From Saccharopolyspora spinosa NRRL 18395 (GTDB lineage Bacteria; Actinomycetota; Actinomycetes; Mycobacteriales; Pseudonocardiaceae), in contig NZ_GL877879.1 in assembly GCF_000194155.1 (NCBI RefSeq), positions 75,205 to 139,204 of the forward strand: a stretch of DNA of 64,000 bases. Direction: 5' to 3'. The notes beneath the pieces are model-generated. The model had not been told where the DNA came from and ran no database searches. It saw only the letters and a program-made list of their open reading frames with translations. The position numbers and the translations under genes were made by a program. Positions 1-64,000 of this stretch are shown here, piece after piece; position 1 is the stretch's first letter, and each line of letters starts with the position of its first letter.

Positions 1-841
1 GATGACGAGGATCCAGTCTCGTGGGAGGCGTCCGACGGTGTTGGCGAGCGGGATGTTGCTGGCGATCTGGATCTGTTGCGTGCTGAAGAGCTGGCGGCAA
101 GGGTGCGCGAGGCGGGTTTGGAGGGCGCGCCGGATGTGCGGCGCACTGCCTCGCCGCCGGCACGTGGTGTTGAGGATGTGTCGTCGTCTGTTGGGGGTGT
201 CGGGCAGCGCGAACCGGTGGGGAATGGGTCCTCGGAGCGGGAATCGGGAGAGGGGTATCCGGGTGAGTCGCAGCCTGGGCCGTCGACGGTCCAGGCCACC
301 GCCCACCAGGGGTCGGCTGCGGGTGATGTGGCCGCCTCCGGGCAGCAGGATGCTGATGCGGGAACGGAGAAGCAGGTTCAGCGGCCTGGGGTAGATAAGG
401 AGCGGTTGAAGGAGTGGGTTGTGCGGGCCCAAGAGGAGGGAGGGGCTAAGACGGCTACGGCAGGAATGGAATGGGCGCGTGGACAGGGGTTTGGGTTTGA
501 TACCAGTGCTTGGCGGGATGCGTGGCGTGCTGCGACTGGGAAGGGAGGCCGAGGTGGCGAGGTTGCAGTTGGCTGCTGCGGAGCTGGTGAGTCCGCTGTT
601 GTTCGCTCCGCAGTTTGTGGGTGTGAAGCCGCCGGAGCGGGTGGCGTTTGATCTGGTGGTGGATCAGGTTGCGGTCACGCTCCATCAAGCCTCGCGAGAC
701 GGTCTGTCCGAACTGGAGGCCGTTGAGGCTGGGCGGGAGCGTGCTGAAGAGCTGGCGGCAAGGGTGCGCGAGGCGGGTTTGGAGGGCGCGCCGGATATGC
801 GGCGCACTGCCTCGCCGCCGGTGCATAAGTTTTCGTACTGA
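1..841 (+). pseudogene. 3' tail of a giant repeat-type toxin-like gene, rearranged (cut by window edge)
   Basis: The frame is open from base 1. It holds an acidic stretch (DDEDPVSWE) and one module of the form KEWVVRAQEEGGAKTA...GMEWARGQGFGF...WRDAWRAATGK. Near 545 the sense switches from frame 1 to frame 2, where the end (EVARLQLAAAELVSPLLFAP...) matches the tail at 3320-3584. In that second tail about 150 residues lie between the corresponding parts, so this is a recombination junction with frame loss rather than a point indel. Modular tails like this occur in very large actinobacterial polymorphic-toxin proteins; no catalytic domain is seen. It ends 22 bp before the 343-aa gene. That it is a toxin relic is inferred from the family look and the neighbours. 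Confidence 0.55.
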
Positions 842-862
842 CAACGTTTCGAGGAGAAGGAA

Positions 863-1894
863 ATGACCACACCTGACCAGAAAGCAGACGTAAAGGCCGC
901 GCTGCACGAGGTGCTTTTACGACAGGCCGGATTCGCACCGGACGAGTTGGTCACGCAGGCTCGTGTCTGGCTCGCAGACGACCGGTTCGACGAGGTTGCC
1001 CGCGCGGTAGCATCCACCGCCGCGCGCTACGTCCTGCCGCTCACCGAGGAGGATCTGGGCGTGCTCGCGACCGTCTTTGAGGCGGAGGGGGCATCGCTGG
1101 ACGTCCTGGAAAGCATCGAACCCATGATCGACGATCCGCCGCTGGTGTGGCAGTTCAGCGCCGAACCGCCGGATTCCGTTGACTCCACCGACGATTCCGC
1201 CGTGGCGGCACTGATCGAGATCCTCGATGAAGAACCGGCCGCGCACGGAATGTGGCGTGCATGGCGAATGTCCCCGGATGGCGCGCCGTACCCACCGCCG
1301 CGAGCTGTCTACGTCGTCGAAGCCGACGATGACGACCTAACCGAGCTCACCGCTCGGCTGCAGAAAGCGCTCGTCGCCGCCGGTGAAGCGGCTCCGCAGG
1401 TCGAGGTCACGCCGGTCGTCGGCCCGGTGCCCACGTACCAGCGGGCGGCCCGAGCTTACGGTGCCCTCCTGTGGGCTGCTACCGAGGCGCCGGAAATCAC
1501 GGTGGCGCGGGTTTTCGACGCGGTGGACCCGGTTTCCGGCCCGAGCTTCGCCCCAGACCACCCCCTGATGAACAATGAAGCCGAACGTGGCCAGATCCTC
1601 GACTACCTACGCGCCGGCACTGCCCTAATGATCACGACGGCCACTCTGGACGACGTCGTCGATTCCACCCGTGGAGCGGTCGTTCCAATGAGCTTCCGCA
1701 CCGACGGCACCTGGATTTGGCCGGACACCGTTGCGTACTACCTGGAACACCACCACCTGGCGCCAGATCCGGACCTGCTGGAGCACATCCGCGACGCTGG
1801 CCTACTTCCTCCAGAACTGGACGCGGTGGCCGTACACCGAGCAATGGACGTACTACGCAAACCCCCGGAAACCGAACCAGTCTGGACCCGCTGA
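863..1894 (+). CDS. conserved actinobacterial protein, 343 aa (copy 1)
   Basis: ATG 863 follows a good ribosome site (gaggagaagg). The C-terminal third is the recognisable part: ARVFDAVDP..GPSFAPDHP, a TTATLDDVVD motif, then VPMSFRTDGTWIWPDTVAYYLE. The same signature closes the 335-aa protein at 9552, so the two are paralogues. No membrane segment or signal peptide is visible, and the protein is acidic and probably cytoplasmic. It directly follows a toxin-like tail, and its paralogue sits in the AAA+/beta-helix operon. An accessory or immunity-type role in polymorphic toxin systems is possible, but this is context only and I do not know a biochemical function. Confidence 0.8.
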   Translation: MTTPDQKADVKAALHEVLLRQAGFAPDELVTQARVWLADDRFDEVARAVASTAARYVLPLTEEDLGVLATVFEAEGASLDVLESIEPMIDDPPLVWQFSAEPPDSVDSTDDSAVAALIEILDEEPAAHGMWRAWRMSPDGAPYPPPRAVYVVEADDDDLTELTARLQKALVAAGEAAPQVEVTPVVGPVPTYQRAARAYGALLWAATEAPEITVARVFDAVDPVSGPSFAPDHPLMNNEAERGQILDYLRAGTALMITTATLDDVVDSTRGAVVPMSFRTDGTWIWPDTVAYYLEHHHLAPDPDLLEHIRDAGLLPPELDAVAVHRAMDVLRKPPETEPVWTR

Positions 1895-1952
1895 GCCGGA
1901 TCAGACGACGTGAGGGACTCCAGCAAAGTCTGTTGACCACCCTGGATAAAAG

Positions 1953-2020
1953 ACGGGCACGGCTCTTGTTGATCACGTGAATGCTCAGGTTCCGTGATCA
2001 TGTGAACGAGCCGTGCCCGT
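1953..2020. repeat. Inverted repeat (13-bp arms), also at 4732-4799
   Basis: Arms acgggcacggctc (1953-1965) and gagccgtgcccgt (2008-2020) are exact complements, with partly matching inner sequence around two gatcac/gtgatc motifs. It lies about 60 bp after the 343-aa gene. It may be a terminator or the end of a mobile element; there is no T run. The second copy lies in the duplicated cassette. A short open stretch follows (to about 2120) that I do not recognise. Confidence 0.6.
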
Positions 2021-2152
2021 TGGTGACACTGCCTGAGCCCATGTTGATGTGGATGCTCACGGCGTCCGCGCCCTGCCGCCGAGCTTCCGCGACGAGATCA
2101 ACACCCTGTGGCGCGACTGACCGCACCGGAGCTGGAAGCCGGGGTTCGCGGG

Positions 2153-2638
2153 TTATCGGACCGCCACGGCGTTCAACGGTGTCGCAGTGTTGCAGTGTGC
2201 GGAATTCGTTCGACCACGTTTCGTTCTCGCCGGGTAGGCCGTCCGTGCCCCGTTGGACGGGATTCTCCAGGGTATCGCACTGCTACCAGCGGCTGGAAGT
2301 CTCTGCTTGTGGCCGAATTTCAGGCTCAGCACGGTGCCATAGCCGGGACTGGCGGCGGCCATGAGCTTCCGCATCCCGGATTAGCTGACCACGTCGTCCT
2401 GGTCGGTGAATTGCACGTTGTAGAGGCCCCGCAACCAGGTCGCCGAGACGGCCCGCAACTCGTCGAAGTTCGTGGTGTCCAGATTCTGGTCGACGTTGGC
2501 CCCCAGCACGCCGACCGGCTGGGGTGCGGTGACCGGTCTTATCGGGGCGTCGCTCGTCGACGTGCCGCCACCCCCGGGGGAGCGCCTCGCCACACCCACG
2601 GCGGCCAGTCCCAGGAACATAGTGGGCGGGCCGAGCAT
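2153..2638 (-). pseudogene. Tat-type exported protein, N-terminal fragment with nonsense codon (copy 1)
   Basis: On the minus strand SRRRMLGPPTMFLGLAAVGVA resembles a twin-arginine signal. Mature-looking sequence follows (GVLGANVDQNLDTTNFDELRA...WLRGLYNVQFTDQDDVVS), then a TAA at about 2378-2380, and the same frame resumes as GMRKLMAAASPGYGTVLSLKF before losing sense near 2300. It looks like the first third of a secreted glycosidase-like protein; the family is only suspected. In this copy the 5' end is cut by the repeat boundary at 2665. The defect is shared with copy 2, so decay came before duplication. Confidence 0.5.
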
Positions 2639-2665
2639 CCGACGACGCGACAGCTCGATGCGCTC

Positions 2666-3584
2666 GCGGTTGAATGAGTGGGTTGTGCGGGCTCAAGAGG
2701 AGGGAGGGGCCAGGACGGCTGAGGCAGGAATGGAATGGGTGCATGGACAGGGGTTTGGGGTTGATAACAGGGTTTGGGGGGATGCGTGGCGTGCTGCGAC
2801 TGGGAAGGAGAAGCGGGTTCGGCAGCCTGGGGTAGATAAGGCGCGGTTGTACGAGTGGGTTGTGCGGGCTCAAGAGGAGGGAGGGGCCAGGACGGCTATG
2901 GCAGGACTGAGATGGGTGCGTGGACAGGGAGTAGGGGTTGTGAAAAAAGTTTGGCTGGAGGCGTGGCGTGGTCGTGGGGTTTTGGATCACTGGTCTGCTG
3001 ATTTTGCGGATGAGGAGGATCCATTCGTGTGGGAAAGGGGTGTTGCTGAGGGCGATGTCGCCGGCGTTCTGGATGTGTCGCCGGTGACGGCTGAGGCAGG
3101 ACTGGAATGGGTGCATGAACAAGGGTTCGGAGTTACCAGAATTCTTTGGTCGGATGCGTGGCATGGTCGTGGAGTTTTGGATCACTGGTCTGCCGATTTT
3201 GAGGATGACGAGGATCCATTCTCGTGGGAGGGGGTTGACGGTGTTGGTGAGCGGGATGTTGCCGGCGATCTGGATCTGTTGCCCGTGGATTGGGAGAGGT
3301 TTGCCGAGTCGGAGGGTTGGCCGGAGGCCGAGGTGGCGAGGTTGCAGTTGGCTGCTGCGGAGCTGGTGAGTCCGCTGTTGTTCGCTCCGCAGTTTGTGGG
3401 TGAAAAGCCGCCGGAACGGGTGGCGTTTGATCTGGTGGTGGATCAGGTTGCAGTTACGCTGCATCGAGCCTCGCGAGACGGTCTACCCGACCTGGACGCC
3501 GTTGCGGCTGGGCGGACGCGTGCTGAAGAGCTCGCGGCAAGGGTGCGCGAGGCGGGTTTGGAAGGCGCACCGGATTTGCAGTGA
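2666..3584 (+). pseudogene. 3' tail of giant repeat-type toxin-like gene, second fragment
   Basis: The frame is open from the repeat boundary at 2666, with no start of its own. It has two full EWVVRAQEEGGARTA modules, a third shortened one (AEAGLEWVHEQGFGV), two GVLDHWSADF...DEDPF acidic segments, then an alpha-helical tail (DWERFAESEGWPEAEVARLQLAAAELVS...) ending at TGA 3582. The tail matches 545-820 closely. It is followed at 3642 by the second 343-aa gene. It is a module array of unknown role attached to nothing, most likely left by tandem recombination within the parent gene. Confidence 0.55.
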
Positions 3585-3605
3585 TATCGGGCGGAGCAGG
3601 CCCAC

Positions 3606-5444
3606 AAGTTTTCGTACTGACAACGTTTCGAGGAGAAGGAAATGACCACACCTGACCAGAAAGCAGACGTAAAGGCCGCGCTGCACGAGGTGCTTTTACG
3701 ACAGGCCGGATTCGCACCGGACGAGTTGGTCACGCAGGCTCGTGTCTGGCTCGCAGACGACCGGTTCGACGAGGTTGCCCGCGCGGTAGCATCCACCGCC
3801 GCGCGCTACGTCCTGCCGCTCACCGAGGAGGATCTGGGCGTGCTCGCGACCGTCTTTGAGGCGGAGGGGGCATCGCTGGACGTCCTGGAAAGCATCGAAC
3901 CCATGATCGACGATCCGCCGCTGGTGTGGCAGTTCAGCGCCGAACCGCCGGATTCCGTTGACTCCACCGACGATTCCGCCGTGGCGGCACTGATCGAGAT
4001 CCTCGATGAAGAACCGGCCGCGCACGGAATGTGGCGTGCATGGCGAATGTCCCCGGATGGCGCGCCGTACCCACCGCCGCGAGCTGTCTACGTCGTCGAA
4101 GCCGACGATGACGACCTAACCGAGCTCACCGCTCGGCTGCAGAAAGCGCTCGTCGCCGCCGGTGAAGCGGCTCCGCAGGTCGAGGTCACGCCGGTCGTCG
4201 GCCCGGTGCCCACGTACCAGCGGGCGGCCCGAGCTTACGGTGCCCTCCTGTGGGCTGCTACCGAGGCGCCGGAAATCACGGTGGCGCGGGTTTTCGACGC
4301 GGTGGACCCGGTTTCCGGCCCGAGCTTCGCCCCAGACCACCCCCTGATGAACAATGAAGCCGAACGTGGCCAGATCCTCGACTACCTACGCGCCGGCACT
4401 GCCCTAATGATCACGACGGCCACTCTGGACGACGTCGTCGATTCCACCCGTGGAGCGGTCGTTCCAATGAGCTTCCGCACCGACGGCACCTGGATTTGGC
4501 CGGACACCGTTGCGTACTACCTGGAACACCACCACCTGGCGCCAGATCCGGACCTGCTGGAGCACATCCGCGACGCTGGCCTACTTCCTCCAGAACTGGA
4601 CGCGGTGGCCGTACACCGAGCAATGGACGTACTACGCAAACCCCCGGAAACCGAACCAGTCTGGACCCGCTGAGCCGGATCAGACGACGTGAGGGACTCC
4701 AGCAAAGTCTGTTGACCACCCTGGATAAAAGACGGGCACGGCTCTTGTTGATCACGTGAATGCTCAGGTTCCGTGATCATGTGAACGAGCCGTGCCCGTT
4801 GGTGACACTGCCTGAGCCCATGTTGATGTGGATGCTCACGGCGTCCGCGCCCTGCCGCCGAGCTTCCGCGACGAGATCAACACCCTGTGGCGCGACTGAC
4901 CGCACCGGAGCTGGAAGCCGGGGTTCGCGGGTTATCGGACCGCCACGGCGTTCAACGGTGTCGCAGTGTTGCAGTGTGCGGAATTCGTTCGACCACGTTT
5001 CGTTCTCGCCGGGTAGGCCGTCCGTGCCCCGTTGGACGGGATTCTCCAGGGTATCGCACTGCTACCAGCGGCTGGAAGTCTCTGCTTGTGGCCGAATTTC
5101 AGGCTCAGCACGGTGCCATAGCCGGGACTGGCGGCGGCCATGAGCTTCCGCATCCCGGATTAGCTGACCACGTCGTCCTGGTCGGTGAATTGCACGTTGT
5201 AGAGGCCCCGCAACCAGGTCGCCGAGACGGCCCGCAACTCGTCGAAGTTCGTGGTGTCCAGATTCTGGTCGACGTTGGCCCCCAGCACGCCGACCGGCTG
5301 GGGTGCGGTGACCGGTCTTATCGGGGCGTCGCTCGTCGACGTGCCGCCACCCCCGGGGGAGCGCCTCGCCACACCCACGGCGGCCAGTCCCAGGAACATA
5401 GTGGGCGGGCCGAGCATCCGACGACGCGACAGCTCGATGCGCTC
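3606..5444. repeat. 1,839-bp direct repeat, copy 2
   Basis: This is the second copy of the cassette at 827-2665. The right-hand flank here (5445 onward) extends the reverse-strand Tat-signal gene upstream, so this copy preserves the ancestral right boundary while copy 1 is fused to toxin-tail sequence. Confidence 0.93.
3642..4673 (+). CDS. conserved actinobacterial protein, 343 aa (copy 2)
   Basis: It is identical to the protein at 863-1894 and has the same ribosome site, because both lie inside the repeated cassette. The upstream tail gene ends 57 bp before this ATG. Keeping two identical copies may double dosage or simply be recent. It is a paralogue of the 335-aa protein at 9552, sharing the SFRTDGTWIW...YYLE block. 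Function unknown; see copy 1. Confidence 0.8.
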   Translation: MTTPDQKADVKAALHEVLLRQAGFAPDELVTQARVWLADDRFDEVARAVASTAARYVLPLTEEDLGVLATVFEAEGASLDVLESIEPMIDDPPLVWQFSAEPPDSVDSTDDSAVAALIEILDEEPAAHGMWRAWRMSPDGAPYPPPRAVYVVEADDDDLTELTARLQKALVAAGEAAPQVEVTPVVGPVPTYQRAARAYGALLWAATEAPEITVARVFDAVDPVSGPSFAPDHPLMNNEAERGQILDYLRAGTALMITTATLDDVVDSTRGAVVPMSFRTDGTWIWPDTVAYYLEHHHLAPDPDLLEHIRDAGLLPPELDAVAVHRAMDVLRKPPETEPVWTR

Positions 5445-5474
5445 ACCCGGGTACGAGGACGAAACCTGGCCCAT
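4932..5474 (-). pseudogene. Tat-type exported protein, N-terminal fragment with nonsense codon (copy 2)
   Basis: This is the same broken gene as 2153-2638, but with 30 more bases at its 5' end (MGQVSSSYPGERIELSRRRM...), giving a complete-looking twin-arginine signal region. The TAA at about 5157 and the later loss of sense are the same as in copy 1. The body beyond about residue 140 is missing. Confidence 0.5.
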
Positions 5475-6258
5475 CTACACTTCCCATGAAATGAGAACCC
5501 GGACTCGCCCAGAAAAATCAACGGCGGCTGAACTCGCACTGAAGATCGGGTCGCATACCTGCCCGTTCGCACGCCCCGTATTGCCCGTTCTCAATCGGAT
5601 GCAGGTGCGGCCGTGAGGCGCCGACGATTCGATTGGGGGCAGAGACCGTCACCGCCGACCCCGTCGCGAGCGTGACGGAGAGAACGGTACGCTAGAACCG
5701 GCGTTGTGCGACTTATTGATGATCTAGCGTATCTGGGTAATTTTGGTTCATGGAGAGAGATCGGTATGGTCGAGGAAAACGAAGCGCACCTGATAGCTGC
5801 CGCGCATTCGTACCGGCCCGGTTTCCGCAGCGGCGTGAGCCTCGTTGACGGCTTCGGGGTCGGCATGCTGCTTGCCACGGCCGACACGCTCCCCACACAC
5901 CCGACGCTGCTAGGTGCCCAAATCCCGACCCGTGGAACCACGTTTTCCAACACGGGCACACTTGTCCATCGACGGTGAAGGCTTCGGCATCCCTTATCGT
6001 TATCATCGCACAACACAAAACACGCGCAACGGCCCGCGTTATTGCCGAAAGATCATTAGGGTGATGCAAGGTGGCAATGGTCGGAAATATGTGCCCTTTC
6101 GGGCCGACCTTCCCGAAAAGACCGTGGATTAAGGGACGTTTGTACCGCGACTGACCAGCATGGCGACGGCAGTATGGAAGAAGCCCAACTTGGGTGAACC
6201 CTACGCACGTTGTGGTTCGTGCAAAAGGTGACGGTGTTAGCGCGGAGGTGTGTTGCGG
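5445..6258. other. Intergenic, about 0.8 kb
   Basis: This sequence is less GC-rich than its surroundings. The only plausible small reading frame is ATG 5766-5978 (70 aa, MVEENEAHLIAAAHSYRPGF...), preceded by gagaga; no family is recognised and I do not claim it as a gene. The promoter of the 6259 operon should lie at the right end. Nothing else is supported. Confidence 0.4.
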
Positions 6259-9200
6259 ATGGCTGCGATCGTGGTTGAACGGGCTGGTGCGTCGGTGCTC
6301 GTTCGCGCCGGTGGGGCCCGGGACCCTCGCTTGGCGTTCGCGGACAAGGTGGCCGCCGAGGATCACCGCAAGGCAGTCGTCGTGGACCAGGTGGGATACG
6401 CGGCGCTGCACGCACACGATTCCCAGGTGCTGACCGACCTCAGCGGCGCGCTGTCGCGTGGCCGCGGCCGTCGCCGGGACAACGTGCGGCTGGTGGCCAG
6501 TGGTTCCGGTCGTGCCAACCCCGATGGAACGCCGTCGCTAGCGGCGAGACTGGCCCGGCAGTTGGGCGTCGAAGTGATCGCACCCGACGGTGAACTGGTC
6601 ATCCTGCGCGGCGGTGAGCTCTTCTCGGCGGGGCCCGGCGCCGGTTGGGTGCGCTACAGGCGCGGGCGAATGGCCAAACGTGACGGGCCCCGATTTCCCG
6701 CACCGCCGTGGGAATCCGAGTTACCCGAGGATTTCGCGGAGCAGGCCACCGACCGGACGAGCGTGGTGGCGATCCCGGCAGGTCTGTGGGTGCGGACCGC
6801 GAACAACCGCCCGGCCCCGCTGTTCGACAGCGGCTTCGGTGCGCCACCGGATGACCGGCTCCGCATCGTGGTTGGAGCACCGGGCGAAAAAGTTCCGGAC
6901 GTGGCGGACGTCTCGAGAATCGTAGAATCTTTGCCGAATTCGGTCCGGCACAACTTCGTGCTCACCGTCTACGGGCCCGAGCCGGTGGGACCGGTGCCGT
7001 TCGCGCAACAGCTCGCCGCTTACCTGGGTGTCCCAGTACGCGCGAGCCACGGCATGCCGTATTACGCCGAGGCCGGTGCTCGGGGCATGGTCGCGATCAA
7101 CCGGGCGGGCTACCCAACGTGGCGGCCGTTCCTGCACGAAAGCATGTACCTTCCGCATGGTGCCCCGACACCGTGCAGCGGAGTGGCTCCGGCACCGGGA
7201 CTGCACGGTGCCGGACCCGGTCGGTACTGGCTCACCGAGGGCTGGCTGGTTGACCTGATCCCATGCGGTTTTCTGGTGCGACCGGCCACCGCCACACCGG
7301 AAGCCGTCGCCACTCGGTTGCCGGTAGATCCCGACCACGTGAACCTGATCGTCACCGCGGTCACCAGGGCCGCCGACGAGGTGCCTGCTCGGGCCCTCGC
7401 CGCGATCGAGAAGTTCGCCCGCTCCCTGCCGGAAGACGCCAGGCAGCGGCTGCGTCTAGTGGCGTCGCATTGGGTCCACCCCGGTTCTCTCGTGGGCCTG
7501 GGTGGGGCACTGCGGGTGCCCATGCACGTCCTGACTCCGGCCGGTCCGCAACCTGATCGGTCCACGTCAGAGAAGGTTGATGTGCCGCAGAAGGCTGCTG
7601 TGGCGCAGAAGGCTGCTGTGGCGCAGAAAGCTGCTGTGTCACAGGAGGCTGCTGCTGCAACGATTCGGCTCGACCAGCTCAGCCTGGCAAAGACCGACCG
7701 ACCCGCCGATCATCAGGTGCCGAGTGGCCCGGAGCTGCCGGCCACGGCGGAGCCCGAAGCGGAATGGAGCACATCCGCGTTGCCCAAGGGCCCGGCTGCC
7801 GTTGGCCGGTCCAATGCGGTGGCCGGTGGTCCCGATGCCGCGGCCCCGACTCGGGCCGAGTCACCAGAGGGCGATACCCGCGATGATCGTTCTCCCCGCC
7901 AGCCTGCGCACCGTGATCCGGCGCCGGTCACAGTGGACCGTCGTGGCCGGATACGACCGGTCGGAACGAACTGGCAGCGGCGGCGTCGATCCGGACCTGT
8001 CACGCCGGACCCCGTAGCATCACAATCACAGCCGCCGAACGAAAGCTCGCGGTTGCCCCCGACCGACGACTCGCCTGTCCCGCCGGCCAGCCTGCCTCCC
8101 GTTTCGTCGGTGTCCGGGCTGGCGCTTTCAAGCTCCACTTTTGCGATCCCGCCCGTTGCGCGCTCCGATCACGACGCGCAGCAGGATTCGCAGGCACCGG
8201 TGTCGGCGTACGCAGCGGGCGCATCGCCCGCTGATCCCGGTCGGATTGAGCCGCGTCTGGAACGGGACGGAGCCCAGACGCAGGATCTCAGGAACTTTGA
8301 TGACGGGCCGACCTTGATCCTGCCGATAGCGCCATCGGTCCGCGCTGCATCGACATCGGCCGAGGCGCCTCCGCCGCCGCCCACGACGGAAGCATGGGCG
8401 GCACCCGCTGCGCCGCAGGAACCGATGCCGCCGGTCACGCAGGAAAGTGCCGTTGCCGCCCCGGCCAAGAGCGGTGCTGCCGCCCAGGCGGCCCAACCGG
8501 GTTCGGACCAGAAGAACGCAACACCCGGACCAGACCTGTCATCTGTGCCGGAGGGGTCGCCCGTACCAGAGCTTTCGTCGGCACCGGAGGTGCAGGCCGA
8601 GCCGCATCTGTCGTCCCAACCGGAGCCGGACGCCGTGGACGCTGCGGCGGAGCCCGCGGAGCCGGATGCCGCGCCGGAGCCAGCGGAGCCGGACGCTGTG
8701 GCGGAGTCCGCGGAGCCGGACGCTGCGGCGGAGTCCGCGGAGCCGGACGCCGCGCCGGAACCCGCACCAGTGGCCACCCCGCTGCTGCTGGCCGACCACG
8801 TCAGCACCGACGAGGAGCGCAGGAAGTTCCGGGCTTCGCTCGGCTGGCGGTTCGACGCAGCGACGCAGATGGTCACACGGATGCTCGCCGAGCGTCCTGG
8901 CATGCGCGCGGGTGGCGGAACCGCCGAAGCCCTGACGACGGAGTTGGCGGCCGTCCAGGTTTTCGCCTCGTCCGAGCAGGCCGAAGTCGTGGAGACGATC
9001 CGATCCGGCAGCGGCCAGATCGAGCGGTCGTACCTGCACTGCCTGGCCAGCGGCCTGCGGAGGTTGCCGTCACTGCAGGGAGTCGTGGTTCGAGGCGGCC
9101 CATCCGACGCCGCAGCGGTCGACGACTACGTGGTGGGAGCCAAGCTGTTGGAGCCCGCCCCGATGGTGGCGAGGGCCGAGCCGGAAGCGGCCGTGCCGGG

Positions 9201-9555
9201 CGCCGTCGAAGTGCTCATCTGGTCGATCACGTCCCGTCGCCTGGCGGGCCTGGTCGAAGGGGCGCGTCGAACCGACGTCGTGTTCCTGCCTGGCACGGTG
9301 TTTGAGGTGGTGGACGTCGACCGGACGGCCGCCAAGCCTCGGGTGTTGCTGGCCGAAGTGCCTCCTGGCTGGGATTCCACCACTGAAAGCGGCGAGCGTC
9401 GCGCCAGCCGCATCAGGAAGAAGCTGGAGGCCGCAGCTGCCGTGCGTGACGGCGTTCAAGACGCTGAACCGGATGCCGAGGACGAGGCCAGGTTCGCCGC
9501 GTTGCCCGGCATGCCCAGGACTCCTCTCGCCCTGAGTACGGGGAGCGCGTCGTGA
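6259..9555 (+). CDS. large low-complexity protein with putative ART-like C-terminal domain, first gene of AAA+/beta-helix operon
   Basis: ATG 6259 is chosen over GTG 6250 because the gcggagg site lies about 10 bp before it. The N-terminal about 420 residues are a globular conserved region (LVASGSGRANPDGTPSLAARL, ELVILRGGELFSAGPGAGW). A long Pro/Ala/Glu-rich linker follows (about 430-850), with PQKAAVAQKAA and EPAEPDAAPEPAEPDA repeats. The last about 230 residues have QGVVVRGG, VLIWSITSRR and TDVVFLPGTVFEV. This order resembles the three strands of ADP-ribosyltransferase folds, but the acidic E-x-E is not present, so an inactive ART-like module is my inference. It overlaps the next gene by 4 bp. 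Such proteins accompany actinobacterial type VII/polymorphic toxin loci; actual function unknown. Confidence 0.7.
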   Translation: MAAIVVERAGASVLVRAGGARDPRLAFADKVAAEDHRKAVVVDQVGYAALHAHDSQVLTDLSGALSRGRGRRRDNVRLVASGSGRANPDGTPSLAARLARQLGVEVIAPDGELVILRGGELFSAGPGAGWVRYRRGRMAKRDGPRFPAPPWESELPEDFAEQATDRTSVVAIPAGLWVRTANNRPAPLFDSGFGAPPDDRLRIVVGAPGEKVPDVADVSRIVESLPNSVRHNFVLTVYGPEPVGPVPFAQQLAAYLGVPVRASHGMPYYAEAGARGMVAINRAGYPTWRPFLHESMYLPHGAPTPCSGVAPAPGLHGAGPGRYWLTEGWLVDLIPCGFLVRPATATPEAVATRLPVDPDHVNLIVTAVTRAADEVPARALAAIEKFARSLPEDARQRLRLVASHWVHPGSLVGLGGALRVPMHVLTPAGPQPDRSTSEKVDVPQKAAVAQKAAVAQKAAVSQEAAAATIRLDQLSLAKTDRPADHQVPSGPELPATAEPEAEWSTSALPKGPAAVGRSNAVAGGPDAAAPTRAESPEGDTRDDRSPRQPAHRDPAPVTVDRRGRIRPVGTNWQRRRRSGPVTPDPVASQSQPPNESSRLPPTDDSPVPPASLPPVSSVSGLALSSSTFAIPPVARSDHDAQQDSQAPVSAYAAGASPADPGRIEPRLERDGAQTQDLRNFDDGPTLILPIAPSVRAASTSAEAPPPPPTTEAWAAPAAPQEPMPPVTQESAVAAPAKSGAAAQAAQPGSDQKNATPGPDLSSVPEGSPVPELSSAPEVQAEPHLSSQPEPDAVDAAAEPAEPDAAPEPAEPDAVAESAEPDAAAESAEPDAAPEPAPVATPLLLADHVSTDEERRKFRASLGWRFDAATQMVTRMLAERPGMRAGGGTAEALTTELAAVQVFASSEQAEVVETIRSGSGQIERSYLHCLASGLRRLPSLQGVVVRGGPSDAAAVDDYVVGAKLLEPAPMVARAEPEAAVPGAVEVLIWSITSRRLAGLVEGARRTDVVFLPGTVFEVVDVDRTAAKPRVLLAEVPPGWDSTTESGERRASRIRKKLEAAAAVRDGVQDAEPDAEDEARFAALPGMPRTPLALSTGSAS

Positions 9556-10559
9556 CCTATGCAGCACCCACGGTGGAGCGGAATGACCTCTACGAACTCC
9601 TGTTGCGCCTCACGGGGCGGGTGCCTGATGACGGCCTGGCCATCATGCGAACCTGTCTGGCCGACGGTGAGGACGACCAGGTCGCCGAGCTTCTCGTGAC
9701 CGCTGTCACGACAAGAGGGCTGGCGCTGGTCCAACACGAGGTGGACGTAATCCGAACGTTGGCCGCCCAGCACGGTGTGCGAACTGCGGAGCTGGAAAAA
9801 ACAGCCCTCCTGGACGAGTTGCCACCACCTGCGTTCGAGTTCGCCACACCTGCCATCGACCAGGACGGGATGGACCAGCAGGACGCGATCGTGGTCGAGG
9901 CCGCGAGCCGGGTTGGCGGGCTGCTCGGGCTGTGGCGCGCCGTTCGCCGATCCAAAGGCAGCGAAGTGCGGCTCTACCTGGGAGAAGCAGAGCCGGACTC
10001 GGACGTGGTCGAACTCGCCGCCGAAGCGCAGCACAGCCTGGTGGAATCGGGTGTTGAACCCAGGATCGAGCTGTTCACCGAAGGCACGGAACTCGCTCCC
10101 TACCACGAAGCCGCGTTGGAGAAGGCTGAGCTGGTGTGGACGGCGGCGCCTCCACCCCGAATCCACCTCGCGCGCACATTCGACGGTGCGGACCCGGCGC
10201 GGGGACCTTACTTCAAGCCCGACCACCCGCGGCTACCGCATGCGGACGTGGCGCGGGCCCTCTCCTTCTTACGGGCCGGAGAGACCGTGCTGAGCAGCAC
10301 AGCACGGATGGACGACGTGATGCAACCCGGCCAAGCTGCCCCTGTGCCGGTCAGTTTCCGCTCCGACGGCACTTGGATCTGGAGCGACTCGGTGATCTAC
10401 TACCTGGAGCGCTACCAGCTCTCCCCGGAGCCCGACCTGGTCGACCACGCATTGACGTCGACGCCCCCGCCCTCGGTGCTCAGCCAACTCACTTACCACC
10501 ACGTCCTCGCCGAACTGTTCGCGCCCGCACCCCAGGAGTCGATGTGGCAGGCAAGCTGA
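9552..10559 (+). CDS. conserved protein, 335 aa, paralogue of the duplicated 343-aa proteins
   Basis: GTG 9552 overlaps the upstream TGA (GTGA), so translation is probably coupled. It shares with the 343-aa proteins the [30 protein letters not shown] and [22 protein letters not shown] blocks. No signal peptide or membrane segment is seen. It sits between the ART-like low-complexity protein and the beta-helix/AAA+ protein, whose start overlaps its end by 16 bp, so the three products probably act together. Role unknown; perhaps an adaptor or chaperone-like partner. Confidence 0.8.
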
Positions 10560-13500
10560 TCAACGGTGGCAGCACGAGATCGATGCTGACGGTCTCTGCT
10601 ACTGGACCTGACTGCTACCGCACCATCGGTGACGCCGTGGCGGCAGCCCGCGCTGGCGACGTCATCTCCATCCAGCCCGGCACATACCGGGAATCGGTGG
10701 TCCTGCACCGTGACGTGACGCTATCGGCCGCCGGGCCCGCAGGAGCCGTCCGCATCGAGTCCAGTGTGGAATCCACGATCCAGATGACCGCCGAGTCAGC
10801 TGCGCTCTCCGGCGTTGTCGTCGTGCACAGCGGCGCTGAGACGTCGGCGATCGACGTGCCGTCCGGTCGTCTCCGGTTGGACGAGTGCACCGTGGAGGCC
10901 GAGTCGGCCGCTGCGGTGTTTGTGCGGGGCCAAGCGGAGGTGCTCGCGCACGCCTGCACTTTCGTCAACCCCGGTGGTGCCGGACTGATCGCCGTGGAAC
11001 GAGGCGGAGGCAGTTTCGACAAATGCACGTGGCGCGAGATGAAGAACTCCGCTGTGGTGTTCCGCACTGGTGCCACCCCGCTACTCCTGGACTGCACGAT
11101 CACCGACGTGAACGGAAGTGCTGTGCTGGCGGCCGAACGGTCGCGAGGCACGGTGCGGGACTGCCGCATCGTGCGTGCCGGCAACCCCGCGGTCGTCATC
11201 GAAAGCGGCAGCACCCTGCAGGTGACTGGAACCTCCATTGTGGAGACCGATGGTGTCGGCGTGCTGGTGGCTTCCGGTGCCACGCCGCTCATCGAGGACT
11301 GCTCGATCGACGACGGGGCGGCACAGGGCATCGTCCTCATGCAGCAGGCCGCGCCGGAGATGCGTCGCGTCCAGGTCAGGCGTCCGGTCGGATACGGCAT
11401 CCACGTGCTGGAAGGGTCGGCCGGTGCATTCATCGAGTGCGAGGTCAGCGGTGCCAATGACGTCGGCGTGTTCGTCGGTGAGTCGAACACGGAGTTCAGC
11501 GAACTGCGTGTCGAAGACAGTGGGGCGACGGGGATCCTGGTTAGCGACTCGGCTAACCCATCGTTTTCAGACATTCAAATCCAGGCATCCGGTGGCTGCG
11601 GTTTCGAGGTCCGCGGTGGTGCGTCACCCCGGCTGACCGGCGCGGTGATCGCGGCATCAGCCGCGGACGGAGTTCTGGTGACCGAGCGCGGGCGGCTGTC
11701 GGCCGAAGACCTGGCGGTCACTGGCTCCGAGGCAGTGGGTGTGCGGGCCACCGATGGTGCGTACCTCGACTTTCGCGGCGTCACGGTGTCGGGCAGCGCT
11801 GAGGTCAACGTCCTGGTCGCCGACAGTGAGGCGACGCTGCATGGATGTGACCTGTCCGGGGCCGGCCAGCAGGGCATGTTGATTTCCAGCAGGTCGTCGG
11901 TGGAACTGACCCAGACCCGGGCCGGCACGTCGGAAGGGTCCGGCATCGAATGGGCAGCCGGTACCACCGGCAGCATGTCGCAGTGCGAGGCGTCCGGCAA
12001 CGGTGGCGACGGCGTCGTGGTCGCCTCCACCGAGCCGATCTCCATTCGGGAATGTCTGTTCGAATCCAATGGCGGTGCCGGCCTGCGCCTCTCGGTGCGT
12101 CGGGACAACCTGCAGCTCAGCGGTATCGAGAGCAAGCGGAACAAGGACCCGCAAAGCGACACAACCGGTGGCGACTCGCGATTGTCGGAGCAGCTGAAGC
12201 ACTCCGGGAGCACCCGCTCGGCCAAGACGTCGGGCAAAACCGCCGAGCAGGAGGGAAAACCACCGGAGTCCGCGTCTCGCAAGTTCGAGGGACCGCTGGG
12301 CGGACTGCTCGACGAGCTGAACTCGCTCGTGGGCTTGGCAGACGTCAAGCGGGAAGTGGAGATCCTGACCCGGCTGGAGCAGATGGCCGAACGGCGGGCC
12401 GCTGTCGGCCTCCCGATGCCTCCGATGAGCCGGCACCTCGTGTTCACCGGCGCGCCCGGTACCGGTAAAACCACGGTGGCACGGCTCTACGGCAAGATCC
12501 TCGCAGAGTTGGGCGTGCTGCGGACCGGGCAGCTCGTCGAGGTGGGCCGCGCCGATCTGGTTGCCAGCATCGTCGGTGGAACGGCCCTGAAAACCACCGA
12601 GTGCTTCGAGAAGGCCCTGGGCGGCGTGCTGTTCATCGACGAGGCGTACACGCTGTCGGCGACCAGCGGGGGCGGCGCGGACTTCGGTCGCGAAGCGATC
12701 GACACGTTGGTCAAGCTGATGGAGGACCACCGCGACGACATCGTGGTGATCGTGGCCGGATACACCGTGGAAATGCGGAAGTTCCTGGCGTCCAACCCGG
12801 GCCTCGGCTCACGGTTCTCCCGCACGATCGAGTTCGCTGACTACTCCTCGCAGGACCTGGTCACGATCGTGGAAGGCCTGTGCCGGGCAAACGACTTCCG
12901 GCTGGAGTTCGAGACCCGCGAAGCGGCCCTGAACTACTTCGAGAAGCTGCCGCGCGACGAGACCTTCGGCAACGGTCGCACCGCCCGGAAGGTGTTCGAG
13001 GAAATGATCGGGCGGCAGGCCTACCGCCTGGCCGATGTCCCGGAGGCCAACGCGGTCGAAATGACCCGCCTGCTGCCCGAGGACATCGCGCCGCTGCCCG
13101 GCAGCGGAATCGGTGCGGGCGCGGCGGCCGCCGACGCCGAGAAGGTCGAGGCACTGCTCAACAAGCTGCAGCAGATGGTCGGACTGGCCGAGGTGAAGTC
13201 CGAGGTCAGCAACATGGTCGATCTGCTGGCCTCGGCTGGCCAGCGGCAAGCCGCCGGACTCCCGGTGCCATCGTTGAGCAGGCACCTGATCTTCGGCGGG
13301 CCGCCCGGTACGGGTAAGACGACCGTGGCGCGGCTATACGGCGAAATCCTTGCCTCGCTCGGAGTCTTGCAGCGCGGCCAGGTGGTCGAGGTTGGCCGGG
13401 CCAACCTGGTAGGCGAGTACGTCGGCCACACCGCGCAGCGCACGACGGATGCATTCGAGCGGGCCCGCGGTGGCGTGCTGTTCATCGACGAGGCGTACAC

Positions 13501-13966
13501 GTTGTCGTCGCAGCGCGGCTCCGGGACCGACTTCGGCCGCGAGGCTATCGACACCCTGGTGAAGCTGATGGAGGACCACCGCGACGAAGTCGTGGTGGTG
13601 GCGGCCGGCTACGAGGAGCAGATGGAGGATTTCCTGGCCGCCAACCCAGGACTGTCCTCGCGCTTCTCCCATCGGGTCCGGTTCGCCGACTACACCAACG
13701 ACGAACTGGTCACGATCGTCACCCAGCACGCGGCGTCGGCGGGCTACGAGTGCACTGGGCCGACGGTGGCGGCCCTGCGCGCCCACTTCGTGGCTGTGCT
13801 ACGCGGTACGTCGTTCGGCAATGGCCGCTACGCCCGCCAGGTCATGGACGAAGCGGTGACCCGCCACGCGAAACGCCTGCGCCTGACGGTGTCCCCGACG
13901 CTGGAGGATCTCTGCGTCCTACTCCCGGAAGACATCCCAGGCCCAGCCGAGGTCGTCGGCACTTAA
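10544..13966 (+). CDS. right-handed beta-helix protein fused to two CbbX/EccA-type AAA+ ATPase modules
   Basis: GTG 10544 is chosen for its aggag site 5 bp upstream; it overlaps the previous gene by 16 bp. ATG 10583 is the alternative. Residues about 10-520 form repeating 22-25-residue rungs typical of a pectate-lyase-like parallel beta-helix ([20 protein letters not shown] and similar). A charged linker follows. AAA+ module 1 covers about 585-835 (Walker [10 protein letters not shown] at 636-644, Walker [18 protein letters not shown]); module 2 covers about 865-1135 ([26 protein letters not shown]). Both resemble EccA of type VII secretion and the rubisco activase CbbX. Module 2 has the usual pore loop ([10 protein letters not shown]) but module 1 has [10 protein letters not shown], losing the aromatic. 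It is probably a cytosolic remodelling ATPase with a binding scaffold. Confidence 0.9.
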
Positions 13967-14325
13967 TGTTCCAGCCGCGCTTGGCGATCTCTGCTGGGTG
14001 AACTGTTGATCTCGTGGCCGGCGGGATCTTGCGGCGTGGTTGGCCGCACTGGATGTCCTGTCAGGGTGGCGGGCCGGTTTCATCGGGTCGAGCTGCGACG
14101 GCGAGCTGCGGCGGCGAGCTGCGGCGGCGAGCTGCGGCGGCGAGCTGTTCCAGCCGCGCTTGGCGATCTCTGCTGGGTGAACTGTTGATCTCGTGGCCGG
14201 CGGGATCTTGCGGCGTGGTTGGCCGCACTGGATGTCCTGTCAGGGTGGCGGGCCGGTTTCATCGGGGCGAGCTGCGGCGGCGAGCTGCGGCGGCGAGCTG
14301 CGGCGGCGGGCTGGGGCGGCGGGCT
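13967..14325. repeat. 179-bp tandem repeat with internal 12-bp units
   Basis: The block beginning ttccagccgcgcttgg at 13969 recurs 179 bp later (14148). Each copy ends in a run of gagctgcggcgg-type 12-mers (four or more), which continues into a ggctggggcggc run to about 14325. Open frames across it are artefacts of the periodicity. It directly follows the AAA+ gene stop and precedes an IS701 remnant. Confidence 0.8.
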
Positions 14326-14339
14326 GGGGCCTACGTGCG

Positions 14340-14883
14340 GGGTCTGTTGCCGCCGCTCGCAGGCAAGAACGGTTGGACCCTGGCTGAGGTCGCTGCGACC
14401 CGACTCCGGACGGGATGCAGCGGCTGCTGAACGCCGCGACGTGCGATGCCGACGGGTGCGGGTTGCTCTGCGGCCTTATGTGGTACGGAATCTGGTGGAT
14501 GCCGGTGGTGTTCTGGTCGCTGAGACCGGGCTCTTGAAGAAGGGCACCAAGTCCGCGAGAGTGCAGCGGCAGTACTCGGGCCCGGCCGGACGGGTCGTGA
14601 ATTGCCAGCTGCGTGTGGTTTTTGGTTATACAGCAAAGGAAACCCGCACACTGATCGAACGCGAGCCGTACTCGCCGAAGTCGTGGATCGCTGATCCGGG
14701 CCGTTGCCGAGAGGCGCGCATGCCTGATGAGACGGAGTTCGCGACCAAGCCCGTGCTTGCCCGCGCGATGGTGGCTCGGCGCTGGGACACCCGGGTGCCC
14801 GCCCGCTGGTTGACCGCCGACGAATCCCACGGGCAGGACTCGTTATTCCGCACCTGGCTAGTAGGGCTTTGTGTGTGTCCTTA
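14340..14883 (+). pseudogene. IS701-family transposase remnant
   Basis: Three reading frames must be joined: LAGKNGWTLAE near 14358, GMQRLLNAATCDADG near 14413, then VRVALRPYVVRNLVDAGGVLVAETGLLKKG and QRQYSGPAGRVVNCQLRVVF from 14455. VLVADETGFLKKG is the family's first DDE aspartate motif; here the Asp codon is missing (VAETG). Sense ends about 14860 (TADESHGQDSLFRTWL). Both ends are truncated, so it is inactive. Confidence 0.8.
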
Positions 14884-15002
14884 GCGCGGAGAGGAGCTGG
14901 TGTAGGCAGGGCTTCTTGATGTGTTGCTGCGTAGGAGATGAAGGAGTGTGCCCCGCGCCCAGAGCGAGCTCACGCAGTGCCGACGGCGGATCGGGATAGC
15001 GG

Positions 15003-15871
15003 GGTACGGGCCGGCCCACCGATCTGCTACTGGCCGCGTGTGCGTCCCTGGGACTGTTGGAGAAGACCGGGAACGAATACCGCAACGCGCCGGTCGCGGA
15101 AGAGTTCCTCGTGGTGGGCCGTCCTTACTACTTCGGCGGCTTCGTCCGGTTCTGCGATCAGCGTGAGTACCCGGCCTGGCACCGGGTGGTTCAAGCGCTG
15201 CGCACGAACCGACCCACCACTTGGGACCCCGAGACCCAGTATTCGCCATTCGCGGCGGAAATCCGGTGATGATGGCCCTGTTCTGGGAGGCCATGTATTC
15301 CATCTCCACGTTCACCGCCCGAGCACTGGGCGACTCCTACGACTTCGCTGCGCACAACCGGCTGCTGGACGTCGGGGGCGGGCAGGGAGCGTTCCCGGTC
15401 GAGCTGTGCCGCCGCTACCCGCACCTGTCGGCCACCGTATTCGATCTTCCACACGTGTGTGACCTCGCCGAGGACAAGATCGCGGAATCGGGCATGGGCA
15501 ACGTGCTCCCCGCCGGCGACTTCCTCGACGCCCAGCCGCTGCCCAGTGGCTACGACGTCATTCTGCTGAGCATGATCCTCCACGACTGGGACGAGGCGAG
15601 CAATCGTCAGCTCCTGGCCAAGTGCTACGCGGCGCTTCCGCCGGGCGGCGCAGTTGTCGTGTGCGAACTGGTGCTGAACTCTGAGCGCACCGGCCCTCCA
15701 GCCGCCGCCCTGATGGGGATGAACATGCTCATCGAGACCGAGGGGGGCAAGAACTACTCGGAGACCGAGTACACAACGTGGCTCCTCGAAGCCGGGTTCG
15801 AGCAGCCACGCATCGTCCCGCTGGCCGCAGCCGGCGCGAACGCCGCGATCGTGGCCGTGCGAGGGAAGTAG
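15003..15871 (+). pseudogene. SAM-dependent O-methyltransferase, frameshifted
   Basis: The N-terminal part (LLLAACASLGLLEKTGNEYRNAP...DPETQ) runs in frame 3 to about 15245. The catalytic part (NPVMMALFWEAMYS...) is in frame 2 from about 15265 to TAG 15869. The motifs are those of plant/actinomycete small-molecule class I O-methyltransferases: LLDVGGGQG (SAM loop), VFDLPHVCD, DVILLSMILHDWDE, and the His-Asp pair expected for catalysis. An in-frame stop at 14997 shows the N-terminal dimerisation domain is also broken. The catalytic half alone (from ATG 15274) could be translated but would lack dimerisation. The stop overlaps the start of the polyketide synthase, so the two formed an operon. A sequencing error cannot be excluded. 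Confidence 0.8.
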
Positions 15872-16923
15872 TGCCCATTGTCTCCCGCCCCGTGGTGGGG
15901 CTACCGCCGCATGTGCTGGACCAAAATGAAGTCCTGGACCATTTGACACGCCGCCTGCGGGGCAACCCGAAAACCGCCGCCATCCGACGAGTGCTGGAGA
16001 ACACCACCGTACGGTCCCGGCGCGCCGTTATCCCGCTGGACGAGATCGTCGCGCACACGGGCCTGAACAAACGGAATCGTCTTCACCTCGAACACGCCGT
16101 CGGACTGGCTGCCAGCACGGCCCTCGACGCCCTGGACGCAGCCAACTGCACTGCGAACGACATTGATGCCCTGGTGGTTGCCAACTGTACCGGTCACGCC
16201 CTACCTGGCGTGGACGCACATCTGGTCAACACACTCGGACTGCGCCCGACCGTCCGCCGCACGCCCATCGCCCAGATGGGCTGTGCGGGCGGCGCCTACG
16301 CGCTCGCCCGGGCCGCACAGGACCTCGCGGCTCACCCCGACGCAACCCACGTCCTGGTTGTTGCGGTGGAACTCCCTTCCTTGTCCTACCAGGCGGACGA
16401 CCTCACGATTTCCAGCCTCGTCTCCGGCGCTTTGTTCGGGGATGCGTGCGCGGCCACTGTGGTCTCGGCCGACGACACTCGCAGCGGCCTACGCCTGGGT
16501 GCCGCCTGGGAGTACCTGCTACCGGCCTCCCTCGATGACATGGTCTACCGCGTCGACGAGGCGGGCTTTCACTTCGACACACTGCCATCCGTCACTGACT
16601 GCATAGTCAAAACCGTACCGCATCTGGCGACGTGGCTCCGAACGAACAGCGCCGACCCGCAATGGGCCCCGCAGTTCCTCGTCTCCCACACCGGCGGGCC
16701 GAAGATCATGGACGCGCTCAGGGACGGACTCGGATGTTCCGAGGAACTGTTTGCCTTTTCCCGTGCCAGTCTTCGCGAACTCGGCAATACCGCCAGTGTC
16801 GCCGTACTGGACGTCCTCGCCCGAACTTGGCACCAAGCGAGCACGCATCCAGCGGCAACTGGGTTGCTTGTCGGCTTCGGACCGGGCGTCACCACCGTGG
16901 CCATCCGCGCTTCGTGGAATTGA
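15871..16923 (+). CDS. type III polyketide synthase (chalcone/stilbene synthase family)
   Basis: GTG 15871 overlaps the methyltransferase stop (TAGTG). The 350-aa length is typical. The catalytic triad is present: Cys138 in QMGCAGG, His273 in VSHTGG, Asn306 in LGNTAS, plus the C-terminal GFGPGVT signature. The enzyme condenses malonyl-CoA units on a CoA starter, usually giving pyrones, resorcinols, phloroglucinols or tetrahydroxynaphthalene; which one cannot be read from the sequence. The adjacent O-methyltransferase would have tailored the product, but it is frameshifted. Soluble homodimer by family. No regulator or transporter adjoins. Confidence 0.97.
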   Translation: MPIVSRPVVGLPPHVLDQNEVLDHLTRRLRGNPKTAAIRRVLENTTVRSRRAVIPLDEIVAHTGLNKRNRLHLEHAVGLAASTALDALDAANCTANDIDALVVANCTGHALPGVDAHLVNTLGLRPTVRRTPIAQMGCAGGAYALARAAQDLAAHPDATHVLVVAVELPSLSYQADDLTISSLVSGALFGDACAATVVSADDTRSGLRLGAAWEYLLPASLDDMVYRVDEAGFHFDTLPSVTDCIVKTVPHLATWLRTNSADPQWAPQFLVSHTGGPKIMDALRDGLGCSEELFAFSRASLRELGNTASVAVLDVLARTWHQASTHPAATGLLVGFGPGVTTVAIRASWN

Positions 16924-17340
16924 GAAATCCCGCGCCACCACTCGGTACCTCCTGGTAGCGATCGACGGCAACGCGCCGTCGCGCGCGGACGCGGTCGATG
17001 CCGTGATGGGTGCTGGTGATGGCTTTCTCGCTGGTGTCAGGAAAGAAGCTGGCCAGCTCGACGCATTTGACGCTGGACCATAAGGATTCCACGGAGTTGA
17101 GGCCGGGGGGCGTAGCCGGGTGGCCGTTCGGCGTTCCGCCAGTCGGTTTGGGTGGCCAGGAAGGTGCGTCCACTTCTTGTGCCAGCGTTGAACATTCTGC
17201 GGCAAAGCCTCCAAAAGCCATGCGACCTCGGCCTGCACAGAGCGTGCCCATACAACTCCACCGCGGCCCGATCCAGGCGGAAAGAGGTAGTTCCGCATGC
17301 CCGTTGGTGCTGTCTTGGGTTCTAATTTCGGGTCGGCTGG
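16924..17340 (-). pseudogene. IS630-family transposase remnant
   Basis: Minus-strand sense around 16960-17110 reads GLNSVESLWSSVKCVELASFF...AITSTHHGIDRVRA, which is the third-motif region of IS630-type DDE transposases (usually PDLNPVEGLWSSLK). Earlier parts lie in a second frame (MELYGHALCRPRSHGFWRL...). The ends are not visible. No function expected. Confidence 0.7.
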
Positions 17341-17427
17341 TTGTGAATCTGCTTGGGCGCGGTGAGCCTCTTGGGTGGACGATGATCAATTGCGGCCGGT
17401 CTTCGTCTCGGCCGCGGGAAGGATCGG

Positions 17428-17916
17428 GTGATGTCAGTCCAGCCGCCTCCGTGCCCGGAGGTTCCTGAACACACCGTCGCGGTGGCGCGGGCGGCGTTTC
17501 CCAAGTACACGCAGGTGATGCGGGCCCGTGACGAGGTGTCGGGCCCGTTCGCGGAACGGTGCTCGGAGCTGGGACCGGTCAACGCCAGGAGCCGGCCGCG
17601 TACCGATTCCGCGCAGGTGCTCGCCGCGATGCGTGCGGTCATCCGGTTGGAGTTTCTCGCTGAGACGCTGCGAGCAGCTCTGGAGGCGCTGCCCGCAGTG
17701 GCACCGGACTGCCCGGTCACCCGGATCACCCACAGCGGGCTGGAGGTGGCGTGGCAGGAGGAGCAAGACCTCCAGCCCACCGTGAACACGATCCACCCGC
17801 AGCCGTCGGCAGCTGTTGCTGCGCCCACGCGACATTCGCAACGCGGTCGAGCGGCCCGAACCGGCCGGACACGCACCAGCAACCTCGCCAGACCCAACCT
17901 CACCCTTGCCGCATAA
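17428..17916 (+). pseudogene. IS1182-like transposase remnant
   Basis: A 162-aa frame begins VQPPPCPEVPEHTVAVARAAFPK..TQVMRARDE, the typical opening of IS1182-type transposases, which are usually over 450 aa. The central part (AVIRLEFLAETLRAALEALPAVAPD) fits the same family after an internal deletion, and the end is arginine-rich nonsense. It is a decayed copy; the family call is moderate. Confidence 0.5.
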
Positions 17917-17957
17917 CTACCAAATAGGCAACAGAGTCGTTGGGTTGGGTGTGTTTT

Positions 17958-20900
17958 ATGTTTTCGTCGATCATGGTGCCGGAGGGTGTGCGGCGGCTTT
18001 TTCAGGTGTTGACCGGTGAGGATATGACGGATGCGGATGAGGGTGTGTTGTTCGCGGTGGCGGATGCGTTGGAGTCGGGTGCGGTGGGAGTGGGCGAGGT
18101 AGGGGGATTCGTGGCGGAGTTGGTGGGGAAGGTGCGGACGGAGTTCTCGGGGAAGGCGGCGGACCGGTTCGCGGACGGGCTGGAGATCTTTGATGGGTTG
18201 CTGTCCTCGGGTGATGGGGCGTGGTGGTGTGGCGTTCACGTGGTGCCGGATCTGCAGGCTCAGGTGCAGATGCTGGGTGAGAAGTCCAGTGCGAAGTGGG
18301 ATGGGAAGCTCAGTGAGCAGGCGGCGGGGATGGGGGCGTTTTCGGCGTTGGTGTCGCTGCCGTTGTCGGCGGTGGGTGGTCTGGTGAGCAACGCGGTGAC
18401 GAAGGTGCTGGTGCGGGGACTGGGCGATGAGGTGGACGAGAAGATTCTGGAGGCGGCGGCCAGGAAAGCGGTGGCCGAGCACGCGGAGTTGTATCCGGTG
18501 TCAGCGATGGCGAGCTTCGCCGACGTGGTGGCGAAGCATCTGGATCATTACGCGGGTATGTCGGTGCGGGGCATGTGGTCGGCTCGGTTCGGGCATGGCG
18601 TGGGGGAGGCGTTGGAGGATGCGTTGTCGGAGTTGTTCGGCGAGGTGGGGTACCAGGCGGCCACGGGCCAGGAAGTGACCTGGAATCCGTACTCGGTGAC
18701 AGCGGGTTTCTTCGAGTCGGTGTTCAGCGGCGTGGGCAGGGTGGCGGGCTTGGCGTCGCGGGGCAGGCTGGTGCCGGATGGCCCGAGCCCGTACCTCAAC
18801 GACACCGGCCACAGCGGCAAGGGCGGTGCGAATGGCGATGCGGCGGACGGGGAGGAGTCCCCGTTGCTGGAGAAGGGTTCCGGGTCGCAGACAGGCGATG
18901 CTTTTGGCTCCCCGTACCTCGGCAGGCCATCCGATTCGTCAGCGATGTCAGACTCCTCGGAGGTGTCGGCGATGTCTGATGTGGATTCCGTTTTCTCGGC
19001 ACTGGGCGAGTTGAAGGGTGTCGGGGCAGGAAAGGCTGGAATCCTTGGTGATTCGGACCTTCTGGCGGGTGAGCGTGGCAACGAATCCGTGCTGGGGGAG
19101 CCGGAAAGCATCGGGCAGAACACGAAACCGATGTCACGGCATGACGGCGATGCGACGGCCCCGTGGATCGTGGCGGGTTTCGGGCAGGACCGGCCGCGTA
19201 CGCCGCAATCGGCGGATGCGACCACGACGCAGTTGTTCGAGCAGGATCGTGCGGCGACGCCTCCGGCGTACAGCCCGATTGCCGGCACATATCAGGTCGT
19301 CAATGGCGTGTCTGGTGTGGATGATCCAAGTGGATCCGGTGATCAGGCACAGCGAGTGGAGCCTGGGGCGCGGGTGCAAGGTCCGTCGGCGGAATCGTCT
19401 GGTGTGCCCGGTTTGTCTGAGCGTGTGGAGTCTGGGGTGCGGGTGCAAGGTTCGTCGGCGGAATCGTCTGGTGTGCCCGGTTTGTCTGAGCGTGTGGAGT
19501 CTGGGGTGCGGGTGCAAGGTTCGTCGGCGGAATCGTCTGGTGTGCCCGGTTTGTCTCAGCGTGTGGAGCCTGGGGCAAGCGCGCAAAGTCCGTCGGCGGA
19601 AACCCCTCGTGCACCCGGTCTGCCTTCGGATGCTGCCCAGCCGAAGGCCACCGCGCCTGCTGCCGTTGCGGACCGGCTAGGTGGGCCGGAGTCGCTGGAC
19701 TCGTCGGAGTTCTTGGGAGGTCGATCAAAAGCGCTGGAAGACCAGGTGCTTCCGGGTGCGCATGTCGAGTCGTCGCCAGCAGGCACGAGCGGCCATGTTG
19801 TGTCCACCGGACATGCGGATGCTGTTGTGTTGCATGAGGATTCGCATCTTTCGGATGGCGAGCCGCTGCTGCCTGTGGCTGAATCGCAGGTGTCGCCAAC
19901 ATCGAATGCTGGGGTTGCGGGGCTGTCGGGGTTGCCTCCGGGCACAGTGCCGGTGCCAGTGCCTGCCGAGGCGGCTTCCGTTGGTGTATCGGCGGCGCTT
20001 GTGCGCAGTAGCGTTGGCGATACTGCTACGACGCCGGTGTTACTGGTTTCCCAGGCCGACCCGAATTCCGGTGTGGTGCTATCTCGGCGCCAGGCATCGA
20101 ATCTGGCAAAGACACTGGGCGGCGATGTTGTTGCGTTGGTCCCGGGGCGCGGCGAGCGTGGCCCGCGATGGATGTGGTTCCGCGCGGACGGGTCTCGCCC
20201 CAAACCTGTGGGCGAGCCGCGCCGGAAGACGGCGTCGAAGCAGACGGCCGCGCAGCGCGGCGATCTGGGGGCATTGGCGAACGCATCCACCGCAGTTCCA
20301 ACGGCGGAAACGGTGACATCCCGCGAGGTGCCAAGCCCGGAGACGGCATCGGGTGTCGTGGGCGACCAACCGAGGACACCGGCTACTGCCACGTCCGAGG
20401 CGGATGCCGCCCGGGAGCGCCTGGTGTCGGCGGCGGATTGGTCGGAGTCGGATCTGCGAGCGGAGATCGAGCATGCCAAGGCGGTAGCGGAACCCAGCGA
20501 TGTTGAGGCGGCCAAGAACATTGTGCGGTACACGCACGATGTCGTTAATTTGGCTCGCGAGAATGCTCGTGTGCCCTTGGCCGATGTGGTGGCGTTGGTC
20601 GCTGCCCAGCACCCCGACCAAAGCCTTGAAAACCAGACCCGGGCCGGCGAGCTCTCCCATGCGCTGGCGGAAAGGTTTGGCACGCACGGAAACAGTCTAC
20701 GCATCCGCGCCGGAGCGGGGGACTCCAAACCGTCGGGAGTCGACTTGGCGTGGGTCGCGGAAAGCGACCGGAGCAGTATCGTGGAGGTCTCCCGCGAACG
20801 TGTGTACAAGGCTTCGGGCCGGGCTCCTGCGGACGTCACGAAGTATGGCTTTATCGGCGGTAACGACAGGATAACGACTATCTACGATCACACTTATGCG

Positions 20901-21206
20901 GCCTCCCGCGACCAATATGTGTCGACGACCGAGGATCCGAATTATCATCACAAGAATCTTCGCTACCGCTACGTGATCGACCCGTCGGTCACTGGAATCT
21001 CCGTGGCGGACACCCTGAAGGCGCAGAATAAGAATTATTGGGTTCCGTGGGAGCGGGAAATCCTTTATCGCTATATCGGGGCCGAGGATATTATTGGGTG
21101 GTACGAGTACAAGGAAGATTCGAATTCTCTGTCCGGGATTTCCCTGGTGAGGTTTGTCCGGAACAAGGGTTATCGCGGAAACAAAGACGCTCCTCCGGTG
21201 GTGTGA
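17958..21206 (+). CDS. polymorphic toxin: WXG100-like N-terminal domain, repeat linker, C-terminal R-S-E ADP-ribosyltransferase
   Basis: ATG 17958 gives 1,082 aa; ATG 17973 is equally possible and no strong ribosome site decides. Residues 1-260 (VPEGVRRLFQVLTGED.., long helices with LVSLPLSAVGGLVSN) match the N-terminal domain of actinobacterial CpnT-like toxins exported by type VII secretion. A Ser/Gly/Pro linker follows, with three near-identical 26-residue repeats (QGSSAESSGVPGLSERVES) around 490-570. The last about 130 residues carry an ADP-ribosyltransferase signature: Arg955 (ASGRAPADV), Ser989-Thr-Thr, and Glu1032-x-Glu1034 (WEREI) with a following IIGWYEY. E-x-E types modify arginine. 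The tip uses many A/T-ending codons, unlike the body. No obvious immunity gene follows. Confidence 0.88.
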   Translation: MFSSIMVPEGVRRLFQVLTGEDMTDADEGVLFAVADALESGAVGVGEVGGFVAELVGKVRTEFSGKAADRFADGLEIFDGLLSSGDGAWWCGVHVVPDLQAQVQMLGEKSSAKWDGKLSEQAAGMGAFSALVSLPLSAVGGLVSNAVTKVLVRGLGDEVDEKILEAAARKAVAEHAELYPVSAMASFADVVAKHLDHYAGMSVRGMWSARFGHGVGEALEDALSELFGEVGYQAATGQEVTWNPYSVTAGFFESVFSGVGRVAGLASRGRLVPDGPSPYLNDTGHSGKGGANGDAADGEESPLLEKGSGSQTGDAFGSPYLGRPSDSSAMSDSSEVSAMSDVDSVFSALGELKGVGAGKAGILGDSDLLAGERGNESVLGEPESIGQNTKPMSRHDGDATAPWIVAGFGQDRPRTPQSADATTTQLFEQDRAATPPAYSPIAGTYQVVNGVSGVDDPSGSGDQAQRVEPGARVQGPSAESSGVPGLSERVESGVRVQGSSAESSGVPGLSERVESGVRVQGSSAESSGVPGLSQRVEPGASAQSPSAETPRAPGLPSDAAQPKATAPAAVADRLGGPESLDSSEFLGGRSKALEDQVLPGAHVESSPAGTSGHVVSTGHADAVVLHEDSHLSDGEPLLPVAESQVSPTSNAGVAGLSGLPPGTVPVPVPAEAASVGVSAALVRSSVGDTATTPVLLVSQADPNSGVVLSRRQASNLAKTLGGDVVALVPGRGERGPRWMWFRADGSRPKPVGEPRRKTASKQTAAQRGDLGALANASTAVPTAETVTSREVPSPETASGVVGDQPRTPATATSEADAARERLVSAADWSESDLRAEIEHAKAVAEPSDVEAAKNIVRYTHDVVNLARENARVPLADVVALVAAQHPDQSLENQTRAGELSHALAERFGTHGNSLRIRAGAGDSKPSGVDLAWVAESDRSSIVEVSRERVYKASGRAPADVTKYGFIGGNDRITTIYDHTYAASRDQYVSTTEDPNYHHKNLRYRYVIDPSVTGISVADTLKAQNKNYWVPWEREILYRYIGAEDIIGWYEYKEDSNSLSGISLVRFVRNKGYRGNKDAPPVV

Positions 21207-21469
21207 GCACTCGGCCCGAAGCACGCTTCGAATCCGGCCAAGCTGGCACCGGCCCTACCACGGGAATCTGCTGGACCGCTCGGTAGCCGGGTGTGTGCCC
21301 AGCTCATCGGCCAGCGGACCGGCAAAAGTGTTGCTCTCGACATTCGACATCGAGGCTTTCGATCCCCCGGCGCAGGCTGTCCACTCGGGCTCGGTACGTC
21401 CAGGGTCGGCGGGAACCGCCGGTACCGGCGGCAACGACCGACAGATCCAGATGTGACGACGCACCTTGG

Positions 21470-21706
21470 GCGCTGAAAGTCCATTGCTCCCAGGGCAGCG
21501 AACATCCCCTGGTGGTCATCCCGCTGACCACCAGGAACCTGCTCTACACCGCGATCACACGCGCCAACCGGCTCGTGGTACTCGTGGGTTCCGAGAAGGC
21601 ATTCGGCCAGGCTGACCGCACCGTCGGTTCCGGGCGCGACGCACGCTGGCATCCCAACGACCGAGACGTGGCTTGGCTTGACCCTACTCGGCATGCGGTA
21701 ACGTGA
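21470..21706 (+). pseudogene. C-terminal remnant of an SF1 (RecD/UvrD-like) helicase
   Basis: In frame with TGA 21704, the sequence HCSQGSEHPLVVIPLTTRNLLYTAITRANRLVVLVGS holds the SQGSE and YTAITRA motifs of RecD-type helicases (motifs V-VI). Nothing upstream preserves the Walker motifs, and 21207-21470 shows no gene. Where the rest went is unknown. Confidence 0.75.
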
Positions 21707-21752
21707 CTGGCGATCAAGAAGTCGCTGCTAGCCGGGGAGGACATGTTCGGCA

Positions 21753-24458
21753 ATGTCCTTAGCCGCCGACTCCGCGCCGCTGCATTGGATGAAGATCACC
21801 GACCCGGATGCGTCGATTCCGGATCATCCGCCAGGAGTCGACGTCCGGGTCATGCTTCCCGATCATGCCGAATTTGCAACGCTTCGGGAAAAGTTGCTCG
21901 CCGACGGTATTCCGGTTCGGACAGCGCGGTACCTCGTCGAACAGGACACCATCAGCACCCTCGCGCACAACGGCCGGTTGGCCGTCACCAGCGGTGAATG
22001 CCACCTGACACGTGCTGTTCCGAGGATTTTCTCGAGCGCGTTCGACCCGGCGGCGTCGACGGCCCGCGATACCTTCGATCTGCTTTGGAACATCCACGCG
22101 CCGATCGATTCCGAGCCGGTCACGTCCAAGCCTGCGAGTGAACTCGTGCCATCGGACTGGCTTGGCTTCCTGCCCCACCGGATGCTCAACCCAGCGCAAG
22201 CCGAGGCAGCGCCGCACATTCTGCACGGCGAGGAGAACGTGGTCGTCGTCGCGCCTACAGGCACCGGAAAGACAGTAATCGGGATGATGGCGGCCCTGCG
22301 CGCGATCAAGGAGAACGGGCGCAAAGCAGCATGGTTGGTGCCGCAACGATCCCTCACCGACGAGCTGAACCAGGAACTCGACGCGTGGCGCCAGGGTGGG
22401 CTGCGGGTGGAGCGGCTCTCCGGCGAGTACAGCGTCGATATCCAACGCGTGCGCGATGCCGACATCTGGGTCGCCACCACTGAGAAGTTCGAAGCGATCT
22501 GCCGCGCCTCGTCGTTCCGGGAAGCGTTGGGGACGGTGGGTTGTCTTATTGTCGACGAGATCCACCTTCTCGGGGATCCGACCCGGGGCTCGGTCCTCGA
22601 AGCTCTGCTCGCCCGAGTCAGAGACGGCGATGCGCGGACGCGGATCGTGGGTTTGTCGGCGACCGTGTCCAACGCGGGACAAATCGCGGACTGGCTGCAC
22701 GCCGAGCTGGTGCGCACGGTGTGGCGGCCAAACCGGTTGACCTGGCAGCTTCCCACCATCTCGGCGCATTCGGACTGGAGTCAGAGCGAGGCCGCCCGCA
22801 CCCGATTGGCCAGTTCCCTGACCGGTCTCATCACTTCGGACGGCGGGAGCGTGCTCGTGTTCTGCGGCAGCAAGCGAGGTGTCCGCCAAACCGCGCTGAT
22901 CATCGCGGGCAGCCGCGGAGCGAACATCGACGGCGTTCACCCGGACGACCTCGACCGGCTCCACACGGCATGCCGGCAGGCGCGGGTCGGCTTGCACTAC
23001 AAGGGTTGGGATCACCGGCAAGACGACGAACGAGCCTTCCGGCAACGCGACCTCGACGTGCTCGTGGCGACCTCGACGGTCGCGGCCGGGGTGAACCTGC
23101 CGGCCCGCGCGGTGGTCGTGCGCGACACACAGGTCGGCTTGAACAACATCGACGTCGCCACCGTGCAGCAGATGTTCGGTCGAGCGGGACGCGTGGGCAC
23201 TGGCGAAAACCAAGGCTGGGCTTTCCTGATCGTCAACGAAACCGAACGGCCGCACTGGCAGGCCCGGCTGAGCCGAGGCCACAAGGTGGACTCGCAGATC
23301 CAGTCAAGCCTTCCCGACCACATCCTCGCCGAAGCGGTGCAACGACGCATCCGCTCGCTCCGGGAGGCCGAGCAGTGGTGGGTGCAGACGCTCGCCCACC
23401 ACCAGGGCAGCCACAGTCTCGCCCCACTCCGACATGCCGTCGACTTCCTGGTGGAAGGCGGCTATCTGAGCGCCACCTGCACTCCCGACGACGACGTCGC
23501 GCTCGCACCAACCGAACTCGGCACGGTCACCGCGCGCATCATGGTGTCGACTACGGTCGGACACGAACTCCGCAAAGCGCTCGCCGGCGAGCCGGTGCCC
23601 GCCGACGCCGAAGATGCCGAGCAAGTTCTCATCGGCGCGTTGTCCACAATTGTTCCGAAAATCGCCCAGGCCTCGATCAGCGAAGACCTGAAAGCCACGG
23701 TCCTGCGACTGCTCGAGTCGAACGGACGCCTCCACGACGCCTTTCGCCCAGACGGAATTGGACAGGGACGTTACGCGCCCGGCGATCTGGCGAAAGCGAC
23801 GCTGCTCACTGCGGCGAACACGCCTTCGGCGTTTCACGCGCGCGCTCGGCAGATCGGCGGCATCCCATACCCGACCATGTACCCGGTGCTCGAAGAAGCA
23901 CCGCGATACCTGCACTGGCTGGGCACACAAGGGTATCTCCGCACCCTCCATCCGTGGTGTGCGATCGTCGCTGCCGATCTGAGCAGGCGCATCCGCTGGC
24001 GGCGCTGCCAACCGCCACGAGGAGCCGGCAGATTGCTGTGGATGTGCGAACAGATCGCAACACCGCTGCACGCCGAAGACGCGGTCCCGAAGCTGTGGGA
24101 AGCCGCCACCGCACGCGGAATCACAAGGCCGGACTGGGAATCCACCAGCCGACCGCAAGGCTGCCGCCTCGAACAGGACGACTACGTTGCGCTGCTGCGC
24201 GAACGCGCTACCGGAGCCGTCCTCTGCTCGGAAAATGGCACGGGCAGAGCGAAAGGCCCCGTCGGATCGATCGCCACCACCTGGGCGGGGACGAAGTGCG
24301 CAACCGCGATGCTGCACACTGGCCAAGCAGTCTTACCCGCTCTGCTGGACACTTCTGAGGAGCACGCTGACATCGCCCTGTTCACACGGCGCGGGGACTA
24401 CTGCGCCACGGGCTGGCTCGCCGCCTACTCGGGTATCAAGCACGGCCCTGATCTGTGA
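21753..24458 (+). CDS. Ski2/Hel308-like superfamily 2 DNA/RNA helicase
   Basis: The protein is 901 aa. Motif I APTGTGKT lies near residue 169, a DEAH-type motif II (DEIHLLGD) near 270, motif III LSATVSN, motif V VATSTVAAGVNLPAR, and motif VI QQMFGRAGRVG. After motif VI come a winged-helix/ratchet-like region and a 250-residue C-terminal part that I do not recognise. The first about 130 residues are a distinct N-terminal domain (DVRVMLPDHAEFATLREKLL). Known roles of this superfamily are stalled-fork repair and RNA surveillance; bacterial stand-alone versions are often poorly understood. The ggggagg site is 12 bp upstream of ATG 21753. It lies beside a toxin and a dead helicase fragment, so a defence role is possible but unproven. 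Confidence 0.9.
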   Translation: MSLAADSAPLHWMKITDPDASIPDHPPGVDVRVMLPDHAEFATLREKLLADGIPVRTARYLVEQDTISTLAHNGRLAVTSGECHLTRAVPRIFSSAFDPAASTARDTFDLLWNIHAPIDSEPVTSKPASELVPSDWLGFLPHRMLNPAQAEAAPHILHGEENVVVVAPTGTGKTVIGMMAALRAIKENGRKAAWLVPQRSLTDELNQELDAWRQGGLRVERLSGEYSVDIQRVRDADIWVATTEKFEAICRASSFREALGTVGCLIVDEIHLLGDPTRGSVLEALLARVRDGDARTRIVGLSATVSNAGQIADWLHAELVRTVWRPNRLTWQLPTISAHSDWSQSEAARTRLASSLTGLITSDGGSVLVFCGSKRGVRQTALIIAGSRGANIDGVHPDDLDRLHTACRQARVGLHYKGWDHRQDDERAFRQRDLDVLVATSTVAAGVNLPARAVVVRDTQVGLNNIDVATVQQMFGRAGRVGTGENQGWAFLIVNETERPHWQARLSRGHKVDSQIQSSLPDHILAEAVQRRIRSLREAEQWWVQTLAHHQGSHSLAPLRHAVDFLVEGGYLSATCTPDDDVALAPTELGTVTARIMVSTTVGHELRKALAGEPVPADAEDAEQVLIGALSTIVPKIAQASISEDLKATVLRLLESNGRLHDAFRPDGIGQGRYAPGDLAKATLLTAANTPSAFHARARQIGGIPYPTMYPVLEEAPRYLHWLGTQGYLRTLHPWCAIVAADLSRRIRWRRCQPPRGAGRLLWMCEQIATPLHAEDAVPKLWEAATARGITRPDWESTSRPQGCRLEQDDYVALLRERATGAVLCSENGTGRAKGPVGSIATTWAGTKCATAMLHTGQAVLPALLDTSEEHADIALFTRRGDYCATGWLAAYSGIKHGPDL

Positions 24459-25234
24459 CCTCGCAGTAGCCCAGCGTTAGGTGTGACCGCGCGGAATCTC
24501 CCGCCACCGACACTGGAGCGAAGGAGCTGCCAGCAAGCGCGGCCGGGCACCTCGCCTCGAATCAAGATCTTGGGTGCGGGAAAGTCCTGACGTACCTCGA
24601 TGCGACCCACAGTATCCGGACATGGCAGCTGCCATGCGATGCGTTTGCCGTCGGGGCTCTCGCGAGGGCCGGTTACGGGCCGTTGGTCGGCCCCCGCAGG
24701 GTCTCCTCCTGCCGGGGGGATGTGCGAAAGGAGGAGACAATCGGACCACACGCGCCACGAGCTGACCGAAGCAATACTGGCCGAGCCGCAGTGCCGGCAG
24801 CAAGAGTTGTCCAGGCAGCATCGTCGGCCATTTAGGGCAGCGACTTGACGGATTCGGTCAAGATCGTCAACGTGTGTGCGACGTTCGGACGGTCCGCACG
24901 CTTTCGATCTTGGGTTTGGCCTCAACCAGTCTCCAAAGATCCACATTGGTCGCCGGCTGCAGTGGCCCAGAGCTGCCGAGGCGCCGCACCCCCAGGTTGG
25001 TGCCGGGGAGGTACTTTCGTGCAGACATGGATGGACAAAAGTACCTCCATGTGCTTCGATGATCACGCTCATACGGATAAGCTTCATGCTCCGTGTGGAG
25101 TAGAGAACCGACCTTAGGAATGTATTTGGAGTCGCACGTATCCACCCTCCGAGCCGCCGCACGTCAAAAGCAGAAACAAGCTCCACCGTCTCATGCGGGA
25201 ACCATCAAGCCATTTAGCAACGGAGTTGGTCGGG
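24459..25234. other. Intergenic, about 0.8 kb, upstream of the KAS operon
   Basis: No convincing gene is present. A minus-strand frame (24425-25186) contains a stretch reading DGKRIAWQLPCPDTVGRIEV with a plausible coding texture but no recognised family, probably a decayed fragment. The region next to 25235 must hold the promoter of the KAS III operon; a gtggagtagaga sequence at 25095-25106 resembles the SARP heptamers but lacks 11-bp spacing. Confidence 0.4.
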
Positions 25235-26257
25235 ATGGCAGTCAGCGCTGTTATCGCGGGGTTGGCTGCCTGGTTGCCTCCCGCGGTTGTCACGAATAAA
25301 GATTTGTGCTCGAGGCTGGACACGTCCGAGGAGTGGATAGAAAGCCGCACGGGCATTATGGAGCGTCGGGTCGTCTCGAACGGTGTGGCGACGGTGGACT
25401 TGGCGGTGGAGGCTGGCGGTCGAGCGCTGAAGGCAGCCGGGGTGCCCGGGGTCGATGCGGTCGTTGTCGCGACGACCTCACCAGATCGGATCTGTCCAGC
25501 TGGAGCGCCGGAGGTGGCGTCGAGGCTCGGGCTGGGCCCCATCGCAGCTTACGACCTGACCTCTGCGTGCAGTGGCTTCGTCTACGGCCTTGCCACGTGC
25601 GCTGGGCTCATTAGCGCCGGGGTCGCCGAAAGTGTGCTTTTCATTGGTGCCGAAGCGTTCTCGACATTCATCGACTCTGAGAATCGCACCACCGCACCGA
25701 TCTTCGGCGATGGAGCCGGGGCGGCGGTCCTGCGTCGCGGAAGCCCAGCGGAGCCGGGCGCGATCGGACCGTTCGACCTGGGAAGCGACGGCGCGCAAGC
25801 GGATCTGCTGGCCATCCAGGGTGGTGGCTCACGGCAGCGGTCACTGACCGGGCTCGGTCACGGCGAGGTACCGACCGAGGACTGGTATCTATCGATGGCC
25901 GGACGGGCGATCTATCAGCAGGCGGTTGCCCGGATGACGGAATCCTCACTTGCCGTGCTCGATCGTGCCGGCTGGTCGGTGACCGACGTGGACCGCTTCG
26001 TCGGACACCAGGCCAACATCCGCATCCTCAGCTCCGTCGCCCAACGGTTGGGTATCGCGTCGGAGAAGGTTCTTATCAACATCGATCGAGTCGGAAACGC
26101 CCTTTCGGCATCCATCCCGCTCGTCCTGGCCAGCGCCGCCGCTGGCGGCGACCTGCGTCCGGGGGACAGGGTGCTGATCACCGCGTTCGGGGCGGGATTG
26201 TCCTGGGGTTCCACAGTCTTGGTGTGGCCGGACATTCCAGTAGACAGTCCACTGTGA
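25235..26257 (+). CDS. 3-oxoacyl-ACP synthase III (KAS III/FabH family)
   Basis: ATG 25235 begins MAVSAVIAGLAAWLPPAVVTN, aligned with FabH starts; the 340-aa length is normal. The catalytic triad is Cys112 (TSACSGFVYG), His258 (GHQANIRI) and Asn288 (VGNALSAS). KAS III enzymes condense an acyl-CoA with malonyl-ACP to start a fatty acid or polyketide chain. Following ACP and KAS II genes make a minimal dedicated elongation set. With a branched-chain 2-oxoacid dehydrogenase encoded 6 kb downstream, an isobutyryl-, isovaleryl- or 2-methylbutyryl-CoA starter is a reasonable inference. It could also be a primary-metabolism paralogue, but the isolated set suggests secondary metabolism. Confidence 0.95.
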   Translation: MAVSAVIAGLAAWLPPAVVTNKDLCSRLDTSEEWIESRTGIMERRVVSNGVATVDLAVEAGGRALKAAGVPGVDAVVVATTSPDRICPAGAPEVASRLGLGPIAAYDLTSACSGFVYGLATCAGLISAGVAESVLFIGAEAFSTFIDSENRTTAPIFGDGAGAAVLRRGSPAEPGAIGPFDLGSDGAQADLLAIQGGGSRQRSLTGLGHGEVPTEDWYLSMAGRAIYQQAVARMTESSLAVLDRAGWSVTDVDRFVGHQANIRILSSVAQRLGIASEKVLINIDRVGNALSASIPLVLASAAAGGDLRPGDRVLITAFGAGLSWGSTVLVWPDIPVDSPL

Positions 26258-26289
26258 GTTTTTCGAATTGAATTCAGAAGGAGACCGTG

Positions 26290-26529
26290 ATGAGCGATTT
26301 GTACACCCAACTCGGCGAATTGCTGACGAGTAAGTTCGATGTCGAGAGCTCGGATCTGAGGACCGACGCGTCGTTCGAAGACCTGGGCCTCGATTCATTG
26401 GCGCAGGTAGAACTGGGTGAATTGCTCGAGCAGCATTTCGGGGTCGAGGTCACCGATGCCGAGATGGAGAATATGGCCACGTTAGCTGACATCCTCGAAG
26501 CATTGGAGAAAAAGGGAGCGACCGTCTGA
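26290..26529 (+). CDS. acyl carrier protein
   Basis: ATG 26290 (79 aa) follows aaggagaccgtg. The phosphopantetheine attachment motif is DLGLDSLAQVEL with Ser36. The protein is acidic and helical, as usual. It lies 32 bp after the KAS III gene and overlaps the KAS II start (TGATG). It should carry the growing chain between the two ketosynthases. Confidence 0.97.
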   Translation: MSDLYTQLGELLTSKFDVESSDLRTDASFEDLGLDSLAQVELGELLEQHFGVEVTDAEMENMATLADILEALEKKGATV

Positions 26530-27749
26530 TGTCCGGATTCGCGGTGGCGGTCACCGGCCTCGGGCTCATCACGCCCGCAGGGATCGGTGTGGAGGAGAAC
26601 TGGAAGCAGGTCGCCGAAGGTTGTCCGACGGCGGCCACCGACCCTGAGCTGGCCGGGCTCCAGGTCGACTTTTCCTGCCGCGTACCGGGTTTCGATCCCG
26701 CCGCGAGTCTCGGTGAGCACAACGCCTGGCGGCTCGACCGTAACCAGCAGTTCGCCCTCGTCGCGGCGCGCGAAGCCGTTCGTGATGCGAAACTGACCGA
26801 GGACGACTGGGATGTCACCAGAGTGGGCGTTGTTCTCGGTTCCGCCGCCGGTGGAACTTCGACGATGGAAACGCAGCAGTCCAAGTTGCTGAATAACGGC
26901 GCGGCCAAAGTTTCGGCGCTGACCCTTCCGATGGGCCTGTTGAACATGGCGGCCGGTCAACTAGCGATCGAGCTCGGGGTACGGGGGCCGAATCTCACGA
27001 TCTGCACCGCCTGCGCCTCAGGCACGAGCGCGATCGGCGTGGCACGGGACCTGATTCGCTCCGGCTCGGCCGATATCGTCATTGCCGGGGCGACAGAAGC
27101 GGCGGTGACACCGCTGTTCGTCGCCGCATTCAGCCGGATGCGAGCACTTTCCAGGAACACCGACGATCCACGCGCCGCGTCCCGGCCTTTCGATGCGGCG
27201 CGGGACGGCTTCGTCATAGCCGAGGGCGGCGCGGTCCTGATTCTGGAAAGCGAGCGCCATGCGTTGGCCAGAGGAGCTCGGGTGCGTGGGCGGGTCATCG
27301 GTTACGGCGCGTCCGCCGACGGCCACCACGTTACGGCGCCCGACCCGGAGGGCAACGGGGCCGAGCAGGCAATCCGTGGTGCGTTGACCGACGCTGGTCT
27401 CACAGCGCGCGAGGTCCAGCACGTCAACGCCCACGGCACCGCCACGCCCCTCAATGATGTCATCGAAGCCGCCACCATCCGGCGGGTGTTCGGTGAGCAC
27501 GTCGCCGTCAGCTCAACCAAGGGCGTGACCGGGCACGCGCTCGGTGCCGCCGGGGCGATCGAAGCGGCATACGGGATCCTTTCCCTCCAACACGGGCACA
27601 TCCCTCCCACGGCCAACCTGGAAAGCCCGGATCCGCAGATCGAAGTCGACCTTGTATCCAAGACGGCACGTCCTTGCGCGCTCGAGGTTGTACTGAGCAA
27701 CTCCTTCGGCTTCGGTGGCCAGAACGCCGTGCTCGCCCTCGCAGCCTAG
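26529..27749 (+). CDS. 3-oxoacyl-ACP synthase II (KAS II/FabF family)
   Basis: ATG 26529 overlaps the ACP stop. The protein is 406 aa with the Cys-His-His triad: Cys162 (TACASGTSAI), His302 (NAHGTATPLND) and His336 (GVTGHALGAAG), and the C-terminal NSFGFGGQNAVL. It elongates acyl-ACP with malonyl-ACP. No chain-length-factor partner lies beside it, and no ketoreductase, dehydratase or enoyl reductase, so reduction would need primary fatty-acid enzymes or would not occur. It is the last gene of the three-gene operon. Confidence 0.96.
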   Translation: MSGFAVAVTGLGLITPAGIGVEENWKQVAEGCPTAATDPELAGLQVDFSCRVPGFDPAASLGEHNAWRLDRNQQFALVAAREAVRDAKLTEDDWDVTRVGVVLGSAAGGTSTMETQQSKLLNNGAAKVSALTLPMGLLNMAAGQLAIELGVRGPNLTICTACASGTSAIGVARDLIRSGSADIVIAGATEAAVTPLFVAAFSRMRALSRNTDDPRAASRPFDAARDGFVIAEGGAVLILESERHALARGARVRGRVIGYGASADGHHVTAPDPEGNGAEQAIRGALTDAGLTAREVQHVNAHGTATPLNDVIEAATIRRVFGEHVAVSSTKGVTGHALGAAGAIEAAYGILSLQHGHIPPTANLESPDPQIEVDLVSKTARPCALEVVLSNSFGFGGQNAVLALAA

Positions 27750-27935
27750 TAGCCGACCAGCTCGCTCCTCCGGCGCGTGAAAGGTAAAGAAGATGAGAAG
27801 CGTTGCAACACAACACGACTGGCACTGAAGGAATTCCTGACCGCCGTGGACAACGCGGAAACCGGAGACGGCCGCCCCGCCCTGCGGTTGCTGGCATGCC
27901 GTTGACCCTCCCCACATGATTGCACCGGTCAGAAG

Positions 27936-27980
27936 TCGTGAGTGTGTTGAGGCGTCGTAGCACCTCAACGGGACTCACGA
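27936..27980. repeat. Imperfect inverted repeat
   Basis: tcgtgagtgtgttgagg (27936-27952) pairs with cctcaacgggactcacga (27963-27980): outer 8-bp and inner 6-bp stems with a small internal loop. It lies 190 bp after the KAS II stop. It may be a terminator or a mobile-element end; no T run follows. Confidence 0.45.
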
Positions 27981-28090
27981 GCCACTGACCCGCAGGAACC
28001 CGAGAGCCTCGAAAGGCCGTCTGAGACCGACTCCCGGAGGATCCGATGACCGCAGTGGCCAGCCGGCCGGAGAGCGACCAGGAAGCCCAC

Positions 28091-28183
28091 GCCGCCGGTA
28101 TCGAAACCGTCCACCACCTGGCCAACCTGCCACGCTACCCGAAACTACCTAAACCGGACAGGTCAACCTTGCGCACTCCCTGG
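28091..28183. repeat. Dispersed repeat, copy at 28.1 kb
   Basis: gccgccggtatcgaaac..gtccaccacctggccaacctg and ctaaaccgga.aggtcaacctt recur in the same order and orientation at 44471-44590, where a 20-bp inner unit is tandemly duplicated. The two copies bracket 16 kb that contains most of the biosynthetic and isoprenoid genes. Confidence 0.8.
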
Positions 28184-28468
28184 CCCCGCCGGATGTCGCG
28201 CTGGCGCTGAGCGCGGAGCCGGGCGAGAGCGTGCTCGCGTACCACGCGAGAGCCTGGACCGTGCCGGCTGCCGTCCACAGGGTTGCAGCCCGGTCGGATC
28301 CGCCAGCTGGTGCGGGGGTGGCGGGGGCGGTGCCGTCCGTCGCCGGACCGGGTGCCCCGGGCGCGTCGTCGGATCGCCACGGGCGCGGCGTCGTGACGGG
28401 TGGGTTTGCGATTGTTACGGCTGTTCACGCCGCTGCGGCAGACCATCGAGTGCTGAGCATCGGTTCGC

Positions 28469-28663
28469 GTGGGCGATGACGTGGCGGCGGTGGCCGCGGC
28501 GATTCGGGCGGCGATGGCGCCGCACACCGACTTCCGGGGCACGCACGAGAGCGGGCTGGCGAAGATGATCGCCATCGGCCTCGGCAAGCACCGCGACGCG
28601 ACGACCCTGCACACCCTCGGCTTCGGAGTGTTCGGCGTCGCTGGCCTCCTGGCCGGGCCATGA
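28469..28663 (+). pseudogene. LarA/DUF2088-like fragment
   Basis: A 64-residue stretch, MAPHTDFRGTHESGLAKMIAIGLGKHRDA..LHTLGFG, resembles the conserved core of lactate racemase-like (LarA/DUF2088) proteins (typically KPHTDF.GP.ESGL.KM..IGLGKH). The rest of a roughly 400-aa protein is missing on both sides. Fragment only; the family call rests on memory of the motif. Confidence 0.5.
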
Positions 28664-29759
28664 GGCATGCCCGTGACCGGCCCAGAGCGCTGAGCAAAAT
28701 GGTCGCGGCTGCTGCCTCTGGTGAACGTGATCCGGGATGAGCGAATTGGTTCCAACGCGGCTGGGCCGGCATTTTCGGGATGGCAACTCCGCGCATATTC
28801 GAGAAGATCATGCACCATGTGTGGACGTGGGTGGCGTTGCTGATCGTCAAACGCCACAAGCGATCCTGTGCGTAATGGGTGGTCCGTGCTCGCCTACCAC
28901 TTCTCCGAACACTTCGGACAGTCAGGAACGACAGCAGCTGCCAGGCCGGTGCCCCGCAGGTCATCGTTACCCGAGTCACGGATGATCTGGAGGTTGGAGG
29001 TTCCTGCATGAGAAGCTGCCGTGAAGCCTGGCTGAGGGTAGCACTCTGCTGCAAATGGTCGGGATGGGCTCGGGACGGCGAACCTGGTCGCGCTCACAGC
29101 TTTGAAGCACCGCGAGCAGGCAGGCCGTCCGACGGGGCATTGTCGCGTGGCCCGCAAACCGCCAAGACCACCTGGGCAGGTATTTCAGAAGTTGCGCTCG
29201 ATTTTCGCAGGGAGCCTGCTGGGAGTATCGGCTTGTGATGCACTGAACCTGCTCTGACCGCCGTTTGGGGCACCTTCGGTGGTACTTCCGCCTGGGCGTT
29301 ACCTCTTGAGTGAACTGCGGCCGCGTAGACCGTGCGTCGCTCGCCGTTCAAACGTCTCACCACAGAATTGCTGGTCGGACGCCCATTTGATCGATCCGGG
29401 TGTATTGACCGCAGCTCCCCGCGCTGGGCTGTCTCAGCCGTTAGCGTGCACGAAATCTGAGCGCGGTCGGCTGCCCAGTCAGGCAGCCGTTACTGGATTT
29501 ACGGGCAGAGACGGCGGCGATCAGTTCCCGGACCGCTGACAATGGGCGGCGGTTCGGGCATCCTCCTTCGCGAGGAACCTCACAAGGGAAAACCCTCACA
29601 GCCGGAAGGGACAGTGTCAACCTCTCGCACCTTCCCATCTCACTAGGCATGCAGCCAGCGCTGACCGTGCCTTAGTTTCTGAACTTTGGTCGACGCCTCC
29701 AGCTGGAAGGCGGCGACGGATTTAGCCTGCATCGGGCGATACGGAGACGAGCCTTGGCC
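28664..29759. other. Intergenic, about 1.1 kb, before the PanC-HMGR operon
   Basis: No gene is supported. A short stretch near 28780-28860 (ATPRIFEKIMHHVWTWVALLIVKRHKRS in frame) has the look of a group II intron maturase end, but is too short to call. Base composition drops toward 29650-29750, where the operon promoter is expected. Confidence 0.4.
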
Positions 29760-31925
29760 ATGAAGATAGTCCGAACGGTAGCCGAGATTCGCGACTACAC
29801 AACGGAAATGCGCTTACGGGGACGAAGCATTGGTCTCGTCCCCGCGAAGGGCGCGTTACACGGAGGTCACGAATCCTTGATGAAAGCGGCGCGACGAGAG
29901 TGTGACGTCGTGGTGCTGGCCACTTTCATCGACCCGGCTCAGTTCAGCGGCGAAGGCGGCTTCGAGGGCTATCTCCGCGACGAGCAGCGCGATGCGGAGA
30001 TCGCTGCTCGACTAGGTATGGATGTGCTGCTCGCTCCGGAAGCGGCGGAGATCTCCCCGGATAGGTTCGCCACGACCGTTGGCCTGGGCGGGCCGCTGGT
30101 CGAGGCGATTCGGCGTACGGGGTCGACCGACGACGGCCAGTTGCCGGGGAAGTGCACGATCGCCACGAAGCTGTTCGACATCGTTCAACCGGACGTCGTG
30201 TTCTTCGAGGAGAAGGACCTGCCGGACTGGGTCGCGGTGAAGCGCATGGTTCGAGACCTGAACCTTGCCGTGTCGGTCAAGGTGTTGCCGACAGCACGAG
30301 AGTCCGACGGTTTCGCGATGTCGAGCCGCAACCTGTGCCTGGGTGACCACCGGCCGCAGGCTGTTGCGCTGTACCGCGCACTGCGCGCCGCTGCCGACTC
30401 GCTGAGCGACGGAGCAACCGATGCTGCCGTTCTGCGGGAGCGCGCGCTGGCAGCGATAGCGGTGGAAGTCTTGTCAGGCGACGTTGAACTCGACTACTTC
30501 GAGGTGCTCGACATCGAAACCCTCGAGCCCGTCGAGACGGTGGCGAATCCGGTGCTGTTGGCCATCGGTGCGCGGGCGGGAGCGGTCGCTTTGTTCGATA
30601 TCATCCGTCCAGAACTTGAGAACCAGACGTGCGTCGACGCCGGCACCGAGAAGGACCTAAGCGAAGTGGATCAGGCCGGAAACCACGCCCACCGTTGCGC
30701 GGAGTCGTCTGTGGACATCGTTGTTTCCCGCCACAGCTTCGATGAGCGCGTTGGTCTGATCAAGCAGTTGCTCGACAGGACCGGCGAATCCTACGAGCCG
30801 TTGAGAAGTGAGCTTGCGGAATCGGACGTTCGGGGGAACATCGAAAACTTCGTAGGTGCGGTTCCCATCCCACTCGGACTGTGCGGTCCCCTCGAAATCC
30901 GAGGTAGGGAAGCGCGAGGAACCTTCGCGGTCCCGATGGCCACCCTTGAGGGCACCCTGCTCGCATCATATTCGCGCGGAGCTAAGGTGATGAACCGGTC
31001 GGGAGGTTGCGAGACCCTGGTGTATGACGACTACTTCTTGCGTGCCACCCAACTCACCACGGACTCCCTCGATGGCTCGGCGCGGCTCATCGCGTGGTGC
31101 CGGGAACGCGAGGACGTTATTCGCGAGATAGCGGTCGGCAGTAGTCGTCATCTGGGTGTGGCGGAAATTTCCTATGATTGTGCGGGTACTTCCGTCATCT
31201 TGTCGCTCCGGTGCACCACGGGTGACGCGATGGGCAGCAACATGGTCAGCAAGGCCGTGAGCCTAGTGTCCAATTATGTCACGAAAAACAGCGGTCTGGT
31301 GCGCGAGGAATTCGTGCCGTACCCGGAGGACAAGAAGAACATCCCGGCCCGCAAGAAGGGGAAGAAGGTCATCGCCCGTACCGTTCTGAAAGAGGATGTG
31401 GTGCGGACGATGACCCGAGTTGGCCTGGATCAACTGGCCAGCTACATCCGGAACTACAAGAATGCGCTGGCCCTGCACGGAAGTCCTTCCCTCAATATCC
31501 ATGCGGTCAACGGCATGGCCGCGCTGTTCCAGGCCTTCGGGCAGGACATGGCATATCTTGGTGAATGTTCACAAGGAGTGGTGGACTGCCAGTTCCTGCC
31601 GTCCGGTGATCTTGAGGTGTCCATAACCTTGCCGACCCTCATCGTGGGGACTGTTGGTGGCGGAACGGGCCTTCCCGCTTTCCGCACAACGCTTTCCATA
31701 GTGGACTGCTATGGTGCGGGGAAAGCCAAGAAGCTCGCCGAGATCATGGCCGCCGTGATGCTCGGCGGCGAAATCGGATGCGCTGCGGCGCAATGCAGCA
31801 ACGAGTTCGTCGCGGCACATGAGTCGCTGGGGAAGAACCGGCCATTCGACGCCGTCCCTCAGTTGGCGCGACCACGGCTTCCGGTCGGCGAGTCCATCGA
31901 TGACACGGTGATGAGCCCCGCATGA
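29760..31925 (+). CDS. PanC-like adenylating amide synthetase fused to HMG-CoA reductase
   Basis: ATG 29760 gives 721 aa; TTG 29754, closer to the ggag site, would add two residues. Residues 1-285 are a pantothenate synthetase fold: HxGH at 34-37 (GALHGGH), Gln61 (DPAQF), EEKD at 150-153 and MSSRN. Compared with M. tuberculosis PanC, the nucleotide-site Met is Lys30, pantoate-binding Gln164 is Asp156, and the HF of the RPxHF loop is absent. Residues about 310-721 are HMG-CoA reductase with catalytic Glu397 (MATLEGT), Lys525 (DKK), Asp596 (FGQD) and His687, plus DAMGSNM and VGTVGGGTGLP. HMGR makes mevalonate from HMG-CoA with NADPH. Mevalonate resembles pantoate, so the PanC part may adenylate it and join it to an amine (inference). 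No other mevalonate-pathway gene is present. ATGA overlap with E1alpha. Confidence 0.93.
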   Translation: MKIVRTVAEIRDYTTEMRLRGRSIGLVPAKGALHGGHESLMKAARRECDVVVLATFIDPAQFSGEGGFEGYLRDEQRDAEIAARLGMDVLLAPEAAEISPDRFATTVGLGGPLVEAIRRTGSTDDGQLPGKCTIATKLFDIVQPDVVFFEEKDLPDWVAVKRMVRDLNLAVSVKVLPTARESDGFAMSSRNLCLGDHRPQAVALYRALRAAADSLSDGATDAAVLRERALAAIAVEVLSGDVELDYFEVLDIETLEPVETVANPVLLAIGARAGAVALFDIIRPELENQTCVDAGTEKDLSEVDQAGNHAHRCAESSVDIVVSRHSFDERVGLIKQLLDRTGESYEPLRSELAESDVRGNIENFVGAVPIPLGLCGPLEIRGREARGTFAVPMATLEGTLLASYSRGAKVMNRSGGCETLVYDDYFLRATQLTTDSLDGSARLIAWCREREDVIREIAVGSSRHLGVAEISYDCAGTSVILSLRCTTGDAMGSNMVSKAVSLVSNYVTKNSGLVREEFVPYPEDKKNIPARKKGKKVIARTVLKEDVVRTMTRVGLDQLASYIRNYKNALALHGSPSLNIHAVNGMAALFQAFGQDMAYLGECSQGVVDCQFLPSGDLEVSITLPTLIVGTVGGGTGLPAFRTTLSIVDCYGAGKAKKLAEIMAAVMLGGEIGCAAAQCSNEFVAAHESLGKNRPFDAVPQLARPRLPVGESIDDTVMSPA

Positions 31926-33058
31926 ACACTACAGTTGAGAAGGTCGATGGCACCGTCTCAGCGCCGGTGCGGCCGCCGCGGCTCGACCCTGCCTCGCTAC
32001 TTCCTGAACGTGAGCCGTTCCAGGTCCTCGGTACGGCCAAGGCCGCTGACATCGACATCGAACTCATGCGGACCCTGTACTGGGACGTTGTGCGGGGTAG
32101 ACGCTACAACCTGCAGGCAACGGCGTTGGCGAAGCAGGGAAGACTCGCCGTTTACCCGTCAACCACCGGGCAAGAGGCTTGTGAAGTCGCGGCCGCCCGC
32201 GCCTTGTCGCCGCAGGACTGGCTTTTCCCCACATACCGCGACACGCTCGCCGCTATCGTCCGAGGCGTTGACCCCGTTGAGGCGCTGGCAGTGATGCGTG
32301 GGGACTGGCATCATGGATACGATCCCTACGCGCACCGGGTTGCCCCACTGGCCACTCCGCTCGCTACCCAGCTTCCGCACGCTGTCGGGCTCGCCCGGGC
32401 CGCTCGGTTGAAAGGCGAAGACACCGTTGCCCTCGCCTTGGTGGGGGACGGCGGCACCAGCGAAGGTGACTTCTACGAGGCGGTCAACTTCGCTGCGGTA
32501 CTGCAGGCGCCGGTGGTCTTCCTGGTGCAGAACAACAGGTTCGCCATCTCCGTCCCGCTGGCCAAGCAGAGCGCCGCACTGGCGCTGGCCGACAAAGCGG
32601 TCGGCTTCGGGCTGCCGGGACGTCTTGTCGACGGCAACGACGTCGTCGCCGTACACCAGGTTCTCACCGAAGCCGTGGAACGCGCTCGGCACGGCGGTGG
32701 ACCTACCCTGGTGGAGGCGATGACCTACCGCATCGATCCGCATACCAACTCCGACGATGACAGCCGGTATCGCGACCCCTCGGAGGTCGACCGGTGGCGC
32801 GAGCACGACCCGGTTCTGGTGCTGGAACGATCCTTGCGCGGCCTGGGCGTTCTCGACGACTCCGACATCGAGGGAGCGGCTCGCTCGGCCGACGACTTCG
32901 CGGCAGACCTGCGCAAGCGCCACGAGCACCAGCCGAACCCGGATCCGATGACATTGTTCTCGCACGTCTTCGCGAAGAAGACACCCCAGTTGAGTGAGCA
33001 GGAAGCAATGGTGCGTGCCGAGCTGCACGCGCAAGCAGAAGGGGACAGCCAACTGTGA
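31922..33058 (+). CDS. bkdA: branched-chain 2-oxoacid dehydrogenase E1 alpha subunit
   Basis: ATG 31922 overlaps the upstream stop (ATGA). The protein is 378 aa. The thiamine-diphosphate motif reads GDGGTSEGDFYEAVNFAAV...FLVQNN, and the phosphorylation-loop region YRIDPHTNSDDDSRYRDPSEV is of branched-chain type rather than pyruvate type. With E1beta it decarboxylates 2-oxoisovalerate and related acids and passes the acyl group to lipoyl-E2. The overlap couples it to the PanC-HMGR fusion, implying that a branched acyl-CoA and mevalonate are used together. Cytoplasmic complex; E3 is not encoded here. Confidence 0.94.
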   Translation: MNTTVEKVDGTVSAPVRPPRLDPASLLPEREPFQVLGTAKAADIDIELMRTLYWDVVRGRRYNLQATALAKQGRLAVYPSTTGQEACEVAAARALSPQDWLFPTYRDTLAAIVRGVDPVEALAVMRGDWHHGYDPYAHRVAPLATPLATQLPHAVGLARAARLKGEDTVALALVGDGGTSEGDFYEAVNFAAVLQAPVVFLVQNNRFAISVPLAKQSAALALADKAVGFGLPGRLVDGNDVVAVHQVLTEAVERARHGGGPTLVEAMTYRIDPHTNSDDDSRYRDPSEVDRWREHDPVLVLERSLRGLGVLDDSDIEGAARSADDFAADLRKRHEHQPNPDPMTLFSHVFAKKTPQLSEQEAMVRAELHAQAEGDSQL

Positions 33059-34119
33059 CTAGAGCTTCGGCCGCTGTTGCGGGATCAGTCCCCGAAGCAA
33101 GGACTTCCAACCAGCGCTCGATCACGATGGCGCAGGTACTCAACGCAGCCCTGCGGGACGCTCTGCAAGAGGATCCATCCGTGCACATCATGGGCGAGGA
33201 TGTGGGTGCGCTGGGAGGGGTATTTCGGATCACCGACGGATTGGCCGCCGAATTCGGCAGCGACCGGTGCGCGGATACTCCCTTGGCGGAGGCGGCGATC
33301 TTGGGAACCGCCGTGGGAATGGCGATGAACGGGCTGCGTCCGGTCGTGGAGATGCAGTTCGATTCCTTCGCATACCCGGCTTTCGAGCAACTGGTCAGCC
33401 ACGTCGCCCGCATGCGCAACCGGACGAAGGGCCGCATCCAGCTACCGATCACCATCCGCATTCCCTATGGCGGCGGAATCGGTGCGGTCGAGCACCACAG
33501 CGACTCATCTGAGGCCTACTACATGCACACGCCGGGGCTGCACGTCGTCTGCCCGGCCACCCATGCTGACGCCTATGGCCTGCTGCGGGCATCGATCTCT
33601 TCCAATGACCCAGTGATTTTTCTGGAACCCAAGAGGTTGTACTGGTCCAAAGCTCAGTGGTCGCCGGAGTCCATCCCGGAAGTGGATCCGATCGGCACTG
33701 CGGCGGTCCGTCGTCATGGGACTTCGGCGACGCTGATCACGTATGGTCCAAGCCTGCCGGTGTGCATGGAGGCGGCGGCGGAAGCCATCAAGGAAGGCTG
33801 GCAACTCGAAGTCCTGGACCTGCGCTCATTGGTGCCGTTCGACGACGAAACGGTGTCCGCCGCAGTGCGGCGGACAGGACGCGCCGTCGTGGTGCATGAG
33901 TCTGCCGGTTTCGCGGGGCCAGGCGCGGAGATCGCAGCGCGCATCACCGAACGGTGCTTCCACCACCTGGAAGCGCCGATTCTTCGGGTCACCGGGCTGG
34001 ACATTCCGTACCCGCCACCGATGTTGGAGAACCACCACCTGCCCTCCGTGGACCGGATTCTCGATGCCGTGGCTCGCCTGCAATGGGAGCCGGGCACATC
34101 CGATGGGGAGACCTGCTGA
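33055..34119 (+). CDS. bkdB: branched-chain 2-oxoacid dehydrogenase E1 beta subunit
   Basis: GTG 33055 overlaps the E1alpha stop by 4 bp. The protein is 354 aa; the first about 25 residues are a non-conserved leader, so an internal ATG (33127, MAQVLNAALRDAL) might also serve. Conserved features are the MGEDVGALGGVFRITDGL and DTPLAEAAILGTAVGMAMNGLRPV blocks and IPYGGGIGAVEHHSDSSEAY with the catalytic-site His pair. It forms the alpha2beta2 E1 with the upstream gene. Confidence 0.94.
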   Translation: MTRASAAVAGSVPEARTSNQRSITMAQVLNAALRDALQEDPSVHIMGEDVGALGGVFRITDGLAAEFGSDRCADTPLAEAAILGTAVGMAMNGLRPVVEMQFDSFAYPAFEQLVSHVARMRNRTKGRIQLPITIRIPYGGGIGAVEHHSDSSEAYYMHTPGLHVVCPATHADAYGLLRASISSNDPVIFLEPKRLYWSKAQWSPESIPEVDPIGTAAVRRHGTSATLITYGPSLPVCMEAAAEAIKEGWQLEVLDLRSLVPFDDETVSAAVRRTGRAVVVHESAGFAGPGAEIAARITERCFHHLEAPILRVTGLDIPYPPPMLENHHLPSVDRILDAVARLQWEPGTSDGETC

Positions 34120-34120
34120 C

Positions 34121-35377
34121 ATGTCACCGATCCGTGAGTTCCGGCTGCCTGACATCGGTGAAGGTCTCATCGATGCGGAAATCGTTCGATGGCTCGTGGA
34201 CATTGGCGATCACGTGCAGGTCGACCAGCCGGTGGTCGAGGTGGAGACCGCGAAGGCCACAGTCGAACTGCCTTGCCCGTACGAGGGAACAGTCACCAGT
34301 CGGGTAGGCGCGGTGGGAGAGATCCTCGCCGTTGGCAGCACTCTGGTGACAGTTGAGGTCACGCCCGAGCGGTCGCAGGATGTGGGCAAGGTGCTTGTCG
34401 GCTCTGGCGTCCGTGCTGTACCCCCTCGGAGCCGCCGCCGTGTTCGCTCGGTGCCTGTTCATCACGCCGCGAACACCGTTGTGCGTCCCACATCGGTCAC
34501 ACATACCACCCCGCCGGCTCTGGCGGGCGCACCGGTCGCTGTGGTCTCACCACTGGTTCGCCGCCTCGCCAGGGTGAACGGGATCGATCTGCGGACCGTC
34601 CAGGGCACCGGCGCGTGTGGTCTTGTCCTGCGTGCGGACGTCGAAAGAGCGGTAGCCGCAGGCCGCCGAGCCGATGCGGTCGACTGTACGGAAACCGAGC
34701 GCATTCCGATTCGCTCGGTGCGCAAGAAAATCGCCGACAAGCTTTCCCGCAGTCGGCGTGAGATACCAGACGTTACGTGTTGGGTCGATGCAGATGCTAC
34801 CAACCTGCTCACGGCCAGGGACGTACTCAGTTCCGCTACCGAGCGGACTGGTGTGCTTGCGCTGCTGGCACGCATCTGCGTCGCAGCCGCGCTCCGGTTC
34901 CCCGAATTGAATTCCACAGTAGATACTGGCGGGCAGGAGATCATCCGCTTCGCCAACGTCAACCTTGGCTTCGCAGCGCAGACTGACAAGGGGTTGTTGG
35001 TTCCTGTGGTGCACAAAGCCAACCGGATGACCCTCTCACAACTGTCCAGTGAGATCCGGCGGCTCGCCGAATCCGCTCGGTCCGGCACGCTGACTCCGTC
35101 CGAAATGACCGGTGCGACGATCACACTGAACAACTACGGCCGTTATGGAATCGACGGTGCCACACCGATCATAAATCACCCTGAGGCAGCGATGCTCGGT
35201 GTGGGACGCATCGTGGCCAAGCCCTGGGTCCACGATGGTGAGTTGGCGGTGCGCCAAGTCGTGCAACTCGGCTTGACTTTCGATCACCGAGTCTGCAATG
35301 GAGACGTTGCGTCCGGTTTCCTCCGCTATGTCGCCGATCATATCGAGCAGCCACTCAAACTCATCTCAGCGCCGTAG
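34121..35377 (+). CDS. bkdC: dihydrolipoamide acyltransferase E2 of the branched-chain complex
   Basis: ATG 34121 lies one base after the E1beta stop. The 418-aa protein has a lipoyl domain with Lys45 (EVETAKATVEL), an Arg/Pro/Thr-rich linker, a peripheral-subunit-binding domain near 142-178 (VSPLVRRLARVNGIDLRTVQGTG) and a catalytic domain from about 190. The active-site motif, normally DHRxxDG, reads DHRVCNG (His389, Asn393): the usual Asp is Asn. This may weaken or redirect acyl transfer. The remainder, including NYGRYGIDGATPIINHPEAA, is normal. It provides acyl-CoA, probably branched starters for the KAS III system. Confidence 0.93.
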   Translation: MSPIREFRLPDIGEGLIDAEIVRWLVDIGDHVQVDQPVVEVETAKATVELPCPYEGTVTSRVGAVGEILAVGSTLVTVEVTPERSQDVGKVLVGSGVRAVPPRSRRRVRSVPVHHAANTVVRPTSVTHTTPPALAGAPVAVVSPLVRRLARVNGIDLRTVQGTGACGLVLRADVERAVAAGRRADAVDCTETERIPIRSVRKKIADKLSRSRREIPDVTCWVDADATNLLTARDVLSSATERTGVLALLARICVAAALRFPELNSTVDTGGQEIIRFANVNLGFAAQTDKGLLVPVVHKANRMTLSQLSSEIRRLAESARSGTLTPSEMTGATITLNNYGRYGIDGATPIINHPEAAMLGVGRIVAKPWVHDGELAVRQVVQLGLTFDHRVCNGDVASGFLRYVADHIEQPLKLISAP

Positions 35378-35390
35378 CCGAGAGGTAGCT

Positions 35391-35738
35391 ATGTCTCTCA
35401 TGTCCATGCCGGACGAGTACGTCGACGGAAAGGTCGACATGTCGGTGCTTCGCCGAAGGACTGATGATATCGACCAGCGCGTCATCGAATTGCTGCATGC
35501 TCGCCGAGACGTGTCCCAGCAGGTTCTGCGGACTCGCACCGATGTGGGCGGACCGCGGATTGAGCCGGTGCGGGAAGCGGAATCACCGAGGCTCAACGGC
35601 CGAGTGCGCACCAGTGACATGGGTATGCGATCCCATGCACGGCAACACGTTCGCCTCGCCCGGTGGTTACCAGACCCGACTCCTCGACGACGTGCTCGAC
35701 GAGGTGACGGAGGTGAGCGCGGCGGCAAGGGTGAGTAA
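35391..35738 (+). CDS. chorismate mutase-like (AroQ) protein with aberrant C-terminus
   Basis: ATG 35391 follows gagagg, 13 bp after the E2 gene. Residues 17-64 (SVLRRRTDDIDQRVIELLHARRDVSQQVL...PVREAE) match the first two-thirds of AroQ chorismate mutases, with LRxxIDxID and the REAE end of helix 2. From about residue 66 the frame becomes arginine-rich and out of register with an overlapping DAHP synthase scrap, so helix 3 and its active-site residues are lost. It is probably non-functional as a mutase. It suggests that the ancestral operon once also fed from chorismate. Confidence 0.6.
   Translation: MSLMSMPDEYVDGKVDMSVLRRRTDDIDQRVIELLHARRDVSQQVLRTRTDVGGPRIEPVREAESPRLNGRVRTSDMGMRSHARQHVRLARWLPDPTPRRRARRGDGGERGGKGE
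35602..35712 (+). pseudogene. class II DAHP synthase C-terminal scrap
   Basis: In frame 1 the sequence APVTWVCDPMHGNTFASP and YQTRLLDDVLDEV is the signature end of plant-type (class II) 3-deoxy-arabino-heptulosonate-7-phosphate synthases (CDPMHGNT). It overlaps the out-of-register end of the chorismate mutase-like frame. Only about 37 codons remain of a protein of roughly 450 residues. DAHP synthase is the entry step of the shikimate pathway. Confidence 0.7.
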
Positions 35739-35850
35739 GACACAGAACAACGTGCCGTATCGGGCGTATCGACGGTAGCCGAACAGGCCGGCGACGGTGC
35801 GTTCGGCGGTCCGGCGGTTCCGGTCAAGTTCTGTCCTGGACTCGATTACG
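35715..35850 (-). pseudogene. IS5-like transposase C-terminal scrap
   Basis: The minus strand reads ELDRNRRTAERTVAGLFGYRRYARYGTLFCVLLTL, close to the end of IS5-group DDE transposases (RR..VERTFA.L..FRR...R). No more of the element is visible. It abuts the DAHP synthase scrap and may be what disrupted that gene. Confidence 0.5.
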
Positions 35851-36014
35851 GTGTAAAGACGTTGTGGAGCCGCCTGCCGTCCTCGTCGGCAGGCGGCCCA
35901 GGCGGCACGATCAATCCGCCACACATCGACATGGTGCCTGTGATCACTGCCGATGAGCAGGCCAGCTGCTGCCCGTCGGGTGGGCTGGCCGCCACCTCGC
36001 TCAAGGAGAGAGTG

Positions 36015-36160
36015 GCCACCTGCCCCCCGGGATCGGCCCTTCGGCGGGCACACCCTTCGCCTGGTGTGGCACAAGCACCGGTGGTGCTTCCGGTCCCGCA
36101 GTGTCCGAAAACGATGCTCACCGAGACGGTGCCGTCGTCCCGGCTCGTGCCCGGCTGACC
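36015..36160 (+). pseudogene. ISL3-family transposase N-terminal scrap
   Basis: Frame reading RDRPFGGHTLRLVWHKHRWCFRS resembles the N-terminal zinc-binding region of ISL3 transposases (VFGRPMRLVWRKHRW.C). A second related scrap lies inverted at 41300-41560, on the other side of the isoprenoid genes. The 36160-36660 stretch beyond shows no gene. Confidence 0.6.
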
Positions 36161-36665
36161 ACACGGCCGAACCACCGAAGACGCCGTCACGGTCCTGCTA
36201 GCAGCGGTTAAGCTCGAAGACCCGCCAAACGGGCAACGAGGCGTGTACAAACGTGCAGTCCTGCGCTAAACGCCCCATCCTCATGCGTATATTGCCACGT
36301 ACGGTATATGCCGAACGTGGCGACCACATCGCACACGTCGCAATACCGGCCGCACTACGTGGAGGTACATCTAAAGATCCCGTAAGCAAGACCTTGTCCC
36401 TGGTCAACTTCGCCAGTTTCACGTAGTAGCCAACGGTGGCACCGAGTGTTGGCCGAGAAGTTGCCACCGACAACCGCAGACCGCCAGGATCGGCCCGGTC
36501 ATCGCCTTCTTTTTCGTCAGCGCCGCACGATGCGGTCTGCTCCACCTTCGTCCACTAGCTGAAGCGCGGCGGTCCGCAGTCTGGAACGCCGCTCCAAACG
36601 ATGCCGGAAAATTCCGCCATGAGCGGCCGCTGGTCAACCATCGTCACCCAGCTCAGGAGGGCGCC

Positions 36666-37751
36666 ATGACCGTAGACGTCGGCACTCGTGAAACACTTGA
36701 CCTCGACTGGCTTAGAAGCATGGCCGACCAGCGACTGGCCGAGTTTCTTCAAGTTAAGATCACGACGGCAGATTCCGATGAGACGGCCGCGCTTCTTGGT
36801 TTGCTGAGCGACTTCCATAAGCAGGGCGGAAAACGAATCCGCCCCGTGCTGTGTTTGTGCGGTTGGCACGCGGCAGCCAACGGGCACCCTATCGACGTCG
36901 CGATCGACGTCGCAGCCTCGTTGGAACTGTTCCACATGTTCGCACTGATACACGACGACATTATCGACCGCTCGGATGTCCGCCGTGGAAATCCCAGCGC
37001 ACATCGAGTGCTGGCATCTCATTGGTGCGGCGACGACTCCAGCAAGGGCGACCCGGAGTGGTTCGGTACCAGCGCCGCAATCCTGCTGGGTGATCTCGCG
37101 CTGGCTCTCTCTATGGAGATGCTGACCACCAGCGCAATGACCGATGAGCAGTACCGAGCGGTTCGTCCGGTGCTGGACGCGATGCACACGGAAGTCCTAC
37201 TCGGCCAATATCATGATCTGCTGGCTGAGCAACGTCTGTCCGCCGACATCGCCGCGACACTTCGGGTGATCCGGTACAAAACCGCTAAATACACGGTCGA
37301 GAGACCACTGCATCTCGGTGTGGCCATCGCGGGCGGCGGCAGCTCGGTACTGGAGGCGTGTACCGCCTATGCGCTGCCCCTTGGGGAAGCATTCCAGCTC
37401 CGGGACGACGTGCTCGGAGTATTCGGCGATCCCGAGGTAACCGGAAAGTCAACTGTGGACGATCTGCGGGACGGCAAGCGGACCACGCTTATCGCCGTTG
37501 CTTTACAACAGGGAAATTCGACGGAGGTGGCACTGCTGAGGTCGCTTGTCGGTAACCCGGATTTGGATGCGAGCGGCGCTGAGGCCATCCGGCACGTACT
37601 CGTATCGACCGGTGCATTGCAGATCGTCGAAGGCATGATCAAGGACCGTTTGGCGAGCGCGACTCGGGCGCTTGACAACGCGCCGTTTCCCCGCCCCGTG
37701 CACAACACCTTGGCCGACATGGCTCACCGGCTGACCAGCAGGACGCACTGA
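36666..37751 (+). CDS. polyprenyl diphosphate synthase (probably geranylgeranyl-type)
   Basis: ATG 36666 follows caggagg; 361 aa. The first aspartate-rich motif is [15 protein letters not shown] (DDxxD), the second [12 protein letters not shown] (DDxxG); GGKRIRP and the substrate-binding Lys-Thr ([11 protein letters not shown]) are present. The DDxxD spacing without insertion and Phe at the fifth and eighth positions before it fit a type I short-chain synthase, most likely C20, though C15 is not excluded. It condenses isopentenyl diphosphate with allylic primers. It heads an operon with ispH and dxs that supplies its substrates. No cyclase or prenyltransferase to use the product lies in the window. 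Confidence 0.94.
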
Positions 37752-37776
37752 CCCAGCGGACCGCGGAGGGAACACA

Positions 37777-39267
37777 ATGCGGCCACTCCTTCTCACAACG
37801 CCGGACGTCGCGGCCCCATATCACCACGCGGCCGCCAGTTTCGGGATGGAGCTGCTGGTGGGTACAAGCCCACACGAGCTCTCATCAGCGCTCGATGGAC
37901 ACCGCGCGGTCGCAGTGCTCGGTAGCGGCACCGGGACAGCCGGGAGCGTCACCGTGGACGGCGTCACTGTGGCTAACGAGGTTCGTGGGCAGGGGTGGTC
38001 ACAGCATTGTCCCTCGGCTCCATTCTTGTTGGGCACATTGCATCGGTCCGGGGTCACGGCTACCCCCGCCCGGGTTACAGCTGACTCGGTTCAATCGGAA
38101 ACCGCTCCAACGCAGGCGATCGCTGAGCTGCGCGCCGATCACCGGTTGACTGAACTGTTCCGTACGGCGGCCGCGGCCGGCGGACCAGCGGCGTATCTTG
38201 CGCTGGCACCGGCCGAAACTGCACCTGACGACGCCCGATTGATCCACTCAGTGCTCTCCAGCGTGGAAGCCTGGGGCGCCGCAGCGGCGTCACGAACGGT
38301 ACTGCTCGCTAGTCCTCGGGCGTTCTGCGCCGGCGTGGAACGTGCCATCACAATCGTCGAGCGGCTGCTCGCCGGCCAAGAGGCGCCGATCTTCGTCCGC
38401 AAGCAGATCGTGCACAACACGCACGTCGTACGGGACCTCGAAGAGCGCGGTGCGGTCTTCGTCGATGAACTCGATGAGGTGCCGGTCGGCGCAACAGCGG
38501 TGTTCTCAGCGCATGGCGTGGCACCGGCCGTGCGCGAGCAGGCCCAGCAGCGGCAACTACGGGTGGTTGATGCCACGTGCCCGCTGGTGACGAAAGTGCA
38601 CTCAGAAGCGCGGCGATTCGCCGAACGCGGCGACACCATCGTGTTCATCGGCCACGCAGGCCACGAGGAGAGCGAAGGAACCCTCGGCGAAGCACCACAG
38701 CAAATCCGACTCGTGGAAACCGAAGACGACATCGATGCCTTGGAGATCGACGGCCCGGTCTCCTACCTGACGCAGACCACGCTCGCAGTGGACGAGGCGA
38801 ACCGGCTGGTGCAGCGCCTGAGGGCTCGGTTTCCGCACTTGACGGGCCCGAACTCGGACGATATCTGCTACGCAACGACGAATCGGCAGGACGCGCTACG
38901 CACGATCGCCGCGCAGGCGGACCTCATCGTCGTGGTCGGCTCGGCGAACTCATCGAACTCGGTTCGACTGGTGGAAGTCGCGGAACGCATGGGCACACCA
39001 GCTTTTCTCATCGACGATGTCAGCGACGTGGATCCACGGTGGCTCGCAGACGCACGCACAATCGGCATCACAGCCGGTGCCTCGGCACCACCGCAGCTGG
39101 TGTCCGATCTACTCGATGCACTGGCTGGCCTGGGGCACACCACTGTGTTGGAACGAGTCGTCGCCAAAGAAACACTCAGCTTCGGCCTCCCAACGCAAGT
39201 ACGTGGCCACGCAGGCGAGTCAGTGACCTCCACTCCAGAACACTCCACACAAGCAGGAGGCGTCTGA
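37777..39267 (+). CDS. ispH: 4-hydroxy-3-methylbut-2-enyl diphosphate reductase with extra N-terminal domain
   Basis: ATG 37777, 26 bp after the prenyl synthase; 496 aa, about 170 longer than usual. The C-terminal 320 residues are IspH/LytB with the three iron-sulfur cysteines ([33 protein letters not shown]) and VHNTHVV, AHGV and [11 protein letters not shown]. It performs the last MEP-pathway step to IPP and DMAPP. The N-terminal part (AVAVLGSG...VTVANEVRG...[15 protein letters not shown]) resembles nucleoside-phosphorylase/hopanoid-associated phosphorylase folds, but the match is from memory and catalytic residues are unclear. The N-terminal half may be regulatory or vestigial. A 4Fe-4S cytosolic enzyme that needs a reductant. 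Confidence 0.95.
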
Positions 39268-41115
39268 ATGTGTATTTTACAGACCATTCATGGCCCTGCG
39301 GACCTACGCGTATTGAGCCAAGCCGATCTGGTCCAGCTTGCCGATGAGATCCGATCAGTGCTCATCGACACCGTGCGTCGCACCGGCGGCCATCTCGGCC
39401 CCAATCTCGGCGTCGTCGAACTGACTCTCGCGCTGCATCGAGTCTTCGACTCGCCAACGGACCCGATCATTTGGGACACCGGACATCAGACATACGTGCA
39501 CAAGCTCCTCACCGGACGCCACTCGGAATTCGATCGCCTGCGCCAACGCGGTGGCATCTCAGGATACCCAAGCCAATCCGAGTCCGAACACGACTTCGTG
39601 GAGAACTCGCACGCCTCAACCGCATTATCTTATGCGGACGGCCTCGCGAAAGCATTCGATATCCGCAAGGAAAGCACCCGCACCGCAGTCGCTGTGCTCG
39701 GCGATGGTGCACTGACCGGCGGGATGTGCTGGGAAGCGTTGAACAACATCGGCGCGGAGCCGAATCGACCCGTGGTAATCGTGCTCAATGACAACGCCCG
39801 ATCCTATGCGCCCACGGTAGGCGCGGTTGCCGAGCATCTCGCCAGGCTGCGCATGAGGCGCGCCAATGACAGTCGAACCACCAGCGATGAGTCGCTCTTC
39901 GAACGCATCGGCCTACACTATCTTGGCCCAGTCGACGGTCATGACATCGCCGCAATGGAGAGGACGCTGCGTCAGGCCCGCGATCTGCGACGGCCCGTCG
40001 TCGTGCATTGCGTGACCCGCAAGGGAAAAGGTTACGCACCAGCCGAGGAGAACGAGGCCGATCGCCTGCACGCGGTCGGTCCAAATGCTCCGGCATTTGC
40101 CCCATCCGGTGGCGGAAAGAAGCAGACCTGGACCGATGCCTTTGGCGAAGAGATCGCACGGCTGGCCGACGAACGGGCCGACCTGGTGGCCGTCACCGCC
40201 GCGATGCTCCGTCCCGTTGGGTTGTCTCGATTCTCCCGCAACTATCCGGAACGAGTATTCGACGTCGGTATGGCTGAGCAGCATGCGGTCACCTCGGCGG
40301 CTGGGCTGGCGATGGGTGGCCTGCATCCGGTAGTGGCGATCTACTCGACATTTTTCAACCGAGCGTTCGACCAAGCATTGTTGGACGTGGCGCTGCACCG
40401 GCTCCCGGTCACATTCGTGCTGGACCGAGCCGGGGTGACCGGCGAGGACGGCCCCAGCCACCACGGCATGTGGGATTTGTCGATTCTGCACAATGTGCCC
40501 GGCATTCGAGTTGCCGCGCCGCGTGATGCCGACACGCTGCGCGCCGAACTGCGGGAGGCCGTTGAATACCAAGGGGGTCCAACGGTCCTCAGATTCCCGA
40601 AAGCCACCGTCGGACCCGATATTCCCGCAGTCTCCACCATAGGCACCCTGGATATGCTCGTGAGCGGGAAGCAGTCGGATGTGCTCATCGTGTCCGTCGG
40701 TGCTATGGCCGAGGATTGCGTCACTGCGGCAGCGCAGCTGGCCAGCCATCACATCGGTGTCACAGTTGTCGATCCACGCTGGGTATTGCCGGTGAACCCG
40801 TTGTTGGCCGAACTGGCAGCGGCGCATCGGTTGGTGGTCACTGTCGAAGACAACAACCGGGCCGGCGGGTTCGGCACAGCGCTCGCACAGTTGCTGCACG
40901 ACCGCGGTGTGCACACACCGGTATGCGCGTTGGGGATACCGCCAGCATTCCTCGCGGCGGGTAAGCGGAAAGAACTGCTTGCCGGTGCGGAGCTGAGCGC
41001 GGACCTGCTGGCCAGGCGAATTCAGCGCGAAATGGCTGAGCGTCTGGTCCCAGGCGGGTTGCTGCCCCGACAGCAGCAGCTCGCGGGAAAGCGAATCGCA
41101 GAGGTAAGAGCATGA
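39268..41115 (+). CDS. dxs: 1-deoxy-D-xylulose-5-phosphate synthase
   Basis: ATG 39268 begins directly after the ispH stop, with aggagg 6 bp upstream; 615 aa, full length. The ThDP motif is [16 protein letters not shown]...[38 protein letters not shown] and the transketolase-type [18 protein letters not shown] with the catalytic Glu are present. It is the first step of the MEP pathway, from pyruvate and glyceraldehyde 3-phosphate. A cluster copy would raise precursor flux, as often seen in terpenoid clusters. The stop overlaps an ATG that opens into ispG-derived sequence. Confidence 0.97.
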
Positions 41116-41288
41116 GCCCTTCCGGTCGGGAACCCCTCGCACGTAAAGTCATCGATCCCGGTGATCGTCGATATCCACCTCCAGCCCAAGTATCGGTTCG
41201 CCCCGATCGAGGCCGGATGCACATAGCGCGGGTCAATTCTGGAAACATCAGAAAGCTCGCCGACAACGTCAAGGAGGTCGCTGACTGA
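41112..41288 (+). pseudogene. ispG: ispG (HMBPP synthase) remnant
   Basis: ATG 41112 overlaps the dxs stop (ATGA) and opens a 58-codon frame. At 41161-41223 another frame reads [21 protein letters not shown], and at 41223-41288 the first frame reads [21 protein letters not shown]. Together these are the consecutive IADIHFQPKY...EAGC..VRVNPGNI region of IspG/GcpE, with a frameshift between them. The remaining roughly 320 residues, including the Fe-S cysteines, are lost. It shows the ancestral operon order ispH-dxs-ispG. Confidence 0.8.
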
Positions 41289-41299
41289 GCCCGCCACCT

Positions 41300-41560
41300 C
41301 GGGACAGTTCCCCGGGAAGCGCCCCGCACCTCGCAGCCTGCTCATCTGACCGGAAGCCGACAGTCACAACTCCTCGCCGAAGATCGAAAGGGCCACGGCT
41401 ACCATCGCTGCCCGAAGCGACGTCCTCTTCGGACACTGCGGGGACCGGCAGCGCCACCGGTGCTTGTGCCACACCAGGCGAACTCATCGGTCGCGCAGTC
41501 CAGTGTTTCGGCCGTCGTCGTTGCTTTCCGCCACGCACCGTGCTCGGCGCGTCAGGCCAA
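41300..41560 (-). pseudogene. ISL3-family transposase scrap, inverted relative to 36.0 kb
   Basis: The minus strand near 41470-41510 encodes LVWHKHRWRCRSPQCPKR, the same zinc-region motif as at 36015-36160, with obvious nucleotide similarity (ttcgcctggtgtggcacaagcaccggtgg). The two lie in opposite orientation on either side of the prenyl-synthase, ispH, dxs and ispG block. Confidence 0.6.
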
Positions 41561-41736
41561 GACGAGATCCATCCTCGTTCAGGCAGACCTGATCTGGATG
41601 GGTCGTTGATCAGGTAAGGGAAATCTGGGCATCATTCCGAAGTTGTTCGGGCAGGCTTCAGTGTCGGTTGTCGAGTTGTGGACGTGTCTTTGGCAGGTTT
41701 CTAGTGCAACGGTGTTCGGGAGGTTGAGGTTTTCCG

Positions 41737-42168
41737 GTGTTAACTGGTCGCATTGTTCGGTTCGATGAAGAGCGCGGGTTCGGGTTCATCGCCCAGGACG
41801 GCGGGTCTCAGGAAGATGTGTTCTTCCACATAGACTCGCTCAGTCGTGGCTGGAGTTCGCTCGCGATCGGTACCAGGGTGACGTTCGATGTGATGGAGGG
41901 CCAACGGGGGCTCAAGGCGTACAACCTCCATATTGTGGATAACAATGGTGGCAATGAGTCAAAGCATGCCGCCGAGGCTGCCGTCGCGCCGACCGTGACA
42001 GCGACGGAGGCGGAGGAAATGTGCGACGTCCTCACCGAGGATGAGCTGCGGAGCGAGGTAACTGAACGGCTTCTCCAGCGACTTCCCGGGCTGACCGCTG
42101 AGCAGATTCAGCTAGTTCGCGAGGATTTCGTTGCACTGGCGTCGAAGCACGGCTGGATCGTCGAGTAG
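41737..42168 (+). CDS. cold-shock-domain protein with conserved C-terminal extension
   Basis: GTG 41737 follows cgggaggttgagg; 143 aa. Residues 1-67 form a cold-shock domain with RNP1-like RGFGFIAQD and RNP2-like EDVFFHIDS. A roughly 50-residue C-terminal domain (CDVLTEDELRSEVTERLLQRLPGLTAEQIQLVREDFVALASKHGWIVE) is shared with the protein at 52966. CSD proteins bind single-stranded RNA or DNA; the tail's role is not known to me, perhaps dimerisation. It converges with the LuxR gene at 42286 across a shared hairpin. Confidence 0.88.
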   Translation: MLTGRIVRFDEERGFGFIAQDGGSQEDVFFHIDSLSRGWSSLAIGTRVTFDVMEGQRGLKAYNLHIVDNNGGNESKHAAEAAVAPTVTATEAEEMCDVLTEDELRSEVTERLLQRLPGLTAEQIQLVREDFVALASKHGWIVE

Positions 42169-42240
42169 GTGGCTGCGTAGACGGGTGAGCGGGGCAGAGG
42201 GCCCCACGAGTTGGTCCCGCAGGGCTCCACGCCAGCCATG

Positions 42241-42268
42241 CGGCCCGGATGCTCCGCTTTCCGGGCCG
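42241..42268. terminator. Hairpin terminator between convergent genes
   Basis: cggcccgga (42241-42249) pairs with tccgggccg (42260-42268) around a 10-nt loop, lying between the stops of the CSD gene (+) and the LuxR gene (-). It probably serves both directions; no long T run, as usual in actinomycetes. Confidence 0.65.
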
Positions 42269-42285
42269 CTGGCCGCTGTACCCGG

Positions 42286-42900
42286 CTAGATGAGACCTGA
42301 GCGGATTGCGTAGGCGATGGCGTGAGCGCGGTTGTGTAGGTTGAACCGCTTCATGAACTGGTAGAGGATGTTCTTGACAGTGCGTTCTGAGTAGTGCAGT
42401 TTCTCGGCTATTTGTTGGAGGTCGAATCCTTCGGAGACGAGGAGGAGCACATCTATTTCGCGGTTGGTGAACCCGGAAGGGGTCAAGTCTTGCGGTGCGA
42501 GTACTTCGCGGAAGGTGTGCACGATTTGCTTGATGAGCGCGCCTTGCAGTGAGGTGGGGAAGTATCCGCCACCGCTGCCGACGGCACGAATGGCCTGGAT
42601 GAACGACGTAGCGGAGAAATGTCGGCGCCACAGGACTCCGCGAACACCCTGTTCTACCGCAGCGGAGATGTCGGCGTGCCATCGGCCGCCCACGATGAGG
42701 AGCAGGGAGGTGGCAGCGTCGGGCTTGAGCAGCTGCAGCTCTTTCATGGTGGATATGTCGGCGTTTTCGATGACGATCACGGCAACATCGGCTTTGTCAC
42801 CCCCAGTCTCGACGATGTGCTTGTCTCCGTCCAGGCAGTTGGTAAGTCCCAAGTGCGTCAAGTGATCCGGCGAGTGAATGACCACGCGGATTTTTTCCAT
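42286..42900 (-). CDS. response-regulator-like LuxR-family transcription factor (1)
   Basis: ATG at 42900 is preferred over 42915 because aggaaag precedes it; 204 aa. The N-terminal receiver-like domain (MEKIRVVIHSPDHLTHLGL) lacks the phosphoacceptor Asp: the corresponding strand reads ADVAVIVIENAD. The C-terminal LuxR helix-turn-helix (LTPSGFTNREIDVLLLVSEGF...IAEKLHYSERTVKNILYQFMKRFNLHNRAHAIAYAIRSG) is complete. It is paralogous to the regulators at 54718 and 62636. It probably does not depend on phosphorylation. It is encoded at the edge of the isoprenoid block, next to a truncated P450. Confidence 0.88.
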   Translation of the reverse strand: MEKIRVVIHSPDHLTHLGLTNCLDGDKHIVETGGDKADVAVIVIENADISTMKELQLLKPDAATSLLLIVGGRWHADISAAVEQGVRGVLWRRHFSATSFIQAIRAVGSGGGYFPTSLQGALIKQIVHTFREVLAPQDLTPSGFTNREIDVLLLVSEGFDLQQIAEKLHYSERTVKNILYQFMKRFNLHNRAHAIAYAIRSGLI

Positions 42901-42949
42901 AGTTCTTTCCTGCATAGTGGCGCTCGTTCTGGAAATGCCGGGTCTCTCG

Positions 42950-43492
42950 CTACCAGGAAGCTTGGTCAGGCTTTTCGGTAGGTAGGTCAGCCGGAATTTT
43001 CCCAGGATCGTCGAGCATGGCGCGCAGCGCTTTCGGATGATCGAGCAGGAACGTCATCCCGTTGCCGAGCAGGTTCACGGTCGTGTCATTGCCCGCGGTC
43101 ACAAACGGTGCCAGCGAACCGAGCAACTCGCCGTCCGGCAGCGGGTTGCCCTCCTCATCACGGGCCGCGACCAGCGCCGAGGCCAGATCCTCGCCCGGCT
43201 GTTTCCGCCGCCGCTTGCTCGCATGCCCGGTGGACGCCGGTTGCATCGTGGTGCGAATCCGCGTATGCGCAGGTGGGTTGTGAAGCGTGAACTGCTGCGA
43301 GCTCACCCGCACGAACCGGCGAAGCTCGGGATCATCGGGATCGTGGTGACTCGATGCGCCATGCCAGAGATGCTCCGAGCTGAAAGTCTGATCGTCCCGC
43401 CCACTCCCGGTTTCCCGCAAGTCGTTACACAGCGGTAACGGATCCGGTTCTTTCTCGCCCGTTAATCGATACAGCAAGGCGTCTGTTGCCAT
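42950..43492 (-). pseudogene. cytochrome P450, internally deleted and truncated
   Basis: ATG at 43492 (MATDALLYRLTGEKEPDPLP) has a gaggtagga site. Early P450 sequence (TLHNPPAHTRIRTTM) is followed at once by the I-helix region (GEDLASALVAARDEEGN...LAPFVTAGNDTTVNLLGNG), so about 100 residues between B' and I helices are missing. The frame stops shortly after the J helix region, without the ExxR or the heme-binding FxxGxxxCxG. It cannot bind heme. It is a relic of an oxidative tailoring step. Confidence 0.85.
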
Positions 43493-44253
43493 TCCTACCT
43501 CTCCGTGAGTCCCTGGTGTTGCAGGTAAGGCGACTGTAAAAGGGCGCGTCCGTCGTTGTTGCGCCCAGAAACGCACGACAACCGCCCACACGCGCACGAC
43601 TGTGCTGTCGAGGTTCCTTTCAGATTTACTTGATCGGGAAAGGTCTCCAGTGTGGTTAATTGGTCTGACTTACTCACCGAAGCGACGACTGGAGAGGTTC
43701 GATGGCGCTCCGTGACGCCTGACTGGCCATTTATGGCCATTCGCGGCTGGTAAAACGGTTTGTCGCCTGGTTGGCGGGCCGCCCGGAGCGCCGCACAACT
43801 CGGTGTCTCCCGTGCGGCGGGTGTACAAGTGGCGCACCGTCACGCGGTGCGGGCCAGGGCGTGTGCAAGGTTGATCTGAGGGTTGCGGCGGGGTTTTGTC
43901 CAGGTAGGACGCGAGACGAGGGCGCGGTTTCCGGTGGGAGATCATCGGGTTGTTCAAGCCGTGACGGTCTGTCCAGGAGCCGCGCTCTTGTGTTCTTGGC
44001 TTCCCTGGTTCGGGTTGTGCTTGACCGGCCCACCCCCACAGTCGAGTCCTTGCGGGGTCGTGTGGACGGTCTCTGGCGGGCGCTGGAGGCGGTGGACGGG
44101 GAATCCTATATGGGCAGCGGCTGCTGCCGGCCCTTTCGGTGCTGCCGGCCCTTTCGGTGTGCTTGACCGGCCCACCCTCACAGTCGAGTCCTTGCGGGGT
44201 CGTGTGACTCCCGGTGCGAAGACGTTCATCGAGTCCGCCTCGGCGGAGAGAAG
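43493..44253. other. Intergenic repeats, about 0.75 kb
   Basis: No gene is supported. ttgaccggcccaccc.cacagtcgagtccttgcggggtcgtgt occurs twice (44018 and 44162 onward). ccagggcgtgtgcaaggttgat near 43853-43874 is the reverse complement of atcaaccttgcacacgccctgg-type sequence at 44567-44590, making a 0.74-kb structure with inverted ends like a small non-autonomous element. Confidence 0.55.
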
Positions 44254-44301
44254 CCGCAAGTTCCATTGAAATCGAACCTTCGATTTCAATGGAACTTGCG
44301 G
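44254..44301. repeat. Perfect 23-bp inverted repeat with 2-nt loop
   Basis: Arm ccgcaagttccattgaaatc-gaa (44254-44276) and its exact complement (44279-44301) are separated by cc. A partial third copy (tttcaatggaaatcg) lies at 44354-44368. It is AT-richer than the surroundings. It could be a strong hairpin, a dimeric operator or a mobile-element end; nothing in the sequence decides. Confidence 0.85.
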
Positions 44302-44470
44302 ACCGTCGGCGTGTCGCATCCCGACACGCCGATGCCTGTGGACAACCTCCGCAATTTCAATGGAAATCGTGGGCGGGTACGGACGTGCCAGGACCCGCAG
44401 CCTGGAAGGTCTTTGTTCTGGACGGAAACTTGCGAACCGGATATGGCGCTGGCGCCGACCGAACGGCACA

Positions 44471-44590
44471 GCCGCCGGTATCGAAACGGTCCACCACCTG
44501 GCCAACCTGTCCACCACCTGGGCAACCTGCCACCCACCTTCCCGCCCGAAACTACCTAAACCGGATAGGTCAACCTTGCACACGCCCTGG
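44471..44590. repeat. Dispersed repeat, copy at 44.5 kb
   Basis: Matches 28091-28183 in order and orientation, with one extra 20-bp unit (tccaccacctgg.caacctg). Its last 24 bp are also present inverted at about 43853. See the entry at 28091. Confidence 0.8.
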
Positions 44591-44891
44591 GGTGCGGGGC
44601 TTGGCTGATCGGTCCGCGCACCGGACCGCGGCCGGACCCACACCCGGGCCGAGGGCGAGGCCCGCATTCTCGGATTGCGTCGCCTGCGACATCGCGGACC
44701 GGTTTTGGCCGGGTGGCTTCGGCCGTCGATTGTGTCCTCCGTCACCGCTCCGCAATTGCGGCCTTTCCGCCGATTGCTGCGGCGACCCGCGCCAACTTAT
44801 GAGCGAAGCGCTGCCACTAAACGGTCTAGTCGAGACAAGCCACACGGCCTAGACTTCCCGATATCCGTCCCTGATACAGCCCGAGGCCGCG

Positions 44892-45851
44892 ATGCCACCG
44901 AGTTACCACGTGTCTACCACCACCGTGGATACCACCAGCGTGGACATGTCACGCGCCGACCGGCTCGAATACTGGTGCGAGCGAATCAGCTCATTCCACT
45001 GCACCGTCAACTCCCGAGTCCTGCGGCCGGACGACTTCCAGGGCCGCGCAACCTGCCAACGCACCCAGTCCTACCAACTCGTGGCCTGGGGCGTCTCTAC
45101 CCCGCAATGGGTCCAGCGCACCAAGCGCCATATTCATACCGACCCCGACGAGCGGTACAGACTCGTCCTTACCACCAGCGGCTCGCTCGCGTTACGCGAC
45201 GCCAACAACCAGCGTGTGCTCACCGCCGGCGCTGGCGCGCTGTTCACCGTGAACACTCCGTTCGACCTCGGGGTCGGATCCCGTCATAGGGGCATGATCC
45301 TCACCATGCCCCGTCGCGAGATCGACCACCGTCTCGGCCGCGCCGCACTCCTCAACCCCGAAATGGACCTCACCCGCGGTCTCGGGCGACTCATCCACAC
45401 CAGCCTCGTAACCCTCAAAACCGAACGCCACTCCCTCTCCGCAACCCAATTCGACCGAGCAAGCCAACACCTCACCGACCTGGTTTGCCTGCTCGTCCTC
45501 GGCGACACCCAACCGCCGACAAGCCACGCACGCGAGATCGAAACCCAAATACGCCAACACGTTCGCGGCAATGCGCGGGACTCTGGACTCAACACGGAAT
45601 CGATCGCACAAGCACTCGGCTGGTCGCAACGACAAATCCAAACCGTTCTCCGCCAAGCTGGAACGACCCCAAGCGAACTCATTCGCCAAGAACGCCTCCA
45701 CTACGCGCGACAACAACTCGAGAACCCCGCCAATGTTCACAAAACGATCACCCAAATCGCCTACGAATCCGGTTTCAACTCGGCCCACACCTTCACCAAG
45801 GCATTCCGCCAGCACTTCGGCCACACTCCAAAAGACCATCGCGACCACTAA
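44892..45851 (+). CDS. AraC-family transcriptional regulator
   Basis: ATG 44892; 319 aa. The N-terminal 190 residues are a cupin-like sensing domain of the AraC-binding-like type (DERYRLVLTTSGSLALRD...VLTAGAGALFTVNTPFDL). The C-terminal about 100 residues hold two helix-turn-helix motifs (TESIAQALGWSQRQIQTVLRQAG and ITQIAYESGFNSAHTFTKAFRQHFGHTPKDHR), the hallmark of the family. It has no adjacent metabolic operon in the same orientation, so its target is unclear; it may act on the neighbouring P450 relic's ancestral operon or elsewhere. Confidence 0.92.
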   Translation: MPPSYHVSTTTVDTTSVDMSRADRLEYWCERISSFHCTVNSRVLRPDDFQGRATCQRTQSYQLVAWGVSTPQWVQRTKRHIHTDPDERYRLVLTTSGSLALRDANNQRVLTAGAGALFTVNTPFDLGVGSRHRGMILTMPRREIDHRLGRAALLNPEMDLTRGLGRLIHTSLVTLKTERHSLSATQFDRASQHLTDLVCLLVLGDTQPPTSHAREIETQIRQHVRGNARDSGLNTESIAQALGWSQRQIQTVLRQAGTTPSELIRQERLHYARQQLENPANVHKTITQIAYESGFNSAHTFTKAFRQHFGHTPKDHRDH

Positions 45852-45894
45852 CGTGGACCCTCGTTGACGCCTCGCCATCGTTGAGCACCGCAGA

Positions 45895-46132
45895 TGGAAT
45901 GCGGTGGGGCGGGGGACTGACCGCTGAGAAGCGGCAGACGTGCCTTGTCGGCTGGTCCCAAGCCGATTGGGACGCAGCCGAGGGCAACGTGAGGCGTTTG
46001 CGGCGACGGATCTTCACGGTGTCGCAGGCAGGAGACCTGGCCAAGGTCAGAAATCTGCAGGAGCTGATGCTGCGGTTCCGCCCGGGCAGCGGTTCGTCAC
46101 CCACAGACACGTCGACCGGGACGGGTGTTTAA
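45895..46132 (+). pseudogene. group II intron reverse transcriptase N-terminal scrap
   Basis: The frame ending 46132 reads LVGWSQADWDAAEGNVRRLRRRIFTVSQAGDLAKVRNLQELMLR, which matches the N-terminal start of bacterial group II intron maturases (W..DW..AE..VRRLQ.RI..A...GD..KVR.LQ.LMLRS). Everything after the first roughly 70 residues is gone. Confidence 0.75.
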
Positions 46133-46179
46133 GTCCGACGCGGAACGCAGGTACATATCGGCTGAGTTTTCCCGTTTTT

Positions 46180-46477
46180 CTGCGAGGAAAGTCGCGTCCG
46201 CACAAGCGTCGGTCGCACTGGTGTGTGTTGGGACGCCGTCGCCGAGTCGTTCTTCACCTTGCTGGAAAACGAGACATATCACCGAGAACCGTTCGCAACC
46301 CGGGCCCGCGTCCGTTTCGCCGTCGCCGACTACATCGACGTCTTCTACAACCGGGAACGACTCCACAACAGCCTTGGTTACCGCACCGCCGCGAGGCACA
46401 CCGAGATCACCTCACCGTCACCGCGGTCTGAGGAAACCACCGAGGTCCGTCCAAGATCATTGACACACCTCATCTAA
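46180..46477 (+). pseudogene. IS3-family transposase (OrfB) C-terminal scrap
   Basis: From 46223 the frame reads CWDAVAESFFTLLENETYHREPFATRARVRFAVADYIDVFYNRERLHNSLGYRT, the conserved end of IS3-type OrfB transposases with the last catalytic Glu (AESFF) region. CWDNAVAES has become CWDAVAES. The upstream half is missing. Confidence 0.85.
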
Positions 46478-49400
46478 TACTGTGGCGGCGACGACGTCTG
46501 GTGTGGCGCTGGTGCGGCTGCGATTCGGTGGTTTCCGAGCTCCCGGATTCGAGACTCGACGCGTTGAACGTTCCAGAACGCCCTCACATCGGTGAATGCC
46601 GAAAGTGCGGACATAAGTGCGGCTCGGGCTTCCTCGACAAGACCACGCTCGGTGAGCAGGGCTGCGGCGTCCTCGTCGGCGGCGGCGCGTTCTATCCTGC
46701 GGCCGATGCACCGGTAGTGGTCTGCCGCCGCGACGACCTCCCCGGGATCGCGGGTGACCAGTCCTCGGCAATGTGCGACCGCAGCCTCACGTGACGGTGA
46801 CGGGGTTCGGATGCAATCGGACTCGCACACCCGCAGCGCGGCTCGTGCCTGATCGGACTTGCCCAGGTGCGTCGCCAACCGGACCACTCTGGGAAGCCAT
46901 CGGTAGCGATGCACCATCGGCGCGAAGTCCGATCCGATGACGGGGGTGAGCCAGGCCAGCGCCTCAGGCAGTCGGTCCTGCTGCTCGGCGAGCAGCGAAC
47001 GTGTCGCGAGCACGAAATCGATGCCGGGCTGGAACTCGGTCCGCGACCATTGTCCTGCGCAGTGCAGGTGTCCCAACGCCGTCTCCTGGTCGTCGCGGTG
47101 CGCGGCGACCAACGCTGCGACTCCGTGCACGATCGTGGACGCACCTGGCCGCGCCAGCAAGTATGACTCCGTCTCCGGTGCACATTCGGTCACTGCGGTG
47201 ATCCTGGCGAGTGCGTCGTCCCACATCCCCAGCCAGTAGTAGTGCACTGCGCCGGCAAGCGCGACCTCACCAGGAAGGGTGTGTGAGGTCGCGAAGTGCT
47301 CGGCACCTCGCAAAGCCGCCAAGGGATCGCTGAGGTGGTCCAGACTCTGAAGCGCGAGTGTCGTGTCCTGCAGGGCGAGCAGCCACAGGTCACCTAGTTC
47401 GGGCACCGCGCTGTAGGTGTCCGGTAGGTCCAGCGAGTCGTGCGCCACGCGTGGCTTCGGGACCACGGCCGGGTCGGTGGGGTCCAAAGTGGCGAGCAGG
47501 GGCTGAATCCGCCTCTTCCAGCTATCGGCAACACGCTCGTCACGCATCGCCGGACGAAGCGTGCTGAGGGCGGCACCGAGCTGGTCTTTGCGGTAGTAGC
47601 TGTAAGCGAGGATCAGCCGTGCCTCCGCAGCGAGCAGGCTGTCGGTGGTCCTGGACAACACGTACTGAGCTGTGTTCGCCGGTACTCGGCCCAGCGAGAA
47701 CAGCAGTCGGGCGAAGGTCGCCGCCAGCTCCTCGCGCGCCCGACCGGACATCGATACGCGGTTGAGCGCGGAGCGCAACAACGCCGTCGCGGTGCGCGGC
47801 GCGTTGCTGGCCAGGACAGCGACGTTGGCTAGCAGCCAGTCGACCACCCACGAATCCACCGGCTCCGGTGCTGCGATCAACTGGCCAGCGATCCGCTCGG
47901 CTGGCGCTCCCGCCTGAGCCAGGGCTGTTGCCAACTGCCGGTGCAAGGCCAGCCGGACGGCCTTGGGAATCCGGCCGTAGAAGGCTTGGTGCACCACCGG
48001 ATAACGAAAGGCGAGCATTTCGCCGGATTCCTTCAGCTGCCCGGTGGCACACGCCTCGTCGATCATCTCACTCAGTTCCGACGCCGGCTTGCCCAGCGCG
48101 GTCGCCACGTCGGTCAGCGAGAAGCGTTCGCCGAGCAGTGCGGCCCAACGCAGGAAATCCGCGGTCGGGCCGGACAAGAACGCCAGCTGGCTCCCGATCG
48201 CCGAGAGCACTACGTCCGGGACCTCCCCTCGCAACGAGGGGTCGGTCCCGGCTTTGTCGTCGGTGAAGACGATCGAGCCAGTGCGCAGCAGACCATTGAC
48301 GATCTCCCGGACGTACAGGGGGTTTCCACCGGCGCTGTGGACCAGGTTCCGCAGCTCGGCGTTGACCGGGAGTCCAACGATCTTCCTGAGGAGATCGCCC
48401 ACCTCGGAATCCGGTAAAGGCGCGAGCGCGAGAGCCTCGCACTCGGCTTCTGCGTAGGCGCGCAGTCGCTGCAGTCCACGCCGAGACGAAATGGGTCTGC
48501 ACGCCCCGATGAGCAGCAGCGGCAGCTGCCTGCTGACCTGGCACAAGCGCTGCCATACCAGCAGGCTCGTTTCGTCGGCCCACTGGAGGTCGTCGAGCAC
48601 CAAGATCAGCGGAGCGTCCGCGCACAGCTCGCTGACCAGTCCGAGCAGGCGGTGCACGGCCTCCGATAGACAGTCTGCGGGAACCGATACGCCGGAACCG
48701 CCGCCCAGTTCGTATGCCAGTGCGGCACGCCGCGGATCCGCCGAATCCGCCTCGATACCGAGGCAGCCCAGCAGGGCATGCAGCGTGAAAGGCTGGTCGA
48801 GTTCGTCGCACACCCCCCACGCGAGTTGGCAGCCCGACGCCGTCGCCTCGGCGAGTCCTTCGGCCAGCAACCAGGATTTCCCGATGCCGGCCACACCTTC
48901 CAGCCACACCGACTGGCCATTCCCCGCAGCGACCTCGGACACCGCTGTGCGCAGGAAGGCCACCTCGTCCGCACGCCCGACGAAGTTGGCGGGACGGACG
49001 GGTTGCGGAGATCCGGCCCACGCAACCTTGGGTGGCGTCGGTTTCGGGACTGCTACCTGAACGTCGGTTTTCGCCAGCCCGGGAGCACTGGCGAGTATTT
49101 GCTCGTGCAGGTCACGTAGCTTTGGCCTCGGTTCGGTGCCCAACTCCTCGATCAGCGTTCGGCGGGTTTCGTGGAAGACCGCCAGTGCGTCAGCCTGTCG
49201 GCCACATCTGTAGAGCGCGAGTATCAACAGCTCGCGCAATCCTTCTCGCAATGGGTGCTCACGTGCCAGAATCGACAGCTCCGCGACGATCTCCGCATGT
49301 CCGCCCGCGGCGAGCATGAGCTCGGCGCGCCGTTCCAATGTCGCGAGGTGCAACTCGGCGAGGCGCGCTCGTTGGTTCGTGGCGAACGGTCCGGGAACGC

Positions 49401-49842
49401 CTGAGAGCGCCTCGCCCTTCCAAAGCCGCAGGGCGGAATCCAATGCTTCAATGGCTCCGGCCGCGTCCCGTGCGGCCCAGCAGCGCTGGGCGCGATCACG
49501 GTGTTCCTGGAAGCGGTGCACGTCGCACGCCTCGGCCGGAATCCGCAGGCAGTAGCCAGCGCTCACCGAGGTCAGGAGCTCTTCGGCACAGCGCCGTGGG
49601 CGCCCGGGCTCCAGGGCGTAGCGGATGCCGGAAACATATGTGTAGATGCTGCCTTCGGCGCTGGTCGGGGGAGTCTCGCCCCACACGGCGTCGATGAGCT
49701 CCTGCCGCGAGACGGCACGGTTGGCGTAGGTCGCCAGTATGGCCAGGACGGCCCGGCGGTGGGCGGAACCGAGTGCGAGCTCGTCGGTTCCGCGCCAGGC
49801 CCGCACCGGGCCGAGCAACTCGATGCGGAGTTCAGCTGTCAT
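46474..49842 (-). CDS. SARP-AAA-TPR transcriptional activator (AfsR type, no C-terminal HTH)
   Basis: ATG at 49842 is chosen because it begins the conserved MTAELRIELLGPVRAW and has ggagtgaccc upstream; a longer start adds 17 non-conserved residues. The 1,122-aa protein has an OmpR-like winged helix (to about 95), a bacterial transcriptional activation domain (about 100-250), an ATPase with Walker A GVAGIGKS (about 316) and Walker B LILVLDDLQWAD (about 412), and a long TPR-like helical end. SARPs activate secondary-metabolite genes by binding direct repeats spaced by 11 bp, and such repeats occur in this window at 54638, 59688 and 62558. Unlike its paralogue at 55687 it lacks a LuxR helix-turn-helix. 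Confidence 0.94.
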   Translation of the reverse strand: MTAELRIELLGPVRAWRGTDELALGSAHRRAVLAILATYANRAVSRQELIDAVWGETPPTSAEGSIYTYVSGIRYALEPGRPRRCAEELLTSVSAGYCLRIPAEACDVHRFQEHRDRAQRCWAARDAAGAIEALDSALRLWKGEALSGVPGPFATNQRARLAELHLATLERRAELMLAAGGHAEIVAELSILAREHPLREGLRELLILALYRCGRQADALAVFHETRRTLIEELGTEPRPKLRDLHEQILASAPGLAKTDVQVAVPKPTPPKVAWAGSPQPVRPANFVGRADEVAFLRTAVSEVAAGNGQSVWLEGVAGIGKSWLLAEGLAEATASGCQLAWGVCDELDQPFTLHALLGCLGIEADSADPRRAALAYELGGGSGVSVPADCLSEAVHRLLGLVSELCADAPLILVLDDLQWADETSLLVWQRLCQVSRQLPLLLIGACRPISSRRGLQRLRAYAEAECEALALAPLPDSEVGDLLRKIVGLPVNAELRNLVHSAGGNPLYVREIVNGLLRTGSIVFTDDKAGTDPSLRGEVPDVVLSAIGSQLAFLSGPTADFLRWAALLGERFSLTDVATALGKPASELSEMIDEACATGQLKESGEMLAFRYPVVHQAFYGRIPKAVRLALHRQLATALAQAGAPAERIAGQLIAAPEPVDSWVVDWLLANVAVLASNAPRTATALLRSALNRVSMSGRAREELAATFARLLFSLGRVPANTAQYVLSRTTDSLLAAEARLILAYSYYRKDQLGAALSTLRPAMRDERVADSWKRRIQPLLATLDPTDPAVVPKPRVAHDSLDLPDTYSAVPELGDLWLLALQDTTLALQSLDHLSDPLAALRGAEHFATSHTLPGEVALAGAVHYYWLGMWDDALARITAVTECAPETESYLLARPGASTIVHGVAALVAAHRDDQETALGHLHCAGQWSRTEFQPGIDFVLATRSLLAEQQDRLPEALAWLTPVIGSDFAPMVHRYRWLPRVVRLATHLGKSDQARAALRVCESDCIRTPSPSREAAVAHCRGLVTRDPGEVVAAADHYRCIGRRIERAAADEDAAALLTERGLVEEARAALMSALSAFTDVRAFWNVQRVESRIRELGNHRIAAAPAPHQTSSPPQY

Positions 49843-50248
49843 CGGGTCACTCCAGTCCTCAGTACACGCTCGGCGAGGCGCAAGGCGCACCAATCGGAGT
49901 CATCCGCTCGAGTGCGCGCGGTGACGATACCCGAGTCCATGCCGCCAAGAGCCGGTCTTATTACACACTTTCGGGTGCAGAGCCGATTCATCGAGGTGAT
50001 TTGAGTAAAGCTGGGTCCAAGAGTTGACCAAGGATGATCCACAAGAGGCAGGCTCCTCCTGATCACGTGCCGCATCGGCACACTCGAAACACGCTGGCCG
50101 CTGACCGCGTTTCCGCAGGCCTTGCTGGGGTTGCGGCGTTTGGGGACCGTCCTGCGGTCCCCACGTCGACCCGTGACAACGCGACCGGCTACCGGTATCC
50201 CGACAGGTCATCATGGTTGGCAGCCCAGGTCCGGATCTGCACGAAGCC
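49843..50248. other. Intergenic with promoter of the SARP gene
   Basis: No gene is visible. It should contain the leftward promoter for the 49842 SARP. I looked for tcttcac/tctctac heptamers at 11-bp spacing on the relevant strand and found none. Confidence 0.4.
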
Positions 50249-50254
50249 CTCCAG

Positions 50255-50490
50255 CGGGCCAAAATCCGCGGTCTCGCCTTTTGTGATCCTGGACGGAAAG
50301 ATCTTCTCCTCCGGCCGTGTCGGTGAGAACCACGAGTGCCAATGGCGCCCAGATCGACCGGTGGCGGTGTTCCGGCAAGACCCGGCGGCCGGACGGCAAC
50401 GTCCATGCCTTGACTCAGCCCGGCGGTTCCCCGACCTGGGGCTTGCGACGTCGAACCCGGCTCGGGTACACGACATGCTGCGCGACTGCG
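50255..50490 (+). pseudogene. IS5-group (DDE_Tnp_4-like) transposase scrap
   Basis: Alternating frames give SPFVILDGKIFSSGRVGE, then RWRCSGKTRRPDGNVHALTQPGGSPTW, then ATSNPARVHDM. This is the FVILDGTL...WYSGKKHRHGGNVQ...PGSVHD order of this transposase group, with at least two frameshifts. Confidence 0.7.
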
Positions 50491-50548
50491 CGTTTGGGGG
50501 AATGCGGATTCGCTGCGCTCGCGTGCCGCTGGCGTGCTCTGCGACACT

Positions 50549-50923
50549 TCACCTCCGGCCTCGCGAATCGGCACCATCGTCTGAGCAGCACTCGTCCTGG
50601 ACCACCACGGGCACGGCGGCCCAGCCCGCACCGGAATCACCTCGGTGCAGCGTCCTCTCGCGGGCCGCGGCGCTGTTGATGATCTTCGCTGCGGACCAGC
50701 AGTCTGGGCAGCTGTCCCAGAACCAGTCGGTTTCCTTTGGTCGGACTAGTTTGATGGTCTTACCGCAGAGTGCGGTTAACTCGGCGCCGAGCTCGCGGTG
50801 AAGTTGCTCCTTGCGCATGGCATGCCTGGCGCCGTCCACCGGCCGCCACCGAACGGTGCTCACGTTGATCGCCTCCACATGTCGTTGCGGAACTTGCGCC
50901 GTCGGTTTTCGATGCCGCTGCAT
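50549..50923 (-). CDS. small cysteine-containing (putative zinc-finger) actinobacterial protein
   Basis: ATG at 50923 gives 124 aa; a longer frame reaches 50983. The core STVRWRPVDGARHAM...GAELTALCGKTIK...DWFWDSCPDCWSAAK matches a family of small actinobacterial proteins with the pattern HA..-CG-...-W..CP.CW, in which His and three Cys probably hold a zinc. The last about 35 residues are not conserved. The function of the family is not known to me. Confidence 0.65.
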   Translation of the reverse strand: MQRHRKPTAQVPQRHVEAINVSTVRWRPVDGARHAMRKEQLHRELGAELTALCGKTIKLVRPKETDWFWDSCPDCWSAAKIINSAAARERTLHRGDSGAGWAAVPVVVQDECCSDDGADSRGRR

Positions 50924-51282
50924 CAACCGACTCACGACGTCGACGTTACGAAAGCAAGCGGGTAATTCGCGATTGGTCGGCACCCACGTGTACCTTTGGG
51001 TTGCCCGAGATGGTCTAAATCACAATTCGGTGCTTCGTCGGCAAATGTAGCGCTACGGGTGCTGCCCGTTCGCGCAGGATTTTCGGAGCAAAACAGGAAG
51101 CGTTGCCTCAGCGGGACATGGGGGCTGCCCGGAAATCCCGTTCTCGGGTGGAAATCTTGACCATTCGGAACCTTAGCCCCAGCATTCCACTCCAAGTGTC
51201 ACGAGCACGACGAGTCTGGCGATCTCCCGTGGGTCGCATTGGCGTGTTGTTCAGGAGACGACACCGGAAACGAGAGAACTCT

Positions 51283-52737
51283 GTGACTAAGCAAACACTG
51301 CAGGATCCTAGTCAGCCGGAGCCGGAAACACATGTGGACCCAGGGGACAGGGGATACCGCAAGTCCCTGAAACCTCGCCACATCAACATGATCGCGATTG
51401 GGGGTGCGATCGGTACCGGGCTTTTCCTCGGTGCTGGTGGGCGGTTGGCGCAGGCTGGTCCGGCGCTGGCGATCGCGTACGGCGTCTGCGGTGTGTTCGC
51501 GTTCTTCGTTGTGCGTGCGCTGGGCGAGCTGATTCTGCATCGGCCGTCGTCGGGCGCGTTCGTGTCCTACGCGCGGGAGTTCATGGGTGAGAAGGGTGCT
51601 TTCGTTGCCGGCTGGATGTATTTCCTGAACTGGGCGACCACGGGCATTGCCGACATCACTGCGATCTCGCTGTATGCGCACTACTGGAGCTTGTTCGTGC
51701 CCGTGCCGCAGTGGGTGCTGGCGCTGGTGGCGCTGGTGGTGGTGCTTGCGCTGAACCTGGTCTCGGTGCGGCTTTTCGGTGAGATGGAGTTCTGGTTCGC
51801 GATCGTCAAGGTCGGCGCACTGGTCGCGTTCATGGCGGTTGGTATCGGTCTGCTGGTTACGGCACATCCGATCGGTGGCACGGTGCCAGGGCCGCAGTTG
51901 ATCGCGGATCACGGAGGGATCCTGCCCAACGGTCTGGTGCCGTTGGTCCTCGTGGTCCAGGGGATCGTGTTCGCCTATGCCGCCGTGGAACTGGTCGGTG
52001 TCGCCGCGGGGGAGACGGAGAACCCGGCGAAGATCATGCCGAAGGCGATCAACTCGATCATGTGGCGGATCGGCATCTTCTACGTCGGTTCAGTGGTGTT
52101 GCTGGCGATGCTGCTGCCGTGGAACGCCTACCAGAAGGGCGAGAGCCCGTTCGTGACGGTCCTGTCGCAGGTCGGAGTTCCGGCTGTGGGTGACGTGATG
52201 AACCTCGTGGTGCTGACCGCCGCGATGTCCAGCCTCAACTCCGGGCTTTACTCCACCGGCCGCATCCTGCGCTCGATGGCGGCAGCCGGTTCGGCGCCGA
52301 AGTTCACCGGCTTGATGAACCGCAGCCAGGTTCCCTACGGCGGAATCATGCTCACCGGCGCGGTCTGCGTGCTCGGTGTGGGCCTGAACTACGTGGTGCC
52401 CGCTGACGCGTTCGAGATCGTCCTGAACTTCACCGCGATCGCGATCATCACCACCTGGGCCATGATCATGCTGTGCCACCTCCTGTTCGTGCGCAAGGCG
52501 CGGACCGGAGCAGTCACGCGGCCGACCTACCGCTTGCCAGGCTCGCCGGTCACCCAGATCGTCACGATCGCGTTCTTGCTGTCCGTCGCGTTCCTGATGT
52601 GGTTCGACGTCCCGGCGGGGCGGATGACCCTGCTGTGCGTGCCGGTGCTCGCGCTCGCGCTGGTGATCGGCTGGTTCTGCGTCCGCAAGCGAGTGGACGC
52701 GGCGAAGTCTCTGGAGGGAACCGGCGAGGATCATTAG
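51283..52737 (+). CDS. ansP: amino acid permease of the APC superfamily (L-asparagine permease-like)
   Basis: GTG 51283 is chosen: gagag lies 7 bp upstream and the protein begins in the normal place before [31 protein letters not shown]; an open frame extends further upstream. The 484 residues form about 12 membrane helices. The [10 protein letters not shown] motif of helix 1 and the [32 protein letters not shown] block are typical of the AnsP/GabP group of amino acid:proton symporters. A stand-alone gene; the substrate is predicted only from family resemblance. Confidence 0.9.
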
Positions 52738-52965
52738 CCGGGCTCCTCCAGAACGTCGGTGCGCCCTTTGTCCGCGCCTAGGGAACGCCGGCACGGGACG
52801 TGGTCACGGGTAATTCGGGGTAGCTCGTGACCGCGTTCTCGTATTTTCGCTGCGCGGAGCGAAACGAGTGTCCAGATGCGTTCTGTTTTCGCGTCGCGGG
52901 CGCTAAACTATTGATGCAATTGTTGGTGGTGTTGAATCGTGGACTTGAGGTTGAGGGCGGTAGCG

Positions 52966-53376
52966 GTGCAAACAGGTACGATCGTAAAGTACGACGGGAT
53001 CAAGGGGTTCGGTTTCATCGAGCCGGACATCGGTGGCGAGGACGTGTTCCTGCACGCGTCCATCCTGGGTGAGGAACTCAAGCACGTTCTTCGCGGCGGC
53101 ACGCGGGTGCAGTTCGAGGCGGCGCCGGGCAACCAGGGCACGAAGGCCGTAGCTGTGCGGTTGCTCAGTGTCGTTTCGCAAACGTCCGTGGCGCAGGCCG
53201 CCGCCGATGATCGGAAGAGCGATGAGTTGTGCGAAGTTCTGACGCCGGTCGAGTTCACTCAGAACATCACGGATGTGCTGATCGGGGCTGTGCCCGACAT
53301 GACGGGCGGGCAGATCCTGCAGGTGCGTGAGCAACTCGTTGCGTTCGCGCGGCGCCACGGCTGGGTGGAGGACTGA
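52966..53376 (+). CDS. cold-shock-domain protein with C-terminal extension (paralogue)
   Basis: GTG 52966 is preferred (gaggg site, and the product then starts VQTGTIVKYDGIKGFGFI like its paralogue); GTG 52939 would add 9 residues. 136 aa: cold-shock domain with KGFGFIEPD and EDVFLHASI, then the tail CEVLTPVEFTQNITDVLIGAVPDMTGGQILQVREQLVAFARRHGWVED, homologous to that at 41737. It probably binds single-stranded nucleic acid. A strong terminator follows at 53427. Confidence 0.88.
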   Translation: MQTGTIVKYDGIKGFGFIEPDIGGEDVFLHASILGEELKHVLRGGTRVQFEAAPGNQGTKAVAVRLLSVVSQTSVAQAAADDRKSDELCEVLTPVEFTQNITDVLIGAVPDMTGGQILQVREQLVAFARRHGWVED

Positions 53377-53426
53377 CAGGCCTGCCCGGCGTCGTAGAAC
53401 TGGCTTCGCTGAACATTTAGAAGATC

Positions 53427-53470
53427 CGAATGCCCGGTCGGGGCGCAACGCCCTTCTGACCGGGCATTCG
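53427..53470 (+). terminator. Rho-independent-type terminator after the CSD gene
   Basis: cgaatgcccggtc (53427-53439) pairs perfectly with gaccgggcattcg (53458-53470); the loop holds a further ggggcg/cgcccc-like stem. It lies 51 bp after the stop. Confidence 0.85.
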
Positions 53471-53768
53471 GCATTTATCACCTGTCCTACGATCCACCGC
53501 CCAATCGTTTCCGTAATCTGGAATTCTGATTTCGGTCAAGTCGTGTTAGCTGCGGCGAGTGCCGCCGCTGCGCGGACGAGATGTGCGCGAATGGGCAAGA
53601 CGGCGTGTCCCGTGGGGCTTAGATTTCTTCATGCATTTGTTGTGGGCGCCCGACGAGGTCTTGAATAGCCCGGAAATCATTGTTCGGCCCTTGGGCTGCG
53701 CGATGCTCATTTGAGCGCAGTTTTGAATGCACGAGGCCAACGACGATGTTGAGGAAGGTGCATTGCAG
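53471..53768. other. Intergenic, about 0.3 kb
   Basis: No gene is seen. Composition is mixed and no repeats were noticed. Confidence 0.4.
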
Positions 53769-53940
53769 ATGCGGGCTGCGATCATCACTCGACCACGGTC
53801 GATCAGCATCGGCGAATCTCCTGATCCGACGCGGCGCTGCGGGCAGGTGATCGGCCGTGTCTGTGGGTGCGGGGGCTGCGAAAGCGATGTGCGCATCGCA
53901 GACGGCGAGTTTCCCCCGGTTTCCTACCCGGTTACACCTC
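53769..53940 (+). pseudogene. zinc-type alcohol dehydrogenase N-terminal scrap
   Basis: ATG 53769 reads MRAAIITRPRSISIGESPDPT..CGQVIGRV...CESDVRIADGEFPPVSYPVTP, matching the first about 60 residues of medium-chain alcohol dehydrogenases (catalytic CGICGSDxHI is CGGCESDVRI; the following GHE is lost). Sense then disappears. 53941-54427 shows no other recognisable gene. Confidence 0.7.
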
Positions 53941-54427
53941 ATGCGAGCGCGCGGATCCGGCTGCTCCGCGCAGCGCGAACTCGGCGTCGTCTGCAACTCC
54001 CGACGACGCCTTCGTAGGGCCTGGCAGGTTTCCGGCGGTGGGCCTGCCAGGCCCGCGCAAACTGTTCATCTTGGCCGGCAAGGGAGGGGTTGCTGGTTAC
54101 AGGTCAAACGACAGCGGCGCTCCGTCACGCTGGAATGCCGCGATCAGTGCAGAGAGCGACGTATCGGGCGGTGCCCGCTGCCTGAGAGGGCATGGTGCTG
54201 TACCTGGCCGGCGCCCAGGTTCTGCTCAACGGGCCGATCTCAGGCAGGCCCGCCACGCCGGCCAGTGCTCGCCGCACGCGCTCAGCCGCTACTTGCAGCG
54301 ATTTTGCATTTCGTCGAATGGATGGTGCGACGAGGCAACCCAGGTTAATCATTTGGCCAGTCCCGAGGGGCGGAGCGGAGTTCCGCGAGGCCTCAGGCCT
54401 GGTTGTCCAACATGATGGGGAGGAAAC

Positions 54428-54652
54428 GTGTTGGGAACGGAAGAGCAGCCCGAAGATGGCGGGCTTGTGTTGCGGCAATTGGAGACCGAGATGTCGGACG
54501 CCCGCCAGTACGTCCTGCGGTGCCGTGCGGCGGGTAATGAACGGGCTGCTCAACTGCATGTCCTGTGGATCGATCTCCTCCTCGACGAGTGGAGCCGGTG
54601 TAGCCTGATCGAGCAGCTGTGGTCAGGGAGAACAAACGTAGAGAAGATGTAG
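54428..54652 (+). CDS. small hypothetical protein (74 aa)
   Basis: GTG 54428 follows ggggagg by 4 bases. The product (SDARQYVLRCRAAGNERAAQLHVLWIDLLLDEWSRCSLIE) is helical with two Cys and no signal peptide. No family is recognised. Its last codons overlap the SARP-type repeats that precede the next regulator, so the repeats lie inside its 3' end. Confidence 0.5.
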   Translation: MLGTEEQPEDGGLVLRQLETEMSDARQYVLRCRAAGNERAAQLHVLWIDLLLDEWSRCSLIEQLWSGRTNVEKM

Positions 54653-54666
54653 AGAAATTGTGAAGA
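54638..54666 (+). promoter_or_regulatory. SARP-type operator (three 11-bp-spaced heptamers)
   Basis: gtagaga (54638-54644), gtagaga (54649-54655), gtgaaga (54660-54666): exact 11-bp periodicity, ending 51 bp before ATG 54718. The equivalent arrays at 59688 and 62558 have the same period and distance. OmpR-type SARP proteins bind such direct repeats overlapping the -35 region. Confidence 0.75.
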
Positions 54667-54717
54667 CGGCCTTCGCACACTGAGATCACGACATCACAGA
54701 GCGTGTGGGAGGCCCCG

Positions 54718-55335
54718 ATGAACCGAGTGCGCGTGGGTGTGCAGGCCGAGGATCCGATCACCCTGGCGGGCTTGACGAGTTTCCTCAAGACGCGGGCCGA
54801 GCTCTTCGTGGTGCCCAACCCCGCTGAAGCCGATGTGATCGTGTTCGCCGCAGACCGCGTCAATGCCAAGATTCTGGCTGATATGCGGCATTCCGCACAG
54901 CAGTGGTCGATGCCCAGAGTGCTGGTTACCAACGAACTCAACCCGGCTGATGTGCTCGGTGCGGTCGAATCCCGCGTGGTGGCTGTGCTGCCGCGCACTG
55001 CGGCTACCGGATCGAGACTGATCAACAGCGTGATCGCCGCGGCCAAGGGCGGCGGCATGATGCCACCCAACCTGCTGGGCGAGTTGCTCAAGCAGGTCGA
55101 TTACCTGCAGCGGGAAGTGTTGACCCCGAAGGGCTTGAACGCATCCGGGTTAACCTCCCGGGAAGTAGACGTACTGCGGTTGATGGCTGACGGACTGGAC
55201 ACCGCGGAGATCGCGCAACACTTGTGCTACTCCGAGCGGACGGTCAAGAACGTCGTCTACGGGGTGACCAATCGACTCAACCTGCGCAACCGGCCACACG
55301 CGGTGGCCTATGCGATGAGAGTCGGAGCGATCTGA
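54718..55335 (+). CDS. response-regulator-like LuxR-family transcription factor (2)
   Basis: ATG 54718 follows gtgggagg; 205 aa. The receiver-like N-terminus (MNRVRVGVQAEDPITLAGLTSFL) has no phosphoacceptor Asp (ADVIVFAADR). The C-terminal LuxR helix-turn-helix is LTSREVDVLRLMADGLDTAEIAQHLCYSERTVKNVVYGVTNRLNLRNRPHAVAYAMRVG. It is very similar to the protein at 62636. Preceded by a SARP-type operator, so it probably lies downstream of the SARP activators. Followed by a small gene in the same direction. Confidence 0.92.
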   Translation: MNRVRVGVQAEDPITLAGLTSFLKTRAELFVVPNPAEADVIVFAADRVNAKILADMRHSAQQWSMPRVLVTNELNPADVLGAVESRVVAVLPRTAATGSRLINSVIAAAKGGGMMPPNLLGELLKQVDYLQREVLTPKGLNASGLTSREVDVLRLMADGLDTAEIAQHLCYSERTVKNVVYGVTNRLNLRNRPHAVAYAMRVGAI

Positions 55336-55459
55336 TCAGAAGGAGACGGGCGACGTGGGTGTGCGACTGCGCGAAACAGTTGGCCGCTCGGCTAACTTCC
55401 CGGCGCTGGCTACCGAACCCGGCGTATGTCGGAAGGTCGCGGCGCGAAGGAGGACCTTG

Positions 55460-55684
55460 ATGCTCGCCACGGATGAGATCCCCGCGAATGCAGCGGGATG
55501 CGTGCTTCCGTGCTCCGACGAACAGGGCGGCGATCGCGAACTGACGCTTGTGTTCGCTGGACGAAGGATGGTTCTGACCACTCCAGATGGTATCGATGTG
55601 GTGCTCACGCCGTTGCAGGTCGAACGGTTGCGCGCGGCGTTGCGAGATCTGTTGTTGGATGTCGACCCAGGCGATTACGTGTGA
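55460..55684 (+). CDS. small hypothetical protein (74 aa)
   Basis: ATG 55460 follows aaggagga; an open frame from GTG 55355 would add 35 residues, but the internal site is far better. The product ELTLVFAGRRMVLTTPDGIDVVLTPLQVERLRAALRDLL is beta-rich then helical and ends DVDPGDYV. No family is recognised. It is convergent with the large SARP gene, 2 bp between stops. It may share the promoter of the LuxR gene upstream. Confidence 0.6.
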   Translation: MLATDEIPANAAGCVLPCSDEQGGDRELTLVFAGRRMVLTTPDGIDVVLTPLQVERLRAALRDLLLDVDPGDYV

Positions 55685-55686
55685 AT

Positions 55687-58600
55687 CTAGGTCAGCGCGC
55701 CGTCTGGGACGTGTCTGCGAACTTCGTCGACGACAGCGAATCGAGAGTGCACGTTCAGCTTGCCCAGGATCCTGGTTACATGACTTTGCACAATTCGCCG
55801 TGGCACGGCCAGCTCGGCCGCGATGTCCGGGTTGGAACGCCCTTCCGAGACCAGGATTGCGATCCTGACCTCTTCCGGGGACAGGGCAGCCCAGCCCTCG
55901 ACGGGGCGCACGACCCGGGCGTGCGGACTCGGGAGAATCCCATGTGCGCGTAGCCTGGACTCGGCTCGGCGGATGTCCCAGCGGGCGGACAGCAGGCCGA
56001 ATTGCTCGACTGCCTCGTCGAGTTTGCGCTGGGCGTCGTCCTGCAGATTCCGTTGGGCCAGGAGCAGCGCGATATCTTCCAGAGCCGCGGCGAGTTCGAC
56101 CCCGCGTCCCACCTCTCGGTAGTGCTCCGCCGCGGCCATGATCGGTTCGGGGTCGCCGGAGATGAGTCCTTCGCAGCGGGCGGCTGCGGTGAACGCCCGA
56201 GCCGGCTGGCTTTCCTCGCCCGCTTCCTCTCGGCACACGTCCAACGCTTGGTGTGCCCGGTCGAGATCGCCGACCTCAACCGCCAGCCGGACGAGGTCTG
56301 GCAGCCATTGGTGCCGCAGCATCAGGGGCGCGAACCCCGGACTTAGGATCGGATCCATGATGGACAGGGCCTTGTCCGCTTCCCCGCGTTGCTCGGCCGC
56401 CAATGCCTGGGCGACCAGCAAGAAGTCGACGTTCTCCCGCTCCGCGCCGCTCGCCGGCGAATATTCCTCGGCCGCGTCGAGATGACGTGCGGTCGTCTTG
56501 GTGTCTTCCCGCCGCCCGGCGATCAACGCGCCGACGCCGTGCGAGAGCAACGCGGCCGGACCGGGCTCACGTAATCCGTAGAACGAGATCGCAGGTCCAT
56601 CCTCGGTCAGAGTCTGCAACTCGAGCATGGCTTCGTCCCAGCGGCCCACCCAGTAGTAGTGCACCGCCTCGGTCACCTGGAGAGGGCTGGACGAGAGGTC
56701 CTGTGCCGCGACCTTGCGGGCCAAGCGCATCGCCTCTTCCGCCTCGTCAAGGCGATCCAGGTTCTGCAAGGTGAACGTCCGGTTGTCGAGCAGATCGAAG
56801 CGGAATTCGGAGAGGTCGGGATCGTCGCCGATCACCTCGAGCGCACTGTCGACGTACTCCAGCGCTCGCATGTGATCCCGGCGCACCGTGTCCACCAGCC
56901 ATCTGGTCTGCAACGCGTGCGCGATCGGGTAGGGCTCACCCGCCGCCGCCGCCTCCGCATAGGAGTCGATGGCGCTACTCTCGGTCGCGTCGAGGTCGCT
57001 GAGGTCGCCGCGGCGGAAGTTGGCCTGCAGCGATCTGTGCCGGGCCCGCCAGATCTCTGGTACCTCGGGATCGTTGTCCGAGCTCCCCAGAGTGTCGATC
57101 GCCGCGGCTGTTTCGCCCCGTCGGAACAACATCGCCGCCAGCAGCTGCCGCATCTCCGCCGACCGGTACGGGGCGGTCGCGATGGCGAGGGCTTGCCGCA
57201 CTTGCGGCTCCGCCTCGCGGCCCGCCCGGAACAGCACCTTCGCGAGCGCAGCGAGCAGCACTTCTCGGTTGGCGTCACCGGCCGGGCAGGTTTCGAGCGC
57301 ACGTTCGAACAGCTCGATGGCGATCAGCGGTGCCCGGTTGGACACCGCGACGTGGTTTTCCGCCAGCCACTCCAGCACCCAGCGGTCGTCGACGGCCGGT
57401 GCCGCCAGGAGTTGTTCGGCGACCTGTCGCACCGGGGCACCGCCGCGGGCGAATGCCTCCGCCGCCTGCCGGTGCAGCGCGCCCCGCACTGCCTTCGGGA
57501 TTCCGTCGTAGAGCGCCTGCCGCAGTAGCGGGTGCCGGAACGCCAGTTCGGTCTCGGCATCTACGACGACATCGGCAGCGACAGCTTCCTCGAAGGCCGC
57601 CAGAAGCTCGAACGCCTGTTGGCCAGTGGCCGCGGCAACGTCGGTGACGGAGAATTCCATACCGAACAGCGCACCCCAGCGGAGCACTTCCCGGGCGCGC
57701 GGGGAAAGGAAGTCGAGTCGCTTACCAACTGCGGCAACGAGGGATTGAGGGGCATCCGAGATCGATGACGCGGGGACGTCGGCAGTGCCATCGCCGATGG
57801 CCACGGCATCGGCCCGCAGCAAGGCGTCGGTCATTTCCTGCACGTACATCGGATTTCCCGCGGCGCGTCCGGCTATTTCCCGCAGCACCGGACCTGGTTT
57901 GGCGCCGACCAATTCGCCGAGCAGCTGATCGGTCTCGGTCTCGGACAGCGGAGCCAACAGGAAAACCGCGCCATCCCGCGATTCGACAGCGCGGCGCAGT
58001 TGTCCCACCTCCGCCCGGTCTGGTGCCGGGCGTGATGCCGCGACCAGCAGCAGTGGCAATTGGCGCGTCGCCGCGCAGAGCCGGTGCCACACCAGAACGC
58101 TGGCCTCGTCCGCCCACTGCAGGTCGTCGATGACCAGAATCAGCGGCGAGATCACGCAGATCTCATCGACGAGTTCGAGCAACCGGTGGACCGGGTCCGC
58201 GGAATGCTCGCCGTGCAGGGTGGCGGCAAGCTGTGCCCGCCGCGGGTCGGATGCCGTCGCATCGATGCCGAGACACTCCGTCATGACCTGGAGCGGGAAT
58301 CGCTGACTCAGTTCGTCGGCCACCGCCCACGCGAGTTGGCAGCCGCGGCGGCCGGCATCGGCGAGCGCGACTGTGAGCAGCTCGGATTTCCCGATCCCCG
58401 GATCGCCCTCGATCCACACCGGTCGGCCACGGCCGGCGAGCACCTCGACAACCAAGTCCTGCAGGCGTGCGACCTCCGAAGCGCGTCCGACGAAGCGGCT
58501 TTCCTCGCTTCGCTGCAGCGCACGGGTGACGTGGGCCGGAACGACCGAGAGCGGTGCGCTGCTGGCCGGACGTTGTGCTCTGCTAACCACCGGTGGCCTC

Positions 58601-59394
58601 GCCGGCTCTGCGTCCAGTGCGGGATCGTTGGCCAGGATCTGTTCGTGCACTCGACTCAGCTCGGGCCCCGGTTCGACGCCGAGTTCTTCAACCAGCATCC
58701 GGCGGGCGTCCCGGTAGACCTCCAATGCCTCCGCCGGTCGTCCGCTGCGGTACAGGGTGGTCATCAACAACACGCGCAGGGACTCCCGCAACGGGAAGTC
58801 GCGGACCAGCCCGGCAAGCTCCGCAGCCAAATCCACGTGACCGCCCAGTGCGAGGACAGCCTTCGAGCGGTGTTCGATGGTCGCCAGGCGCAGTTCCGCC
58901 AGGCGTTCGCGTTGACGCTCGGCGAATGGCCCCGGGACGCCGGACAGCGCTTCCCCGCGCCACAGACCCAATGCAGCGTTCAGGGATTCAACCGCGGCCT
59001 CGCAGTCACCGGAGGAAAGCTGTTGCCGGCCCTGGTCGCGCAGTCGCTCGAAGACGGCTACGTCCAGGGCTTCCGGAGCGAGCCGAAGCGTGTAACCGGC
59101 TGGTTGCGAGACCAGGACGCCGTCGTTGGACCGTCGGGAGCGCTGCGGTTCCAGGTGGCGACGCAGGCCCGAGATATAGGTGTAGACGCTTCCTTCGGCG
59201 CTGGTGGGAGGGCGTTCTCCCCACAGTGCGTCGATGAGTTCATGTCGGGAGACGACGTGATTGGCGTGCAGCGCCACCGCCGCGAACACCGCTCGCTGGC
59301 GTGGTGGGCCCAGCGTGATCTCCTCTTGTCCCAGCCAAGCGCGCGAAGGCCCCAGCAATTCGACCTTGAGCGGGCCGCTCACGCTCGCAGGCAT
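55687..59394 (-). CDS. SARP-AAA-LuxR transcriptional activator (two DNA-binding domains)
   Basis: ATG at 59394 is chosen over GTG 59400 because aagggg lies 7 bp upstream; 1,235 aa. Order: winged helix (PLKVELLGPSRAWLGQEEITL...), bacterial transcriptional activation domain to about 250, ATPase with Walker A GDPGIGKSELL (about 327) and Walker B LILVIDDLQWADE (about 418), helical repeat region, and a C-terminal LuxR helix-turn-helix (SPEEVRIAILVSEGRSNPDIAAELAVPRRIVQSHVTRILGKLNVHSR). This combines SARP and LAL-type regulator features. Closely related to the protein at 46474 in the first about 900 residues. Probable activator of the three repeat-bearing promoters. Confidence 0.95.
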   Translation of the reverse strand: MPASVSGPLKVELLGPSRAWLGQEEITLGPPRQRAVFAAVALHANHVVSRHELIDALWGERPPTSAEGSVYTYISGLRRHLEPQRSRRSNDGVLVSQPAGYTLRLAPEALDVAVFERLRDQGRQQLSSGDCEAAVESLNAALGLWRGEALSGVPGPFAERQRERLAELRLATIEHRSKAVLALGGHVDLAAELAGLVRDFPLRESLRVLLMTTLYRSGRPAEALEVYRDARRMLVEELGVEPGPELSRVHEQILANDPALDAEPARPPVVSRAQRPASSAPLSVVPAHVTRALQRSEESRFVGRASEVARLQDLVVEVLAGRGRPVWIEGDPGIGKSELLTVALADAGRRGCQLAWAVADELSQRFPLQVMTECLGIDATASDPRRAQLAATLHGEHSADPVHRLLELVDEICVISPLILVIDDLQWADEASVLVWHRLCAATRQLPLLLVAASRPAPDRAEVGQLRRAVESRDGAVFLLAPLSETETDQLLGELVGAKPGPVLREIAGRAAGNPMYVQEMTDALLRADAVAIGDGTADVPASSISDAPQSLVAAVGKRLDFLSPRAREVLRWGALFGMEFSVTDVAAATGQQAFELLAAFEEAVAADVVVDAETELAFRHPLLRQALYDGIPKAVRGALHRQAAEAFARGGAPVRQVAEQLLAAPAVDDRWVLEWLAENHVAVSNRAPLIAIELFERALETCPAGDANREVLLAALAKVLFRAGREAEPQVRQALAIATAPYRSAEMRQLLAAMLFRRGETAAAIDTLGSSDNDPEVPEIWRARHRSLQANFRRGDLSDLDATESSAIDSYAEAAAAGEPYPIAHALQTRWLVDTVRRDHMRALEYVDSALEVIGDDPDLSEFRFDLLDNRTFTLQNLDRLDEAEEAMRLARKVAAQDLSSSPLQVTEAVHYYWVGRWDEAMLELQTLTEDGPAISFYGLREPGPAALLSHGVGALIAGRREDTKTTARHLDAAEEYSPASGAERENVDFLLVAQALAAEQRGEADKALSIMDPILSPGFAPLMLRHQWLPDLVRLAVEVGDLDRAHQALDVCREEAGEESQPARAFTAAARCEGLISGDPEPIMAAAEHYREVGRGVELAAALEDIALLLAQRNLQDDAQRKLDEAVEQFGLLSARWDIRRAESRLRAHGILPSPHARVVRPVEGWAALSPEEVRIAILVSEGRSNPDIAAELAVPRRIVQSHVTRILGKLNVHSRFAVVDEVRRHVPDGALT

Positions 59395-59687
59395 TGCCAC
59401 CCCTTGTTACACAGAAGCCACCGACGGTTGGGTCTCTTGCAAGGTAGTGCACCTTTGGGCATCCGTTTGTGTCCTTGATCTTGTTTGCTCGAAGGATTGC
59501 CCGTTTGTACATGCGCGCTGTTTGCTCGAAGGATTGCCCCTTTGCGCACGCGCGCCGTCAGGAGGGGTGCTTTGGCGCCGCTGCGTCTCTGACGCGTCTC
59601 GCGGTCGGTGTCGTTTCTGCACGTCAGCTTGACCTCTTGAGCTGTTCCACGGCTTGCGGAGGGTGGTCGTCGGCGGCGTGCGACGGG

Positions 59688-59716
59688 CTGAAGACGGTGT
59701 GAAGAAGTTGTGGACC
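59688..59716 (+). promoter_or_regulatory. SARP-type operator (three 11-bp-spaced heptamers)
   Basis: ctgaaga (59688-59694), gtgaaga (59699-59705), gtggacc (59710-59716), ending 52 bp before ATG 59769. See the entry at 54638. Confidence 0.7.
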
Positions 59717-59768
59717 CAGGACGGCAATGCTCGGTGTTGTGCAGGATCCGACGCTGAGGAGTGCAGCC

Positions 59769-60197
59769 ATGACGAGCCAGAACCACAAGACGATCCGTTC
59801 TAACGTGGTTTTCGACCTCACGGCCCCGGCGGGCGTCAGGTCCCCGGTTTGGGTGGAACTGCGGTACGAGAGCCGTGAGCCGTACGCGGTGAACATGAGC
59901 TTCCACGCTGGGATGACTGGTCAGATCGACTGGGTGATCGCCCGGGACCTCCTGGCGGACGGGCTGATCGTTGCGAGTGGCGAAGGTGACGTGCAGATCA
60001 TCCCCCAACCCGACAACCACGAGCTCGTCATTATCGCATTGAGCTCGCCGTCCGGGCAGGCCGCCTTCGAAGCGCACGCTGCCGAACTGGCGGACTTCCT
60101 GGACGAGACCTACGACGTCGTCGCCCCGGGTGACGAGCACAAGTGGATGAGCATCGACGAGGAGCTTAGTCGATTGCTGCAGAATGACCTGCATTGA
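59769..60197 (+). CDS. SsgA-like sporulation and cell-division protein
   Basis: ATG 59769 follows gaggagtg; 142 aa, usual length. The features VWVELRYESREPYAVNMSFH, IDWVIARDLLADGLIVASGEGDVQI and FLDETYDVVAPGDEH are those of SsgA-like proteins of sporulating actinomycetes, which guide septation and peptidoglycan remodelling. The preceding SARP-type operator would tie this morphological gene to the same regulators as the two LuxR genes. The closest SsgA/SsgB subgroup cannot be named here. Confidence 0.93.
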   Translation: MTSQNHKTIRSNVVFDLTAPAGVRSPVWVELRYESREPYAVNMSFHAGMTGQIDWVIARDLLADGLIVASGEGDVQIIPQPDNHELVIIALSSPSGQAAFEAHAAELADFLDETYDVVAPGDEHKWMSIDEELSRLLQNDLH

Positions 60198-60329
60198 GGT
60201 GATCTCAGTAAGGCTGTGCGTCGGGGTGGCCTACGTTGAGATGGGGCTGGGTCTTTGGTAGACGAGTTCTCACCACAAGATCATCTTCTTCTCGGTGCGG
60301 ACACCCCAGCTGATCATCTAGCGTGCCTG

Positions 60330-61268
60330 TGAGAGGTGAGCGGACCCGGAGACGCCGCCCATGACCGGCGTTCTGCCGCAGCCTCACAGGCCGACAGCCG
60401 GATCCTCCTCGTTGTGGCCGGGCTGGCTCGCTTCCTGGGTGCGGCCGGTGTGGATGTAGTCGAGGTGAACAGGCCGAACCGGGCGATGCGCGGGCGCTGC
60501 GGCAAGAGCGACGCGATGGATGCCGAGGCAGCCGCCCACGGTGTTATCCGGCGAGACCGTGGTCACGCCGAAAGCGGTGACGAGCCTCTGGAAGCGATCC
60601 GGGTGCTCAAACTCGCCAAGGACTCTGCGGTGACGGCCAGGGGTGCAGGCAATCAACCAACCCAAGGCTGTCCTGTCAACGCCGAGCCGCAGCTGCGCGA
60701 GGAACTCGCCGCGGAGAGTCTCAGCCGGCTCGTTGCCCGTTCCGCCCACCTGGATTCCGGGATTCCGAGGCAAATCGGGGTGTCACCGCCGCTGTCGCGC
60801 ACACGCTCAGCCGGCTGGCTTGTCGTATCCAGCACCTCGCTGAGGAGATCCACGACCCCTGGCAGCGCATCACCACGGCCGTCAGGGCCGCCGCGCCCGC
60901 ACTGCCGCAGTTGCGCGGTATCGGCCCGTATTCCACAGCGAAGCTGCTCATCGCCGCTGGCGACAACCCGCACCGATTGCGAAGCGAGTCCTCGTTCGCG
61001 GCGCTGTGCGGTGTCAGCCCGGTCGAGGCCTCCGCTGGCAAGACCCAGCGCCATCGCCTCAACAGAGGCGGGCATCGGCGGGCCAACGCAGCGCTGTTCC
61101 GAGCCGTACTCACCGGCCTGCGATGGGACAAGCGCACCCGCGAATACCTGCAATGGCGAACCGTCGAAGTACGGCCCAAACGCGAGATCATTCGCTGCCT
61201 GCCTCGAACGCTTCCAGGCTAGGGCCGTCTACCAAATTATCCGCGATGCACTCGCCACGCCCGTTTGA
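60330..61268 (+). pseudogene. IS110-family transposase remnant
   Basis: The early part reads RILLVVAGLARFLGAAGVDVVEVNRPNRA..GRCGKSDAMDAEAAA, matching the DEDD-type N-terminus, and at 60911-61215 another frame reads GIGPYSTAKLLIAAGDNPHRLRSESSFAALCGVSPVEASAGKTQRHRLNRGG...ANAALFR, the C-terminal IS116/IS110/IS902 region. At least two frameshifts separate them. Confidence 0.88.
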
Positions 61269-61910
61269 CACTCTTGTGAGACTGCGCGGGCGGCCTGGTG
61301 GTCGTAGGGGCATCACGCTCGACGTTTCCCGTTAACTCGCCCGTTACCTCAGCAAGTTGCTGACCGATGGCCGCTGCCGTTGTCGTTCCCGCAAAGGACG
61401 CCGGGCATTGAGTTGTGCCTGTCAGGCAGTGCTGGGTCTGCGAAAGTTCGGGGACCGACCTGCGGTCTCGTCCAATCCGCGCGGTTTCTGGCAGCAAAAT
61501 AGGGGGTAGGAATTCCTACCCCCTCGAGTGGGCTGCCATAAGTCAGTGGGTCTTTGCAGAAGAACCGGCGGCTGCAGGGCTCGAGGCCGTGGCGCACTAA
61601 GGTTGATCTTGCTGCTGAAGACGTATGTGCATGTGGAGAGCTTGCGGGCGGCGCTATCGCGAGACCCCCGCACGGATGTCGACTTTCGGACAACAACACA
61701 TCCCGTGAGCAGAACGTTCGGATGAGCCGCTCTATGGGGCGGACACGGCATCCTGTCTTCGGTGTTCACCAGCCGAATCAACGGACGCGGGGGAGACGAC
61801 CGTGAGCGCAAATCGCTGGGGAGGTGCTTTGGACGGCGCAGGCGCCATGCCCTTCGTGCGGGGCAGCCTCTGGTATTTTCGCTAGCCTCGTTTTCGGGTG
61901 CTTCTGGGGA
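61269..61910. other. Intergenic, about 0.64 kb
   Basis: No gene is supported. It contains the perfect palindrome at 61501-61524. No intact element ends were seen. Confidence 0.4.
61501..61524. repeat. Perfect 24-bp palindrome
   Basis: agggggtaggaa followed by its exact complement ttcctaccccct with no loop. Possible dimeric-protein binding site or recombination end; no gene start is close by. Confidence 0.8.
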
Positions 61911-62258
61911 TCAAGCCAGACCGAGGAATCGGGGTGCTCTGATTCTGACGGTCGGGGCGTCAAGGACAGCTTGCGAGTCCAAGCGATCGATGTCCGTGCG
62001 ATTGCCGTCGTACGTTTCGATGACCAGGCGGAGAAGGTTCCGGTCCTCGCGAGACATCCGCCGCCGTTTTTCCGCCCCGATGGACGCCATCGCCTCCGCA
62101 GCGGGCAGCACGTTTCGGCGCTCCAGGTGGCCTGCCACCATGTTTGTCTGCTCCTCGTCGAGGGCTGACCCCATGTGGAAGAGCACCTGATCGAGGGCGT
62201 CTGCGAAATCCTGTTGTGGGGTGGCCGATAGGGCTGCGTCCCGGTCCGTGACGGACAT
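61911..62258 (-). CDS. hypothetical protein (115 aa)
   Basis: ATG at 62258 follows gggaggatgag; a longer frame continues upstream. The product is acidic and helical (DFADALDQVLFHMGSALDEEQTNMVAGHLERRNVLPAAEAMASIGAEKRRRM...DRNLLRLVIETYDGNRTDIDRLD). No membrane segment or known motif. It is divergent from the LuxR gene at 62636. Confidence 0.6.
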   Translation of the reverse strand: MSVTDRDAALSATPQQDFADALDQVLFHMGSALDEEQTNMVAGHLERRNVLPAAEAMASIGAEKRRRMSREDRNLLRLVIETYDGNRTDIDRLDSQAVLDAPTVRIRAPRFLGLA

Positions 62259-62557
62259 CTCATCCTCCCTTTGAGCGGTCCGAGCAAAAGTAAGAAAGCG
62301 CGAGGCTGATCTTTTCTGCCGCAGGGGATACGGACCGCCTTTGGCTGGCAATTGACGCGATCCCAGGCGTCCGGTGGGAGTGTTTTATCCCGATCCTGTA
62401 GCGCAACGTTAGCGCCCCGCTGGGGTACCGGCCAGCACGTTGCCCTCGCGTCCCTGCGAGGTTGCACGTATCCGCACGTGGTGGACTGGTTCGGTAAGCA
62501 CATGTGCGGATGTGAGATGGCGTGATTTCCGCCGGACTTCACCCGCGGCTAGCTGAT

Positions 62558-62586
62558 CTTGAGAAGACGTAGAGACCTTGTGGAGT
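62558..62586 (+). promoter_or_regulatory. SARP-type operator (three 11-bp-spaced heptamers)
   Basis: cttgaga (62558-62564), gtagaga (62569-62575), gtggagt (62580-62586), ending 49 bp before ATG 62636. See the entry at 54638. Confidence 0.72.
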
Positions 62587-62635
62587 CGGCTCCGGCAGGT
62601 TGTTCGGTGCAGAGAGAGAAACCACGGGAGGTGCG

Positions 62636-63256
62636 ATGGAACGAGTACGCGTGGCTGTGCTTGCCTCTGATGCCATTACGCATGCCGGGCTTGCAAGCTG
62701 CCTCAACTCTCGCGCCGAGGTGTTGGTGGTGCCGAATCGAAACCTGGTCGAGGTGGACGTCGTCGTCGTGGCAGCCGAGCGGCTGACTGACGGGGTGGCC
62801 GCCTTGCGCGCCTTGGGGGCTGACCTGGAGCGCAGTGCAGTCCTGGTGATTGACCAGTTGGATCCGGCTGGCTTGCTCGCGGCGGTGGAATGTGGTGTGG
62901 CGGCGGTGATACCACGCAGTGCGGCCACCGACGACCATTTGATAAGAGTCATCCAGGTCGCCGCGACCGGAGGTGGCGTGCTGCCTTCGGAACTGGTCGG
63001 AGAGCTGCTCCGCGAGATCGCTCGTCTGCAGCGGGAGGTCCTGGCACCGCGCGGTATCAGCGCTTCCGGGTTGACACCTCGCGAGCTCGATGTCGTCCGC
63101 TTGCTGGCCGAGGGCTTGGATACTGCTGATATCGCTGAGAAGCTGGCCTACTCGGAGCGCACCGTGAAGAACGTCATCTACGGAATGACCAACAGGCTCA
63201 AGTTGCGCAACCGGCCACATGCCGTCGCCTACGCAATGCGTGCAGGCGTGATCTGA
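62636..63256 (+). CDS. response-regulator-like LuxR-family transcription factor (3)
   Basis: ATG 62636 follows gggagg; 206 aa. The N-terminal receiver-like domain (MERVRVAVLASDAITHAGLASCL) reads VDVVVVAAERL where the phosphoacceptor would be, so no Asp. The LuxR helix-turn-helix (LTPRELDVVRLLAEGLDTADIAEKLAYSERTVKNVIYGMTNRLKLRNRPHAVAYAMRAGVI) is nearly the same as in 54718. A SARP-type operator precedes it. Followed by a terminator hairpin, so it is monocistronic. Confidence 0.92.
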   Translation: MERVRVAVLASDAITHAGLASCLNSRAEVLVVPNRNLVEVDVVVVAAERLTDGVAALRALGADLERSAVLVIDQLDPAGLLAAVECGVAAVIPRSAATDDHLIRVIQVAATGGGVLPSELVGELLREIARLQREVLAPRGISASGLTPRELDVVRLLAEGLDTADIAEKLAYSERTVKNVIYGMTNRLKLRNRPHAVAYAMRAGVI

Positions 63257-63354
63257 CACGCGTCAACAGTCTGGTTCCCGTTCGGACGCCGCAGCAGGGC
63301 TGCGAATGGGTGAGAATTACTGACAGCCGCCCCGCGGATGTTGGAGGGTCTGTT

Positions 63355-63390
63355 CGCGTCGCCGAACGAGGAAGCTCGCTCGGCGACGCG
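63355..63390 (+). terminator. Hairpin terminator after LuxR gene 3
   Basis: cgcgtcgccgaacgag (63355-63370) pairs with ctcgctcggcgacgcg (63375-63390), one mismatch, 4-nt loop, followed by ttcttccc. Confidence 0.7.
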
Positions 63391-63698
63391 TTCTTCCCGA
63401 AGCTCGACGACTCGGCAGCGTTAGCCTGGACAAGCAAACCACAGGCGCGCTGGTAAGGGCGTAGAGCAAAAAATGAAGAGATTATGGCAGCAAGTGAGCA
63501 TGTTTCACAAGTCTCTTTGGAGGGGGTTGGCGCCGTGGCCCACGTGACTCCTCGCGTCCATCCGATGGCACATGGCAACGGCCGGATGTACCAATGGGCA
63601 GACTTGGCTTCCCGATGTGGACACGCTTTTCGGGCACCCGGTGAACTCATGATCAGTTTGCGACATGGTGGCTCGCGACTGACAGATGAGGAAGTGCG

Positions 63699-64000
63699 AT
63701 GACGATGAGACGTTCGTCCTGGTCAGCGCTCGCGATGAGCGCGGCCTTGGTGGTGGGATTGGCAGGATGCGGGGGAGCCGGCGGATCCGACAGCGGGAAG
63801 ATTGAGATCAAGGTCGCGACCTTCGGCGAGTTCGGCTACGAACCGCTGTTCGCGGAGTACGAGGCGCAGCACCCCAACATCGACCTAGTGCCCCAAGTCT
63901 CCGACTTCGAGGCTCACCACAAGGGGCTTGCCACCCATCTCGCAGGCGGGAGCGGCGTCGCCGACGTCGTCGCGATCGAAGAGCAGTACATGCCGCAGTT
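63699..64000 (+). CDS. sugar ABC-transporter substrate-binding lipoprotein (5' part, cut by window end)
   Basis: ATG 63699 follows gaggaag. The N-terminus MTMRRSSWSALAMSAALVVGLAGC is a lipoprotein signal with the lipobox LAGC (Cys24). The mature part (IEIKVATFGEFGYEPLFAEYEAQHPNIDLVPQVSDFEAH...GVADVVAIEEQYMPQ) matches family 1 extracellular sugar-binding proteins. Permease genes are expected to follow beyond the window. Confidence 0.9.
   Translation, partial: MTMRRSSWSALAMSAALVVGLAGCGGAGGSDSGKIEIKVATFGEFGYEPLFAEYEAQHPNIDLVPQVSDFEAHHKGLATHLAGGSGVADVVAIEEQYMPQ

Follow-up and report, generated by a model that had tools for sequence, protein, structure and literature searches.

In a study by Grossi et al. 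(2025, PMC11948995), FcrA, a homologue of HMG-CoA reductase (HMGR), was shown to reduce fatty acyl-CoA but not HMG-CoA. In the sections of that paper drawn on here, FcrA of N. pharaonis was described to contain Glu at position 684 and Trp at position 862. The HMG-binding lysine of HMGR (printed as Lys795 and here taken as Lys735) was replaced in FcrA by a small residue, the purified enzyme had no activity below 14 carbons, and fusions of FcrA to other domains (ACP, Lad) were known. The HMGR residues in contact with HMG and statins were taken from parts of PMC9500038 and PMC3875450, and the part of PMC7770189 used here describes two conserved glutamines, unnumbered, in the pantoate site of PanC.

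The DNA analysed (the window, a stretch of 64,000 nucleotides from Saccharopolyspora spinosa) was found to contain a gene in which a PanC-like domain is followed by an HMGR-like domain (Table 1). No description of a PanC-HMGR fusion was recognised among the matches listed from open-licence PMC papers. We propose, with about an even chance of being right, that the gene encodes an enzyme of secondary metabolism with two active sites, which would form an alcohol by reducing an aryl-, branched- or long-chain acyl-CoA and which carries an attached PanC-like acid-activating domain. We infer the non-HMG substrate, the alcohol product and the pantoate-like acid, whereas an aromatic acyl group and the nature of the acceptor are guesses.

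The fusion frame contained no internal stop codon, the first start codon being TTG at 29754 followed by an ATG at 29760, and its product matched the Pfam families Pantoate_ligase and HMG-CoA_red. The same in-frame fusion was found in two other genomes of the host family, G776 (identity of 90% in the PanC half and 96% in the HMGR half) and G012 (73% and 87%, respectively), and is thus carried by three genomes of two genera. The sequence-only reading had described one frame joining a PanC-type ligase to an HMGR, which is borne out by the open frame, the Pfam matches and this recurrence; it had also named a sequencing artefact at the junction as a possible objection, which was rejected as very unlikely because the fusion recurs in G776 and G012. 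The whole fusion scored 207.0 bits against the NCBIfam panC model TIGR00018 (cut-off 212.75), and 225.7 bits were obtained for the NADPH-HMGR model TIGR00533 (cut-off 441.8 bits), both below the cut-off. A different contig of the host genome was found to carry a second gene of the HMGR family, and the genome also contains a separate PanC with a better score. No relative was found on viral contigs.

Table 1. Features of the fusion locus and its surroundings in window coordinates.
Feature	Position	Strand	Basis or remark
FabH-type ketosynthase III (KS3)	25193..26257	+	profile matches; also adjoins the fusion in G776 and G012
Acyl carrier protein (ACP)	26287..26529	+	named by eye, without a family-library scan; 61% to G012, 85% to G776
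FabF-type ketosynthase II (KS2)	26529..27749	+	profile matches; comparison of loci
LarA-like (nickel-pincer isomerase) remnant	28519..28642	+	92% to part of a G776 frame; assigned by eye
PanC-like/HMGR-like fusion gene, 723 codons	29754..31925	+	open frame; fusion shared with G776 and G012
PanC-like acid-activating domain, residues 4-283	29763..30602	+	PF02569, E 4.2e-63; subfamily of four, support 100/100
HMGR-like acyl-CoA reductase domain (putative), residues 329-693	30738..31832	+	PF00368, E 2e-90; own clade, support 100/100
2-oxoacid dehydrogenase E1 alpha	31922..33058	+	start overlaps stop of the fusion (ATGA)
2-oxoacid dehydrogenase E1 beta	33055..34119	+	start overlaps stop of E1 alpha (GTGA)
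2-oxoacid dehydrogenase E2 (lipoyl, E3-binding and catalytic domains)	34121..35377	+	
Chorismate mutase remnant	35394..35582	+	matches residues 4-66 of a 92-residue S. shandongensis protein
Class-II DAHP synthase remnant	35596..35706	+	matches residues 300-336 of 414
IspH-like MEP-route gene	37777-39267		3′ of the fusion
DXS-like MEP-route gene	39268-41115		3′ of the fusion

The reductase half is placed by its sequence in a separate and rare class-I branch of the HMGR superfamily (support 100/100). Members of this clade were found in 11 of the 390 genomes of the host family, and in 8 of these 11 the reductase had no neighbouring PanC. All 12 clade rows were found to contain the catalytic Glu559, Lys691, Asp767 and His866 (HMGR numbering), in agreement with the four intact catalytic residues reported earlier for the fusion, along with Arg590, His752 and Asn755. 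In the same 12 rows, the Ser684 position was Pro in a loop shortened by two residues, and Phe took the place of Leu862; the HMGR-type rows contained Ser, Gly and Asn at 684-686 and Leu at 862 (4/4). The loss of Ser684 alone is not clade-specific because four of the six Trp862-type references also lacked it, which weakens it as a proof by itself of a non-HMG substrate; Trp862 was visible in five of the six, L091 having no C-terminus. The alignment marks the loop deletions and Leu862Phe as the clade-specific changes. The column of the HMG-binding Lys735 contained Lys in seven and Arg in five clade rows, but 2-3 residues closer to Asp767 than in the HMGR-type rows, and 30 residues from Asp767, the spacing in FcrA, the clade contained Tyr, Phe or Ala. 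Since Lys or Arg is retained at or near this position, the tail of the substrate could be acidic or polar. In the class-I tree, from which the class-II-like rows L001, L092, L093 and L094 were omitted, the clade, the Trp862-type references and HMGR formed three separate groups (unrooted, without the published FcrA sequences), and the stem of the clade was 1.78 changes per column long. The reductase half thus probably converts another acyl-CoA to an alcohol and does not form mevalonate.

The PanC half was found to contain Lys at Met40 and Asp at Gln164 and to have lost HF of the RPxHF loop (M. tuberculosis numbering), exactly as the sequence-only reading had listed; Gln164 was present in all 18 reference PanCs. 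The adenylation residues His44, His47, Lys160, Asp161, Ser196, Ser197 and Arg198 were retained. Positions 72 and 164 are presumably the two pantoate-site glutamines of PanC, and Gln72 was kept whereas Gln164 was lost. The half belongs to a subfamily of four found members (the window, G776, G012 and G182; support 100/100), all of which were changed at Arg132, His135, Tyr162, Gln163 and Gln164, and the altered acid pocket proposed earlier is supported. The stand-alone member, in G182, is flanked by DUF2520 and PanB, and a second PanB was found near two of the four members (G182 and G776). PanB as the genetic partner indicates a pantoate-like acid, and the acid of the subfamily is probably of this kind.

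The E1 alpha, E1 beta and E2 genes adjoined the reductase in all five Saccharopolyspora/G012 loci, and their nearest solved structures were a mix of 2-oxoacid, pyruvate and branched-chain enzymes. Long frames matching class-II DAHP synthase were found in G012, S. elongata and S. shandongensis, and an intact LarA-like relative (L085:6313-7608) corresponds to NF052515. In A. coloradensis, a wax-ester synthase starts 70 bases 3′ of the clade reductase, the only such case among the clade contexts seen. The five Lentzea/Amycolatopsis G672 loci contained a CoA ligase-SDR, an alcohol dehydrogenase and a glycosyltransferase (5/5), a multicopper oxidase (4/5) and an aromatic amino-acid lyase (3/5). A prephenate dehydratase gene overlaps the clade reductase gene in Kribbella, and the context of the Acidobacteria locus (L027) was uninformative. 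The neighbours of the clade included makers of acyl-CoA (E1/E2, CoA ligase) and users of alcohol (wax-ester synthase, glycosyltransferase).

In the proposed pathway, the E1/E2 enzyme would supply the acyl group, which KS3, ACP and KS2 possibly extend before reduction, and the C-terminal domain, as an FcrA-like class-I HMGR branch, would carry out an NADPH-dependent four-electron reduction of this non-HMG acyl-CoA (or acyl-ACP) to the alcohol. Less damaged relatives carry genes for chorismate mutase and DAHP synthase, which suggests phenylpyruvate, converted to arylacetyl-CoA, as a candidate precursor, with a branched-chain acyl-CoA as the alternative. The N-terminal domain would activate a pantoate-related hydroxy acid as the acyl-AMP, followed by its transfer to an acceptor. 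This acceptor could be the product of the reductase itself, such as an arylethanol or a fatty alcohol with a branch or an aryl tip, in which case a two-site condensing enzyme would form an ester and not an amide; we regard this extension as rather unlikely. Such a condensation would fit the G012 locus, with acyl-CoA makers next to the fusion and no amine-making gene recognised, and also the wax-ester synthase that adjoins one of the clade reductases standing alone.

The sequence-only reading had taken the fusion for a possible mevalonyl-amide (or mevalonyl-AMP) synthetase, in which mevalonate formed from HMG-CoA by the HMGR half would be activated by the PanC half and coupled to an amine. Mevalonate chemically resembles pantoate, and the retained catalytic residues, Arg590 and the Lys/Arg near Lys735, together with the loss of pantoate-binding Gln164, agree with it, but the HMG loop is shorter, Ser684 and Leu862 are replaced throughout the clade, the reductases without an adjacent PanC include several with aromatic or wax-ester genes beside them, and PanB is the partner of the PanC subfamily. 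Within the cluster of the fusion, no gene for the formation of an amine was recognised. Mevalonate kinase was found over the cut-off in none of the eight genomes examined, all of which contained weaker kinase-family matches below it (full-length, 74-78 bits, in G000, G776 and G012). The HMG-CoA synthase family gave weak, partial matches of 40-53 bits in three of the eight; two of these (L098 and L100) lie beside an enoyl-CoA-hydratase-like sequence and look by eye like polyketide beta-branching enzymes, and the third (L099) was less clear. Mevalonate as the shared substrate is accordingly not supported, and the mevalonyl-amide is rated as very improbable, whereas the suggested role outside isoprenoid synthesis is supported. 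The absence of other mevalonate genes holds beside the fusion, where none was recognised; the context differs in that the two MEP-route genes and a prenyl synthase gene are located 3′ of it in the window. HMGR copies serve as resistance genes in fungal clusters, and the class-I fold and catalytic set would also suit a genuine HMGR retained for some other purpose, such as to protect the host from a statin-like product of its own or to supply mevalonate, with PanC fused by accident. The pocket residues are altered and not conserved, however, and the kinase result leaves no visible mevalonate route to protect, which makes a true HMGR very unlikely.

A possible though doubtful alternative is that the PanC half is vestigial and losing its function in the Saccharopolyspora lineage, the protein working as a reductase only. 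Of the 70 PanC positions invariant in the 18 references, the window departed at 23, G776 at 19, and G012 and G182 at 16 each, with Asn69Asp and Gly158Glu among the changes of the window and G776. The PanC-half branch measured 0.32 to the window versus 0.053 to G012, and the HMGR-half branch ~0.125 versus 0.053. DAHP synthase and chorismate mutase are broken in the window, and PanB and KS2 in G776; this partly broken cluster and the fast evolution suggest that the half may be losing function. S. elongata and S. shandongensis lack this half altogether, so that it is dispensable. No convincing PanC remnant was found there 5′ of the stand-alone HMGR by tblastn or blastn: the best tblastn matches were short, on the opposite strand and of E 0.001 and above, and blastn matches of E below 1e-5 started only at the beginning of the HMGR half. 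Against erosion stand the window-G776 dN/dS of the PanC half of 0.38, which is below 1, equal to that of ACP (0.38) and somewhat above that of housekeeping PanC (0.27), the retention of all adenylation residues and Gln72, and the joint occurrence of Lys40 and Asp164 in the two species, where they could form a new pocket. The further changes of the window are as compatible with erosion as with a new specificity. It is likewise conceivable, though doubtful, that each half has a substrate of its own within one pathway, unrelated to that of the other, and that co-expression is the only reason for the fusion. PanC occurs by itself in G182 and the reductase by itself in eight other family genomes, and the linker is poorly conserved (dN/dS of 0.71 over 28 codons); the maintenance of the fusion in three genomes of two genera argues against it. 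Under the preferred reading of an acyl-CoA reductase with an acid-activating domain, the lineage of the window seems to show decay of the PanC half as well as of the precursor genes, and full activity is therefore more likely in relatives of the G012 type.

The annotated bacterial HMG-CoA reductases may include a third, rare branch besides HMGR and FcrA, which likely makes alcohols from other acyl-CoAs and for which Lentzea and Amycolatopsis offer candidate phenylpropanoid-like clusters. Given this branch and a PanC subfamily whose acid site is changed and which has a second PanB close to two of its four members, gene names referring to mevalonate or the vitamin may be wrong. An altered PanC and an altered HMGR relative in one protein point to an unexplored small-molecule pathway.

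The clade resembles FcrA in being a class-I HMGR relative with the four catalytic residues kept, in its change of Ser684 and Leu862 (862 to a bulky residue), which are two of the three positions at which FcrA differs in the parts of PMC11948995 used, and in a host without mevalonate kinase over the cut-off. The wax-ester synthase beside one clade member and the fusion to another domain are further likenesses. It differs in containing Phe instead of Trp at 862, a two-residue deletion in the Ser684 loop with a three-residue deletion after DKK, Lys/Arg near 735 where FcrA has a small residue, and a stem of its own in the unrooted tree. No PanC fusion of FcrA is described in the parts of PMC11948995 used here, and the words pantoate and pantothenate are absent from its main text. 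The activity of FcrA is not simply transferable to the clade because of its Trp862 and its chain-length limit. With class-I HMG-CoA reductase (human 1dq8, 8ecg, 6hr7) the clade shares the catalytic residues, the TGDAMG motif, Arg590, His752 and Asn755, whereas the HMG-recognition loop and Leu862 are not conserved. The PanC half shares with PanC (M. tuberculosis 1mop and others) the fold, as judged by sequence, the adenylation residues and Gln72, and differs at the five positions lost in the whole subfamily and, in the window and G776, also at Met40, Asn69, Gly158 and Val187. The bifunctional PanC/(d)CMP kinase (NF010004) likewise joins PanC to a second enzyme, whereas its partner domain is unrelated and the fusion scored 196.9 bits against a cut-off of 524.

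The stop-free frame was found to contain Pfam Pantoate_ligase on residues 4-283 (E 4.2e-63) followed by HMG-CoA_red on residues 329-693 (E 2e-90), so the sequence-only reading was right in describing a PanC-HMGR fusion, and the gene is unusual. The NCBIfam models panC and NADPH-HMGR gave 207.0 and 225.7 bits, below their curated cut-offs of 212.75 and 441.8, respectively. No description of such a fusion was recognised among the matches listed from open-licence PMC papers. The genome (8,581,920 bases, 22 contigs) was found to contain a separate PanC on contig C2 and a second HMGR-family gene on contig C3, which appears class-II-like in the alignment and is followed by an HMG-CoA lyase-like gene (by eye); the fusion is therefore an extra and not the housekeeping copy.

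Positions of the fusion and of other features in the window, on contig C2 and at other loci (L-numbers)
Feature	Position	Remark
PanC-HMGR fusion	29754-31925 (+)	723 residues
Direct repeat	544-843 and 3323-3622	300 bases, 89%; spacing 2779
343-codon frames	863-1894 and 3642-4673	no Pfam match in 863-1894
Large protein	10136-13966	right-handed beta-helix repeats, then two AAA ATPase domains
Type III (chalcone/stilbene-synthase-type) polyketide synthase	15778-16923	upstream of the cluster
IspH-like protein	37777-39267	~170 additional N-terminal residues; flanked by DXS and by a prenyl synthase with an additional, sub-threshold match to the encapsulin cargo-4 model
Second PanC	C2:371458	scores better than the PanC half of the fusion
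Second PanB and DUF2520 near SMP-30-type lactonase	L085:2059-10798; L082:2688-9921; L051:8729-12582	nickel-pincer isomerase (NF052515) in G776
Trp862-type HMGR homologue	L040:1489-2757	same phylum; adjoins acyl-CoA-ligase-like gene (by eye)
Lyase, CoA-ligase-SDR, HMGR-like reductase, alcohol dehydrogenase and glycosyltransferase together	L024:8354-20652; L036:6314-19034; L053:9850-18753	multicopper oxidase added in the two Lentzea loci
Prephenate dehydratase overlapping start of HMGR-like gene, Kribbella antibiotica	L025:8979-11140	

The two 343-codon frames match the spacing of the direct repeat and have the same start and composition, so that the beginning of the window probably carries a tandem duplication of about 2.8 kb.

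The profile of the clade (the group of the reductase half, 12 aligned rows) was found at E <= 1e-90 in 11 of the 390 family genomes, the window's own counted, whereas the class set (394 genomes) contained the window's own only and the phylum set (396 genomes) the window's own and one relative of the Trp862 type, with Trp at the HMGR position 862. The PanC half was attached in three of the 11, namely the window's own genome (G000) and the relatives G776 and G012; the sequence stretch around the reductase contained no PanC match in the other eight. A scan of a named genome collection, which shares several genomes with the family set, gave nine HMGR-like loci (Saccharopolyspora elongata, S. shandongensis, Amycolatopsis coloradensis, four Lentzea, Kribbella antibiotica and an Acidobacteria MAG), with no PanC match in the stretch around each.

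The PanC halves of the window, G776 and G012 formed one group with the stand-alone PanC of G182 (support 100/100, stem 1.13). The latter was 59% identical to the PanC half of the window, was the only PanC of this group at E <= 1e-60 among 24 genomes of its genus, and sits between DUF2520 and PanB. Of the 70 positions that do not vary across 18 reference PanCs, 23 were changed in the window, 19 in G776 and 16 each in G012 and G182. Arg132, His135, Tyr162, Gln163 and Gln164 (M. tuberculosis numbering) were lost in all four members; at the Gln164 position, G012 and G182 have His, whereas the window and G776 have Asp. Further changes in the latter two are Asn69Asp, Gly158Glu, Met40Lys and Val187Ala, Met40 and Val187 not being fully invariant in the reference PanCs. 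The pantoate site contains two conserved glutamines, according to PMC7770189. We read the acid of the PanC half as pantoate-like, not mevalonate-like. Second PanB-DUF2520 pairs were found in S. shandongensis, S. elongata and G776, near an SMP-30-type lactonase (by eye; the L051 copy was scanned) and, in G776, near a LarA-like isomerase accompanied by genes that look LarB/LarC/LarE-like by eye; in Saccharopolyspora these genes perhaps form a pathway isomerising pantoate or pantolactone. G000 and G012 contained one PanB each, and any pantoate there would therefore derive from primary metabolism.

The cluster of the window was found to contain KS3 (FabH-type), ACP and KS2 (FabF-type), followed by a 2-kb gap, the fusion, the 2-oxoacid dehydrogenase genes E1 alpha, E1 beta and E2, and remnants; the start of E1 alpha shares bases with the stop of the fusion, and there is a further overlap between E1 alpha and E1 beta. 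G012 contained acyl-CoA-oxidase-like, KS2, ACP and KS3 genes on one strand and the fusion, E1a, E1b, E2, chorismate mutase and class-II DAHP synthase on the opposite strand. S. elongata and S. shandongensis contained a reductase without the PanC half followed by E1a, E1b, E2, chorismate mutase and DAHP synthase. The closest solved relatives of the E1 subunits were 2-oxoacid and pyruvate dehydrogenases, with branched-chain ones next, which does not fix the E1 substrate. The cluster is partly broken in the window's lineage, because only residues 4-66 of 92 of chorismate mutase and 300-336 of 414 of DAHP synthase are left in the window, and G776 has, close to the fusion, a PanB gene distributed over different frames, together with a truncated KS2 and only a remnant of DAHP synthase.

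In the reductase half, the 12 clade rows were aligned with solved HMGRs (human 1dq8, 8ecg, 6hr7) and L095. Glu559, Ser565, Arg568, Arg590, Asp690, Lys691, Lys692, His752, Asn755, Asp767 and His866 were conserved in all 12 rows, in which the Ser684 position was occupied by Pro with two residues deleted, Thr558 by Leu or Met, and Leu862 by Phe; the aligned Lys735 position contained Lys in seven and Arg in five. Polar contacts to the HMG part of a statin are listed, in PMC9500038, for Arg590, Ser684, Asp690, Lys691, Lys692, Asn755 and Lys735. Six sequences of the same phylum (L086-L091) contained Gly or Ser at 735 and Trp at 862 (5/5 reaching that position). FcrA is an HMGR homologue reducing fatty acyl-CoA and not HMG-CoA, and the clade departs from HMGR at two of the three FcrA markers given in PMC11948995, the third being unclear. 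The Trp862-type homologue at L040 is probably an FcrA. In the unrooted tree the clade formed a single group (support 100/100, stem 1.78) apart from HMGR and the Trp862 type; the root not being inferred, no claim is made that it falls inside FcrA.

Mevalonate kinase was found over the cut-off in none of the eight clade-bearing genomes; weaker matches were present in all eight, those in G000, G776 and G012 covering the full length with 74-78 bits. The HMG-CoA synthase family gave weak partial matches in three of the eight, two of them adjoining enoyl-CoA-hydratase-like sequence (by eye). Leucine breakdown can yield HMG-CoA, and supply therefore does not exclude it as substrate, which is unlikely on account of the pocket residues. 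The earlier proposal that the fusion is a mevalonyl-amide synthetase is highly improbable.

Erosion of the PanC half in the window's lineage is a serious rival, because this half evolves faster and two sister species have lost it. From the divergence of G012 onwards, change in the PanC half amounts to 0.32 on the window's side against 0.053 (~6-fold), and in the HMGR half to 0.125 against 0.053 (~2.4-fold). The dN/dS between the window and G776 was 0.38 for the PanC half, 0.71 for the linker and 0.16 for the HMGR half (E1a 0.20, E1b 0.16, KS3 0.23, ACP 0.38, housekeeping PanC 0.27); the PanC half is therefore still constrained, which speaks against erosion, but less than the HMGR half.

The gene is best explained as part of a secondary-metabolite cluster, partly decayed in the S. 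spinosa strain, and as encoding an FcrA-like reductase, which would convert an acyl-CoA to an alcohol, joined to a PanC-like domain, which would activate an acid. The theme common to the reductase loci is an acyl-CoA supplier, often aromatic, with an alcohol user as well in some loci. The 2-oxoacid dehydrogenase genes were found beside the reductase in all five Saccharopolyspora/G012 loci, and terpene synthase and prenyl synthase downstream of it in Kribbella; the Acidobacteria locus contained no telling neighbour. A wax-ester synthase (WS/DGAT) starts 70 bases past the reductase in A. coloradensis. A glycosyltransferase adjoins the reductase in the four Lentzea loci and in Amycolatopsis G672, all five with a CoA-ligase-SDR fusion and a zinc alcohol dehydrogenase nearby, and the four Lentzea loci also with a multicopper oxidase. 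Within the stretches around the reductase, three of these five (L024, L036 and L053) contained an aromatic amino-acid lyase, whose best NCBIfam model was histidine ammonia-lyase (342 bits, below cut-off), and the gene layout of these three loci recalls plant monolignol synthesis.
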